From the NCBI GenBank assembly GCA_948567375.1, contig OX419755.1, positions 64,112,944-64,176,943 of the forward strand: a stretch of DNA of 64,000 nt. The letters are read 5' to 3'. The DNA is from Lunularia cruciata (taxonomy: Eukaryota; Streptophyta; Marchantiopsida; Lunulariales; Lunulariaceae). The position numbers were made by a program, and so were the translations under genes. The notes beneath the pieces are model-generated. The model saw nothing but the letters and a program-made list of their open reading frames with translations. It ran no database searches and was not told where the DNA came from. Shown in pieces: positions 1 through 64,000 of the stretch. The stretch's first letter is position 1. The number at the start of each line of letters is the position of its first letter.

Positions 1-1
1 T

Positions 2-1801
2 CGCATGGATGACCTGTTTGATCAACTCCATGGGGCAAGATACTTCACCAAACTAGACTTGCGGAGCAGTTACAATCAAATCCAAATTGCAGAGGAGGAT
101 GTGTACAAAACTGCCTTTTGAACCAGGTATGGCCACTTTGAGTATCTTGTGATGCCTTTTGGCCTCACCAATGCGCCTGCCACTTTCATGAGCCTAATGA
201 ATGACATATTTTGTCCATACTTGGATAAGTCTGTTATCGTCTTCTTGGATGATATCTTAGTATATAGTAGCACGATGACAGAACACAAACAACATCTACG
301 AGAGGTCCTCCAGATTCTAAGACAGAATCAGTTGTACGCCAAAATCTCAAAGTGTGAGTTTGGCAAGTCTGAAGTAGACTACTTAGGGCATAGAGTAAGT
401 GCAGAGGGCATTCAAGTATTGACAGATAAAATAGAGGTCATTCAAAAATGGAGTGCCCCAGAAGATCAGACTCAACTTAAGAGCTTCTTGGGGTTGACGG
501 GATTCTATCGTAGATTTGTCAAGGACTTCTCCAAGGTTGCACAGCCTTTAACGACACTACTTGGCAAGGGGAAGAAGTGGACATGGGGAACTACACAAGA
601 GTTGGCCTTTCAAGAATTGAAGGCCGCCTTGCTACATGCACCAATCTTGAAGTGGTATGACCCAAAATGTCCAATCAAGTTGGCTACGGATGCATCAAGA
701 GTAGCAATAGGAGCAGTCCTACAACAAGAGTGGCATGACGGATGGCATCCAATTGCATATTTCTCTCGAAAGTTGTTACCGGTAGAGCGCAACTACCACA
801 CCATAGAACGAGAAGAGTTGGCCATCGTTCTAGCAACCAAGCATTGGAAGCACTACCTGGGCGAGAAGGCATTTGTAGTAGAGACAGACCACAAACCTCT
901 AGTCTACCTTGAGACGCAGAAGGATCTATCTCGTCGCCAAATTCGGTGGGCAGAGTGGCGACAATGCTTCAACATGACAATCACCTACGTGGAAGGTAAG
1001 AAGCAACTTGCAGATGCATTCACCCGCATGCCAATGGCCAACAACTTGGCGGCAGAGGTTAAGATTAACCCTGAATTCTGGCAAGAGATTCTAGCTGCTA
1101 CAAAAACTGATCCACAGATTGTAGAAGCGCAATCGTCCAAAGGTGTCACCAGCACCCAAGGACTCACCTTTCGGGAAGGCCGGTTGTGGATCCCAAATGT
1201 CCCAGAATTACGCACCACCATTCTAGCGGAATGTCATGATTCGGCCATTGCAGCTCATGTCGGAGTGGACAAGACCTTGGAGGCAGTCAAGCGCCATTAC
1301 TATTGGCCCAAGATGAGCAACGACGTGATGGACTATGTGCGTAGCTGTCTACTTTGTCAACAGAACAAAGCTTCTAATCAAGCTCCTGCAGGGCTCCTTC
1401 AACCTCTTCCCACTCCTACCCAACGTTGGGAACAAGTGAGTATGGATCTCGTCTGTGAATTACCCAAGACCACCTCAGGGTTTGACTCCATTGTGGTCTT
1501 TGTGGACCGGCTCAACAAAATGATTCATGTACGCCCTACCACCAAGGAGGTGACCGCTCCACAACTAGCTCAACTATACTTAGATGCAGTCTTTGCTCAC
1601 CATGGCTTGTCTAGAGTACTCATCACCGATAGAGGCACCCAATTCACTAGTTTGTTTTGGCGAACACTCTTTGGGTTCTTCAAAACCAAGTTGGCCATGT
1701 CTACAGCTTACCACCCACAAACAGATGGCCAAACAGAGTGGGCTAATTGCACGATTGAAGACATGTTACGCGGCTTCACCTTAGAAGAGCAAGAGAGGTA
1801 G
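2..1801 (+). pseudogene. Pol of Element I: RT, RNase H, integrase (broken)
   Basis: One frame runs from base 2 to a stop at 1799-1801. It shows the RT active site FLDD (about 245), the RNase H segment with ATDAS (about 682) and TDHKPL (about 888), an integrase zinc-binding segment ending in CLLCQQNK (about 1350), and the integrase core with [12 protein letters not shown] and a later catalytic Glu region. Two stops break it. TGA at about 119 replaces the Arg of the usual KTAFRTRYG motif, a CGA to TGA change. TAG at 1799 sits where these proteins usually have Trp. The enzyme would copy element RNA and integrate the DNA. Family assignment is secure; activity of this copy is very unlikely. Confidence 0.93.
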
Positions 1802-2513
1802 GACACCCTACTACCGTTGGTGGAATTTGCTTACAACAATTCAGTGAATGCCTCTACCCAAGTCACTCCGTTCTTCCTCATGTATGGTGAGCATCCCTTC
1901 ACACCTTCTAGCTTGATGAAGATCCGTCCATGACTACCAAGTTGATGCAGTCAACACATTTGTTTCTAGAATCCAACAAGGTGTGGAAAGCGCCAAGCAC
2001 AGGTTACAGATTGCGCAAAATTGACAAAAGCAGTATGCTGATGCACATCGTAGGCACATGGAGTTCAATGTTGGGGATCAAGTGTGGCTATCGACAACCA
2101 ACCTCACATTAGTTGGATCTCGTAAGCTCAGACCTCGTTTTATTGGGCCTTTCTTGATTCTTCGTCGCATCGGCGCTATGGCCTATCACCTTGAGCTACC
2201 ACCACACATGAAGATCCATCTAGTGTTCCATGTCTCCCTATTACGCAGATATGCTCCCCGATCAGGCCAAGGTACTTCCACACAGGACATTCGACCTTGT
2301 CCGACAGTCATTGATGGCACAGAGGAATATGAAGTGGAGCGGATTCTCCAAAAGCGCATGCGTGGTACTCGCCATCCGCAGGTGGAATATCTAGTACAAT
2401 GGAAAGGTTACCCCCTCTATGAAGCAACCTGGGAACCCGCTGCCAATTTGGCACATGCACCGGTGTTGGTGCAAGCATTTGAGCAACAATTGCACGAGGA
2501 CGTTGCGTCTTAA
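1802..2513 (+). pseudogene. Integrase C-terminus and chromodomain of Element I
   Basis: Coding similarity continues past the TAG at 1799 (LVEFAYN), then changes frame near 1925. An in-frame stop follows near 2020. The part from about 2058 to 2513 is open and ends with a chromodomain: the aromatic and charged residues of EYEVERIL, VEYLVQWKGYP and ATWEP are plain. In chromoviruses this domain is thought to steer integration toward modified histone H3 in heterochromatin. That role is known for the family, not shown here. The stop codon at 2511-2513 lies directly before the polypurine tract. Confidence 0.9.
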
Positions 2514-2524
2514 AAGGAAGGAGG
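2512..2524 (+). promoter_or_regulatory. Polypurine tract of Element I
   Basis: A 13-base all-purine run ends two bases before the TG that opens the 3' LTR. This is the standard primer site for plus-strand synthesis in LTR retrotransposons. Confidence 0.8.
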
Positions 2525-2526
2525 TC

Positions 2527-3266
2527 TGTAATACCAAGGGTTAGCCATATGATCTAGATGTGAAATTCGGTTTGGTAACATCTAGAATGATGTTATACAT
2601 GATGGTCAAAATAGATCAGATAGAAGTATCACCAAAAGAGTACTTCTACTAATAGGGTAGAAACCGAAATAGACTTGAGAACCTTAGAACCAATAGCTAG
2701 ACATATGATTTAAAGGTGAGAATTGGTTTGGTAACATCTGGAAGGATGTTACACATGATGGACTAAACAGATCAGAAAGAGGTATCACCAAAAGGGGACT
2801 TCTACTAATAGAGTAGGAACCGAAATATACCTGAAATCTTCGAAGGCAATTTCGGAGGCCTAAACGGATGAATTAGGCCTCGAAAATGTGCAGATTCCCC
2901 CCCCCAACAAAGGAATGGCTGGCCTTCCCTCCCCCCTGGTTTGTCTCATCGAGAGCTTTCCAACGGTACCTTACTCATGTGATTCTGAGATTCCTACAGG
3001 AAGATTCCCTAAAAGATTCCCTCCGGTCAAAGCTCATTTGACCAACCAGATAGGACCTAGACCAGACAGGTCACCCATCCAAGTAAGTAATCCAAGGGTG
3101 GAGCTTGCTGACATGTCACCTATCTATGTCCCTAATCCTATGGTGGAGATTCCTTGGAGGAGATCCTCTTTGTCTATATAATAAAGAGAAGGTGCTCCCT
3201 TGGGGCATCAAATGTTTGAGTGTGCAATCTGTGTTTTCTCTCTTCTCTTGTCCTCGGAGTATTACA
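2527..3266 (+). repeat. 3' LTR of Element I
   Basis: The LTR begins TGTAATACC and ends TATTACA, an inverted terminal pair. It contains two direct repeats of about 158 bp in its first 320 bp, each with the AGCTAGACATATGAT and GGTAACATC blocks. A TATA box (TATATAATAAA) lies at 3175-3185. Four more copies of this LTR stand alone at 8306, 29573, 38160 and 61178; the one at 61178 looks closest by eye. Confidence 0.92.
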
Positions 3267-5560
3267 GTACCCAAGGTCTTGTCCACACCCATGTGACCAA
3301 CAATGGGTAAATCATGGGCTTCTTGAAGGCGCACAAGTCAAAGATCACCTTTGGCTGGAACATAGATCCGGTCCGCATGGAATAGAATGCCTTCCTTGAA
3401 GGAGAAGGTGTTGTACTCCTTGTCACCTGTTGTTAGCCAACCATGTACCATTTGGAAGAAGGGATCTTGCTGTAGAGCTAACCAAAACTTGTTATGAATC
3501 TTGGGATCAATTGATACCTTCGTAATTGTTGCCACGATGAGAGGAAGAGACTTCAAATCAGGTCGTCGTGATAGAGCATCAGGGATGACATGGAACCGAC
3601 TTGGTTTGTACTCAAGTTTGATGTCAAACAATTGGAGTTGCTCTTCCCATTGATGATGTTGACTCTTCATGTGCTCTAGGTGTAAGGTCTGCAACAATGG
3701 ATTGTGATCAGTTCACATGATCCCTTGTTTCCCCAAGAGATAATGCCTCCATACCTTGGTGGCATATACCATTGCAAGTTGTTCCCAATCTCAAGAAGAG
3801 TAATTTCTTTCAGCTGTATTTAGTCGGCAAGACACAAAGGCAATAGGATGTAGTCCATCTGGAAATTCTTGTTCCAACACAGCTCCAATTGCAAAGTTAG
3901 AAGCATCAAAATCAACCACACACGGTAGTTGCGGATCATATGGTTGAAGAATGGGTCTTGAAGACACCATATGCTTTAGCTTTTGGAATGCTTCTTCATG
4001 CTTGGTGGTCCATTGGAAGTTCAAGTTCTTTCCCAAGAGGTCAGTCAATGGTGCAGCCACGTGAGCATAATAGTGGATGAACCGTCGGTAAAAACTGGTC
4101 AATCCATTGAATGCTCATACTTCGGTAGCATCCTTTGGGGTAGGCCAATCAGTAATGGCCTTGATCTTCTCTTCTTCCATCTTGATCCCCTCTGATGAGA
4201 TCTTATGACCCAAGAAGGTAACCTCCTTCTGCCAAAAAGTACACTTTGACTTCTTGTAGTAAAATTTCCACTATCGTAGTCGTCTTAGGACTTCTCGCAC
4301 ATGATTCCTATGTTCTGCCTCTGTCCTGCTATAGATTAAGATATCATCTAAGAACACTACCACGGACTGATCCAATAGTCCCTCCAACACCCGATGCATC
4401 TGATCCATGAAGACTGCTGGAGCATTAGTGAGTTCAAAAGGTAGAACTCTCCACTCAAAATGTCCATACCTTGTGCGAAAGGCAGTCTTTTGCACGTCCT
4501 CTCCTTCAATAAGAATTTGCCAATAGCCGCTACGAAGAAGATAGCTTGGAAAAGTAGCGTGCTCCACTTAATTGATCAAGCAGGTCATCGATCCAAGGCA
4601 AGGGATATGCATTCTTCACGGTTTGCTTATTGAGCCCACAGTAATCAATACAGAAATGAAGTCCTCCATCCTTCTTTGGAACAAATAGTACCGGTGCTCC
4701 CCACAGAGAGGTACTATGTCGTATGAAATCCTTCTCCAACAACTCTGTAAGTGTTGTTTTCAACTCCTCCAACTCCTTTGGTGACAGCCGATAGATTGGT
4801 CTACTCACTAGAGTACTCCCTGGCAATAACTCGATCTTGAAGTGCATACCTCGATCAGAGGGTAATCCCTTTGGCAGATCATCTGGATACACATCTGCAA
4901 ACTCCTGAACTATCCGATCAACCGTTGCTTGATGCAACACTTGGCCCTCCTCAGATTGTTCTTGTGCAATCGGCTTGATCCACACCGCAAATACAAACTT
5001 ATCTTCCTCCAAAGCTTGCTCTATGGCTGCTTCATTAACAAACTTCCCTTCTAGGGACTCATCTCTCTTCCAAGCTTGCTCTATGGTTGCCTTCTTGGCA
5101 AACTTCCCATCTTGGGACTCATCTCCCTTCCAGATTTGCTCTATGGCTACCTTCTCAACAAACTTCCCATCTTGGGATGGACTATTCTTAGGTGTCTTAC
5201 TCAGAGGTGCCAGGCAAACTAATTGGAAATTCCTACCTTGGTGCTGTACTTGAATTTGACGTCGGGTCCAATCGAATTGAACCTTATGATGTTCAAGCCA
5301 AGGTAGACCCAGAATGATATCATAGTGTAGAGGTGCCACTACAAACCTCATACACTCCAAATACTCCTTCCCAATCTTGAAGGTAACAGGATGCGAGGTG
5401 CAGAATGCAGAACCTTTTCTACCATCCGCCATCATCAAACTACTTCCAATCTTTGGCTTGATAGGAATACCCAATTCCTTTGCTACTTGCATAGACATGC
5501 AATTCTCTCAACTTCTAGAATCAACCAAAATCCTACAACCCCAATTAGATATCATACCTT
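3267..5560 (-). pseudogene. Pol of Element II: protease, RT, RNase H, integrase start
   Basis: On the minus strand, frame pieces at 5498-4530, 4567-4271, 4102-3791 and 3697-3338 cover protease-like sequence ([12 protein letters not shown]), RT ([29 protein letters not shown] at about 4350), RNase H ([17 protein letters not shown]) and linker. The integrase zinc-binding start (GHMGVDKTLG) is near 3300. At about 5520 the protease active-site region reads ILVDSRS followed by a stop, so the usual Asp-Ser/Thr-Gly is lost. Several frameshifts separate the pieces. Function as for other Ty3/gypsy Pol proteins; this copy is dead. Confidence 0.88.
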
Positions 5561-5710
5561 GCAAGTGAAGTAGACTTGCATAGGTCGATCCTTCAATCCC
5601 ATTGGAACTAATCAAGCTCCTAGTAGGCGGCTTGAAATCTCCTATTGGGATTCCTTGTTTCCCTGATCATTCCGCTCCACAACCTCCACTTGGGCAACTT
5701 GTCGAGGTTG

Positions 5711-6545
5711 TCAATTCTTGAGTGGGCATTCAGCAATGCCATGCCCCAACTGGCGACAATAAAAACAACCACCATTTTGTCGCAATTTCTCCTTGTCTGC
5801 CATGCCCAATGGTCTTCGTTGAATTGCATCAATCTCCATTGGTGCTGGCTCCTCCACTTGTGTGTAGTGTTGGTAGGCTTTGTGGGGGTCGAGATCAAGA
5901 CCAAGTTGTTGCCACCAAGGAATCAAAATGTTTGGCCAACTGCATGGCCTCCTCCAAGTGTTGTGGCTCTCGCATGGTTACCTCTAATTTGGTTATTGTT
6001 TTCAAGCCACTCACAAATCGATCCAGAGCTTCACCTTCCAAAATATCTGGAATTTGCATGATGGTGTTCTGGAACTGCGTGATGTAACTTCTTACAGAGC
6101 CAATCTGTTTCAACTCTGCCAACTTATCCCGTGCAGCTCGTGTGGCATTTATAGCTTGGAACCGACTGATTATTGCGCTCTTGAATTCTGCCCATGTCAA
6201 GATTGGTGTAACTATTTGTCGTTGGGCTCGCTCCACTTGGAATCTCCACCATAGCTTTGCTACTCTATCCAATTGGCTAGAAGCCAAGAGAATTTGTTTT
6301 TGCTCATCTTGTAGATTGGTAGCTTCAAAATAATGTTCACAATCAAACACAAAATTCTCCATTGCACCCGGGAGATTCTTGCCTTCAAATACCTTGGGTT
6401 TAGGGAACCTGGTCCGATCTTCTCCTTCTTGAGTTGGTACTCTCTCCACCTGCTCTTGTCGTCGAAGATCTCGTTCATCCAACAATCGAGTAAGGTGCTC
6501 GATTTGTTGTTGCATAGCAAGGATAACATTAGGTATTGCCGCCAT
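5711..6545 (-). pseudogene. Gag of Element II with CCHC zinc knuckle
   Basis: The open frame 6545-5895 starts with MAAIPNVILAMQQQIEHL, has a coiled-coil-like N-terminus, and contains the retrotransposon gag core (LWWRFQVERAQ, AEFKSAIISRFQ, VRSYITQFQ). A second frame (5926-5711) continues with a CX2CX4HX4C knuckle, CFYCRQLGHGIAEC, at about 5775-5735. The frame change between the pieces indicates decay. Gag would package element RNA. The start codon lies about 260 bp after the primer binding site. Confidence 0.88.
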
Positions 6546-6803
6546 GGTTGCTCCTATATCACACCACTCCCAGTCTATCTAATTTATTACCACATAGAAA
6601 CAACACGTCCACCGTTCTCCATAAGTTACAACCGGAAGCACCAAGGGTTCCTTAGATATAGTGATCATATGCAGAAAATCTTGTCCAAAGTGCAAAGTGA
6701 TGAACTATGTGAAACAATGCTTGGGTAGTATTTGGACGCAAAAATCCCAATGGTTTAGTGGAAGTAGATTTGGTGGTCCATAAATTCCATCCATCCCATT
6801 CCT

Positions 6804-6815
6804 GCTCTGATACCA
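6804..6815 (-). promoter_or_regulatory. Primer binding site of Element II (tRNA-Met type)
   Basis: Minus-strand TGGTATCAGAGC matches the primer binding site that pairs with the 3' end of initiator tRNA-Met, the usual minus-strand primer of plant LTR elements. It lies one base after the LTR end CA at 6818-6817. Confidence 0.85.
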
Positions 6816-6920
6816 ATGTAAAAGACCAAATCCGAGGAGAGAAATAAGAGAATGGAAACTCACATTGGGACACTTGAATGAGGGAAAACTCCGAATGCCT
6901 AGCATGAGCTTTGGCTTTGG

Positions 6921-6930
6921 TATTTATAGA
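6921..6930 (-). promoter_or_regulatory. TATA box of Element II LTR
   Basis: Minus-strand TCTATAAATA lies about 20 bp downstream of the HSE-like array and about 105 bp before the primer binding site, the place expected for an LTR core promoter. Confidence 0.65.
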
Positions 6931-6946
6931 TAGCATACAAGGCCCT

Positions 6947-7160
6947 TGAGAAGCTTCTCAAGAAGCTTCCTCAAGCCGCTTTCTTAGAGTGCAAGCCAAG
7001 TTAACTAGGAAGCTTCTGAAGAAGCTTCCTTCTAGAAGCCGCCTACTTGGCGTGCAAGCTAAGCTAGTTAGAAGCTTCTAGAAGCTTCCTTCTAGAAGCT
7101 ACTTACTTAAGGTGCAAGCTAAGTTAACCGGGAAGTTTCCCAAGAAGCTTCTTAGATACT
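6947..7160 (-). promoter_or_regulatory. Array of heat-shock-element-like palindromes
   Basis: Three repeats of about 60-65 bp and a partial fourth each carry GAAGCTTC palindromes. The clearest is GAAGCTTCTAGAAGCTTC at 7071-7088, four alternating GAA/TTC units in exact heat shock element spacing, followed by CTTCTAGAAG at 7089-7098. Similar clusters lie at about 6949-6970 and 7009-7037. Heat shock factors bind such arrays, and the Arabidopsis copia element ONSEN is driven by LTR heat shock elements. Heat response of this element is inferred. Confidence 0.7.
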
Positions 7161-7411
7161 TCCAGAATATTCTAGGCTACTTTGTCTTATGTGCTACTTC
7201 GTAAGCCCGACTAACTTCGTTGCTAAACTCCATATTGTTATAGTGGAGTTCTAAGGAGGCATTGTAGCAAAATGCAGATCAGTTGGTATTGTAGGCTTGG
7301 AGTAGAGCCTTTGTACCACCAAGACACCAATGTGAGGTTGAGCCTCTAGAGTTCATTACTTTATCACCTTTAGATACCTCACTCATTGCTTGGCAATATC
7401 TAGTAGAGTGA

Positions 7412-9175
7412 GTATGTCTATTGGAGTTGTTTAGTGGGATTAGCACTAGACTAGCTACAATACTACATGCAAGTATATGGGTTCAGGGGTACTTGTATGT
7501 GGAAAGATATGAGACTACTAGGCCTCTCTATATCATGTGGTACACTTTGCCTATTGGTATCCTAAGTTGTTATCAATGTCAACAATCAAGGGTTAGTAAA
7601 AGATCCCACCAATAGACATATCCTTGTTGGGGGCATAAGATTTGAAGAGTTGTGGTCTCATATATTTGGTGATTTTTGGATGGCCATGTTAGGGACAAAC
7701 TCATGGTGGATAAGGTCAAGGTCTACAAGATCTCTATTTGGGTGTGTTTTAGGAGATATTACATATACTATGACATCTCTAGGTTCATTTGTCTATTTCT
7801 CAAGTTTAATTTTGGCAAATGTCTCTTTCATGGGTGATTCTTGATTCTTGATGGGTGATGGGTGATCTTGTACACAAGTGATGGTGAGTACACATCAGGT
7901 CCATTCTTAGATGGGACCTGCCATGTTGTTAGATGCAGCTAGAGTGGGATCATGGGTTCATTGTCTTTGTGTTTGGTGGACAAACTTGTTACCTAAAGAT
8001 GTTCTATAACATGCTTTTGATGGGATTTAGTGACTAGACCACTTGACTATTGATGATATTTTGGATGTAGGGTGCACATCTCACAATAATTGTAATGGTG
8101 GATAAGTCACCTATGGTAGTGGCGAACCTAGTTGGACAACATAGAGCCTCTTTACCCACACTTATGAGTTCCCCAAGCTCCCATGCTTTTCAAGAGGGAT
8201 GTCTCAGACTTGTTTGAGACTCGTAGTTATAGTAGTTGGAGCCTAATGTTGAAGAAAGGGAAGGAGCGGGTAATGGGTTTTGTACTTGTATTATTGTTGT
8301 CATAGTGTAATACCATAGCTAAAAAAATGATCTAGAGATAAAAATTTGGTTTGGTAACATTTGGAAGGATTTTATACGTGATGGACTAAGTAGATCAGAA
8401 GAGTATATCACCAAAAGAGTACTTCTATTTACAGGCCAAGAATCAGAGCATGTTTGGAAACTTTAAAATCAATAGCTAGACATATGATCTAGAGGTGAAA
8501 CTTGGGGTGGTGACATCTGATAGGATGTTGCATATGATAGAGAAAGTAGATCAGATAGAGATATCACAAAAAGAGCACTTCTACTAATAGCGCAGAAACC
8601 AAAATAGGCCTAAAAACTTGAGGTAATTTTGGAGGCCTAAACGGATGAATCAGGCCTAAAAAATGTGCAGATTCCCCCACACAGGAAAGGCTTGCCTTTC
8701 CTCTCCCTTGGTTTGTCTCACCAGGAGCTTTCCAATACCTCAATACAATACCTCATCCACTTGATTCTCAAATTCCCATAGGAAGATTCTCTAAAAGATT
8801 CCTTCTGGTCAAAGCCTATTTGACCAACCAGATGAGACCAGGATGAATATCATCCATCCAAGCAAGTAATATAAAGGTGAAGCTTGCTAATAGGTCACAT
8901 ATCCATATACCTAATCCTATGGTGGAGCTTCCTTGGAAGAGATCCTCTTTGGCTATGTAATAAAGAGAAGGTGCTCCTTTGGGGCATCGGAGTTTCAGTG
9001 TGGAATTTGTGTTTTCTCTTTTGTGTTTCTCTATCCTCAAAATATTACACATAGAAATGTCAAAGGCATCCATGTATCAAGTGTCAAGTCAAGCTATGGA
9101 CCTAAATTATTTGACTTGGATTGTAAACCTTGGCTTGGCAAACTATCGTAGGACGCATCACAACTCTAACACTTG
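7412..9175 (+). pseudogene. DNMT3-like methyltransferase of DMT copy A
   Basis: Motif I reads ELFSGISTRLATILHASI from 7424, followed by YLYVERYETT. Motif IV reads GWPC at 7678-7689, keeping the Pro-Cys catalytic pair, followed directly by a TAG stop at 7690-7692. A GDFRM-type frame confusion and stops follow. The motif X area (GNGFCT, about 8270) precedes the nested LTR. After the LTR the C-terminal tail resumes as QAMDLNYLTWIVNLGLA (about 9095-9145). Similarity to animal DNMT3 and plant DRM catalytic domains is judged from motif order and spacing. The gene is dead through stops, frameshifts and the insertion. Confidence 0.75.
8306..9049 (+). repeat. Solo LTR (Element I family), TSD CATAG
   Basis: Starts TGTAATACC and ends ATATTACA. 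The 5-bp target duplication CATAG is perfect at 8301-8305 and 9050-9054. It lies within DMT copy A near the methyltransferase C-terminus. The unfilled site is visible in DMT copy D near 47860. Confidence 0.93.
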
Positions 9176-9742
9176 TGAGCTCTGTGCTTATCAAGACAAT
9201 TGAGGCATGTGCAAGAGACAATAAACCAAGTGTGCATGGTATTATTAGGACATAGCCAATGACTATTATTGAGAGTGGTCTACTTGGGTTCCATCCATGT
9301 GAGCGTGGTCTACTTGGGTTACACCCTTGGTCTACTTGGGATGCAACTAAAGGACGTATGAAGCTTGCAACCAAAGTAGAAAGAGTTTTTTGTGTTGAGG
9401 TTGGGGACTCTAGTGGTTGGGAGCATGACATTATTGCTTCCAAGTGCAGGATGTAGTAGCCAATTAGTGCATCTTCCACTCCTAGACCAGTTATAGAGGA
9501 TACTTGAGAGCCAAACATTGGACCAAGCTTACACGAGGAGAAAGATTGAGAAATATGAGGTTCTTGAGGAGCTACACAACTTATTTGCCTTTAGTATGAA
9601 GAATTCAAGTGCTTCAAAAGGACTTGGTATTTGGATTGAGTTGACTAGTGATATACCAATTTTTCAACATTCATACAAATATAATGACATGGAGAGAGCA
9701 TTCATTCAAAGCTAGAGTAGAGACCTTTTTGAGATTGGTTCG

Positions 9743-10245
9743 ATGGAGATTTCACATGGAGAGTATGTTTTAGTGATGGTGATACAAGCCAAGGAGTATA
9801 TGTTTGGCAACTACACAAATAGGCAGATCGGTGAAAATTACCATCCTATCAACCAACAAACTAGAACTGGTAAATATACCATGTTTACATTTAACGAAAT
9901 CTTTGATACAATTGTACATGCAAAGATCTTCAATACTTTGGATCTTCGAGCAAGATATCATCAATTATTGATCAAAGAGGAGGAAAAATCCAAGATAATA
10001 TTTTGGGTTATTGATCATCATGGTAAATATATATTATATCTATGGAAGTTTTTACCATTTGGTTTAAGGAAAAAATATTAAACCAAATTCCATAGGGTCA
10101 TGGACATGATCTTAGCAAAATTGGATTTTGTTCTATATTATGTTTGGTCTTTAGCACTAATATAAAGAACATGAAAGATATTTGTTAAAGAGGTTTGAGA
10201 GATTGAAATCGTATAGACTCAAACCAGCAAGTTACTTATTACCTA
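9743..10245 (+). pseudogene. Reverse transcriptase fragment of DMT copy A
   Basis: A frame of 112 codons contains EIFDTIVHAKIFNTLDLRA and YHQLLIKEEEKSK, ending near LPFGL at about 10070. It matches RT of DMT copy C. Similarity continues with stops (FHRVMDMILA at about 10085) and fades near 10245, before the YIDD position can be read. Broken remnant. Confidence 0.8.
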
Positions 10246-10579
10246 GTCTTGTAAATTTCCATGAGAAACCTTTCAAATTACTATAAAACTTTAACGAGAA
10301 CGGGAGACCTTCAATAGACATTTTAGCTACCAAGTGTGTCTTTTTACATTAGAATTGTAAAAAGACACTCCGCTACCCCCCGTTAACCTTTTTATGGAAT
10401 ATTTACGAAAAGTGAAAATAGAGTTTTTGAAACCCCGTTGCCGTAAAGGCTACGGGTCACCTTCCCGAATCCTGTAAGATTTTACGGTCGCGATCCCTCT
10501 ACTATTAGAAAAATGGAATCTAGGCATCACCCGTATCTCTACAATTGAAACCCCTAATAAACTTCTAACCCCTAAATTC
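10246..10579. other. No gene seen; small inverted repeat
   Basis: No coding similarity recognised. A 12-bp inverted repeat with a short loop (GTGTCTTTTTAC) lies near 10338-10370. This is the transition from retroelement DNA to the gene island. Confidence 0.4.
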
Positions 10580-10925
10580 ACTCTCATACTTTGTAGCTTA
10601 CTTTAGACAGCGTGTATCCATTGCTCTACAGAGTGCAGTGGTTGGTGCAATCCATAGGAGAGCAATCACATTAGGTGATGTTTCTTCGGATGCTCCTGTT
10701 GTGTGTAGACCGTACGACTTGCATAGCTCGGATATCTTAGGTGCGGTAGGGCAGATTTCTCATACCGACTCTATTGGGGCTTAGCCCCATGTTACCTTTT
10801 TTTTCTCTCCCTTGTACTGCTTGATGGGGTCTTCCCATCCTTCATTTTTCCTACGCGGTCTCCTTTTTTCTTCAATAAACTTTTAGTGCTTAGCCGCACA
10901 AGTCTTTATGGAATCCTACATGTCC
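10580..10925 (+). mobile_element. LINE ORF2 C-terminus and 3' tail
   Basis: The frame YFRQRVSIALQSAVVGAIHR and onward ends at TAG just after DSIGA (about 10785). The second copy at 35290-35830 ends at the same codon, after which both share CCCCATGTTAC. The pattern (FRQRVSIALQ, then Ala/Arg-rich helix) resembles the C-terminal tail of plant LINE-type ORF2 proteins. A tail with CTTCAATAAAC (about 10870) follows. A third trace of the same tail lies at 15775-15885. The LINE assignment is my reading of the motif; the repeat family itself is directly visible. Confidence 0.55.
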
Positions 10926-11248
10926 TCGATAAAGTTATAACCCGCTAGTTTTAGTTTTAACTATTTAGATTTGCTAGAAATTTCTATGATATCCAGTGGG
11001 AAACCACTTTTTCATCACAATGTTCGTTTTCGTTTCAACTATTTAGTATTTTAGAGAGATCCGAAACTAATCCATAGAGATTAACTTTCTTCAAATTGTC
11101 ACTCGTCTTTTGAAACCCCTCGAATTGAAACCCCTAATGTACATCTCGGGAAACCCTAAATGGTGAGAGAAGTGGAAACGCTACATATGTGCAGTGCCCA
11201 GATCTGTCATAATGAGTTTTCAGGATTAGTCCCAGGGATGAAGGAGCG

Positions 11249-14200
11249 ATGGCCGCCATCACTCTCCGGCGCATAGCTAGAATACCTCTTTGGGTGAACG
11301 AAGCAATTCCATCGGTTTTGTGCCCGAAATTCGTCCTGCCGAGCGTTGACTCGTATGGTCGTGAATCGAATCGCCAAAGCAGTGTTGCAGATGAGCACAA
11401 CGACGTCGTACTCAGCATTGCAGGACTGACTGCGGGCTGGCGGAGTGTCGTAAATTTTTACAATGGATTATCTTCTTCGGCCTGCCATTCTCACGGCTGC
11501 TTCATGTGCACCAGCAGTTTCATCTTTCAAAGGTCTTTTGCGGCGAAATCGAAGAAATCTAAAAGCAGTACGTCGTGGATTTTGCCTTGCATATTTTTAG
11601 CTTGAAATCTCTTATGCAAACCCAAACTAGGTGTTCAAAATTCGTACCATAGAGTCGAGTTTGAGACTGTTAAGTATCTATTCATCCAATGATCCTCCTT
11701 CCAGGACGATGACGACTCCCTGTAAGGTCTCGTTCAACTGATTGGTCTGACAGACCATGTTGACCACTACAAAAAGATCACCACCCATAATCTGATGTCC
11801 TGGAATACTTTCTGTAGAATGGGACCGTGTCTCAGCCCTCTTGTAAGTTCACTTAGTACTGAAGGGACGACGACCAAGCAAGCTCACGGTGCATTGAAAC
11901 GCCTCTTGGAGAGGTATTTCAATCTGGAATACTTTCTGTTGAATGGGACCGTGTCTCAGCCCTCTTTTAAGTTCACTTAGTACTGAAGGGACGATGACCA
12001 AGCAAGCTCACGGTGCAATGAAACGCCTCTTGGAGAGGTATTTCAACGGAAACGCCTGGATCTCACTTATCGGGAACTTTGAAGAATTTATTTAAGGTCT
12101 CGTTCGCCTGAATGGCCCGACAAAGCCAATTCATGTTGTTATCACTTAATCTGAGTTCCATGTGATATCCAGGTGGGCTGGTTGCGTTTCGAACCTACTT
12201 TCCTACCTTCTTATGTGACTAGACTCCAGTGGTCCGCAGTAAAACGGGCGGACATTTTACTGCGGACCACTCCGCATGTCCGGGTCTAACGTCGAGGCTT
12301 TTAGCGCGACGCTGTCTTCAGGGATCCCCCGGATCTATGTACTCTAGCGAGTGAACGGAAGTAATGCTACGTTGTCATGTCTGCGAGCACTGTCATTGCC
12401 CCTCTTAGATTCGGCATGACATTTGTCAGCCTCCTCTTCGCTGAGGATCTGCACATTTTTGTGCTATTATCAGACTTCCCACAGAAATTGTTGCAAGCTA
12501 TAAACTCTGCCAGGTTTCTCTGTGCTAATATTGCGCAGCGAGAAGTATGAAGAGTTGTACATCACATGGTCTGCCTCAGGTTTAATTTCTCTAGTGATTT
12601 TCCGTTGCTTGTCTGAGAATTTTGGCGTCCGTCTTTCTCAGAGTCGGAGGAATCTGAAGGATATGATGAAGATGTATCCTCAGTCGCAAAAGAAAGTGCA
12701 GTTAAATTGATGGAGATGGCGCTAGACGTCTTGTCGAGAGAACATTCCAAACTACGGACAGGAAGGGCTTCAGCAGGAATGCTGGATCACATCCACGTTG
12801 AAGCTCACGGTGTTCGGACGGCCCTCAATCACATCGCCGCTGTGTCTGTCTCCGGACTGCAGACTCTGAACGTTCTCCCTTATGACCCGTCTGTGAGCCA
12901 TTCTCCCCTCTCTTGTCACCATTCTTTCCTGTCACAGTTCTTTCCGTCCTTTCTGATGTCATTCGCTACCTCTTCTTACCACCCTGCAATCTTCTACAAT
13001 TACTAATCTTTGCTCTGTTTCTTGTGCCTCAGATGGTGAGGGAAGTAGAGAAAGCCCTTCTGATGTCTCCCCTCGGCCTCAACCCCGTCGTTGAAGGGTC
13101 TACGATGACTGTACCTCTACCCAGGTGAAGCTCCCATTAAAAGCCACACTCTGTAGATTGTTCCCGGTCTGTCGTATCTTGGAGGGTCAATACGTTCTCA
13201 CTCCAGCAAATCTTCCAGCATCATTACATCTCTCCTCAGGCCATGCGTCGCCCACAAAATAACCCTTTGCAGAGAGCATACCTGGATGTGTGTTCGAGTT
13301 TGGCCTTGTTTCTACCTCGACCAACCAGTTTGGACATGTCCTACGACATATCTTCATTTACAAAATGCAGATATTTTGATCATCAAATCTTTGCTGCATA
13401 ATAATATCTGATGCTCATTTTACTCTGGCGAGACGCGAGCAAATCTTCCATCCTCATAGTGTGCATATATGCTTTGGGGCCATGCTTTGCTAACAGCACG
13501 AGCCTTACATGAGCCAAATGAGTCTTTGCGCTGGTTTGGATCATTGTTACCGAGCCCCATTTCGACGTGTAGGGAAAGTATGAGGCCAATATCCTTAATC
13601 TTCAGCTTTGGCAGTACGTTCTCTAGCAGACTTTCCATCCTCCTACGTGAACCGCGAAGTACTAGGGGGCCACGATTTGCTTCAACCGAAGCAGTGCCAT
13701 TAGTGTGGGATCTTCGTGAATTACTACAACACGCTGATCTACAACAAGTGTGGATGGCGCACATACTAGGCATTATGGAGATATTAATGTAGTAGCCAGT
13801 TCAAAACTTCGTAGAGGAGAGGGAATGATGTAATTCCTTTTCGTCTGCCCAGGGGCTTCTGACACGCTTGTAATGTGGTGGATGCCGCATGACTGTCGAT
13901 GACAAGCAGGCTAACCAAGGAGCACTGTGAGGTGAGATGCGCATCAAGGCCTCGAGTTGCAGATGTGGGGTTCTGTTTACAGCTTATTTGCTTCCCGCGG
14001 CAATATATCTGAACTAACCATTAACTTTTTCCAGTCTATCTGCAAACTTGCCGATAAAGCCGGAGAAATCGCCAAATTGAGCGTAAGAAGAGCACGCAAA
14101 GACGTAAGTACTCCCACTACAGTTTCAACCTTCGGTTTATCCTGGACTCTAATTGAATACTCTGTAACGGAGAGAAACTCATGGACTTATTTTGTACTTG

Positions 14201-14345
14201 ACAGGCATTGGACAGAGCCAAAGCTGCCGGCCTCTCAAAAGACGAATTGAAGAGATTCGAAAAGGAGGTGGAAGAACTGACGAAGAAGTACGTGAAATCA
14301 ATTGATGAGGTGTGCAAAAGAAAGGAGAAAGAAATCATGGCTTAA
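11249..14345 (+). CDS. RRF: Ribosome recycling factor, mitochondrial type
   Basis: Six exons by splice signals and phase: 11249-11567, 12642-12892, 13033-13124, 13910-13931, 14035-14103, 14205-14345, giving 297 codons. The protein releases mRNA and tRNA from ribosomes after termination, together with an EF-G. Residues 1-106 are Arg/Ser-rich with few acidic residues, ending QRSFAAKSKKSKS, a likely mitochondrial presequence. The RRF fold covers about 120-297: KLRTGRASAGMLDHI, LNHIAAVSV, NVLPYDPS, MSPLGLNP, LTKEHCE, then the C-terminal helix DELKRFEKEVEELTKKY. GMLDH and LTKEH resemble the plant mitochondrial RRF (At3g01800) more than the plastid one. Exon 4 has 22 nt. Introns 1 and 3 are long (about 1.1 and 0.8 kb). 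Confidence 0.9.
11801..12048 (+). repeat. Tandem duplication, 124-bp unit, in RRF intron 1
   Basis: Two nearly identical units start at 11801 and 11925, both opening with TGGAATACTTTCTGT and containing AAGCAAGCTCACGGTGCA. They lie wholly within intron 1. Only a handful of bases differ, so the duplication is recent. Confidence 0.9.
12228..12271. repeat. Perfect 17-bp stem hairpin in RRF intron 1
   Basis: AGTGGTCCGCAGTAAAA at 12228-12244 is the exact reverse complement of 12255-12271, with a 10-base loop. A weaker pairing extends outward (TAGACTC and GGGTCTA). It may be a tiny foldback or MITE remnant. Confidence 0.75.
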
Positions 14346-14959
14346 GAAGAGTTAACTTATCGTAGGAAGCAAAACACTGGTCAAGCAAGTAGTCAGGCTT
14401 TTGAGCACAAACACTTAGGTCATTCTTCCTGTGTTAACCCCTACGTCTAAGCAACCTGTCTCGGGGTAAACTACTCTCAGAAGATCTGTATCTAAAGACA
14501 TGCGTGCCTCTCAACTATACCTCTAATATCTCTTAATGATTCCAAGAATACCACCACAAACAGAAGGAGCGTGTCCTTTTGATACATATTGCGTCAAGTG
14601 AATTCAGGTCTTGTTCAGATTTTCTCTGGTTTGGCCAGCAAGAGAACATAATTTGAAGAATCTTGAACACGTCAACATCTAGAGACATCCGTTGTGGATG
14701 TTAGAAATCCAAATTATGATTCGGGAGATTTACCATTTTTAGTTTTGTACGCATGTAGAAACGCGATGATGAAAATATTTACTTTCCAATGGATTGCCAG
14801 TTGTTGCAAGCTGAAGGAGAGTTGTAGCCGAGGATTATTCAACCACCTTGTCAACTTGCCTGATGTCTAATATCTCAACCGGAGTAGGACTGAAGGCAAA
14901 AATGTGGAGAAAATTGTTAGTCCGGCGAGGTTGGAGATCTTCCACTTGGTAGTGATCAG

Positions 14960-15260
14960 GCAAAATCCATCCTGCCGACAGTCGCCGCACCCAGTTAGCC
15001 TTACATGGATGATTCGAATTTATTAGCACAGTCCCAACAACCCCGGAGATGATGCAATCAAAACCCCTCGAGTGAAACTGGCATGGGAAAGAATAAACGG
15101 GTATCGAGGATAGATAGAGACTCCCGCCTCTATCTATCCTGCCGAAGGTATCCACCACCAAAGTTGGTTTACACACTTGATTCGAATTTGTGAACGTTGG
15201 TCGGATCACCCCGAAAAAGTTAGATTTAGACCTCTACCACTGAGCTCGTTCGTCAAGGAA
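14960..15260 (-). repeat. tRNA-like, SINE-like dimeric repeat
   Basis: Minus-strand GAGCTCAGTGGTAGAGG (15246-15230) matches a polymerase III A box. A B-box-like TTCGAATC follows at about 15186. A second unit about 170 bp further along repeats AAATTCGAATCA and then CGGCAGGAT. A GATAGATAGAGxxxxCTCTATCTATC hairpin lies between them (about 15107-15140). There is no acceptor stem, so it is not a tRNA gene; a tRNA-derived SINE remnant is more likely. Confidence 0.4.
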
Positions 15261-15774
15261 GAATCGATCATCGAGATGGTTTCAGCCTCGAAATGTATTA
15301 TAATACGCGGAACGTATGGACGAACACGTTTATCTATCTCCTTTATGTCTTTATGTCAAAGATTGGGAATTTCCTAACTACATTTCAGGCGAGCCCACAG
15401 TCCTCAAATCCAGAGATTCAAACGTATGAATAGTGTAGTGTACTTTACTAGTGGAAACAAGACCTACATTTCTCCAGGAACCGAAAAAAACTCGGCAAGG
15501 GACCCTCGAAGTCAGTCTAACAGGAAGAAAGATGACTAATGTAGGCTACTCCCTATATCTCTTAGTGCTTTGCTCTTTATGCTATTTGGGCATAGAACTT
15601 TGTGTCTCCATGTCTATTTGCACTTTTTCATGGGATCGTGGACTCTTCCTGTTCATTTGCACTTTTTGATACACCTATCTTCCTTTTCCTCCTTCGGGAT
15701 ATATTATTGGGCCTGTTTACTCTATCACGAGCGGAAACAAGCCAGAGAGTAACATAGAAAGTAACCTTGTCTTT

Positions 15775-15885
15775 CCTTGTACCCATGTTACCTTTTTTGT
15801 CTTTCCCTTGTACGGCTTGATGGGTTCTGCCCATCCTTCGTTTTTCCGACGCGGTCGCCTTTTCCTTCTTTCCAATAAACTGAAA
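15775..15885 (+). mobile_element. LINE 3' tail fragment
   Basis: CCCATGTTACCTTTTTT, the GCTTGATGGGTTCTGCCCAT block and a CCAATAAACT signal match the 3' tail of the LINE-like repeat at 10785-10880. No coding part remains. Confidence 0.5.
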
Positions 15886-17915
15886 GCCTCGCGAAGGGAC
15901 CCGCAGCCTAACAAGAAGGATGGGAAGACCCACCCCTCCCTAACCTAAAATCTAAGTGCATCGGACTGAGACTAAGAAGAAGAAGAAGAGCTACTATAGC
16001 TTATACGTAACTAACGTGCATATCGAAGAGCTCGAAAATTTTATTTATGATTCGAGACTATGAAGTTATAATAACGGATGTTCTGATTACAAATCTCATA
16101 CGAGATGCACGATTAGAGAGAGTGATTGTATGTTTACAAATCTCTTACAAGATGCAAGTTTAGAGTGAGTGATTATAATCATCTCGATAATTGGTGAACC
16201 AAGCAGCAACAGCTAAAATCTTCAAATTTAAGGGTATGTAGCAAGGTCACTTCTTGACATAGAATTATATGAAACGATAGACACGAACTTAAACATGCTT
16301 ATCAGAGATTGCAGGTGAGCTTACCAGACTCTCGGTGATAACAGAAAGTATCATTTTCACTTTTGACCGCCAGGACTAGACAATTGCACTGCAGGATGTG
16401 TTTTTCCTGCCATATAAAGTTCCTTCTCATTCCTTTTGTAAAATGATGAAAATTCTCTTAACTCCATGTACTCTATCCAGATGTAGAGAATCAAATAGAG
16501 TCCATCGTCTTACCCTGAGCATGCTTCGTAAGTCGTAGGTAACCAGTTTACTCAAAAGAGAAACCAAAACCTAGAAACTTCCAGTACGTGGTCTCAGATA
16601 TTTATGCATGATTTATCGTTTTAGCTGTCATGTAATGCAATTAGAGAAACTTAGTCCGATCTGTGAACCTTGTACGCTAAAAAAGGGCCAACCTGCGGTA
16701 GGAAGTCGCATGGATCAACGAAGACACCCTGGGTGTACAGGTCCAAGCAATGAGGAGCAGGTTCCAGTTGGATGTAACGCACTCTAAAAGTTTCTATGCG
16801 CCAAGAGAGAAATTGGAAACCAGGTACTGTAACACAGTGTTGCGGATAGACTCTACATTCACCACTGTACATTTTCCCATTTGTACCAGATTCTATGAGC
16901 AGTAGCAAGGGAAACACCTGCTTATTTGAACGAAAGCTTGGAGGCCTGCAGGAGAATAAACAGAAAACTGAGTGATACGGCTGCATTGAAAGGTTTCAAC
17001 AGAAGGATTGAATTGAGTGCGTAGAAAGGGATAAGGGTGGTCGAATCACCGCTGGTTCTGAGGTGAGAGCAAGCCGCGCACCTCTAAAGCGATCCCGGGA
17101 GCCTTGTCAATGGGAGGTGTCGCATATGGCAACGGAATTTGCCGCAAGAGCAGAGCAGACGCCCCATCGTGGATGAAATACGTGCACGGGCAAGGAATAT
17201 TCTGGAAGCGCTCAGGTGGGAGAAGTGGAATGCGCCCACGTGTGAAGTGAGTGTCTCTCCGTCCTTTTGTCCGTCCACGAACGTGATGATGGAACTAGAG
17301 GCACTGGACGCAATCGCAGCGTGCACGTCTGCGATTTGGCTCGTTCATTGAGTGAATCCGCGACTGCGGCTGCAGATGCGGGAGGAGACTCAATGACGTC
17401 TTAGAGAAGAAAAGGAATACGATGTTGCAAGGGATTATGCTGATCGACCCTCCTCCCGCTGCTGCTCCAGTTGAACACGTGTAAATCACTGCATCTAAAT
17501 AATATACTGTAGAATATGTGGCTTCACGGTTTGGTTCTCAATCAATGAAGCAATCAACAATAAACGAGAGTGTTGCAGTCGGAGGAAGAAGTCAGGAAGG
17601 GGAATTGAGGGGCGATGAGATAATAATTAGGACGTGAGAAAGAGGCGATGTTGTAGAAGAAAGAGAAGACGACGTTCTATCACGGTAGTTGTCACATATT
17701 AACAAAGGATTTCGATGATGATTCTTCTGCTCAATCGCTCGGTTTCTTTGAGGTGTTTATCGTGATGGTGTCCGGCCGTTTCATTCAAGGTGAATTAATC
17801 AATTTGTAGGAGGAGGAGGAGGAGGAGGGTAAGAAGCGGTAAAGTTAGCGTAATCAGTCCGTGACGGGTGAGAAGGTCTGTTTCCTACATGAGAGGGGAG
17901 GAGCAGAGAAAGACG

Positions 17916-20900
17916 ATGGGTCGGGCTCGGGGGACCATTCTGGTTGTTGGATTCGTTTTGGCTTGTATTGTTTGCCTGGCGGGGGATGTTGGAGCTTTCA
18001 AGGCGCCATTCAAACCCGATGATTTGCTGCCTCTTCTGCCTCACAGTGTTTCTTGGCCGATTTTGAACACTCTTCATAATGCTGTGGACATTCTGCCGCA
18101 ATTCGTCGGTGCTGTTACGGATGAGAACACTACTGTCACGTGGAAAGGAGCGTGCTTTTACCAAAATGAAGCCTACATTGAGTTCACCAAGCCTCCCGGT
18201 GAAAATACGACAGGAGGTGGAGTGATACACTTGCAGGTAGTGCCCTCTCTATTTCAAGGTTTCTTTAAACTATGCGATGGTCTTGTTATTGGGTTGGTGT
18301 CGAGCTGTGGCCTTAGATTTCACTTCAATTCTTTTCTTTGCAATATTTATACGACTCCACTCTGCAGGTCACTGAGCTGTGATTAATGTAGAGAAGCGTA
18401 AATAGCTCCGTCCAAATCTTCAGTTCGTATTCTCTACCTTCTGACTTCGAGATTTCGAGAGCAGTCTTATGCAAATTAAGTGAGTGAGCTAACTTCTGTA
18501 AATCAGGAAGAAGTAACAGAACAGTGTATGAAGTCATCTTGAAGTGGAAATGACAGAGGCGTACGTGATTTTAAGGAGATTTGCTTAGGAAAATGCACCA
18601 TTCCACAGTCTCACAATTTTTTGGGGCTACCGTCGTGAAGAAGTCTCTATTTGTCTGGATATAATATCCAAGTGCTCTCCGATAAGTGTGGGAGGACCTC
18701 GTGGAATTTGCCGGGTTTACCTTGTCGCATAGGCCTGTCTACCTGAGTCGTGGGTCGCTCTTTCTGATATGACACTTGTACGTTTTAAGATCTGTTAGGT
18801 AGTATCAAATACCCAGCTATCTTGGCAACGGTTCCTGTTGGTCTCGTTTCGGTTTATTATGCCAATTTCACGAAGCACTCCTACTTTATTGCCTGCTTTT
18901 CCTTTCATGAACCGCAGGGGCGCAAGAAATTAAGATATTATGAAGCAGACCCTAGATATACGTTACTAGGAGCTGGACTAGGAAGTAGTTGGAAGGAAAT
19001 CTTTGTCATACGTTTCAGTAGTTACCGACAGATCACCTTCTGTTGTGCAGACAAGCGACGCTCACAGTTGGACGTGTATGGACCTCTACGTCTTTGCAAC
19101 ACCCTTTCGGATAACATGGGACTATTACTTCACAGCCCGCGCACATACCTTGTATATTGACAAGTGGGAAGAAGGAGAAGAACAATACGTAAGGCTTTAC
19201 ACTTTTTGGTGCTGTGGTAGTTGATGTAAGCTTTTTCTCCATATCTAGGTCTGGGTTTTACTCCTATATCACCATTTACCGAGAAAGCTACTTCAGATGC
19301 ATGTGCTGACACGTGAATCAACGTGCAGGTTAAAGAAAAGGGGTTTTCAGTTTTCTTAATGCCGGCGGGCATGCTTGGCACTTTCGTTGCCTTGTGGGAT
19401 GTGCTTCCTATCTTCTCGAACACCGGATGGGGTGAAGGTTCGAATATTGCCTTCCTGGAGAAGCATATGGGTGCAACGTTCATCAAACGAACGGGTCCAT
19501 TGGTCACCAACGTTACAGCAAATGAAGTTCACTCAGGGGATTTTCTGGCCCTCTCCAAGATCAAAGGCCGATGGGGTGGTTTTGAAACTCTTGAGAAATG
19601 GGTGACAGGTGCTTATGCTGGACATACGGCTGTTTGTCTCAAGGATGATGATGGCAAGCTTTGGGTTGGTGAATCCGGTCATGAAAATGCGGAGGTATAG
19701 TCCCCCTGATCCTTCCCCGTGGGGTTTTATCAGCTGATTTTACTTTTTCTAACACTTTATGCTGCTATTTGGAACTAAACAGTAAAAGAATTACAAGTAT
19801 TATTATAACACCTTGCTATGCTATTTGAGTGTACAGCCTTTTCTATATGTGGTCAGATTTCCTGGCACTTCTACCTGGAGGTTCCTCGTGGAAGATATGA
19901 CACATGGACTTCGCTTTCCTATCTTTATATTTGCAGGGCAAAGAAGTCATTGTTGTTATTCCATGGGACGACTGGTGGAACTTGCAGCTCGTCGATGATG
20001 CCGATCCTCAAATTGCTCTCCTTCCGTTGAAACCTGAGTTTAGAGCGAAGTTCAACAACACTGCCGCCTGGGAGTATGCGCGGAAAATGAATGGACAGCC
20101 TTACGGATATCACAACATGATTTTCAGCTGGATAGACACTCGAACCGACAATTATCCCCCACCACTAGATGCTAACCTGGTATGGTCCAACGTCCTTTTC
20201 TGCTGGCTTCCTTTACTTGTTAGAATCTCTGTAAAAATCTATACAAACGTTGCAAGAGGCTGTAAATCTTTTCCCTCTTCGCTTGTATTGCGTACTGGGA
20301 TGTGCTGTGGATATGCTCATTGAGTCGCGTTAAGTTACGTCCTGTCTTTAAAAGCCATTAAGTTCCTGTTTTGGCTCCCAAGTGCTCCTTGATATTAAGC
20401 ATAAAAGCTGTATTTATATGGTAGGATTAATTACGACACAACCGTTCTTGTAGGTTTGCTGCACCAAACACCTTTTACTTGGAAGTGGCCTTTTTTAGTA
20501 GAGTGACTTGTGAGTCAATCTAACATCGTTTCTCTCATCTTTAGAATGGTCTGTGTGGGCCAAGATCATGACGTGAACACTTTAAGCTGATAGTTTGATC
20601 TTTGGGACAGGTGGCCTCTGTTATCACAATGTGGACTCGAATTCAACCTGATTATGCCTCAAATATGTGGAATGAAGCATTGAACAAGCGGCTTGGCACT
20701 GAGGTATTTTCAGTACCTGGATTGCAGAAGCTCACAATCGTTTTGAACGAATGAGGTTGTTGAGTTCGTTCAGTAGATCTCATGAACCACAAGAGTTCTT
20801 TGATCTTGCCTTTAAAATTAGGACGATTCTCACGGGCTCGGGGAGGCATGGTTCGCAATAATCTAAGCACCCAATGGGTTCAGGGTTCTTCACCAGACAT

Positions 20901-21567
20901 GGCTCGCAATGTTCTATGCATTCTATGGGTTTAGGGTTGTTTATCATTAGATTCGAGAACTCTGACCGCTGTGGTCTGGGACTCCAAGGTAGATCATTTA
21001 TGACTGGTTTCTTTACACATCTTTGTGTGATGTAGGGACTGGATCTGCCACAAGTGATATCGGAAAGTGAGAAACAAGGCATACCATTCGAGGAGCTTCT
21101 TGCCTTCCCAGAGCAAGACGAGTGGGAGTATAGTGATGGGAAGTCCACAACGTGTGTGGCATTTATCCTTGAAATGTATAAGGAAGCTGGGTTGTTTGGG
21201 GATCTATCAGATTCTATTCAAGTCACTGAATTTACGGTATGTTTCTCTTAGCAACTTGGTTTTGGATCATGTATATTATAGGAGATCTGTTAGAGAACGT
21301 TTGTGACGGCACTGCTTCATTGCTGACTCTTTATGTGGTGATGTTGGACAGATACGTGACGCCTACATGCTTCACTTTTACGAAACAGATCCCTCGAAGC
21401 TCCCCTCTTTCTGCAATTTAGGAAACGATACTAAGCTACCCTTCTGCCAAATTTTGGGCCAATATTTGATGGAACTTCCCCTGTACAGCACCATTGCTCC
21501 GTATCCGCACATGGACGAAACCTGCCCCTCTATTCCACCATCTTACAAGAGGCCTTCACATTGCTGA
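17916..21567 (+). CDS. Secreted conserved plant protein, At4g27020-like
   Basis: Seven exons, every junction in phase 0: 17916-18236, 19051-19188, 19329-19694, 19937-20179, 20611-20703, 21036-21236, 21352-21567; 525 residues. The start at 17916 puts a signal peptide (residues about 5-27) at the N-terminus; two upstream in-frame ATGs (17868, 17889) would only lengthen it. Highly conserved blocks: SWPILNTLHNAVDILP, HSWTCMDLYVFATPFR, SNTGWGEGSNIAFLEKHMGA, GRWGGFETLEKW, GYHNMIFSWID, STTCVAFILEMYKEAGLF. I recognise the family from plants, where it is sometimes labelled an inositol phosphatase; no phosphatase motif is visible. The order Asp224, His252 (GHTAVCL), later Cys427 resembles a circularly permuted NlpC/P60 (papain-like) fold. 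That is inference. Location: secretory pathway or extracellular. Confidence 0.9.
20847..20950 (+). repeat. Imperfect direct repeat, 51-bp period, in intron
   Basis: CATGGTTCGCAAT at 20847 and CATGGCTCGCAAT at 20898 open two related units ending in GGGTTCAGGGTT or GGGTTTAGGGTT. They lie inside intron 5 of the At4g27020-like gene. Confidence 0.55.
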
Positions 21568-22791
21568 GCACTCAGAGCTGAAGTTGTACAAATGTTATAT
21601 ATGTTAGGCAGAGTTTCTGATGTATACGAAAAATACTTCGAGTTTGTTGCTATCGAATTGGAACAATTAGCGCATTTATAGTTTTAGTCTACTAATTTAC
21701 GTGCCATTCCAGAGAGGATATATGCCTCTGCATACCCTCAGGTGGTGAAATTGGTGCATCTAACTACTCCAACGGTAGGAAGATTACACTCGTCTCAAGA
21801 CATTGCCCAGAACGAGCTTTTGATATGAGAACTCATAGTCGTTTCGCAGCAGGGCTGATAATCATGTATACAGTAGGGCTGATAATCATGCATACTCTTC
21901 TGCCGTAGCTATAGGTTTTCGAGGATACAATCGAATTTCTCATGAACTACTACCCTTGCCCCGAATGTTAGAAACTATAAATGGGGGTAATATTGCTGAG
22001 GATCTAACCACAGGCGCGTTGGTTAGAAGTATTGTTACAGAGGTTATCGGTAGTTCCCTTACCGTAGAAATCATTGTAAGAACTCTCAAGTCAACGTGTT
22101 AAACGCAGAGTGCTCAACAAGAGATAGAAATTGAGCTAATAAATTTAATTGCAAGTGTTTGCAATATTGTGCCAAGGTTACAAGTGCCATTATGTAGGAT
22201 TTGTTTCCGTTGACTTGGTAGTATGAACTTCAAGTGGTGGATTAGAGTGTTAGATCTCCGAATTGTGTTCTCCGGTCCCCCACCGCCTCTGCAGAGATTA
22301 CATGACCGCATGCACCTAAGCAAAAGTTAGCTCTGACAACGCTAAAACCTACCTCGTGCATAGCAATCAAAGCACTTTCGACTTTTGCTACTTTACTTCG
22401 ATCCTCAAGTCTAACTGTAAAAGATTATGTGAATGAAATGGATTTCAGCCAGTTCAGGCAATTAACAAGCCACTAGCAGAATGTGCAAGTAGCAAACTGC
22501 TTTCGGAGAACAAAACCCCACGATTATCTGCTATCTGCACTCCAAGAGCAAATGCGCCATTCTTTCGATGGTTATCAATCGATGCGACATCCTTACGCGT
22601 AATCCCTACGCGATATCCCTTGCTACTAGTGCCAGAATAAAAATGTAAAAGAAAAGGTTCGTAGCACTCTTAGGAGGTGGACTTCCTTTTCAACCCTCTT
22701 CCATCTGTAATTCGACACCAAGATGCAGTGAGTTTGATTGTACCAGAAATAAAGAACTTACCAATCTACCAGTTGTAAGACTTGGTACATC
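21568..22791. other. Convergent intergenic region, no gene seen
   Basis: It lies between the 3' ends of the At4g27020-like gene (+) and RNASEH2C (-), so it holds both 3' UTRs. A short duplicated phrase, GGGCTGATAATCATG, occurs twice at about 21852-21890. No open frame is convincing. Confidence 0.5.
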
Positions 22792-24340
22792 CTAGAAAAG
22801 ATCAGATCTCTCATGACTCTTAGGAGGAACTGGCAAGGGATTATCCAACTGTACGACGCTCTCATATTGAATTCTGTCGATGCTTAGATTTGTACCACAG
22901 ATTTTGTGAACGCAGAAATCAAGTGCCGTAGAGAGAAGGAAAATATGTATACCAGGGTTCTGCTCATCCATCATTGCCGCGACTTCTTCTTCTGAGATGC
23001 TCCCGTGGATCTACAAGTCAGTCGTGCCAGTTTGGATTAAATTCGTGACGATCTCTCTACTTGCAAATTGACGACGAAATGTCTGTCCCTCAATAAACAG
23101 GTCTTTTACAAATGGCACAGATCTCAAGGGCTCCTCCACCTTGGAGGGTTACATGAGGAGAGCACACCAATATGCATTCAGACAATAAGAAAGAGACAGA
23201 AGGATCCAAGACCCTCCTAAAGGATCGAGAATGCTCTTACAATGGTGGACAGATGTAGCCAGTCGAAACATCGTGGTAGAGCATCTGATGCCGAAGGCAT
23301 TGTGTCATGATTCCAGTATGTCATGTTTCGAAACTGAGCTTGAGTTTGCCACTCATCGATCTTCACATTTTCCTGATTAATTGAACCAGTAGCTTTCTGG
23401 TCCTTTCCCAGGACATATCCTGCCGCAAACACGGCTTTTTATAAGGTCGTGCTGCCCTCAAAAAGAAGCCCGTGAATATCAAGGAAATGCACCAGGTTAT
23501 CATAAGTCCTGTTACCACGTCTAGCACGAGTAGCAACCTCAAGACAGTGCAGGTCTTCATTTGCATACATTCACACGACATTTTTACGATAGTTCTCTCA
23601 GTAAGTAGCGCTGGACGCGATAATCCGCGCGGACAACATAATCTCAACCAGGATTTGGAAAGTAATCCCGTCGATTTGGAAAGTGATCTCGAAAGTCGAA
23701 TAAACTATTTCTCCTCAGGCGGACCTGACCGCCTTAGGAAAAGTCTAAAAACAAAATTGGAATCTAGGCTGATTTCGACGCTGAAATCTGCGAAAGACCG
23801 ACAGAAAGCGGAGTCGTCAAGAAAGGACCTACCGTTGTAGTTGGCGGGGAGCTCCAACGTTGAACCAAGCAATCTTCTCCCCCTGAATGCTGCTTCCTTG
23901 ACTTCCACGTGGTCAATCGTCTCGCCTGCTTTGAGTAAGAGCGCGAATGAATGAGAGGGCTCAGGGTTCCAGTCCATTGTACAAGAAATGAGCACTGAAA
24001 TCTACCGGGTACTCAATCATAGTTGCATGGACATATTCAGAACAGTGTGAGCAACAATAGCTTCCATAGTTACCCTCCAGTCCAAGTCGGCATCCACTGA
24101 TGGTAAGCCTATCCGAGCAGCAGCACATTACTCACCAAAGGATTTGGAAGTGAAGAAACTCGAGACCGGGGCTGGGCCGTAATGCCCGATGGAGCAAGGC
24201 ATCAAATGAACGGCTCCGCTCAAATCTACACAGTCCTTCGTCACACGCACCACACCATTGCCATGCCCCGGTTGCTCCATCGAAGAATCAGAATTTTCAC
24301 CCGAAGAGTCGCTTATTAATCCCCAATACTCCCCTCGCAT
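22792..24340 (-). CDS. RNASEH2C: Ribonuclease H2 subunit C
   Basis: Exons on the minus strand: 24340-24136, 23925-23833, 23419-23241, 23010-22792; phases 1, 1, 0; 231 residues. Subunit C pairs with subunit B to scaffold the catalytic A subunit, which removes ribonucleotides and RNA:DNA hybrids in the nucleus. Family signatures: SGAVHLMPCSIGHYGPAPVS (residues about 41-60), EVKEAAFRGRRLLGSTLELP, YVLGKDQ, and MTYWNHDTMPSASDAL with FDWLHLSTI. An in-frame stop four codons before the ATG fixes the start at 24340 or at Met21. The C-terminal 70 residues after IHGSISEEEVAAMMDEQ exceed the usual length; a GT after AACCCTG (about 22956) could instead be a further splice donor. Only exon 4 is uncertain. 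Confidence 0.87.
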
Positions 24341-25876
24341 CTTCAGGGCTTAAAGGAGTATTTTAAGAAAGACTCGCGAAATTATCATCTTCCGCCTTAA
24401 AATCCCCGAATTCGTACATTTTTGCCCTAATTTAGCACTGTCTTCAACGTCTCCGGTGTTGCCATGGTCGACGAACGAACGTAAAAAGTGGTGCAGAGCA
24501 AGGATATGTCTAACCCTCATGATGTAGTTTCTCTGAGCACCAGGTTAATTTAACTTGCAGTGCGCTAAACGACTTGAGAGACGAGAGTCGACGAATCTCA
24601 GTAACCAGCAGCTCGTGTGTTTTTGGCCCTCATCTTTTTGGACTGGAGATTGATCATTCAATCATCGTTCCGTCTGTTGTCTCCAGTGCTCTCTTAAAAT
24701 TGCCCATATTTACTGATATATTGGATGGACTTCCGACTCGCTTCTTCAGATGTGGACTTCGTTTCTGATATGTAGATTCACTAATGTGAGAAGCTAGGGG
24801 AGAATCTGTCATAATTAATTTTGGTCTGAAGTTCATGAACAAGACTCCACTCCACGGTCTTCAGCTGATGTTTCTCATCAGTTTCGAGTAAGCTTCATCA
24901 ACATGTTCATCTCGTCGATTTTCTTACTCGACTCAACTCGAAGTGCTGAGGCAGTAATATCATTTAGCAGGGCGTGCTCCTGCAAAGCTATCAGCTAATA
25001 TGAGGTAGTAAGTTTCGTCCATTCCTGTTGTACTTGTCCGTTACATCATTTCCTAGCGCTGCATTTTAACCTTGCCATGTATCATAATTGTGAAGACACC
25101 ATACCTGGAGAATGTGTGGTTTTCCAGCGTTTACTGAGAGTATCTGGCCACTCGAAAGCAAATAACAACAATCAAACCCCACAGATGATAGTCTGTGGGT
25201 TTGATTGTTGAAACGTTTGTATGACCAGACATGAAAAGATCCATCTACTCTTTCCGTCGCCTTAAGCAGCAAGTGCAATTATGAAATCGACTCTTCAAAT
25301 TGCGGCTTGCATATTGCTCCGTGCCGTAGAAAACGAACAACTCCCTCCAAAGCATACAATTCCCCAAAAGAGAAGTCTCAATCAAGGAGTTCATATTCAA
25401 AAAATGAGACTTCATTGGAACAGCAGACATGATCGTAGGGTCTGGCTCACTTACCTTCCGTGAAACGTTCTTTACACGAATACATGGCCAGTCCAACATA
25501 TTGCCCACTTCCCCCTGCGTTGCTAATCACCTCTTGTCCAGATGAGAGGTGATCAGATTTCTTTCCCATCCTTGCACAAGATTGTGAAATGTAGAAGGAA
25601 AATCTTGCCCATGATATAGGAATCACGGCTACGAACCATGGGCACGGAATCATAGGAACGGCTTCTGCTCCCAGAAGCCGTCCGCAGAACGGAGGATCCA
25701 AACCTATTTAGGACCGAATCTTGCCCATTATATCTACAGATGTGGATGCATCAAAGAAACTATTTTTCCATGATGAAGGAAATGTAGAGCAAAGCGAGAT
25801 GAATGGTCATGAACAGTGTTACAAATTAGAATACAGTGGAATATTTTACAGCGACAAGAAGACTCTTTGAAGTCTT
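24341..25876. other. Intergenic region, no gene recognised
   Basis: RNASEH2C promoter and 5' UTR are at the left; the 3' UTR of the plastid membrane protein gene is at the right. Short frames on either strand (for example 25701-25447 minus) show no known motif. An inverted repeat lies at 25167-25210. Confidence 0.45.
25167..25210. repeat. Hairpin, 19-bp stem
   Basis: CAACAATCAAACCCCACAGA pairs with TCTGTGGGTTTGATTGTTG across a loop of about 6 bases, with one bulged C. It is probably a foldback remnant. Confidence 0.65.
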
Positions 25877-26374
25877 CTATTGACTATGTGGCGGTGGTGG
25901 CCCGACTACGATCACCATATAGATGAATAGTAAAACCACTACACCGATCAAAACATAAGTGAAGTTAGGTCCCGTCCAAAATCCCAGAGCCGATCTCTCT
26001 GTCTTTCGCAGGGGGTCGATTTCTTCAGAAATTGGGTAGTTCGAATGCTCAGGCCTCCGACTCACGTACTGTTCCATATCAATATTCAAAAACGACTTCT
26101 TCTTCTTCTGAGGGCCCTGGTATTTGTTCCAAGCTTTGTCCCAATCAACTTTCTGCCCTCCTCCTTGATCCTTATTGGGGCCAGGACTTTCATCATCCGT
26201 CATGGCACTGATTAACATTCCACCCCTACCTCGTGTCCTCTTTGTACATGATAGAACTGTACTTCCCATGCCCCGGCAGTTCCTTAGCTCCATGGAATAA
26301 TCCTCCAAAATAGTTAACGAAGGTATGATTCTGCTCTGACATAATAGGGCCCCGCTTACTCCCACTGACCCCAT
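25877..26374 (-). CDS. Small predicted plastid membrane protein, unknown
   Basis: One exon, 165 residues. ATG at 26374 has a good context (GGAAACCATGG). Residues 1-55 are Ser/Arg/Leu-rich with few acids and contain MGSTVLSCTKRTRGRGG, which looks like a chloroplast transit peptide. A charged soluble segment follows (KVDWDKAWNKYQ, KKKKSFLNIDMEQYVSRRPE, NYPISEEIDPLRKTERSALG). One membrane span lies at about 135-158 (VLIGVVVLLFIYMVIVV) and the tail is proline-rich (GPPPPHSQ). I do not recognise a named family. The SEEIDPLRKTERS block before the span looks like a conserved plant motif, but that is an impression. Plastid location and topology are inferred. It shares a strand with RNASEH2C, 1.5 kb upstream. 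Confidence 0.65.
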   Translation of the reverse strand: MGSVGVSGALLCQSRIIPSLTILEDYSMELRNCRGMGSTVLSCTKRTRGRGGMLISAMTDDESPGPNKDQGGGQKVDWDKAWNKYQGPQKKKKSFLNIDMEQYVSRRPEHSNYPISEEIDPLRKTERSALGFWTGPNFTYVLIGVVVLLFIYMVIVVGPPPPHSQ

Positions 26375-29300
26375 GGTTTCCTCGCCAGATCCAATCCAAA
26401 AATCCAGCTACAATTAACTAAAGTACTTTCACCTGTCAGATGGACCCAGAAACCAAATCAATTAGCATCGACAATGGCAACCCCTTTTCGTGCATGCACA
26501 TAATGAATTAGGAAACTAATCAGTGCAACTGACACTCTCCATGAACTAGTATACCACACCAGACAACATGATTGCTACCCCTGACACCAACAGATCATTC
26601 AAAGCAGTGGTACCAAGATTTTCTCCTCTTACCAAGGAAATTGTTGAGAACTACGGCTCTGAGACCGGAAGGAGGTGGAGATGTGGAGGAGGAGAGCGAG
26701 AGGCTACTCCGTGCAAGAAACGAATCGACTCAGAATGACGGAGGGAGGAGTCTCAACCCGCCTCGTCTCCGGAACTCAATGGCTCGTGTTGCGGGATATG
26801 GAAGCCATCTATCTACCCACCCACGTCACATCGTCTCTCCTCTCCTCTCCTTTCGTTTCCTTTCCTTCCCTTTACGGGAGCTAATTTTAGGGATCTCCCC
26901 TGGAACTCGAACTCCTTCTTGCCTGTCTGTCTGTCTGTACTTGTTCAAGCAACAAACAGGCACTCACTCCACTCACCTGATTGGCGAGTCGCCGATTCGC
27001 TCATACGTAACTGGGCTCATACTTTTTTTCTCCACAAAGTAACTCTCGGACTTCCAGCCGTGTGGTTTCTCCTATTGCGTTTGTTCGAGGTTTTGTTCCC
27101 GAAGAAGCAAAAGGCGATCCATCGATCGATTCGTGGTCCACTCCCGTGGAGGCATTTGAAGTGAGGAGTGCTCTATTCTGCTTCTGCTGAGACGAGGAAG
27201 AACATCATATTGACTAGAGGAACACCATGCTTGGACGCACGTTAAGAGAGGAATATCCTCTCAGCTGTTCAATTCACTACCCATATTTGAGAGGAAGAGT
27301 AACTCATCTCTAACTAGCGGTCTCTTTGTTGAGAGTGATGTGCAATATCTCATAATAATATCTGTTTACCCGGTTCAAGAGAATAAGTCTCATTTTGCTT
27401 TTTTTATATACAAGATGTTGAGTCTTATGTGTATTATCTCGTAAAATTTTGTCACTCATTTCCATATTAATTCCTTTCATATATATATTTTAAAATCTAA
27501 CAAGCAAAGGAAAAAAATCTTCATCAATTAATGGGAACTATTAATGAAATCACCATTAATATCTCGTTTACAGCATTCAGGATAATGCTAAGGAGAATAT
27601 ACATTTCTATAGTTTGGAATGATAATACACATACAATAGTACTTGAAAAAGTCGAGAAGTTTTACCTTTCATCTCCTCTTAAGGGGGAAAGACAACTATA
27701 GACTGCATTTTAGTTTCTAGCGTTTTATCATAAATCTATCGAAGTAAATGTGGAGTTGTACATCTTACAAGTAGATGAAAAGGTGAAGGGAGGGTAAGGT
27801 GGAGGTGGGTAAAGTCTTGCTTCTTAGCAAAGTTACCCTAGTAAAAAGATAACTCACTACCTTAAGTCTCAAGCCCAAAACAAGGTTCTTGAGCACCTTT
27901 TATACTAGGTGCCTTCTATATATTTATTGACAACACTACTTTTATATATTTATTGGCAAAACTTTTTAGACATTTCCTTGAGTTTCTTTTAGAATTATAC
28001 AGTAATTTATATCACAGAATTCTATCAAAATCCTATGGTGCATTATTATATTATTATATATTCCTCCTTTTTTGGTTAATAATATCTTCATCATATACTT
28101 TGTTTTAAACTTTTGGAAAGCATCTTGAGCATTATGAAGATCATGAAGTGCTTTCATGTAGTATGGAAGGGGAAAAAGTGGACCACATAGAACACATGAA
28201 GGGTGGGGGCTTAAGCCAAACAAGGGATAGACCAAAGATGTAAAATGGGGTTAGGTTCCAATAGAATAGATATGAGAAATCTGCACTACAGCACCTAAGA
28301 TATCCAAGCTATGTAAATCTGGAAGTCTACTAACTAATGGAGTATCCAAACAAGAATCACCTAGTATGATTGCTAGTATGTGAAGTGGGTAACCATTCCA
28401 AAGAGCGTTGTATCAATATGTTAATAATTATTATGATTAATCATATCTTATGCAAGGATCTTACAACTTTGTACTTCTTATGATCCTTGATCCTTGACCT
28501 TGATTGCAAGTGAAGGACATTCAATATGGTTAAGAAAAGAGGAAAGTTTGGAAATTAAAGTTCTCAATCTGGAAATATGGACAATATGATAAATATATAT
28601 ACAAAAAATGTGGTGTGGATTAGTAAACAATCAGAGAAGTTTGGAAAGTAGATAAATGATAAATCTAATAGGAATAATTTTAAAAGCTTTAGTATTCAAA
28701 AGTAAGAGAAATTATGACTAAGGATTTTAACTTTAAAATCAATCGTAAATCAACTTAATGTTTTTTATGAGTTTAGATGATAAAATATGAGCTTTGGTTT
28801 CCTGAAAGGAAGAAGATAAGATTAGACAAGAAGGTGAAAGTACTAGAAATATTGAAATATGGAAAGTATGTAAGCTATCAAGAACTAAGGATCTTGAACA
28901 TAATTAAGAAAGAAGAGAGTAAATCTAGTATTTACATACTTGGAGTTACAATGGTCAAATTTCATCGTTGGAAGGAGACTAGACCAATTTTTGCGGTGCA
29001 AGTTCACAAATTTGGAAAGAATGTCTTCTACGGTAGTGTTTATTTTCAATCTCATTATTTTGTGGGGTGGTAAATAGTGGATATTGCCAATTTTTTGTCC
29101 AAAATCTTAAACATACTTGTCACTATCTATTTTTTAATGTTAAACTACAATATTTTGGGGGTGGTAAATAATAAATGCAGCTAATTTATTGTCCCACATC
29201 TTCAATACACTTGTCAAAACTTGTTTCTGAAGTCGTGCTTGCAATTATATAGGAGTATCCTTGGGAGATCATGATGAAAAAACAAAATGTCACATTAGAG

Positions 29301-29572
29301 CTTAGCTAATCAGGATACTCTATCATGTTAATTATACAACTAAGTGGATTTTTTTACTCAATTTATCTACAAATATGAGTCGTATTATAGCCTTGAGCAA
29401 CATAGGGAGAGAGAGAGGATGAAATCTAAGCTCGAATGCTTCAAATTGAAGTGTGAAGTGGAGATCAATATAGATGGTAAAGTTAAGTTATTTTTAAATT
29501 TATCTCTTTGGTACTTTTACAAGAAAAAAACTCACAAACATCTACAACCATGAGAGGTGACCACCATAAACC
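26375..29572. other. Promoter side, then AT-rich repeat-like DNA
   Basis: 26375-27200 is GC-richer and should hold the promoter of the small membrane protein gene. A plus-strand frame at 26572-27042 shows only low-complexity sequence. From 27200 base composition turns strongly AT-rich and no gene is seen. At about 29050-29220 a segment of roughly 100 bp is tandemly duplicated (GGTGGTAAATA and ACACTTGTCA appear in both). Frames at 28777-29073 and 29344-29553 were not recognised. Confidence 0.45.
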
Positions 29573-30312
29573 TGTAATACAATAGCTAGACATATCCTCT
29601 AGAGTTGAAAATTGGCTTGGTAACATCTAGAAGTATGTTATGTATGATGGGCTAGGTACAGCAAATAGAGGTGTCACCAAACTAATACTTATACCAATAG
29701 AGCCTAAAATAGCTTGAATTTGTAATACCAGAAGCTAGACATATGATCTAAAGGTGAAAATTGGCTTGGTAACATCTAGAAGGATGTTATGCATGATGGG
29801 CTAGGTAGTTCAGATAAAATTTTCACCAAAAGAGGACTTCTACTAATAAGGCAAGAGCCAAAAATAGCCTTGAAACTTCAAAGCCAGTTTTGGGGGCCTA
29901 AACGAATGAATTAGGCCTCAAAAATGTGTAAATTTCTCCCTAGAGTAGGTGAGGTTTGCCTTCCTTCCCTAGGTTTGTCTCATCAAGATCTTTCCAATAG
30001 TTCCTCACCCACATGATTTAAAGATTCCTACAAGAAGATTCCCTAAAGATTCCCTTTGGTCAAAGATGGTTTGACCAACTAGATAGGATCAGAACCAACA
30101 TGTCACCCATACAAACAACCAATCTAAGAGCAAAGCTCGCTTACAAGTCACCAATCCATGTATCTAATCCAAGGGTGGAGCTTCCTTTGGTATGTCCTCT
30201 TTGCTATATAGTACAATCAAGGTGCTCCTTTGGGGCATCGGAGGTTGAGTGTGAAATTGTGTGTTTCTTTTTCTGTGTTTCTCTTCAGGTCTCCTATCCT
30301 CAGAAGATTACA
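29573..30312 (+). repeat. Solo LTR (Element I family), TSD AAACC
   Basis: Starts TGTAATACAATAGC and ends GATTACA. The target duplication AAACC is perfect at 29568-29572 and 30313-30317. The internal duplication is obvious: a second TGTAATACC block lies at about 29722. TATA-like TATATAGTA lies near 30205. Confidence 0.92.
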
Positions 30313-30779
30313 AAACCCAACCATCTTAAACTATAAATATTATCTTCTCCAAGATGACTTAAGATATGAAAATCATATACTTCTTGCAATCAATCTCAAC
30401 CAAGAGTATGATCATGCAAAAAAAATCTGATTCCCTTGTATAAAAACCCATTTTGTATGATATAGAAAGTGTAATCATTCATCTTAATCATAAAGTGATA
30501 TAAGATAAATATGTGTTGAAGAAATGATCTTTTATATTTCTATTAGTAATCTTATTACATACCTCTTATGATTTCATTATATACTAATGTTGGATAGAAT
30601 TTTAGTTTTCTATAAATAATAGCATGTCATCTAAATAAATTTTTTGCAATGCTTACTTGTGATTCATATGTATAATCATAGGCTTATCCAAAAGACAAAA
30701 CTTTCAAATCTTGATAGTATTTATATTAATAGTTTATCATAGTCATAAGAATGGTTACTCCTAAAAAAATCCAACCTCC
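30313..30779. other. AT-rich, no gene seen
   Basis: This DNA lies between the solo LTR and the recognisable start of a worn Element II copy. It may include the eroded integrase side of that copy, but similarity is too weak to claim. Confidence 0.35.
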
Positions 30780-32800
30780 TTGAGGCAAAGGCAATTTGAT
30801 ATAAACTATTGTCAAACTCTTGTAATAAAAATATTTCAACAATAATAAAAGAAGCATCAAAATCAATTACAACATACCCTTTTGAATCATATGATTATAT
30901 TAGATGAGATAATAAAAAGTCTTGAATTATTGAAAAGTAACCTTCTCTTTATAGTCCCATTAGTATTTGACATCCTTGTTTACAAAACTAATTAATGATG
31001 TCATGACACTTATAATAATGTATGAACCATTAATACAAGCTTATAATTGTATCCTTGATTTCTAACATCCTCTAGAATTGGTCAATCCATAATAGTCTTG
31101 ATCTTTACTCCTTTACTTGATCTTGATATTGATTTCCTTAGCTAAACCCCTATGACCTAAGAAGGTAATCTATTCTTTATAGTACTTTTATTTTGGTTTC
31201 TTATAGAACAATTACACTTGTGTAAGCATTCCAAAACTTTGCTGTATAAGTATAATCCTTTTAGTTCTTGTCTTGATAGAGATATTATCATCTAAAATAC
31301 CAAAAAATATAATTCAAAAATTTTATTATTTGATTGACATGTCTTATCCATCAGATTTATGAGGAACATTAGTGACATCCAAATAAAAGTTCAGCTACTC
31401 AAAGTATTCATCCATATCTTGAACAAAAAGGTATCTTTGATACATGCTTTAGTGAGATAGTTATTTGGAAATACCTCTACAAAAATCTAACTTGATGAAG
31501 TATTTAACTATATTAAATAATAAGGACAATCTATTTGAGGCAAGAAAGAAGTCTAATAAATATATCATAATAGAGAAAATATATTTTAGATAATATTCAG
31601 AAGTAATAACTTTAAGTGAGGCATCTAGAAATAAATTTGCAAACTCTATATGATCTTATCTCTTACTTTTGAATTTAGTATTTTAATAATAGCTAATCAA
31701 TTCTTTTGTCAATTTGAACCAAACTACAAATCCTATATATTTCTTCTTTTGTAGCTACTATGTATTCAATACACTAGTATTAAAATGAAATTTTTACTTA
31801 CTAAATATACCTATATTACCAAAAACCAAAGCATTCTTATATCACTTACCAACATTATTAAACACTTATTGAAAATTAATTAGGATCACAAAATTGAGAG
31901 CTACTCATCTACTTAATGATTCAAGAAGTTTTGTTATGCCTTCTCTATGTTGATGTTGATGGTACTGAAAATTATTCATAATCAAACAAAAAAATTCCAT
32001 TTCAGTTATATTATCTTCACATCAAGTAGTTTTTACTTTGGAAAATAGATGAAGATTCACTTTTGTAAAAAGTACTATATATTCTTCTTTGTGAGATGGG
32101 GCATACACTTCTTACTTTTGAGATAGATGATCGATTTGTTGTTGCTTTGTTTGGATTAGTAACATACTTTATTATATTTGATATTTTCTATTATTACCAA
32201 AGTAATGAAATTTTACTTCTAAATCAAAATATAAATAGCACATATAATCCCTGATCATAAATTATGATGAAATTATGAAATGTTCAATATGTGACAAAAT
32301 GACCAAAAAACACTAACCCAAATGAAAACTATAATTAATTATCATATGAATACTAAAATCCTAAAAATGTATAGGTAAAATCTAAAGAGGACCATATATT
32401 CTATCTCTTTGATTTATTCTTTAATACTATGATAAGAATGCAAGAAAACAAGAAAAGAAGATTAGGATAAAAGAGATAGAAAATGAATTGAATGAAGTGC
32501 TTTTATGTTAAAGCATTTAAGTTTAAAATAAGCTCTTTTCTTGCAAATTGAGCTATTAACTTCCTAACCAAGTTACTTCTTAATCAATTATGTATTGCAC
32601 ATTTTACTCAATCCTTAAGAAGCTTCTTCTATACCTCACTATCCAAGTCTATTAGAACTTTCTCAATTACTTTCTTGCCTACTCAATCTAGAAAGCTTCC
32701 TAAGTATCTTCTAAGAACTTTTTTCTAATACTTAATTTGTAATTGTATGAGTATCTTGTAGCAACTACTTGTAACTTGCTTGAAAATCTTCACCTAATTA
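30780..32800 (-). mobile_element. Worn, AT-shifted copy of Element II
   Basis: It is colinear by eye with 3830-7200. Shared phrases include GAAGCATCAAAATCAA (30853 and 3902), GTCTTGATCTTxxCTCxTTxxxTTGAT, ATGACCxAAGAAGGTAA, GATATxATCATCTAA, and GATTTGTTGTTGC near the gag start (32130 and 6502). The part at 32480-32800 matches the LTR with AAGAAGCTTCTT and CTAGAAAGCTTCC remnants of the HSE-like array. Nearly all differences I could see are C to T or G to A. No open frame survives. Confidence 0.7.
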
Positions 32801-35289
32801 TTATTATATAGCTATAACATTATATGGTAGAAGATGATATGATATTATGTTATGTTTTATTTAACCTATTTTGGCAATGCAATTTATCTGAATAGTTTGG
32901 TAGTAGTTTTCATTCAATAATAAAAATTATCAAAATAATTATTAATGATATTTAATTAATGATTTTTTATACTAACAGATTATTTGAACTAACAGATTTA
33001 ACTAACAGATTATTTGAAACATACTATCATATTAGAACTGTGTGCAATACTAGAGTACCTAGACAGAAATAAGATACATACCTCTCAAACTGAAAAGGTA
33101 CTTTGAAATACCTTACACTTAATACAAGCTAGATATCCATTTAAGGACTTTTAGTTTTTTCTTTCTATTCTGAATTTTATATTGCTTATAAATGGTTGTT
33201 GGTTATTGTAAGTGATTTTGATTTTGATATAATTAAAGTATTAGTTAATGATATTGATATGATTACAGATGCAATTTTTAATTAGTTTGCCAAGGAATAA
33301 AACTCTTACAAAATTCAACTATAAACTTATTATAAGTTGTTCTAAATTATTATTATGATATATTGGAAAATCACCTATAATATACTACAAATTAAATTAT
33401 TTTTTGGAGATTCTTGTGATTATTCACTAACAACTTTCTTTGCTTATTTTGGGAGATTTTGATGAACAAAGTAAAGAACCATTGATTATAGTTATTTGGA
33501 TTCTTCTTAAGAATGATGTGTGATCCTTTCTCGTGGAAAATTAAAACCTCCTAAAGACTCCTAGTAAGTCTTCTAAAGTGATCAATCATAATCATACTAA
33601 CTATTTTAGTTGGAGTGTTTAATGATGTGTTGGTGAGTTGATCAAGTTTGCTTAGATTGTAATGATAACATTGTAAAAATCTTACATTCTATATTAATTC
33701 TAGCTCAATGTACTATTTCCCTTTAGAGCTACCTTTTCAAGAAAATACGTTTCAATTCTTTCATGCCCACAAATGCTACAAAGGGGAACTTCACTAAAGT
33801 CAGGGTTTTTCTAGCATCAAAGAGTAGAGAGATATGTGTTTTATACCTTTAATGAAATAATGAGATTTCATAATATGGTTAAAATTATAAGAACTAGGAG
33901 ATCCTATACTAGTATTGTAGATTTAAACCAGATATCATGATGCTTGATTTTACCTCTCACTAACAAGTTCTAATATTTATAAGGCCATCTCTATTTACTA
34001 AAAAAATTAATTATATATATGGTATATTCAATTTTCATTGAATATACCCTAGCAGTGAAAAATTGATTTATCTTTTCTTATTTATATACAACCGAGAGAG
34101 CCATGTTAACCAAACAAAACCAAGAAGAAAAAGAAAAAGAGAAAATAATTAATATGTGATAGAAAATATAAATGTTTCTACAAAGATGAAAGAGAAACAT
34201 ATGGATTGGAAATGCACTTTTAAGAAATTAAATCTTTATTTTATGCTACTTAAAGTATAATTATATTTGGCAAGAGCATTAGTACTCTTTTCCTAACATT
34301 TGAACTTATGAAATCTAATATTTCACTATAAGAAAATAAAAGATAAAAATTAAACTTAATTCTCTCATTTGAGCAAATGTGAATCAAGTATTCCAATTGA
34401 ATGTGATATACCTTGTTGATCCACCACCTCTTTCAACTTATTAAAAATATTCTTTGCTCTTCTATATTGGATTACCGACTCAATTTAAGAAAAAACTAAT
34501 TCCTAAATGGTTTTATAATATATTATTTTAGTTCTAAACATTCTAGTTTTTTCTATTTTGATATTTACAAACCTTAATATTAAATAAATAAATAAATAAC
34601 ATTTGTAGTAATATCTTTACATGATAGATAGATATATAGATAAAAGTAATTGAGAATATCTTTTCATAATTTATATATCAAAAATATACCTGCTACAACT
34701 TACATAATTAGGAATATTTATAAAGTAAAGGATAACTAAGTGTATCTTTTCTTTCCATGTTCTATTATAGAGATGGTTTATTTACATGAGCATAAGATGT
34801 CCTTCTATCTTTTACCTTCTGATTGTACTAAAGGTCTATAGTCTTCCTTGATGGATCAACAATTTTAGCATGTATTAGATTCTCTCTTTGTTTACTCATC
34901 CATTCGGTGTGCTACTAGGACACATCTTTGCTTTGGCCCTAACAAGGATGCAAGCTCTTAAATCTTAGCTCTATTGTGTATTAAGGCATTCTAACTTGCA
35001 CTAGCTACTTTCTCTAGAACAATGACGTTCTACTTTGATTTGGTCCACCTATCTATATCTTCATTACTCACTTGTCAGTGTGGTTCTACACTAGATGCAG
35101 CAAGGGTCCATATAACACAATGTCCTTTTGGAGGATAGAGGATAGATACCTTTGATACCATTAATGATATAGTATTTGCTATGGCACAAGAGGTAGAAAC
35201 TTCACTTAGAAGGAGTGTTGGTATGCTTTGCAAACAACATGAATCAAGGCAAACTTATTTTTGGTCCAAGATGATAAAGTGATAACAAT
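32801..35289. other. AT-rich repeat-like DNA, no gene recognised
   Basis: No frame of note. Composition matches the flanking worn elements. The last 500 bp (34780-35289) becomes less AT-rich and may already belong to the LINE-like element that is recognisable from 35290. Confidence 0.35.
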
Positions 35290-35835
35290 AGATGTTGTGG
35301 TTATGGATCCCACACGTGACAATTTCAAAGGGAGTGATATTACTCATCCTCTTGAATGTGTAGCAAGCAAAGCAATAATAGGCAAGGACTCCTAGTATAA
35401 GAGCATGTAGCAAGGTTACCTCTTTGTTCCTCTAGCATTGGATTTATATGGATGTGGCATTTGACAAATTCATTACGAAGTACAAAAGAGCTTCTCTACT
35501 AGACATCAAGGAATGCAACTCTCACTTTAATACTTCAATATGTACTTTAGGTAACATTTATCTATTTCTCTACAAAGAGCATTGATTGGTGCAATCTATG
35601 TAAGAGCAAACACACTATGTGATGCTTTTTTGGATGCTCTAGTAATATGTAGACCATACTATTGACATTGTTTAGATATGTTAGGCGTAGTAGGACAAAT
35701 TCCTCATATTGATACTATTGAGGCTTAGCCCCATGTTACATATGATGTATTTTCTTTGTATGGCTTGATAGGTTGTTATACTACCAATTTAGCTTTACAT
35801 TTTTAGTAAATGTATTAATTTTCTGCAATTTTTTA
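35290..35835 (+). mobile_element. LINE ORF2 C-terminus and tail (worn)
   Basis: Readable pieces are HPLECVASKAIIGKD (about 35338), LFVPLALDLYGCG (about 35430), SISLQRALIGAIYVRANTL (about 35562) and VICRPYY (about 35644). It ends at the same stop as the copy at 10580-10925, followed by CCCCATGTTAC (35729). FVPLALDxYG followed by SxxLQRA is a pattern of LINE ORF2 C-termini in plants and algae. Stops and frame changes make it a fossil. Confidence 0.5.
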
Positions 35836-37199
35836 GTGAATTGGTGATCTTATAACTATTGCAATGTAAATTTGATGAGATTTGACTTTCTCTAAGATTA
35901 TCTATTAGAAAGATAAAGATAACTCAATACATTAGATTTGACAATAGTAACATTATTCATAAATCTAAAGCATAGTTAAGTATTTAACAAGGTTCTACCT
36001 TTTTTGGCATTGTCATAAAATAATTAGTTAGATTTTGCAAGGTCTTGAGGAGTCATCCTATGAAAATTTCTTTAAAATGTGGCAATATTTTCAACAATTT
36101 TTTTCAATGGGTATTAATTTCATACATGTTATGGTGAATAGCCTTTGCTTTACTTGAGAAAACAATAATTTTCAATACAAAGTAATAGTGAAGGTTGGGA
36201 ACAAAAATAGACAAATGTTGTTAAATATTAAACAAATACCTCACAAAGTAAGGAAGACAAGACAAAGTCCAAACAAGTTCTTGCAATAGAAGCATTAATC
36301 TCTCATACAATGAATAAAACCTCATTCAAGTGGTACAAAGATTGGGAGTTCATATTATGATTGATTGATTATATTGTGATCTACTAGACCGTTGTTATTA
36401 CAAACATCAAAAAGATGCACATAGTCTTAGGAAATATAAAGATGATGAAATTTATGCTATTAAATTTTTTTCTATTATGAAGTTCCACCATCAACCAATG
36501 TGACACCAATTTTCATGTACTTTGCATGAAGGCGCCATCAAAGGATGGACTTTTGACCATTTGGTGCCAAGTGACATGCATTTGGGATGCAATTGAAACC
36601 TTAAACCAACCATCATGATGGCCAAAGGATAGACCAAATTGATAGAAGTATAAAATGGTATTCCCACCCTACAAGAAAGAACTTTTATTTTTTCACTTTT
36701 CACTTTCTCAACGTTTGGTCACATAGGAGTTTGTCTCTATTCCTGAAGTGACTTGTTTTTGTTGGCAAAGTGCTAAAACTTGTGAGTTTGTGTGAGGTGT
36801 TGTTCTTAGGTAGGGTAATTTCACATGCTATTGTGAAAAAAACAAGTATAGACACAATGCCTAAGGAGAAAGGCAAGAGGAAATAATAAGAACTCCTCAA
36901 GATCACTAGCAAATTGCTTGAAATTTTTGAGTTGGACCTATATTGAAAATTTGATTACCTAAGAAGTAGAAATATAAAATTCATGCTACGAGATTGGAGT
37001 CTATCAAACATATCCATACTAGGAGAAATCCCTAGTCATACCCATATGAGTGAAAAAACCTGAGAGATAATCTTGTCTTGCAGACAAAAGACCACTGGCC
37101 CTGAGTGCTTGCCTGTTGGCCAAATATAGATAGATAATCCACATGGACATCCAAGTAAGAGTCTCAAAGCCATAATAGAAGCCTCATTTATTGATGTGA
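35836..37199. other. AT-rich, unassigned
   Basis: No gene recognised. 36480-36720 is less AT-rich and has a TATA-like GTATAAAATGG near 36648, possibly part of an unidentified LTR. The minus frame at 37281-37036 was not identified with confidence. Confidence 0.35.
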
Positions 37200-37390
37200 A
37201 ATCAACAAACATATACCAACAAGTACTTGGAGAGAGCCTATGCAAGGCATATACTCGTATGAGATGATTGAATAGTTTCACTCAAGGAATTACTATTGCC
37301 CAAGCACTCCAATTTTGGTATGGGATCTTGGACAAGGAGTTGCAATGTAGAGTACATGATGCTAGGTTGTTATAGGCTACCTCACCTACT

Positions 37391-38062
37391 TTGGTGGTAG
37401 TTGTTGGTTTGGCTAAGCGCATTGAGCTCAACATGATGGAGGAGAAAGTGGTGACATCTAGTAGGGAGACCTCATCCACAATTGCTACTTCTTCTAGAGT
37501 GCAACAAAGTGCACCACATTGTGTTGGCTTCCAAGGGCAAAGTGGACAACCTAGATCTTATGGCACAAGTGGAGGGCCTAATGAAACTAGACCCTTACCT
37601 TCATTTTTAGGTCAATAGTAGCCAATGAGTGGTGGTGTTGCTTGTTGGACTTGTGGTGGACCTCATCAAAAGAAAGAGCGCACTCAAGGTAGTAAACATG
37701 ATACCTCTGGTGCATCATAGCCAACACAAAGATAGTGTGACCATGCTGTAGATTTGGTCACACTAATGATTGGTGCTTTGACCTTTATCCAAAGTTATAA
37801 AGTGGTAGGGTTGCTATGGCACGTAGTAAAGGAGCTCCAAGTCATGTTTGACAAGGTGGTAGAGGATAGAACCATAGCTACTCAGATTGAGAAATTGAAG
37901 CAAAGATTGGCTAGCATGGCAATAACTCAAAGCAGATCAGATTTGGGTGCTAAGGCTTCCACCTCTTATGTTGGTGATAAAGATATCTTAGACTTTATGT
38001 GTGGAGTAGCACAGGTAGATGCATCTACCGCAATGACTTGGAGTGCAATACATGCTCTATAG
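37391..38062 (+). pseudogene. Gag fragment of DMT copy B
   Basis: Two frames (37391-37618 and 37754-38062) match gag of copy C. The second contains IEKLKQRLASMAITQ and DILDFMCGVAQVDASTAMT, the counterpart of minus 44547-44311. The CCHC knuckle between them is broken by stops. Confidence 0.75.
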
Positions 38063-38159
38063 CCTAGAGGAGTATCAGTGGAGTTGGATCCATATAGAGG
38101 GGAGGTTGGTAGATAGGTCAAACTTGCCTAGTCTTTCACTCTCTTTGAAGCAATATAGA

Positions 38160-38900
38160 TGTAATACCAATAACTAGATATATTATCTAGAGGTGAAAAT
38201 TGGTAAAATTTGGAAGGATGTTAAGTATGATAGGCTAGGTAGATCAGATAGAGGTGTCACCAAAGATCACTTCTAATAATAGAGCAAGAGCAAAAAAAAC
38301 CTAAAGATATAATACCAATAGCTAGACATATTATCTAAATGTGAAAATTGGCTTGGTAACATTTGGAAGGATTTTATAGATAATGGACCAAGTAGATCAC
38401 ATAGAGGTATCACCAAGAGAGTACTTCCACTAATAGTGCAAGAGCTAAAAATAATCTAAAACTTCAAAGCCAATTTTGGAGGCCTAAACGGATGAATTAG
38501 ACTTAAAAAATGTGTACATTCCTTTCCCACATAAGGAGAGGCTAGCCTGGCCTGCCCTTGTTTGTCTCATTGAGAACTTTACAATGGTACCTCACCCATG
38601 TAATTCTGAGATTCCTACATGAAGATTCTATAAAGATTCCCTTTGATCAAAGCTTGTTTGACCAACCAAGTAGGACTAGAATAGATATGTCATTTGTAAA
38701 GACAACTAATCTAAGGGTAGAGCTCGTTGCCAAATCACCTATCTATTTATATGATCAAAGGGTGGATCTTCCTTTGAGGGAATCCTCTTTGTTATATAAT
38801 AAAGGCAAGGTGCTCCTTTGAGGCATTGGAGTATTGAATGTGAAGCTTGTGTTTCTTCTCTTGTGTTTCTCTTAAGGTCTCTTATCCTTGGAAGATTACA
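38160..38900 (+). repeat. Solo LTR (Element I family), TSD ATAGA
   Basis: Starts TGTAATACCAATAAC and ends GATTACA. The target duplication ATAGA is perfect at 38155-38159 and 38901-38905. The unfilled site in copy C is at about 44276-44300 on the minus strand. TATATAATAAA lies near 38794. Confidence 0.93.
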
Positions 38901-39289
38901 ATAGATGACATCCATAGCTTGTAGACATCCTAGTTCAAGTGTAGTAGATGGTGATGGACTAAATGCTAGTCAACTACATGTTACTACATAGATTGAGTCT
39001 AGCATGATGTTGGGGGTGGCTTAGTTGATTATGCACTTCCCTTTGTTCTCAACCAATGACATGTTTACATTGGAAGTTGATCCAACTCCAGTTTTTTTGT
39101 TTGCTACCACACTTTGTGAGAGTAAGGATGATGTGGTTGATAGTGGATCTAACTTGGTTGAGGAGCATGGGATATGTTCAACAACCAATGATTTATAGCA
39201 AGCAATGGTAGCTAAGATGGAGGAGTTACCAACTAGACCTGCCTTTGAGCAAGCTTAGTTCATACTTGGACCTGTCCTATTGGATAACC

Positions 39290-39488
39290 AAAGGGGGATT
39301 TTCCATTTGGTGGAACCTTTAGGGAAGGTCTATATGCCATAGAGGGTCTTATTAGACTCTAGTACGTAGCCCCTTATATTGGGAAAAGCTACAATTATTG
39401 GTCTTGAGTTACAAAAGATTGATATGAAGAGGTGTCCATTTCAGATCCATACATCTCTAGGAGGTGGTTCTATATAGTACATCACAAA
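39290..39488 (+). pseudogene. Protease fragment of DMT copy B
   Basis: The frame RVLLDSSTxPLILGKAT near 39350 is the aspartic protease active-site region; copy C reads MLDSGVQLLMLGKAAL at the same place. Stops flank it. It is cut off at the copy C junction. Confidence 0.7.
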
Positions 39489-39990
39489 CAATGATCAATC
39501 AAAGCCTTGTCACACAAGACTTGAAACTCTCCCAAGAACTTTGTACCCTGATCAGTCAAAACCTCAGTTGGTGCACCAAAATGACTAAGAATTCAATCTA
39601 GGAATGAGTAAGCTATCCCTTCACTAGACTTGTCAGGAAGTGCCACCAACTCAACCACTTGGAGAAGTGCTCCACCATCACCAAAACATACCAATGATGT
39701 CTCACAATCAACGGTAAAGGTCCAGTGAAGTCCAAACTCCAACGGTAACCCAATCCCATGATAGGTAATGGGTGTAACTATGGCATAGGAGCATTGAATG
39801 ATGCTCTTACTTGGTCACAAACCACACATCTGGCAACAAACTGCTGTACCTCGGTCTACATACCGCGCCACCAATAATGACTCTAGAGTAAGCTATATGT
39901 ACACTTTACTCCAAAATGTCCTAGCTCCTCATGAGCATGATGGACCAACTGTGGTCTCTGTGCTGGAAGTGGTACTACTCGCACTCTACC
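39489..39990 (-). pseudogene. Integrase of DMT copy C (truncated)
   Basis: Minus-strand reading gives the zinc-binding area near 39920-39850 and the core. SLDF (first Asp) lies near 39745; VLVMVEHFSKWVELVALPDK near 39680 and VLTDQGTKFLGEFQVLCD near 39550 carry the second Asp. The catalytic Glu would lie beyond the break at 39489. Stops and frame changes are present. Confidence 0.78.
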
Positions 39991-41470
39991 ATCCTCCCAT
40001 ACATGCAAAAGGTGTCTGCACTCCAATCTAAACTGTTTGGCTCATTGAAAAAATGGTCTCTCTCCTTGGCCCCAATTGTGCCACCCACAACACTAGTGCA
40101 AAGATAGTCCATCACTAAGACATCATCATGAATGTCTTGCTGAATTGTACTAATATCTCCACTCTCTGGATTTGTGACCTCAATAACTCCTCCTATATGC
40201 GTTGAGAGAGATACTACCAAAGCCTCTAAAAATATACACAGAAAGGCCGATGCATGCCAACTTGGCACCATCTCCTCATCTGTCTCACCATGCCAATGTG
40301 CTCCGGTCTGATCTTGCTGGCTGGGACATGGGTTTCTACTCAACCCATCTGCATCACGGTTCACCACTCCAAGTCTATGAACAACCGTGAAATCATACTC
40401 TTGTAAAATCAGAGCCCATCATACAAGCTTCCCTGAAAGCTTGTCGGACTCCATCAACCACTTTAGTGGCTGATGATCAGTGGTGAGAGTGCAGAGGTTA
40501 CTAAATAGGTAACATGAAATGTGCTATTGCCCAAACTGCTGCCAAGCACTCTCCTTCATATGAACTATACTTTGCCTCCATTGAATTGTTGGAGTGACTA
40601 GCATAGGCCACCATAAACTCCTTCCCCTCATCATCATGCTGAGTGAGCACCGCTCCAAGCCCCAACATACTCCAATCAGTATGAACCTGAAATGGTCGTC
40701 CTCTAATTGGTTTACTCAAAATAGGAGCACATGTCAACCTCTCCTTGAGCTCTACAAAAGCTCTCTCCTGCTCATCTCCCCAACACCACTCTTGTGTAAG
40801 CTTGGTCAGCTTTGTCAAGGCCTTGGCAATGGCACTAAATCCTCTAACATAGCGGTGATAGAAGTTTGCCAACCCAAGGAATGCTTGCACTCTGCTCACA
40901 TCCGTAGGCCGAGGAATATGTGCAATAGCCTCCACCTTGGTTTTTTGAACACCAAGTCCTCCGGAGTAGATAGTGTGATCCAAATACTCAACCTGCTCGT
41001 GGAAGAACCTACACTTCCCAAGATGTAATTTGAGTCCATGAGATCTCAACCTCTCAAACACCTCCAACAACTGTCTCTCATGCTCCTCCACAATAGTGCT
41101 ATAGACCAAAATGTCATCAATATAGCACCAAGCAAAATCCAATCCAGCTAGGATCCTATCCATGACCCTTTGGAACTCAGCCGGAGCGTTCTTCAACCCA
41201 AATGGTAAGAACCTCCATTGATATAACACATCCTTACCGTGAGGATCAATAGCCCAAAATATTGTCTTGGACTTATCCTCCTCCTTGATTGGCAATTGAT
41301 GATATCCCGCTCAAAGATCCAAAGTACTGAAGACCTTTGCACGCCCAATCGCATCAAAAATCTCCTTTGGTGTAGGCATGACATACCGATCAGCCCTGGT
41401 CTATCGGTTGATAGGACGGTAATCTCCACACATCCGCCTATCTGTGTAGTTGCCATGCATATCCTTCTTG
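39975..41470 (-). pseudogene. RT and RNase H of DMT copy C
   Basis: The frame 41295-40501 is open for 264 codons: YHQLPIKEEDKSKTIFWAID overlaps its start, and FLPFGLKNAPAEFQRVMDRI and the RT active site CYIDDILVYS (about 41135-41105) follow. RNase H follows with VHTDWSMLGLGAVLTQ and SYEGECLAAVWAI, ending in NRDADGLSRNP (about 40350). A frame change at 40501 and stops upstream (near 41400) break it. The 393-nt frame 40367-39975 continues into the linker to integrase. Confidence 0.9.
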
Positions 41471-42119
41471 GCTGGCATCATTGTTTGCTGATGCATACTC
41501 TCTATGTGAAATCTCCACCAAACCAGCCTCAAAAAGTCATTACTTTGGCTTTGGATCAATGTCCTCTCCATGTCACTATAACGATAAGGATGTAAAAAAC
41601 TGGTGTATCACTAGTCAGCTCAATCCGTATATCAAGTCCCTTGAGAGCACCCAAATCCTTCATACTGAAGGCAAAACAACTCGTGTGGCTCCTCAAGAAC
41701 CTCCAAACCCTCCGTCTTTCCTCTCCAGTAAGCTTGGGTCCAAGATCTGGCTCCCAAGTATCCTCTGTAACTGTAGTAGGAGTGGAAGACGTACTGACTA
41801 GCTGCTACATTGGGCCCTTGGAGCAATAGTGTCATGCTCCCGACCACTAGAGGTCCCAACCTCTGTGTGAAAAACTCCCTCCACTCTGGCTGCAATCTCT
41901 ACACGTCCTCTAGTTGCATCCTCAATGGACCAAGAGTGTAATCCAAGTAGCACATGCTCACATGGATGGACTCCAAGTAGACCACTCTCCCTAGTAGCTA
42001 CTGGATGTGTCCCAAGAATACCATGTCCACTCAGTCCATTGCCCTCAACATGTGCTTGAATTGTCTCGATAGGCACAGGGCTCACAAGTGTTTGAGTGGT
42101 GATGCCTATCAAGCGCATC
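41471..42119 (-). pseudogene. Linker between methyltransferase and RT, copy C
   Basis: Frames 42148-41798 and 41895-41632 are conserved in copies A (9180-9740) and D (47960-48560), so the segment was coding in the element. A repeated phrase, SGLLGVHPCEHVLLGLHSWS, shows an internal duplication that recurs in copy A. No known domain. Confidence 0.6.
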
Positions 42120-43080
42120 CTACGCTGCTCTGCCAAGCCAATGCTCACAATCTAGGTCAAACACTTTAGGTCCATAGCCTAACCTAACACCTAATGCCTT
42201 GATGCCTCTGACACTACTAGAACAACGGTAATACTGGTGCAAAAACCCATCACATGCTCTCTCTCATCAGCATTGGGCTCCACCAATTGCTGTAATTATG
42301 AGTCCCAAACAAGTCCAGGTCCTCCCTCTTGAAAAGCATGAGAGCTTGGGAAACTCATGAGTGTGGGAAATGCGGCTCTAGGCTGTCCAACTAGGTTCAC
42401 CACTGCCATAAGTGACCTATCAGCCACTACCACTGTCTGAGATTGACGTCCAACATCCAAGATGTCATCCACAAGGATGTGGTTAAGTTGTTGAATCCCA
42501 TCATAAGCACGCTGTAGAACCTCTTTGGGTAAGAGGTTTGTCCACCAAAGACAAAGATGATGAGCCTGTGATTCCACTCTAGCTGCATCTAACAATACAT
42601 CAAGTCCCATCCAATAATGGACCTGATGTGTACTCACCACCACTCTGGTGCAAGAATCACCCATCAAAGGAATGTTCTCCAAAAAGTAAGTTGGAGAAAC
42701 GGACTGATGAACATGGAGATGTTGTAGTATCCGTAACATTTCCCAAAACACACCAAAACAAGGATCCTAAAGACCCAATCCTCTACCAGCACGTGTATGT
42801 TCCTAACATAGCCATCCTGAAATCACCAAGTGAATAGGCCCATGTCTCTCTAGGTCATGCACCCCCAGTAAGGAAATGTCTGCTGGTAGGGCCTTTTGGT
42901 AACCTCTGACTGTTGACATTGGTAAAAACTCGGGATATTGATAGGCCAAGTGTGCCACATGATGTAGAGAGACTTGCCTAGTAGTCTCATCTCTCTACAT
43001 ACAAGTACCTCTGTACTTGTATACCCGCTTGTAACACCGCAGCTAGTCCGGTGATAATCCTACCAAACAACTCCAATAGA
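42120..43080 (-). pseudogene. DNMT3-like cytosine-5 methyltransferase, DMT copy C
   Basis: A single minus-strand frame of about 320 codons without frameshift. Motif I: LLELFGRIITGLAAVLQAGI (43079). YLYVERDE follows. Motif IV: GPIHLVISGWLC, with Cys at 42808-42806 and Leu in place of Pro (CCA to CTA; copy A has Pro). Motif VI: YFLENIP (about 42685-42668). Motif VIII: SQAHHLCLWWTNLLP (about 42570-42525), close in shape to SAAHRARYFWGNLP of DNMT3. Motif IX/X area: FQEGGPGLVWD and MGFCT (about 42250), then AMDLKCLT. Stops include TAG 42805-42803 and TAG 42769-42767. The enzyme would transfer a methyl group from SAM to cytosine. This is part of the element, between protease (43850-43473) and RT, not a host gene. 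Confidence 0.82.
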
Positions 43081-43850
43081 CATATCCCCTCTACTGGATT
43101 CTGCCAAGCAATGAGTGTGGTATCCAGAGGTGTCAAAGAAATTGCCTCTGGAAGCTCATCCTCACACTCATCTCCTGATGGTACGAAGGCTCCACTCCAA
43201 GCCTATTGCACCAATTGATCTGCATGTTGCTGCAACGCCTCCTCTGAACTCCACAATGGAACATCCAAGGTGGATGGAACAATCCTACTTGTACTCCAAA
43301 GCCGAGTGATCTCCTCTGGTACTGGAGTATCCTTTGCATGGGCATTCCCCTCCAACAAGTCACCAGGCCAAGTAACTGTACCACTGAAAGCTAAAACTGA
43401 TGCTGCCATGGTCATGGACTGTAGTGAGCCAAGACTACCACTACTAAAGCGTATTGGTAGGTGACATACCCATCACTCACCAGACTGCCAACCTGGTCTA
43501 TAGGAGGATGTCTCCTCCCAATAGTCAATATTGAAACCCATGGTGTATAACATTGCTCCCCCAACTAGCACATCATATGACTCAACTATTGTTGCAATAG
43601 CCTGAGCTCTCACCACCAAGCTATCAGTCGGATGACCAGGCTGAACTTGGACAACAAGCTCCCCATGTGTGATGTATTGTGTCAAACCACCACCTAGAGA
43701 TGTCTGGATCTGAAATGGACACCTCTCCACATCGGTCTTCTGTAACTCCAGACCGACAAGTGCAGCCTTCCCCAACATAAGAAGTTGCACACCAGAGTCT
43801 AACAAGACTCTCTATGGTGTATAGACCTTCCCTGAAGGTCCCACCAAACA
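43081..43850 (-). pseudogene. Aspartic protease and spacer, DMT copy C
   Basis: The frame 43805-43473 opens MLDSGVQLLMLGKAALVGLE, the retroviral-type protease active site (Asp-Ser-Gly), then ITHGELVVQVQPG and VVRAQAIATIVESYDVLVGG. Downstream (43415-43203) lies a spacer with VTWPGDLLEGNAHAKDTPVP before methyltransferase motif I. The active site is intact here, but upstream frames are broken. Confidence 0.8.
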
Positions 43851-45975
43851 AAAAATCCCCCTTTGGTTATCCAATAGGACAACACCAGGTGTGAACCATG
43901 CTCTCTCAAAGGCCGGTCTAGCTGGCAACTCCTCAGTCTAGCCGTTACTACGTGCCATAAACCATTGGTCGCTGAACGGATCCCATGCTCCTCAACCAAG
44001 TTAGCTCTACTATCAACCACCTCTGCCCTAGTAGTAGGAACCGCACCATCCCTACTCTCACACAATGTGGCAACCAACCAGAATACTGGGGTTGGGTCAA
44101 CTCCAATGTAAACATATCACTGGCCAAAAACAAAGGATGTTGCATAATCAACTAAGTTGCCCCCAACATCATGCTAGACTCAGTTTGTGTAGTAGTAGGT
44201 GGCTGACTAGCAGGTATTCCATCATGTACTCTATCACCACCTACCACACCTGCACTGGGACATCTAGGAACCATGGATGTCGTCTGCAATGCCTCAAATA
44301 GCATGAAAGACTAGGGAAGTCTAACCTGTCTCCCAACCTCTCCTCTTTGTGGGTCCAACTCCATTGATGCTCCTCTAGGCTCTGGAGCACGTACTACACT
44401 CCTAGTCACTGCTGTAGATGCATCCACCTGTGCTACTCTGCACATGAAATCCAAAGCATCTCTATCACCAGTATATGAGGTGGAAGCCTCAACACTTGAA
44501 TCTGATCTCCTTTGAGCAATAACCATACTAGCCAATCTCTGCTCCAACTACTCAATCTGAGTAGCCATAGCTGTATCAAAAGTAAGGGTAGGTACTGCAC
44601 TCCTATTAGGTATAGATCCTCTACCACCACCTCATCCTCCATGAATTGGAGCTCCTCTACTGCCTGCCATAGCAGCCCTACCACTTCGTAACTCTGGGTG
44701 TAGGTCAAAACACTGGTCACTAGTGTGACCAAATCTGTGGCAGTGCTCACACTGCCTCTGTGCTGGCTGTGATGCACCCAAGGTATCAGGTCCACTACCT
44801 TGAGTACACTCTCTCCGATGGTGAGGTCCACCACAACAAGCAACACCACCACTCACTGACTGTTGCTGACCCAAAAATGAAAGTAAGGGTCTAACTCCAC
44901 TAGGCCTTCCATTTACTCCATAGGATTTGGGTTGTCCACCCTATCCTCAAAAACCAACTGGGCATGGTTCACTCTACTGCACTCTAGAAGAAGTCACAGC
45001 CGTGGATGAGGTCTCCCTACCAAATCCAGATGTCACCATCCTCTCCTCCACCATATTGTGCTCAATATGCTCAGCCAAACCAAAGACCATTGCCAAAGTA
45101 GGCGAAGTAGCCTATAACAATGTAGCATCACAAACTCTATGTCGCAACTCCTTGTCTAGTATCCCATACCAAAACTAGACTGCCTAGGCCTCAATAACTC
45201 CCTGAGTGAAACTGATCAACCGCCTCATGCAAGTATATGCCTCGTGTAGGCTCTCTCCAGCCTTCCATTGGAACTCTTGCAAGCTCCTTAGCTTGTCAGT
45301 CCGCACTCCCTGGTAGTTCTACCTCAAACACAAGAAGAACTCCACCATGGGGTTAAACTCCGGTACCACACCACTTCTTGTAGCGGTACCTCCACTCGTA
45401 GTAGCACTATCTCCAACTAGTGCACCTCCACTAGCTCCACTAACTCTACTCAAGCTAGAACTCGTAGGTACAGCCGATCTATTCCTGGCCACCGAGCCTG
45501 AAGTGATGGAGACATAGTGTGGAGACCAATACTGTCTCCATAACTCAATCTCCTCCAAATGAGCTCTCCTGAACTCATGGTAGTCATCCATCGGTGGACC
45601 CTCTAGATGCTAAAACAACCCCTTCCATGCCATGAAAGGTGTGAACAAAGTTGGGTTCTGCATCTGCTATAGATCACACCAACTATTGAACTCTTGGATG
45701 AAGTCATCCAACTCAATGGTACCCAATATACTAGAGTAACGCCTAGGGCCTTTGGAGGCTCCATAAATCTTGTCCATGTCCCACAACAACGGTGCGGACA
45801 CACCAAGTGCACTCTCAATTGAATCAGCTCCTGTGTCGAACTCTAACTCAGAGTCAATCTCCTCCCTCACTAGGACCTCAGATACAGGCTGATACCAAGC
45901 ACCACTCATAGTAAACCCACTGCATACTGCAAGGCTAACTCCTCTGGAATCCCCAAAGAACTCTATCGTGACCAA
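43851..45975 (-). pseudogene. Gag of DMT copy C with CCHC knuckle
   Basis: Frame pieces: 45975-45667 (MVTIEFFGDSRGVSLAVCSG to FIQEFNSWCDL), 45591-45319 (MDDYHEFRRAHLEEIELWRQ), 44874-44632 with knuckle CEHCHRFGHTSDQC (CX2CX4HX4C, about 44755-44714), 44547-44311, and 44077-43851 leading to protease. The first piece is also present in copy E (62810-62472). The gag core is less typical than in Elements I and II. Stops (mostly TAG) and frame changes separate the pieces. Confidence 0.8.
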
Positions 45976-47343
45976 GTAACCGCAACATCAAACCAGAACC
46001 ACCAACTGCAATTTCAAGTTGCAACCGCAAGTACCCCACCAAGTGCCAACACCAACTAAGCACCACCCACTAATGTAACTCTAACCGAGATAACTACACT
46101 AGGGGAAAGGGCAACCTATAACCTACCATCATAACACGCACTCTCACGGTCTGTAGGTAATCATTTCCTGCCTCACCGGAGAGAAACAAAGGTAGTCTGA
46201 CTAGTCATCACTCTAGCTTCACTACCGAGAGCACACTAGAGCACCAACGCTCAAAAGTCAGGGCACCTCACACAAACGTGGTGCACAAACAGGAAGTAGA
46301 GAATGGAGGGGTTCCAATCACAAGAAATCTAAACAAAAACCCTCCATCTCATAACACAACACGGGATTGACTATGCCACCATTTGGCATTTGACATAAGA
46401 GAAGTTCGTATCTAAGTCCTAAGCTACCAAGATCACCAAGAATGGGATCAAACTTCCTCTCCTAGCCAAAGCTACATGTGTATAGATAACAGTGGCACAA
46501 TCACTATGACAAGAAGTGAGGGTGGACCAGTTGGCTAGGGCACCAGTCTAGGAACAAGAGATCGAGGGGTCAAACTCTGTTGCATGCAATCTAGCAGGAA
46601 AGGCAAATTTTGCCAACCAATGACCAAGATGTACTCTAAACTAGCTAGCCTCAGAGTAGATCTAGCTAGCTAGCCCTAGTAGATCTAGCTAGCCTCAGAG
46701 TAGATCTAGCTAGCTAGATCCACGCCAACAACCTGGCCCTTTTAGGCCCACATGCCTCTCATAGCCCACATGCCACCCTATGCCTCAAAGCCTCTAAATG
46801 GCAAAATGAGGCCTTTCTTCTTGCCACTTTGAACCTCCTCCAAAATTGGTGAAACTTCTCCAAATCTACAAAATTCCTCTAAACTAGCAAAACTCCTCCA
46901 AATCTGGCCAAATCTAACATAAAATCCAGCCAAAATTTGACATAAACCCTAAAGTTGGTTGTCCACCAAATCCCCTACTAACTCTCCACTTGAGCCAAAT
47001 TGACAACACAGGTTTCCCAAATCACAAATTCATGAGAATAGCTTCCTAACTCCACTTTCAATTTGACTTTCTGAGCCCAACTCATAGCAAATTGGTCCTG
47101 CCGTCACCTCCTAAGCTCAAAATCACAACCACTGCTCAAAATTTGCTCCTTCTTTGCTCAAAATTTGGCAAGTACTTCTGCACACCGTCTGCCTAATTGC
47201 CAAATCTGCATCAATTGAACAAGCTTCTGCACACTAGGGAAACACTGGACTTGAATTGAGCTACCAACGATCCACCAAGCTTGGAGATACCACCAACACT
47301 CAAAGTTCATGCACCCAATTTCCCCTTGACTACACTTCTCTGA
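45976..47343 (-). other. Leader between LTR and gag of DMT copy C
   Basis: No coding frame. It is C-rich on the plus strand with short AACACCAAC-type repeats near the gag start (46020-46080). At 46640-46725 AGATCTAGCTAGCTAG-type units repeat several times. Copy E keeps a shorter related leader (62811-63473). No clear primer binding site was found after the LTR end. Confidence 0.5.
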
Positions 47344-47795
47344 TGTAATCAGATTGTTTACCACTCTTAACGCAACTCAACTTAGATCAGTACTTGATCT
47401 GTCACTCTATAAACTACCAACAACTGGGCACTGATTATAGTCAAGCCACACCCACTCCAATATAGAGAATCTAGGTGATGCTCGCCGGCCTCTGTCCACC
47501 ATAGCCAAGAACTCAAAGGCTCAACATCAAAGAAGTGAACTCTTTGGAGTTGCATTTCAAAAGTATACCCCCTGGACTCGAGCTAGGTATGAACCCTAAT
47601 GGTCCCGCTGATGGCACACTAGACGGTGCAAACGGTGCAAAGTGACAATAGGCCCTACCGTGAAGTCAGTACTCCAAACATAAAATCTGACTGTCAAAAA
47701 GTAGTCTTTGAGAAACTGTTGAAATAACTCTAACTACTATCACTAGAACTCTAGTGTCCGAGCAATCTAGATGCAACACTACAAATGACGTGACA
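47344..47795 (-). repeat. 5' LTR of DMT copy C
   Basis: Minus-strand ends TGTCACGTC and GATTACA. The same boundaries occur in copy E (63930-63474), which supports them. Length is about 452 bp. Confidence 0.72.
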
Positions 47796-49760
47796 TCCAA
47801 TACCTATGAGAGGGAGGAGGCAATGGGTTTTTGTACCAATATTACCACTATTACAATAGTGTTAGGGGCATCCAAGTATCAAGTGTTAGATTAGGCTATG
47901 GATATGAATTTTTTGACTTGGATTGTGAGCCTTGGATTAGAAGAGCAATATAGGATGTGCTTGATAGGCATTACCACTTGGACACTTGTGAGCTCTATGC
48001 TTGAGATGATTTAGGCACATGTTGGGAGTGATGGACCAAGTGGGTAGGTTATTCTTGGAACAAAACTAGTGGCTACTAGTGAGAGTGGTCAATCTAAGTG
48101 AGAGTGGTCTACTTGGGATACAACTAGAGGACGTCTAGAGCTTGCAACCAAAGTAGAGGGAGTTCTCCAAATTGAGGTTGAGGACTCTAGTGGTTGGGGT
48201 AACGATATTATCACCAAGGGCCTTGTGTAGGAGCAAGTTAGTATTCTTCCACTCCTACATCAATTATAGAGGATACTTGAGAGATTTTGGACCCAAGCTT
48301 ACAAGAGGAGAAAGACAAAGAGTTTGGAGATTCTTGAGTAGCTACATGAGTTGTTTTGCCTTCAATATGAAAGATTAGGGTGTTCTAAAAGGACATGGTA
48401 TTCAAATTGAGCTTACTAATGAGACACTAGTTTTTTTTATGTCCTTACAAATATAGTGATATGGCAAGAGCATTGATTCAGAGCTAGATTAGAGACCTTT
48501 TTGAGGCTAGTTTGGTAGAGATTTCACATGTAGAGTATGCTTTAGCTACAATGATTTGAGCCAAGAAGGATCTGCATGGCAACTACATAAATAGGTAGAT
48601 GTGTGGAGATTACCATCTTATCAATTGATAGACTAGGGCTGATTGGTATGCCATGCCTACATTGGAGGAGATCTTTGATGCAATTGGGCATGCGAAGATC
48701 TTCAATACTTTAGAACTTCAAGTATGATATCATCAATTGTCAATCAAGGAGGAGGACAAGTCCAAGTTAAGATTTTGGGCTAGTGATCCTCATGGAAAGG
48801 ATGTATTATATTAGTGGAGGTTCTTACTATTTGGGTTAAAGAATGTTCTTGCAAACTCTTAGAGAATCATGGACATGATAATATTAGGATTGGATTTTGC
48901 TAAGTGCCATATTGATAACATTTTGGTCTATAATAGTACTATGGAGGAGCATGATAGATATTTGTTGGAGGTGTTTTAGAGGTTGAGATCTCATGGACTC
49001 AAATTGCATCCTTGGAATGTAGGTTCTTCCACAAGTAGGTTGGGTATTTGGGTCACACTATCACACTATCTAGGACTTGATGTTCAACAAACCAAGGTGG
49101 AGGCTTTTGCATGTTTTCTTTGGCCCATGGATGTGAGAAAAATGTGAGCATTCCCTTGGGTTAGAAAAATTCTATCACCAATATGTTAGAGGATTTAGTG
49201 CCATTACCAAGGCCTTTGACAAATCTTACCAAGCTTACATAAGAGTGGTGTTGGAGAGATGAGCAAGAGAGAACTTTTTTAGAGCTCAAGGAGAGGTTGA
49301 TATCTGCCCCTATTCTTAGGAGACCGATCAAAGGATGAACATTCCAAGTTTATACTGATTGCAATTTATTGGAGCTTGGAGCAATGTTCACCCTTCAAGA
49401 TGATGAGGGGAAAGAGTTTGTGGTGGCATATGCTAGTTGATCTAAAAATTCAATTTAGGAAACTATAGTTCATATGAGAGAGAGTGCTTGGCAACAACAT
49501 GGGTAGTAGCACATTTTTGATATTACCTATTTGGTAACCTCTTCATTCTCATCATTGATCATCAATCATTGAAGTAGTTGATGGAGTACAACAAGCTTTC
49601 AAGGAAGCATGCATGATTCACTCTGATTTCATAAGAGTATGATTTCATGGTTATTCACAATCCTAGAGTGGTGAACCATGATGTAGATGGGTTGAGTAGA
49701 AACCCATGTCCCAATAAGTAGGATAAGATCTAAGCATGTTGGCATGGTGAGATAGATGAG
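47796..49760 (+). pseudogene. Methyltransferase tail, linker, RT and RNase H, copy D
   Basis: Motif X (EREEAMGFCT) and the tail AMDMNFLTWIVSLG (about 47890-47930) are clear. RT: EIFDAIGHAKIFNTLELQ (about 48670) and YHQLSIKEEDKSK. The YIDD region near 48905 reads CHIDNILVYNST, with the first catalytic Asp of the pair kept and the second changed to Asn. RNase H: VYTDCNLLELGA (about 49350). It ends near 49700 with a HDVDGLSRNP-like phrase. Many stops. Confidence 0.78.
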
Positions 49761-50129
49761 GAGATGGTGCCAAGTTGGCATGCATCTATCTTTCGATGCA
49801 TGTTTTTTGAGGCCTTGGTGTTATCTCTCTTAGCACATATAGGAGGAGTTATTGATGTCATAGATCAAAAAGAGGGAGATATTGGTATAGGTCAATAAGA
49901 CATTCATGATGATGTCTTAGTGATGGATTATCTTTGATTTGGTGTTATGGGTGGCACAATTGGTGCCAAGGAGAAAGACCATGTTATTCACTAAGACATG
50001 TGGTTTAGATTGGAGTGCAAACACCTTCTTTATGTATGGGAAAATGTTAGAGTGTGAGTATTGCCACTTCCATCTAAGAGACCATAGTTGGTACATCATG
50101 CTCATGGGGAGCTAGGACGTTTTGGTGTA

Positions 50130-52330
50130 AAGCATTATTGTACTTTGCCTTTCTCCATAGTTAAGCACCTTGTGTGAAAAACACAGAAGGTGCTTAACTA
50201 TGGAGCTTATGGATCAAAGATTATATGTAAATCTGTCACTACTAGTTTGAGCATGTGTGTTATCCAACCATCGGGACCCTCCACTCTTGTTTCTAGTATT
50301 CTTTCTATCAGGTAGGGGATTAATGGCAACCTAAATTGTCATCATTACACATACTCTTGGTCTGATGGTCATCACTTTTAGCATTACCAAGGAGAAATTC
50401 ACAATAATCCTAAAAGGAAAGAACCTAATTGCAATGCCCATACACCAATCCAAGCCAATTGAGTATACAAACAAGTATGCAAGTACAAAGAGGACCCATC
50501 CACAAGAACAACACTCCCTACTTTTTGGCAAAAATTAGCTTCATAGCCTTTGCCTTGTCCTCAAGCTGATTTCAATCTATACTCAAAGTTTATTCCAATT
50601 TGTAGTCCAACTTTCAATCCAATCTCTACTCCAAGTGGGGAAATTCTATGCCTTTTTGAATAGGGAAAGATTTATGCAACTTAGATGCAACTAAAATTTT
50701 TGTGTTCCTCTAATTCAAATGATCTAAAATTCAATGAAAATTTTGTGAGATAAGCTTTCCAATGGTATGAAGCAAGCCACAATCTAACCACTATAGTTTC
50801 CTAGAGATCTCAAACTTGACCAATTTTTTTGGGTAGTTTCCACCCTAATTTTGAAATCCCTAATTAAGGGTTTGCTCCTATTTTTGGCAACTTTCCCCAT
50901 ATTTCTGGATGACAAGTACACATAATCCTCACAATTATTCTAACAACCAAAATCTTCAATCACAGTCACAAAAATGGGAGAATTGACATTTAATCATGAT
51001 TGAGAATAGAAATGCTCTATCGAGCTTATGAGAATAGAACTTGTTGCATTAGCTCTCACTTTCCATGAAGCCAAATCCAACTTAATTTTCATAGAAGCTT
51101 GTCATGCCCTTGTTTAAACCCCTACAAAGTTTGATAGTCTAATCCAACTCCAATCCCTAGATATGGATCAATACTTGAGCTAGGCTTAGTTGTGAGCTCT
51201 ATAAACCCAAGTATACTTGATCCAAGACCTTGAATTCTCTATTTTACGAATTCACGTAAGATATTTATATAGAGGTGCAAGACGTGAACACCAACAGTTC
51301 TAGAAATTTTCATAAGCTGATTCAAATCATAACTTGAGGAGTGACCAAAACTCCAAACTTGATCATCATCTCATCTCCAACACCTTACTTTCCAAATCTC
51401 CAATTTCAATCAACCAAATTTGAGTTGAGATCTAAGATTTAAGATCTAAAACTAGATTTCTTGCACTTAATAGTATAAAAACTTTGTCTACTCTCCAACC
51501 CCATTGAAAAATCATGAAAATGTGTTCCAAAGCTCTCTAAATTGTCCAATTTGTGCACCTTAGTATATATTCTACCCCCTTGATTCAATTGATTATCTCT
51601 CCCTAAGTATTTGCTCAATTTTTTTTCTCTCTAAATCATAGCATGTTAGTTCATTTCTCCAACCATAGTCTCCTCTACCTAGTTCCCTCCCCTCTCTCCT
51701 TTTATGGTAAAAAAACTCCAAAATTTTCTTCTTGGGACCCAGTCATTTGTGTTTTTATCATTTAGTTGTTTCTCTTTTTGCCAAATGGACACCATAACTC
51801 CAAATTCAAGCCATTGAACAAGATTAAGTCTTTCTCCATCTATAAGAGCACAAAGATTGTCAAGTCTTCAACTTGTTTATAAGTAAGCATAAGAAGACAA
51901 GTAGATCCAAGGTTCCTGTCATTGACTCCATGAATGCAGCCCCAAATTGCACTACAATCCAACCCGGAAGTTCATCATGGTGTAGAATTTGAAGGGAGTG
52001 GCATTTTGGGAAGATGAGATTTCTCCTACTCAAATACTTCCTCTAATGCTTTAGCTCCCATGCTTTGCTACAACTTTTACTGCCTAGGTCCTCCTCTTTC
52101 TCAAGTCTCCTAAAACTAAAACACACTCCTTACCCTCTACTAGACTCTACCACATATATGCATAAGAGTTCTCAAAGAGGACAAGACCATAATTCCTATG
52201 GCAAAATCATAAACATTTATGTAGATTTCTCATATGGCAATAGCTCAATTGTGGGATATATTTAATAATTGGAGATAAACCAAACTAAATGTTTTTTTCA
52301 CTAGTTATGCAAACCATAAGAAGATAACAT
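50130..52330. mobile_element. 2.2-kb noncoding insertion in copy D integrase
   Basis: Copy C shows the uninterrupted integrase zinc-binding segment (minus 39910-39840). In copy D the matching text stops after TTTGGTGTAAAG (about 50129) and resumes at ATATAGCTTATTCC (about 52335). The inserted DNA has no frame above 66 codons. Near its left end is a perfect hairpin (50153-50205). Its class is unknown; a nonautonomous or solo-LTR insertion is possible. Edges are approximate. Confidence 0.6.
50153..50205. repeat. Perfect 19-bp stem hairpin
   Basis: CTCCATAGTTAAGCACCTT at 50153-50171 is the exact reverse complement of 50187-50205, with a 15-base loop. It lies near the left end of the 2.2-kb insertion. 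Confidence 0.8.
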
Positions 52331-52334
52331 AAAT

Positions 52335-53213
52335 ATAGCTTATTCCAAAATCATTATTTGTGGTAAAATATGCAGACTAATGCATAACAACTTTTTGCTA
52401 GATGGATGGTATGTGATTGAGTTAGAGTATTATTTAATACTCCTATGCCATAGTTACACCCATTACCTATCATGGGACTAGGTTACAATTGGAGTTTGGA
52501 TTTTGTTAGACCTGTACCCTTGACTATGAGTCATCATAGATATGTTTTGGTTATGGTGGAGCACTTCTCCAAATGGATTGAGTTTGTGGCACTTCTTGAC
52601 AAGTCCAATGAAGGTACATCTTACTTGCTCTTAGTCATTTTGTTGCACACGTTGAGGTTTTGATTGATTAAGGTATAGAGTTCTTGGGGGAGTTTCAAGT
52701 CTTGTGTGACAAGACTTTGATTGATCATTATATTATCTTTGAGATCACCTTAAGGCTATGACTTGGCAGAGAGAGTGGTTTAGATGATGAGAGAGTATTG
52801 CATAAGTATGGTTTGTAAAGAGTCCACTTGGGAAATTGGGATCTCTAGTTACCTTAATTGGCCATGGGCTACTGGTTCAGCTAACAAGCCTCCTTAGCAT
52901 CCTTCTCTCCTTACTTTCTACTCTATGGACAAGATCTAGATTTAAATGCAACCATTCATCATGATGCTACTAGAGTTTTGGACTTGGATGATCCAAATGT
53001 ATGGATGAGTGCATGTTCTCAATGGATAGAGATCTTTGGAGAGTGATGTTGATGGCCTTTGATAACTTAGTATTCCTCAACATAAGGATACCTTATGCTA
53101 TGCTACTATTCAAGGAGGAGGCTGTAGACCCTTGATCCATTGATTTCATCCAAGTGACTCTATATATCTATCGTAGACTACATTGACAACACTTGGTGTT
53201 ACTACAAGCTGCA
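52335..53213 (+). pseudogene. Integrase core of DMT copy D
   Basis: WSLDFVRPVPLTMSHHRYVL (from 52487) carries the first catalytic Asp. VLVMVEHFSKWIEFVALLDK follows, then a frame change. A version of VLTDQGxxFLGEFQVLCD lies near 52660-52710 with stops. The C-terminal part to 53213 is read only in short pieces. Confidence 0.78.
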
Positions 53214-53508
53214 CTATCTTGAGGATACATGAGGTTTTGCCTTCTGAAATCCTTGTGTTGGAAGGATGTTATGTTGTTGTTTGGAAGGATCATTTGCATA
53301 ATTTGTGCCATACCACCTCCCCATCATTGATGGCACTATGGACCCAAGCTTAGCACTTTTACATGTTGGCTTGAGGTGTATTTTGTGTGACTTTTTTGGT
53401 GGAGTTGCCACTATGTTAGTGTGTAATAGTTGTTTGAGAGGATGGCATATGACATGTTTGACTCCTCTCCTCACGAAGAGGTTATGTCCTAGATGTACTT
53501 GACTTATA
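53214..53508 (+). pseudogene. PHD-like zinc finger at the end of DMT Pol
   Basis: After a segment with YVVVWKDHLHNLCHT (about 53270), the frame 53305-53502 gives a C4HC3 pattern: CILC, then 11 residues, CNSC, four residues, His, two residues, Cys, nine residues, CPRC. LVCNSCLRGWHMTCL is very close to PHD fingers, which read histone H3 tails. The stretch before the last CxxC is shorter than usual and lacks the conserved Trp, perhaps through a small deletion. It takes the place that the chromodomain has in Element I. A targeting role is inference. Confidence 0.6.
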
Positions 53509-53670
53509 GCTAGTTCACCCTTTTTATGGTATAGATTGCAATAAAGCAACTAATGATGAAGCTCAATAGCACTCTACCTCTTGATCTTTGCCCACCATAT
53601 GGCATATCATATACTTGGAATAGACAACTATTTGGGTTTAGAGGGACCTTACCACTAGCTAGGGAGGAAT

Positions 53671-54218
53671 TGTGGCAGTTTAGAGTTCATGTATGACTTA
53701 TGTGTGAGTTGTGCTTCTATAGTATATGATTTTGACCAAAATATATGTTGTTTAGTGATGTATGTATGCATGACAATTATCATGATATTTGTAGTGCCAA
53801 AGCTAGTTTTTTCAAATATTGGAGTAGTAACGTTGGTAGTCATAGTTATTTTAGTAGCTATTCATGGACTATTTATTGGTGGTAATATTTCATGATATGG
53901 CTATAGATCACATGGTGGGACCCGCTATTACTTGCACCATTGGATGTGCCGTCATTTGTGCCAATAAGGCTAGAGACTTAGGTCAAGCAAAGGGGTATAC
54001 TTTTGAAGTGCAACTCTGTAGAACTCACTTCTTTGAGGTTGAGCCTTTGAGTTCCTATCTATGGTAGACATAGCCCAGTCAGCATCATCTAGAGTCTCTT
54101 AGCTAGAGTAGATATTGCTTGACTGTCATTAGTGCCCAATTGTTGGTAGTTTTTTGAGTGAAGGATCAATTGTAGATCCAAGTTGAGTGTGATTTGAATG
54201 GAAGAATGAATTGATTAT
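53671..54218 (+). repeat. 3' LTR region of DMT copy D
   Basis: A purine-rich AGGGAGGAAT precedes TGTGGCAG at 53671. Similarity to the copy C and E LTRs begins at about 53778 (ATCATGATATTTGTAG) and runs to about 54218. The first 107 bp (53671-53777) are not in those LTRs but recur after the LTR at 54219-54325. The true LTR start is therefore either 53671 or 53778. Confidence 0.55.
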
Positions 54219-54325
54219 TGTGACACTTTAGAGTTCATGTATGACTTATGTGTGAGTTGTGCTTCTATAGTGTATGATGTTGAGAGTGATGGATGTTGTA
54301 TAGCAATGTCTATAGGCATGATAAT
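54219..54325 (+). repeat. Direct repeat of 53671-53777
   Basis: TTTAGAGTTCATGTATGACT and the following GTGAGTTGTGCTTCTATAGT match 53681 onward, 548 bp away. This is either a second truncated LTR in tandem or a duplicated flank. Confidence 0.75.
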
Positions 54326-54745
54326 GATGATGGAAGAATAAAGGAAATTCCTCTTTCCAAATTGAAGAAATCATCAACAAACACAACCACAAACTTTGTT
54401 AAAGTTCCTTGTTTTGAGCCAAAGCAAGGGTCCAAGAAGCCATTTAGCATTCTTGAACTTATCCTAGGTGTTGATGACAACAAGGTTGGGTTGTCCCAAC
54501 AAATGGTTGTTGAGCAAGAATTTAGTTTGGATAAAGAATCACCCATAGTGGTAGTGGACCTCAAGACAAAGGTGGAAGAGTACATGGGAGGAAAACTATG
54601 TGATGGGAATAATGTAGAGGAGGTTGATGATATAGTCACAACACACAAAGAGAAGGAGAAAGATCATCAAGGCCAACCTTTGGATCAATGGTCATCAAAC
54701 AAAGAGTATACAAAGAACATAAGCACAACGGAAGACATCTTATGA
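54293..54745 (+). CDS. Unrecognised 150-codon open frame
   Basis: Hydrophilic, Lys/Glu/Asp/Thr-rich product with no signal peptide or membrane span, containing FVKVPCFEPKQGSKKPFSIL and a charged tail (THKEKEKDHQGQP). I do not recognise it. Downstream DNA to about 55360 has Lys/Glu/Gln-rich coiled-coil-like frames with stops, so this may be the front of a decayed element gene. It lies directly after DMT copy D and its start overlaps the 107-bp repeat. Whether it is expressed is unknown. Confidence 0.2.
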   Translation: MLYSNVYRHDNDDGRIKEIPLSKLKKSSTNTTTNFVKVPCFEPKQGSKKPFSILELILGVDDNKVGLSQQMVVEQEFSLDKESPIVVVDLKTKVEEYMGGKLCDGNNVEEVDDIVTTHKEKEKDHQGQPLDQWSSNKEYTKNISTTEDIL

Positions 54746-55883
54746 TATATGAAATGAAAAAGCAACTCTCTCTTATGGCTAATGGTAGTATAAATTGTCA
54801 ACATGGTTATTTCAATGATGGATGCCTTAGAAGAATTCATGTTGTTCTCCCATAGAACTACATCCTAGTATTAACAACCCAAAAACAATTTTATAACACC
54901 TGAATAAGCTTGCCCCAATGATGGAAAAATATAAGGGCCTACATCATAGTGAGCTCAACCAGGTCAAGCAAGAGCTTAGAAAGGAAGTGAAATATTGCAA
55001 AAAGAAAGACTGTATGCTAGGCATATTTCAAAAGGAAGAATTGGCATGACAAGAACAACAAAAGGAAGTCCTACAAGTCCTATAAGTAGATGTTACTACC
55101 CCCAATGATAAAGTCTTTGAATTACAATCCCAACATAAAGACCAAATATGACTACATGACCAAGAGGTGACAACACTACATAAAAAAGCTAGAAGAGGCC
55201 AACAAAAACACCTCCATTGTATAATCCTCCTAAAAGATAATGAAGGAGATTATGGACCTTTGTATCCAGGAACTTAGATAGACTACAACTAGTCGTGAGT
55301 ATTGTAAAGTAATACAAGAATGTAAGATTAAGTAGATTTATTCATGTCTCTTATGAAGTCGTGCCTTTTGGGAAGGGTAGAACGTTGCTTCACAATCATA
55401 GGCAACAAGGTGAATGGACCTTTGGAGGTCTTGCTCCTTTGTTGTATGCACATTTTAGGACATTGCTTGTACGAATCCTAGTAAATTTGATCTTGTATGA
55501 CCCCAAACCTTATGATTGTAAACCGGGATCTCATGACATATGTCTATCTTAATAAGATTAGTCTGGAATCTAGTTCTGCCAAAGACAAAGGTAAGGGAAT
55601 TCTTAGGAGAAGTGAACATTATGAATGAACCATCACATTCAAGAATCCTTTAGATTAAATCTACAATGAACATGATTACTTGTGATTTTATCCTATCATA
55701 ATGCACTAGAGGTGGTAATATTGCACTCTTTTAGGAATGACTTGTCTTAAGAGGTTAAATACACAACAATAGAATATCATCTTTATGACACTTTATCTCA
55801 TCTTTAGTCATCTCCAATTTGTATTCTCAAGGGACTAATTGGTTCTTGGCACATTATTACAAATTTGAATAACACATTTTTGT

Positions 55884-55949
<66 letters not shown>

Positions 55950-56833
55950 ATATCTTATAATTCCTCATATGAATAAGTAAATTGATTTGTTTATAGTTTA
56001 AGTAATATAAATGATCTTAACCTTATATTACCACAAAAATATGATATTGAAGAAATTGAAAATAAGAAAGTAAGTACTTGTTTAGAACATCAAGATCAAG
56101 TAATATTATTATCAAGACTTGATGTGAAATTATTTAATGTGAATATTCTCAACCTTGCTACAATGGTGCATTTCAAATTCAAGGTTTTCACCTCTCATAA
56201 ATATCTTACAAAAAATTTATATGTATCTATGATTTTTTTTTACTTGAATTCTAAACTTTGATGGGGAACACATCAATAGTTTTACAACTAATGATTTTTG
56301 TGATCCACAACTCTTACAAGGTATTCTATAATTTTTGATGAATTTGTAAGTTTTGATGGGAATTAAAGCATCTAATTTGATCTCAAAGTACATGTATCAT
56401 GCATAGGGAAGTACATATCATGCATGGGATGAATTGGGTTGCATAAGTTATTTCAAATTCATTCTTTTGCATTGAGAGAATCCTTAGTGAGATTCACATA
56501 AAAATATTTTGACAATCCTTTACCATTTCTCCACAACTAAAGAGCATTAATGTTGCATTGTAGTGCAAGCCAACTTATTTTTAAAGGAAAAAAATGTATA
56601 TAGAAGAGGCATTTAATGATGGAATACAACTATGAGGAAAACATCTTGAATGAGAATAACATAAATGGAGTTTGATAGAAGGGTGGAGGGAAAATGAATT
56701 GGACCTAGATGAAAATAAGATAATCATGAGATGGTGGGATTTCTTACACTCCCAATGATATTTGGTAACAAAGAGTTTATCTCATGGAAACACACATCTT
56801 TTTGCATTGTTTCTTTAGAGGCCTTGACCTATA
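54746..56833. other. Repeat-like DNA without clear genes
   Basis: Broken coiled-coil-like frames extend to about 55360; a 63-codon frame at 55361-55552 is unrecognised. From 55700 the DNA is AT-rich and featureless except for the microsatellite. Confidence 0.35.
55886..55951. repeat. Compound microsatellite (GA)n(TA)n
   Basis: About 16 GA units (55886-55917) run directly into about 16 TA units with one GT interruption. Confidence 0.95.
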
Positions 56834-57475
56834 TATAACACCCATTTGTGCATGTATGTGGTATTGTGATATTTAGCTTGGTATTATAAGTACTTGAGAT
56901 ATATTATTTACGGAGATAAAAGCATGGTTCTACATTAGTCATGATTAGCTAAAGTTGGTCAAAGCTAAGATAAAGAGGAATTTACTTTAGAAGAAATGGA
57001 AAAGATTAGCACCACTATTTTGGATCCTAGTGTGTTGACTTGGTATTATTCCTAGGTGTTTGGCTTTGAGGAAGGACTTGAAAACTCTTGTACCCACAAG
57101 TCTTTTTTGTTTCAGATTCTTCTATAGTCCAAGGATAGCCCATGTGAAGGAATCCTTGACTTAGTGGTTGGGTCAAGATAAGACCATATGCTTAAGTAAT
57201 ATTCCCATGAGCATGATATTCCTTTAGCTTTTTGACTTTATTTGACTTTTAGACTAATAACTTGATTTACTATGGTAATTGGTAACTTTGGTGTGTAACT
57301 ATTTCACAAGTATATAAACAAGGAGTGAGGAGGTACTCATCATCCTTTCATTTGCAACTATCTCTTTATCATTGCGTTCTCTAGTGAACAATGTCTTGAG
57401 TCTAGGAGTGTTAGCCTTAGAGGAGTATGATGGAGTTGGGATTCTTTGTCTTCTTAGTCCATGGTGCTCTACCAC
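56834..57475 (+). repeat. Probable 5' LTR of Element III
   Basis: The likely start, TATAACACCC, resembles the TGTAACACCC start of many gypsy LTRs. A TATA box (GTATATAAAC, about 57310) and an end at ACCACA are visible. ATATCATAGG right after the end resembles a worn tRNA-Met primer site. The left edge is uncertain. Confidence 0.45.
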
Positions 57476-59085
57476 AATAGATATCATAGGTTCATCATGA
57501 GTGAGAGACAAGCTGGCTCACATTTTTGGTTCCATTGCCAAGACCTCTCTAGAGGGCAAGATAATGTTCACCGTACAATTCTATATTAGACAAAAGGAGG
57601 CTATGAAAGCTCACTTGGAGAGAACATTAAGAGAGGAGAGTGCTAAACTTATGTTAGAGAACAAAAACCCATTTTTATACCTTGTATTTCATTAGGATGT
57701 CTTTAAGATGATTTTGTACATCTGGTACACATGAGAGGATTTGGAGAGATTGTGTGAGGTGGATTGCAGATTTTGGGAATTATAGTGATTTTGGGCAAAA
57801 TCTCAAGTTTGAGATCTATAATTGAAATTTCTACACATAATATCTTGGGATATTTTTCAGTTATCACACTTGAAATTACTATGAGAGCTATTATGCGCAT
57901 TGAGCTAGAATTTTTGAAAGTTGATAAGGTAAATTGCTCCCGCAACTTTATGCTCTATGGAAAATTGTACATAGTTTTCCATTTCTTCAATTTTTAGTGG
58001 ATTATTTTGAAACTTTTCAAGAAAATTAAGTGCATTGTATCTTAACTTTTGGCATAAAAATTTAGAGAGAGATTATTCTTGTGCAAAGAGTTATGAGTTT
58101 TTAAGTGAAGGGGTGTGGTTTTCAAATCAAATTTGAAATATGTGTACTGAATAGAAAGGTTCCTAGGCCAAATGGCTCAATGAAAAGATCTAAAATTTTG
58201 TAGAGAATGAAAATCTAGAGTTGTGACCAAGTGTGCAAAATTTCAGAGGATTGTGACATAATAGTTGAGAGATTTGAGTTACATTGTGAGGAAGGTTCAA
58301 TTCTACAGAGTTGAGATCTCATGCATGAGGAGTGTGAGAGCAACAAGAAACATATTTGAGTGTTTATACTCATCTTGGGAACATGGAGGGTCACAAAGAG
58401 TGGAAATTGAGGCTTTACAAGGTTTCTTAAGGGTTTGGAGTGATTATAGGGGTGTATTTGAGGAAAAGAGAGTTTAGAATAGAATTTGAAGAGAGTGTTG
58501 AGAGGATCCAAAAGCATACACCACTTGGAGGAAAGAGTGAGTCTAAGTGCTTTCTATGTGAGAGAAGGGACATAAGGCAAGTTCATGGCCATTGACCTTT
58601 GAAAGCAAGAGATTGAGGGAAAGGAGAGACTTACTTGACTTGTTGTATGTTCTTCACCGGGATTGGGAGGGAGAAGATCTAAGACTAAGGAGTTGCAAAA
58701 GGACATGAGTGTAAGGACTTCCAAAAGGACATGAGTGTAGTGGAGTAAAAGCACTTTTGGAGACTTTGGTAAAGGATCTTGGAGAGAGTCTTTGTATAGC
58801 TATATAGAAATACTACCACCTTCATCAGCTAGTTCTCAAGATTAGTGATGGAGATAATCTTTCAACTTATGGATAAACTATCCATGAGAGTTTGATTAAT
58901 ATGCACTCTAGGATTTGATATTGCTATAGAAATCTTAGAGCAACCTTAAAATTTTGTGTTCACTATGGTGGATTAGTCTCAAATGGTGTTAGTCATGTAT
59001 ATACTCTATTAGTTATAGAGTGGGAGAAAAGAAAAGATAAATTTTTTTTGAGAGAAAAGAAAGATAGTGAGGGGTTAAGATAGGG
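57476..59085 (+). other. Leader of Element III, no intact gene
   Basis: 1.6 kb between the LTR and recognisable gag. Only short frames occur (57501-57695, 58265-58477), none identified. Confidence 0.4.
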
Positions 59086-60810
59086 GAACTTTTGGTTTTC
59101 TTTGGCAAAGATGGAGAAGATGTGGAGGTCTTTGTGAGAGACTTCAAGAGAGCTTGCATAGGAAACAATGAGAGGAGGAAGAATGAGTGGGCCTCATTAT
59201 TACCAGATTTCTTTGAAGATGCAACACTTGCATGGTATGACTTAGAATAACAAAAGAGAGAGAGAAAAGATGAGCAAGAAGAGTCTTGGGAGAGTTTGAC
59301 TTCAACATTCATTGAGAACTTTATTCTAGATGAGATTTATGAGAGATTCATGAGTGAGGTTACATTTCTCAAACAAGGAGATGGAGAGAGAGTGAGAGTT
59401 TATGTAGAAAGAGTGGAGAAGTTGGAGTCTAGATTTTGCATGGTGTTGAGGAAGAGTGGGGATGATGTGGAGACTATTATGATTGGCATAACAGCTATGA
59501 TCACCAAGAATTTTGTGGGAAGGTTGAGACCAAAAATTAGAAGCAAGGTGAGATATGAGAAACCTTCTTCCAAGGTTGGAGCTATCAAGATTGGAATTCG
59601 TATAGAGGAGAGCTTGGAAGGGGATGAGAGTGATTTGGTGGTGAAGAAGGTTATGAATCCTCCTCAAGGTTAAAATTATGGTGGAACTTCTGAAACTTTG
59701 GTAGCAAGCATTGCACCACAAGTAGTAGTTGCTCTAGTTCTTGCACCTCTACCAAAGGATCCACTTCAAACCATCATTGAACAACTTGCAGATCTCAAGA
59801 TCAATGTAGTGCAACTATGGGAGAAGAGAGAGGTGGATCAGAATGTGGGGAGAGGGCTTAGGATTTATGGAAGTTATCCATATAGAGGAGGCCAACCAAC
59901 CAACAATTTCAATGAGAAAAATTGTTTTGGTTGAGGAGGAAGAGGTCACATTCAAAGGAATTGCCCAAAGTCCACTTACCATGGAAGGGGTTATGAAGGA
60001 ACCAATAGAGGGAAGGAGGGAGAGAGTGAAGCCCAAGTGACTCCTAATCCAAAAAAGGAAGGAGATAGCATCCATAGATGTGGTTGAGAGCAAGTATGAG
60101 AAGGGAGAGTGCTTAAACTCCAAAGGTCTTCATTTGGATCTTTTGGCACAAGAGAAGAAGAGAGCTTGTTTTGTAGAGAATGTGTACTCTTCTCAAGGAT
60201 TTACTCCAAGCCAAGATACTCCTATGCCTACTAGGAGCACTCGCACAAGCACTTCAACACAATCAACAACAAAGACTCCAAGGAAGAAGTTGGGGATGGA
60301 GGACTTCTTGATCTCAATGCAACAATGGAACTACAATGTCTTGGAAGATGTTGGTAGTCACAAGGCTAACATCATAGTGGGCCAGCTGATTGCTTTGAAT
60401 CCTACTTTGAGAAAGGAGCTTAGAGTTGGTTTGAGTTCTAGAAGGAACAAGAGAAAGAAGAAGACAAAAGCTTCGGTATCAATAGGGGTGGTGGATGCCA
60501 AGCCAACACCATGGGATACTTGTGAATATGCCTCCAAGATTGATGTGAGAGTGAATGGTCACAACATCAAGGATGCATTGGTTGGGGAGGATCAGTTGTG
60601 AATGCCATATCAGAAAGGTTGATGAAGAAGTTGGGTATGATACCCTCATGACCTTCAACATTTATGCCAAGCATGACAAAAAAGCAACAAGTTTGACCAA
60701 TAGAGGTGATAGATAAGGTGGTAGTTTCAGTTATGGGAGTTCAAAATCTCATGACCTTCAAGTCTTGAAGGATTCTGGCTATGATTTGCTTCTTGGAAGG
60801 CCATGGTTGA
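59086..60810 (+). pseudogene. Gag and protease start of Element III
   Basis: One frame runs from 59086 with stops at about 59248 (TAA), 59671 (TAA) and 59932 (TGA). The gag core reads GKDGEDVEVFVRDFKRACIG, LAWYDLE and VYVERVEKLESRF. Near 59923 the knuckle reads NCFG, stop, GGRGHIQRNCP, so the second Cys of CCHC has become TGA. Frame 60080-60601 continues to the protease: VRVNGHNIKDALV, then a 2-base loss at the active site (about 60580) shifts frame, after which NAISERLMKKLGYD can be read. LLLGRPWLKA near 60790 is the protease end. Confidence 0.78.
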
Positions 60811-61177
60811 AAGCAACACGCAGAACTGATTGATGGCACAAAGGTTACTTGAGAATTGGGCCATTAAACCATAGAGTCATAGTTCCAATCACTAACACCA
60901 CCAACACTTCACACTCAGATACAACATTTTTTGATTATTGGGAATCAAATTCAAAAGAAGGAGCTTTAGGGGTTCTCACTAGGCCTTCCACTCGCTCCAT
61001 AGGATTTGGGCTATGCACCTTGTCCTCAAAAACCAATTGGGCATGGTGCAATTTGCTACACTCTAGAAGAATTCATACTTGTGGATGAGGTCTCTTTACC
61101 AAATCTAGATGTCACCACTCTCTCCTCCACCATGTTGAGCTCAATATGCTCAGCCAAACCAAAGACTACCGCCAAAG

Positions 61178-61902
61178 TGTAATACCAAGAGCTAGCCATA
61201 TGATCTAGATGTGAAATTTGGTTTGGTAACATCAAGAATGATGTTACACATGATGGTCAAAATAGATCAGATAGAAGTATCACCAAAAGAGTACTTCTCC
61301 TTATAGAGTAGAAGCCAAAATAGACTTGAGAACCTTAGAACCAATAGCTAGACATATGATTTAAAGGTGAGAATTGATTTGGTAACATCTTGAAGGATTT
61401 TATTCATGATGGACTAAATAGATCAGAAAGAAGTATCACCAAAAGGAGACTTCTACTAATAGAGTAGGAACCAAAATATGCCTGAAATCTTTGAAGGCAA
61501 TTTTGGAGGCCTAAATAGATGAATTAGGCCTCAAAAATGTGCAAATTCCCCCCCCCCCTTCAACAAGGGATAGGCTGGCCTTCCCTCCCTTGGTTAGTCT
61601 TGTTGAGAGCTTTCCAATGGTACCTTACGTGATTTTGAGACTCCTATAGGAAGATTCCCTCCGGTCAAAGCTTGTTTGACTAACCAGATAGGACCTAGAC
61701 CAACATGTCACCCATCCAAGTAAGTAATCCAAGGGTGGAGCTTGCTGACATGTCACCTATTTGTGTGCCTAATCCTATTGTGGAGCTTCCTTGGAGAAGA
61801 TCCTCTTTGTCTATATAATAAAGAGAAGGTGCTCCTTTGGGGCACCAAATGTTGAGTGTGTAATATGTGTTTTCTCTCTTCTCTTGTTCTCAAAGTATTA
61901 CA
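61178..61902 (+). repeat. Solo LTR (Element I family), TSD CAAAG
   Basis: Starts TGTAATACCAAGAGC and ends GTATTACA. The target duplication CAAAG is perfect at 61173-61177 and 61903-61907. Copy C shows the unfilled site near 45091 (GCCAAAGTAGGCGAAGTAGC). TATATAATAAA lies at about 61813. It is the closest relative of the 3' LTR of Element I by eye. Confidence 0.94.
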
Positions 61903-62085
61903 CAAAGCAGGCAAAGTAGCCTGTAACAACATAACATCATGAACTCTATGTCACAACTCCTTGTGTAGTATCCCATACCAAAACTAGACCACTTGGGCCT
62001 TAGTAACTCCTTGAGTGAAACTGATCAGCCGCCTCATGCAAGTGCATGCCTCACGTAGGCTCTCTCCAGTCTTTTGCTAGAACTC

Positions 62086-62810
62086 CTACAAGCTCCTCAA
62101 CTTGTCAGTCCGCACTCCTTGGTTGTTTTGCCTCAAACACTGGAAGAACTCCACTATGGGGTTAAATCCCAATACTACACCACCTCTTGTAGTGGTACCT
62201 CCACTTGTGGTAGCACTATCTCTAGCTAGTGCACCTCCACTAGCTCCACCAATGCTACTTGAGCTAGAACTCATGGGTATAGCCAATCTACCCCTGGCAA
62301 CCGAGCCTAAAGTGATGGAGACATAGTTTAGAGACCAATATTATCTCCATAACTCAATCTCCTCCTAGTGAGCTCTCTTGAACTCATGGTAGTTGTCCAT
62401 TGGTGGACCCTCCAAGTGCTCAAATAATCCCTTCTATACCATGAAAGGTGTGAACAAAGTCGGGTCCGCATCTATTGTAGATCACACCAACTATTGAACT
62501 TTTGGATGAAGTCATCCAACTCAATGGTACCCACTATACCAGAGTAACACCTAGGGCCTTTGGAGGCCCCATAAATCTCCTCCATGTCCCACAACAATGG
62601 TGCGGACATACTAAGTGCACTCTCAATTGAATCAACTCCTATGTCAAACTCCAACTCAAAGTCAATCTCCTCCCTCACTAGGACTTGAGATATTGGCTGA
62701 TATTGAGTGCCACTCCAAGTACACCAAATATGTATTGCAGTGCTATCTCCTCTAGAATCCCCAAAGAACTTCATTGTGACAAGTAACCACAAACCGCCAA
62801 CCGCAACCAC
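62086..62810 (-). pseudogene. Gag of DMT copy E
   Basis: Frame 62810-62472 (MKFFGDSRGDSTAIHIW to FIQKFNSWCDLQ) and frame 62286-62086 (SIGGASGGALARDSATTSGG) are close to gag of copy C. They come from separate frames. Stops lie between them. No knuckle is open in this copy. Confidence 0.75.
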
Positions 62811-63473
62811 AAACCGCCAACCACAATCACAACCACAAGAACCTCACCAAGAACCAACACCACCAACCAAACACCACCAAGTGCCAACACCAATTGAGCA
62901 CCACCAAGTGCAAATACCAACGGAACACTACCTACTAATGTAACTCTTACTAAGACAACTTCACTAGGGGAAAGTGCAACCTGTAACCTGCCATCATAAC
63001 ATGCACTCTCACTATCTATTGGTCATCACTTCTTGCCTCATCAAAGAGAAACAAAGGTAGTATGATTGGTCATCACTCTAGCCTCACCACTAAGAGCACA
63101 CCAGAGCACCAACACTCTAAATTTAGGGCACCACACAAACATGGTGCACAAATAGGAAATAGAGAATGGAGGAGGTCCAATCATATGAACTCTAAATGAA
63201 AACACTCCATATCATAAAGAAACATGGGATTGATTCTACCAACATTTGGCATTTGACATAATAGGAGTTGCTATCTATGTCTTAAGGTATTAGGATCACC
63301 AAGAATGGGATCAAACTGCATCTCCTAGCCAAATTTGCATCAATCAAACAAGTTTTTGCACACTAGGGAAAACTTGAACTCCAATCAAGCTACCAATGAT
63401 TAGCAAGTCTTGGAGATACTACCAACACTCTTAGTTCTTGCACCCGATTCCCCCCTGACCTCACTTCTTTGAT

Positions 63474-63930
63474 ATAATCAATTTGTTTACACCACTCAAA
63501 TCAACTCAACTCAACTCATATCAATACTTGATTTGTCACTCTATAAACTGCAAACAACTAGGCACTAATTACAGTCAAGCCACACTCGCTCTAGCTAAGA
63601 GAATCCAGGTGACACTTGCCGGCCTTAGTCCACCATAGCCAGGAACTCAAAGGCTCAACATCAGAGAAGTGAGCTCTCTAGAGCCGCACTTTGAAAATAT
63701 ACCTCCTAGACTCAAACTAGGTCTCAAAGCCTAATGGTCCCATTGACGGCACACCCAACAGTGAAAATGGTGCAAAGTGACAATGGGCTCCACCATGAAG
63801 TCAGTACCTTGAACGCAAAATTTGACCATCGGAAAGTAGTTTACAAGTGACTGCTAAAATACCTCTAACAACTATCACTACAACTCCAATGTCCAAGAAA
63901 TCTAGATGCAATACTACAAATGGCATGACA
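63474..63930 (-). repeat. 5' LTR of DMT copy E
   Basis: Minus-strand ends TGTCATGCC and GATTATA, matching the LTR of copy C over its full length of about 457 bp. The shared edge at 63930 supports the LTR start used for copy C. Confidence 0.75.
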
Positions 63931-64000
63931 CTACACTTTGTGAGAGTAAGGAGGATGTGGTTCTTGCTTCTAGAGCAAAGATGGTTGATGATGGAGTTCA
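63931..64000 (+). mobile_element. DMT element copy F, fragment at window edge
   Basis: CACTTTGTGAGAGTAAGGA and GATGGTTGATGATGGAG match the gag-protease junction of copy C (minus 44060-43995) and copy B (39107 onward). It continues beyond the window. Confidence 0.7.

What the first reader, a model, noticed from the sequence alone, without database searches (positions are those of the whole stretch)
42120..43080. Ty3/gypsy-order retrotransposon carrying a DNMT3-like cytosine methyltransferase between protease and RT
Seen: C5-methyltransferase motifs I, IV, VI, VIII and X in order within a single frame, flanked on the same strand by protease (43850-43473) and RT (41470-40501). The same arrangement recurs in copy A and, for the tail, in copy D, so the gene belongs to the element. 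Known: methyltransferase-bearing retrotransposons have been reported from dinoflagellates and charophyte algae, where self-methylation of new copies was proposed. Inference: this family used a DNMT3-type enzyme to modify its own copies or its host chromatin. I cannot tell whether this exact family is described.
Basis: partly seen in the sequence, partly recalled or inferred. Interest (0 to 1): 0.92.

Follow-up and report, generated by a model that had tools for sequence, protein, structure and literature searches.

The report
Retrotransposon carrying a DNA methyltransferase gene
This is a decayed copy of a numerous, recently active plant jumping gene that carries its own DNA-methylating enzyme ahead of a conserved, probably leaky stop signal, a rare and little-understood arrangement.

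Summary
Window 43118-42116 (-) is a broken DNMT3-type C5-cytosine methyltransferase between protease and RT of a Ty3/gypsy-order element. It is not in one frame: motif I lies in another frame, and the rest has six in-frame stops. It belongs to the element: 29 of 30 genomic copies picked by RT alone carry the domain (16 fully open). Profile and fold searches rank DNMT3A/B first. Relatives occur in Marchantia, Sphagnum, Closterium and metagenomes.

ORF2 is RT-RNase H-integrase-PHD finger. The ends are split repeats A-coding-B-A-B, as in DIRS elements, yet with TG..CA ends and 4-bp target duplications (9 of 11). A palindrome GACAGCTGTC at the B/A joint and a self-complementary priming site suggest a circular intermediate opened internally (inference). 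A second clade of relatives has the methyltransferase between RNase H and integrase.

DNMT3-bearing gypsy elements with DIRS-like repeats are known from Klebsormidium, so this is a new variant of a known kind. Self-methylation is untested.

The parts
42116..43118 (-). DNMT3-like methyltransferase of copy B, broken: motif I 43118-42990 in one frame, motifs IV-X 42994-42116 in another, six in-frame stops
   Evidence: open relatives
43479..43928 (-). protease region of copy B
   Evidence: tblastn 89% to open copy L009; protease identity rests on position and on Asp_protease_2 20.5 bits in relative L053, below the cut-off of 24.3
45022..45771 (-). gag region of copy B
   Evidence: tblastn 86% to L009; gag by position and CCHC knuckles seen by eye in L009; Retrotrans_gag 14.3 bits in L010, below cut-off
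41805..41807 (-). UAG between methyltransferase and RT, followed by CAG CTA (CAR-YYA context)
   Evidence: UAG in 20 of 20 loci L001-L020 and 30 of 30 loci L054-L083, two copies shared
40966..41598 (-). reverse transcriptase of copy B
   Evidence: Pfam RVT_1 1e-22 on the open piece 40504-41310
40368..40785 (-). RNase H of copy B
   Evidence: RT_RNaseH_2 1.3e-27
39491..40008 (-). integrase of copy B, cut off at 39488
47346..47795 (-). terminal repeat A1 of copy B (starts TGTC)
   Evidence: blastn 87.6% to the A repeat; start read
7240..10223 (+). copy A: methyltransferase 7379-8301 and 9057-9152, RT from 9635; an LTR-like repeat lies within it (8306-9032)
37230..39486 (+). copy C/D, 5' part (gag, protease), into which copy B seems nested
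   Evidence: nesting is inference from abutting ends
47797..53702 (+). copy C/D, 3' part (methyltransferase tail 47790-47957, RT, RNase H, integrase in two pieces 50028-50147 and 52334-52986)
53669..54321 (+). split 3' end of copy C/D: B1 53669-53775, remnants of A2, B2 54217-54321
60977..63930 (-). copy E: A1 63930-63501 and gag, truncated

Best explanation
The locus is a dead copy of a high-copy, recently active Ty3/gypsy-order retrotransposon that encodes a DNMT3-type de novo methyltransferase. Shown by sequence: ORF1 is gag-protease-methyltransferase, a conserved UAG in readthrough context follows, and ORF2 is RT-RNase H-integrase-PHD finger; the ends are A1-coding-B1-A2-B2. Inferred: most ribosomes stop at the UAG, so the methyltransferase is made in Gag-like amounts and packed into the particle, while RT and integrase come from the minority that reads through. 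Reverse transcription primes itself from the site next to A1 and the plus strand starts at the G-run before B1, giving DNA with B-A repeats at both ends. These ends join into a circle, and the integrase opens it at the internal palindrome GACA-GC-TGTC, giving the integrated A-coding-B-A-B. The methyltransferase methylates this cDNA, mainly at CG, before integration, so new copies arrive marked like resident silent copies and escape recognition as foreign. The PHD finger on the integrase steers insertion through histone H3.
Against: No methylation, expression, particle or circle data exist here. CpG o/e of young copies (0.41-0.51) is a little under a random genome sample (0.55) but far above pieces of one other gypsy element (0.12, 0.16), so no CG loss points to self-methylation. 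Old copies lose C at CHG as much as at CG, which points to host enzymes. The joint is exact in 29 of 30 copies, cleaner than I would expect of host end-joining. In the window copy itself the priming match is decayed: the longest complement behind A1 is 8 nt. KnitGypsy-Dnmt3 gave no activity in yeast, called inconclusive by its authors (PMC5890265, passage).
Confidence: 0.55

Rival explanations
1. Same anatomy, but the enzyme serves to keep the element's own copies silent or slow after insertion (self-restraint that spares the host), not to protect cDNA.
For: Old copies are heavily mutated at CG and CHG, which suggests long methylation. The same idea is raised in the discussion of PMC5890265.
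Against: Many near-identical copies (150 of 150 scored RT matches at 97% or more) do not look like restraint; host enzymes explain the CG and CHG pattern.
Confidence: 0.2
2. The domain methylates RNA (element or tRNA) rather than DNA.
For: It would be packed with genomic RNA if made with Gag; RNA methylation is suggested for SymbioLINE DNMTs in PMC5890265.
Confidence: 0.1
3. The split repeats arise without a circle: by a DIRS-like templated scheme in which the B1-A2 junction in the RNA templates both ends, or by integration of tandem linear copies.
For: A2-B2 joint is exact in 29 of 30 copies, as a templated joint would be. DIRS-like repeat structure is reported for KnitGypsy-Dnmt3 (legend).
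Against: The 88-nt insert of sequence from behind A1 at the joint of L014 looks like joining of two cDNA ends, though a template switch could also make it.
Confidence: 0.35
4. Passive hitch-hiker: a captured host DNMT3 fragment without function, kept because the burst is recent.
For: Many scored copies have stops within the 156-residue piece, and 14 of 30 RT-picked copies lack a fully open domain.
Against: Catalytic residues invariant in 11 of 11 relatives down to 32% identity; pN well below pS between L009 and L053; related proteins in liverworts, Sphagnum and Closterium.
Confidence: 0.03

Closest known systems
KnitGypsy-Dnmt3 of Klebsormidium nitens (PMC5890265; passages and the discussion section seen)
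   Same: Gypsy-type Pol with a DNMT3 domain, repeats arranged as in DIRS elements (figure legend), purifying selection on the domain.
   Different: There the domain is said to lie in the Pol ORF; here it lies in the gag-protease ORF before a conserved UAG. 'PHD' and 'readthrough' have 0 occurrences in that main text; TG..CA ends, target duplications, palindrome and priming site are not in the passages I saw. The figure showing its domain order is not held. No Klebsormidium protein was named in my hit lists, so kinship was not tested.
SymbioDIRS-Dnmt3 of Symbiodinium (PMC5890265, passages)
   Same: Retrotransposon with DNMT3 and split repeats A-coding-B-A-B.
   Different: Tyrosine recombinase there; DDE integrase and gypsy-type RT and RNase H here.
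Type 2 relatives found here (metagenomes, Monoraphidium neglectum P0086, Cymbomonas tetramitiformis P0117)
   Same: Same methyltransferase family, gypsy-type RT, PHD finger after integrase in many.
   Different: Order RT-RNase H-methyltransferase-integrase in one frame.
Tf1/sushi self-priming gypsy elements (PMC7175516, passages)
   Same: Priming site complementary to the element's own RNA.
   Different: In Tf1 the complement is the very 5' end of the RNA; the RNA start was not mapped here. No methyltransferase or split repeats are mentioned in the passages seen.
Mammalian DNMT3A and DNMT3B
   Different: 19-26% identity in the structural matches; Pfam found no ADD or PWWP domain in ORF1.

Membership tests
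Ty3/gypsy (DDE-integrase) retrotransposons | Pol order RT-RNase H-integrase with gypsy-type RNase H and rve integrase | tested here: met
   Pfam RVT_1, RT_RNaseH, Integrase_H2C2, rve in L009 ORF2 and L053
Ty3/gypsy (DDE-integrase) retrotransposons | TG..CA ends and short target duplication | tested here: met
   TGTC..GACA and exact 4-bp duplication in 9 of 11 copies with both ends read; L010 and L015 differ, the twelfth copy L017 showed no ends
Ty3/gypsy (DDE-integrase) retrotransposons | The same long repeat at each of the two ends | tested here: not met
   5' end is A only, 3' end is B-A-B
DNMT3 methyltransferases | C5-methyltransferase motifs I, IV, VI, VIII, X in unrearranged order with catalytic Cys | tested here: met
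   alignment A1, Cys, EN and R-x-R in 11 of 11 rows; motif names recalled
DNMT3 methyltransferases | Closest to DNMT3 rather than DRM, Dnmt2 or bacterial enzymes | tested here: met
   against solved structures only; no tree with host DNMT3 was made
DNMT3 methyltransferases | De novo CG methylation of DNA | not testable with these tools
   needs an assay
KnitGypsy-Dnmt3 | Gypsy domains with DIRS-like repeat arrangement | tested here: met
   definition from the legend read
KnitGypsy-Dnmt3 | DNMT domain in the Pol ORF | tested here: not met
   domain is in ORF1 before a conserved UAG
KnitGypsy-Dnmt3 | Methyltransferase and RT form one clade with those of Klebsormidium | not tested
   no Klebsormidium sequence obtained
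DIRS elements | Tyrosine recombinase | tested here: not met
   rve integrase and no Pfam recombinase in L009 or L053
TMV-type readthrough stop | UAG followed by CAR YYA | tested here: met
   UAG in 48 of 48 distinct copies; hexamer fits in 46: misses are L020 (gapped) and L067 (CAGCCT)
TMV-type readthrough stop | Measured readthrough | not testable with these tools
   needs a reporter

The most novel reading that the evidence does not exclude
A gypsy-type element whose DDE integrase works on a circular cDNA, cutting an internal palindromic site (GACAGCTGTC) that is kept unchanged in a distant relative, and which packs Gag-level amounts of a DNMT3 into its particles through a leaky UAG so that the circle is methylated before integration; this design is old in green plants, with the methyltransferase sitting at a second place in Pol in a sister clade.
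Probability: 0.3. Interest if true: 0.9.

Novelty: new variant of a known kind. Interest (0 to 1): 0.7.

Why it matters
Retrotransposons that carry the very enzyme used to silence them are a puzzle published for dinoflagellates and a charophyte. Here such a family is numerous and young in what is probably a liverwort genome, and proteins with the same gag-protease-methyltransferase order exist in Marchantia polymorpha and Sphagnum fallax. A 2019 opinion paper stated that methylase-bearing transposons are absent from land plants such as tracheophytes (PMC6338049, passage); bryophytes evidently have them. Because Marchantia is a genetic model, what the enzyme is for becomes testable. The conserved UAG predicts how much enzyme is made relative to RT, and the ends suggest an unusual integration route.

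Tried and rejected
Pfam on the open pieces of the decayed window methyltransferase and PDB on one of them gave nothing; only open genomic copies identify it. A special CG depletion as a trace of self-methylation was looked for and not found. A fixed difference between A1 and A2, which would mean they are inherited apart, was looked for in 10 copies and not found. Genome share: 1 of 20 spread 1.5-kb stretches hit, 410 of 30000 bases, too few for an estimate; the first-look counts 9354 and 20273 are candidates, not copies. IMG/VR: 20 stretches matched a pattern, none a relative. The trees do not decide between one capture with a move and two captures: the methyltransferase tree (quick method) puts 11 of 13 type-1 rows on one side, P0139 and P0140 on the type-2 side; the RT tree (quick method) has the 34 type-2 rows as one clade (99), but the only RTs without a methyltransferase were four outgroup rows. 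DRM and bacterial enzymes as closest kin were rejected. The palindrome of L053 is one of several of 10 nt or more in that region; what counts is the 16-nt identity around it. Host name: 565.8 Mb, eight large contigs of 60-85 Mb seen and liverwort-like best hits fit Lunularia cruciata, whose size is ascribed to Ty3/Gypsy bursts (PMC9985172, passages; 'methyltransferase' occurs 0 times there), but this was not tested. Paper searches for prior split-repeat or self-priming gypsy elements gave listings only; I did not read most of those papers, so earlier reports are possible.

Full report
What is in the window. Four copies of one element family lie in the 64 kb. It appears to be nested in an older plus-strand copy (37230-39486 and 47797-54321). 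Copy A (7240-10223) and copy E (63930-60977) are partial. Copy B's methyltransferase is 43118-42116, with motif I in one frame, the rest in another, and six in-frame stops.

The domain belongs to the element. The first genome search, with a methyltransferase piece, scored 150 of 9354 first-look candidates and all 150 matched. That is biased towards copies with the domain, so I repeated it with an RT piece: 150 of 150 scored (of 20273 first-look candidates) matched at 97% or more. Of the 30 loci fetched, 29 carry the methyltransferase upstream of RT, 16 of them as one open stretch over the whole domain, and 21 keep all three motif strings searched (PCQ, ENV, R-x-R contexts); L065 lacks the domain within the fetched 1.5 kb. 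These 30 are the copies nearest to L009, not a random draw.

Expression design. In L009 ORF1 (1448 aa: gag with CCHC knuckles by eye, protease, methyltransferase) ends with UAG and the 912-aa frame with RT, RNase H and integrase follows in the same frame. UAG stands at that place in 20 of 20 loci L001-L020 and 30 of 30 loci L054-L083; two copies are in both sets (L009 = L054, L011 = L073), so 48 of 48. L053, a 9285-bp contig filed under a cyanobacterial metagenome genome, has a 52% identical methyltransferase and UAG CAA TCA at the same place. The hexamer fits CAR YYA, described as essential for TMV readthrough (PMC2754532, passages), in 46 of the 48; L020 is gapped and L067 has CAGCCT. The inference is that the methyltransferase is made at the level of Gag. 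ORF2 ends in a PHD finger: Pfam 39.9 bits in L053, cut-off 24. In this genome the matching sequence was found by pattern in 11 of 12 fetched copies (not L017; in L014 it is in another frame, in L019 its last Cys pair is lost), without a Pfam test.

Ends. Five of five copies first examined and 11 of 12 in all (not L017) have the order A1-coding-B1-A2-B2, A about 449 and B 107 nt. A1 starts TGTC and B2 ends GACA, with exact 4-bp target duplications in 9 of 11 copies; L010 and L015 do not match. So integration is by the DDE integrase, yet the repeats are split as in DIRS. B1 and A2 are joined as GACA-GC-TGTC, a perfect palindrome, intact in 10 of 11 copies (not L012) and present in L053 within 16 identical nucleotides. 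Directly behind A1 lie 14 nt exactly complementary to A positions 257-270 (from 248 in L010) in 9 of 9 copies tested, matched by 0-1 of 1000 simple shuffles; in the decayed window copy only 8 nt match. In L053 the longest complementary pair of the region, 13 nt, has similar geometry; 3 of 300 dinucleotide shuffles had a pair of 12 nt or more over 100 nt apart. A G-run precedes B1 in all 11 copies printed. If reverse transcription primes behind A1 and the plus strand starts before B1, the linear DNA would carry B-A at both ends; joining these and opening at the palindrome gives exactly the integrated order. The A2-B2 joint is identical in 29 of 30 copies examined; in L014 it holds 88 nt identical to the sequence behind its A1, as if an over-long cDNA end had been joined. 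A1 and A2 of one copy differ at 3-11 of about 449 sites, with no fixed A1-specific variant in 10 copies, so insertions are young and the repeats are renewed together. The circle is inference; a templated joint remains possible.

Decay. In copy B transitions at C or G are 23.0% in CG (34 of 148), 19.3% in CHG (57 of 295), 3.8% in CHH (40 of 1058), and 1.3% at A/T (21 of 1576); copies A, D and E show the same order. This is what CG and CHG methylation of resident copies leaves, and by what is known of plants it points to host MET1- and CMT-type enzymes. Young copies have CpG o/e near 0.45, against 0.55 in the random genome sample, 0.40 in the whole window, 0.12 and 0.16 in pieces of one other gypsy element, and 0.73-0.84 in L053. 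There is no positive trace of the element's own enzyme.

Relatives. Searches gave 50, 113 and 141 proteins (120 of the last listed; two of the three scored only the candidates sharing most words). The retroelement order was seen for Marchantia polymorpha, S. fallax and Closterium proteins; for Riccia, Calypogeia and the other Sphagnum species only the methyltransferase match was seen. Of 144 sequences with the domain, 33 have it before RT or behind protease (type 1) and 111 behind RT or RNase H or just before integrase (type 2). The methyltransferase tree separates the types with 11 of 13 type-1 rows on one side (91 rows kept of 135 long enough); the RT tree has type 2 as one clade at 99 (45 rows, type 2 sampled mostly at random). 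One capture followed by a move is the simplest reading, not shown.

Known work. DNMT3 in gypsy elements with DIRS-like repeats is published for Klebsormidium (PMC5890265: passages and the discussion section). Searches of the held library listed no title or abstract reporting it from liverworts or Sphagnum; I did not read most listed papers, and subscription papers are mostly not held. PMC6338049 (passages) names green algae and charophytes among the hosts and calls such transposons absent from land plants such as tracheophytes.

Noticed in passing
window 2527-3253, 8306-9032, 29568-30272, 38200-38872, 61174-61890: LTR-like units of about 700 nt, most with inner repeats 149-156 nt apart, occur five times, one inside the methyltransferase of copy A; probably solo LTRs of another family.
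   Followed up: no
window 8-1915 (+) and 4567-3599 (-): Two other gypsy-type RT pieces, not of this family (about 40% identity); used as outgroup rows.
   Followed up: partly
L053: A plant or algal type-1 element sits as a contig in a genome bin named Synechococcales cyanobacterium (CADCWO010000201.1), with 127-nt identical ends; likely contamination of that bin.
   Followed up: partly
P0024 residues about 1700-1991: Behind the PHD finger of this type-2 protein lies a further region that looks to me like a second methyltransferase-like domain (VVTAPP-type motif); by eye only, no Pfam hit there.
   Followed up: no
L009 ORF1 and ORF2: CAG is 2.1-2.7 times more frequent than expected on the sense strand while CTG is not; unexplained.
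   Followed up: no
window 28000-36000: A+T-rich stretch (26-33% GC) within a region of mostly 35-48% GC.
   Followed up: no
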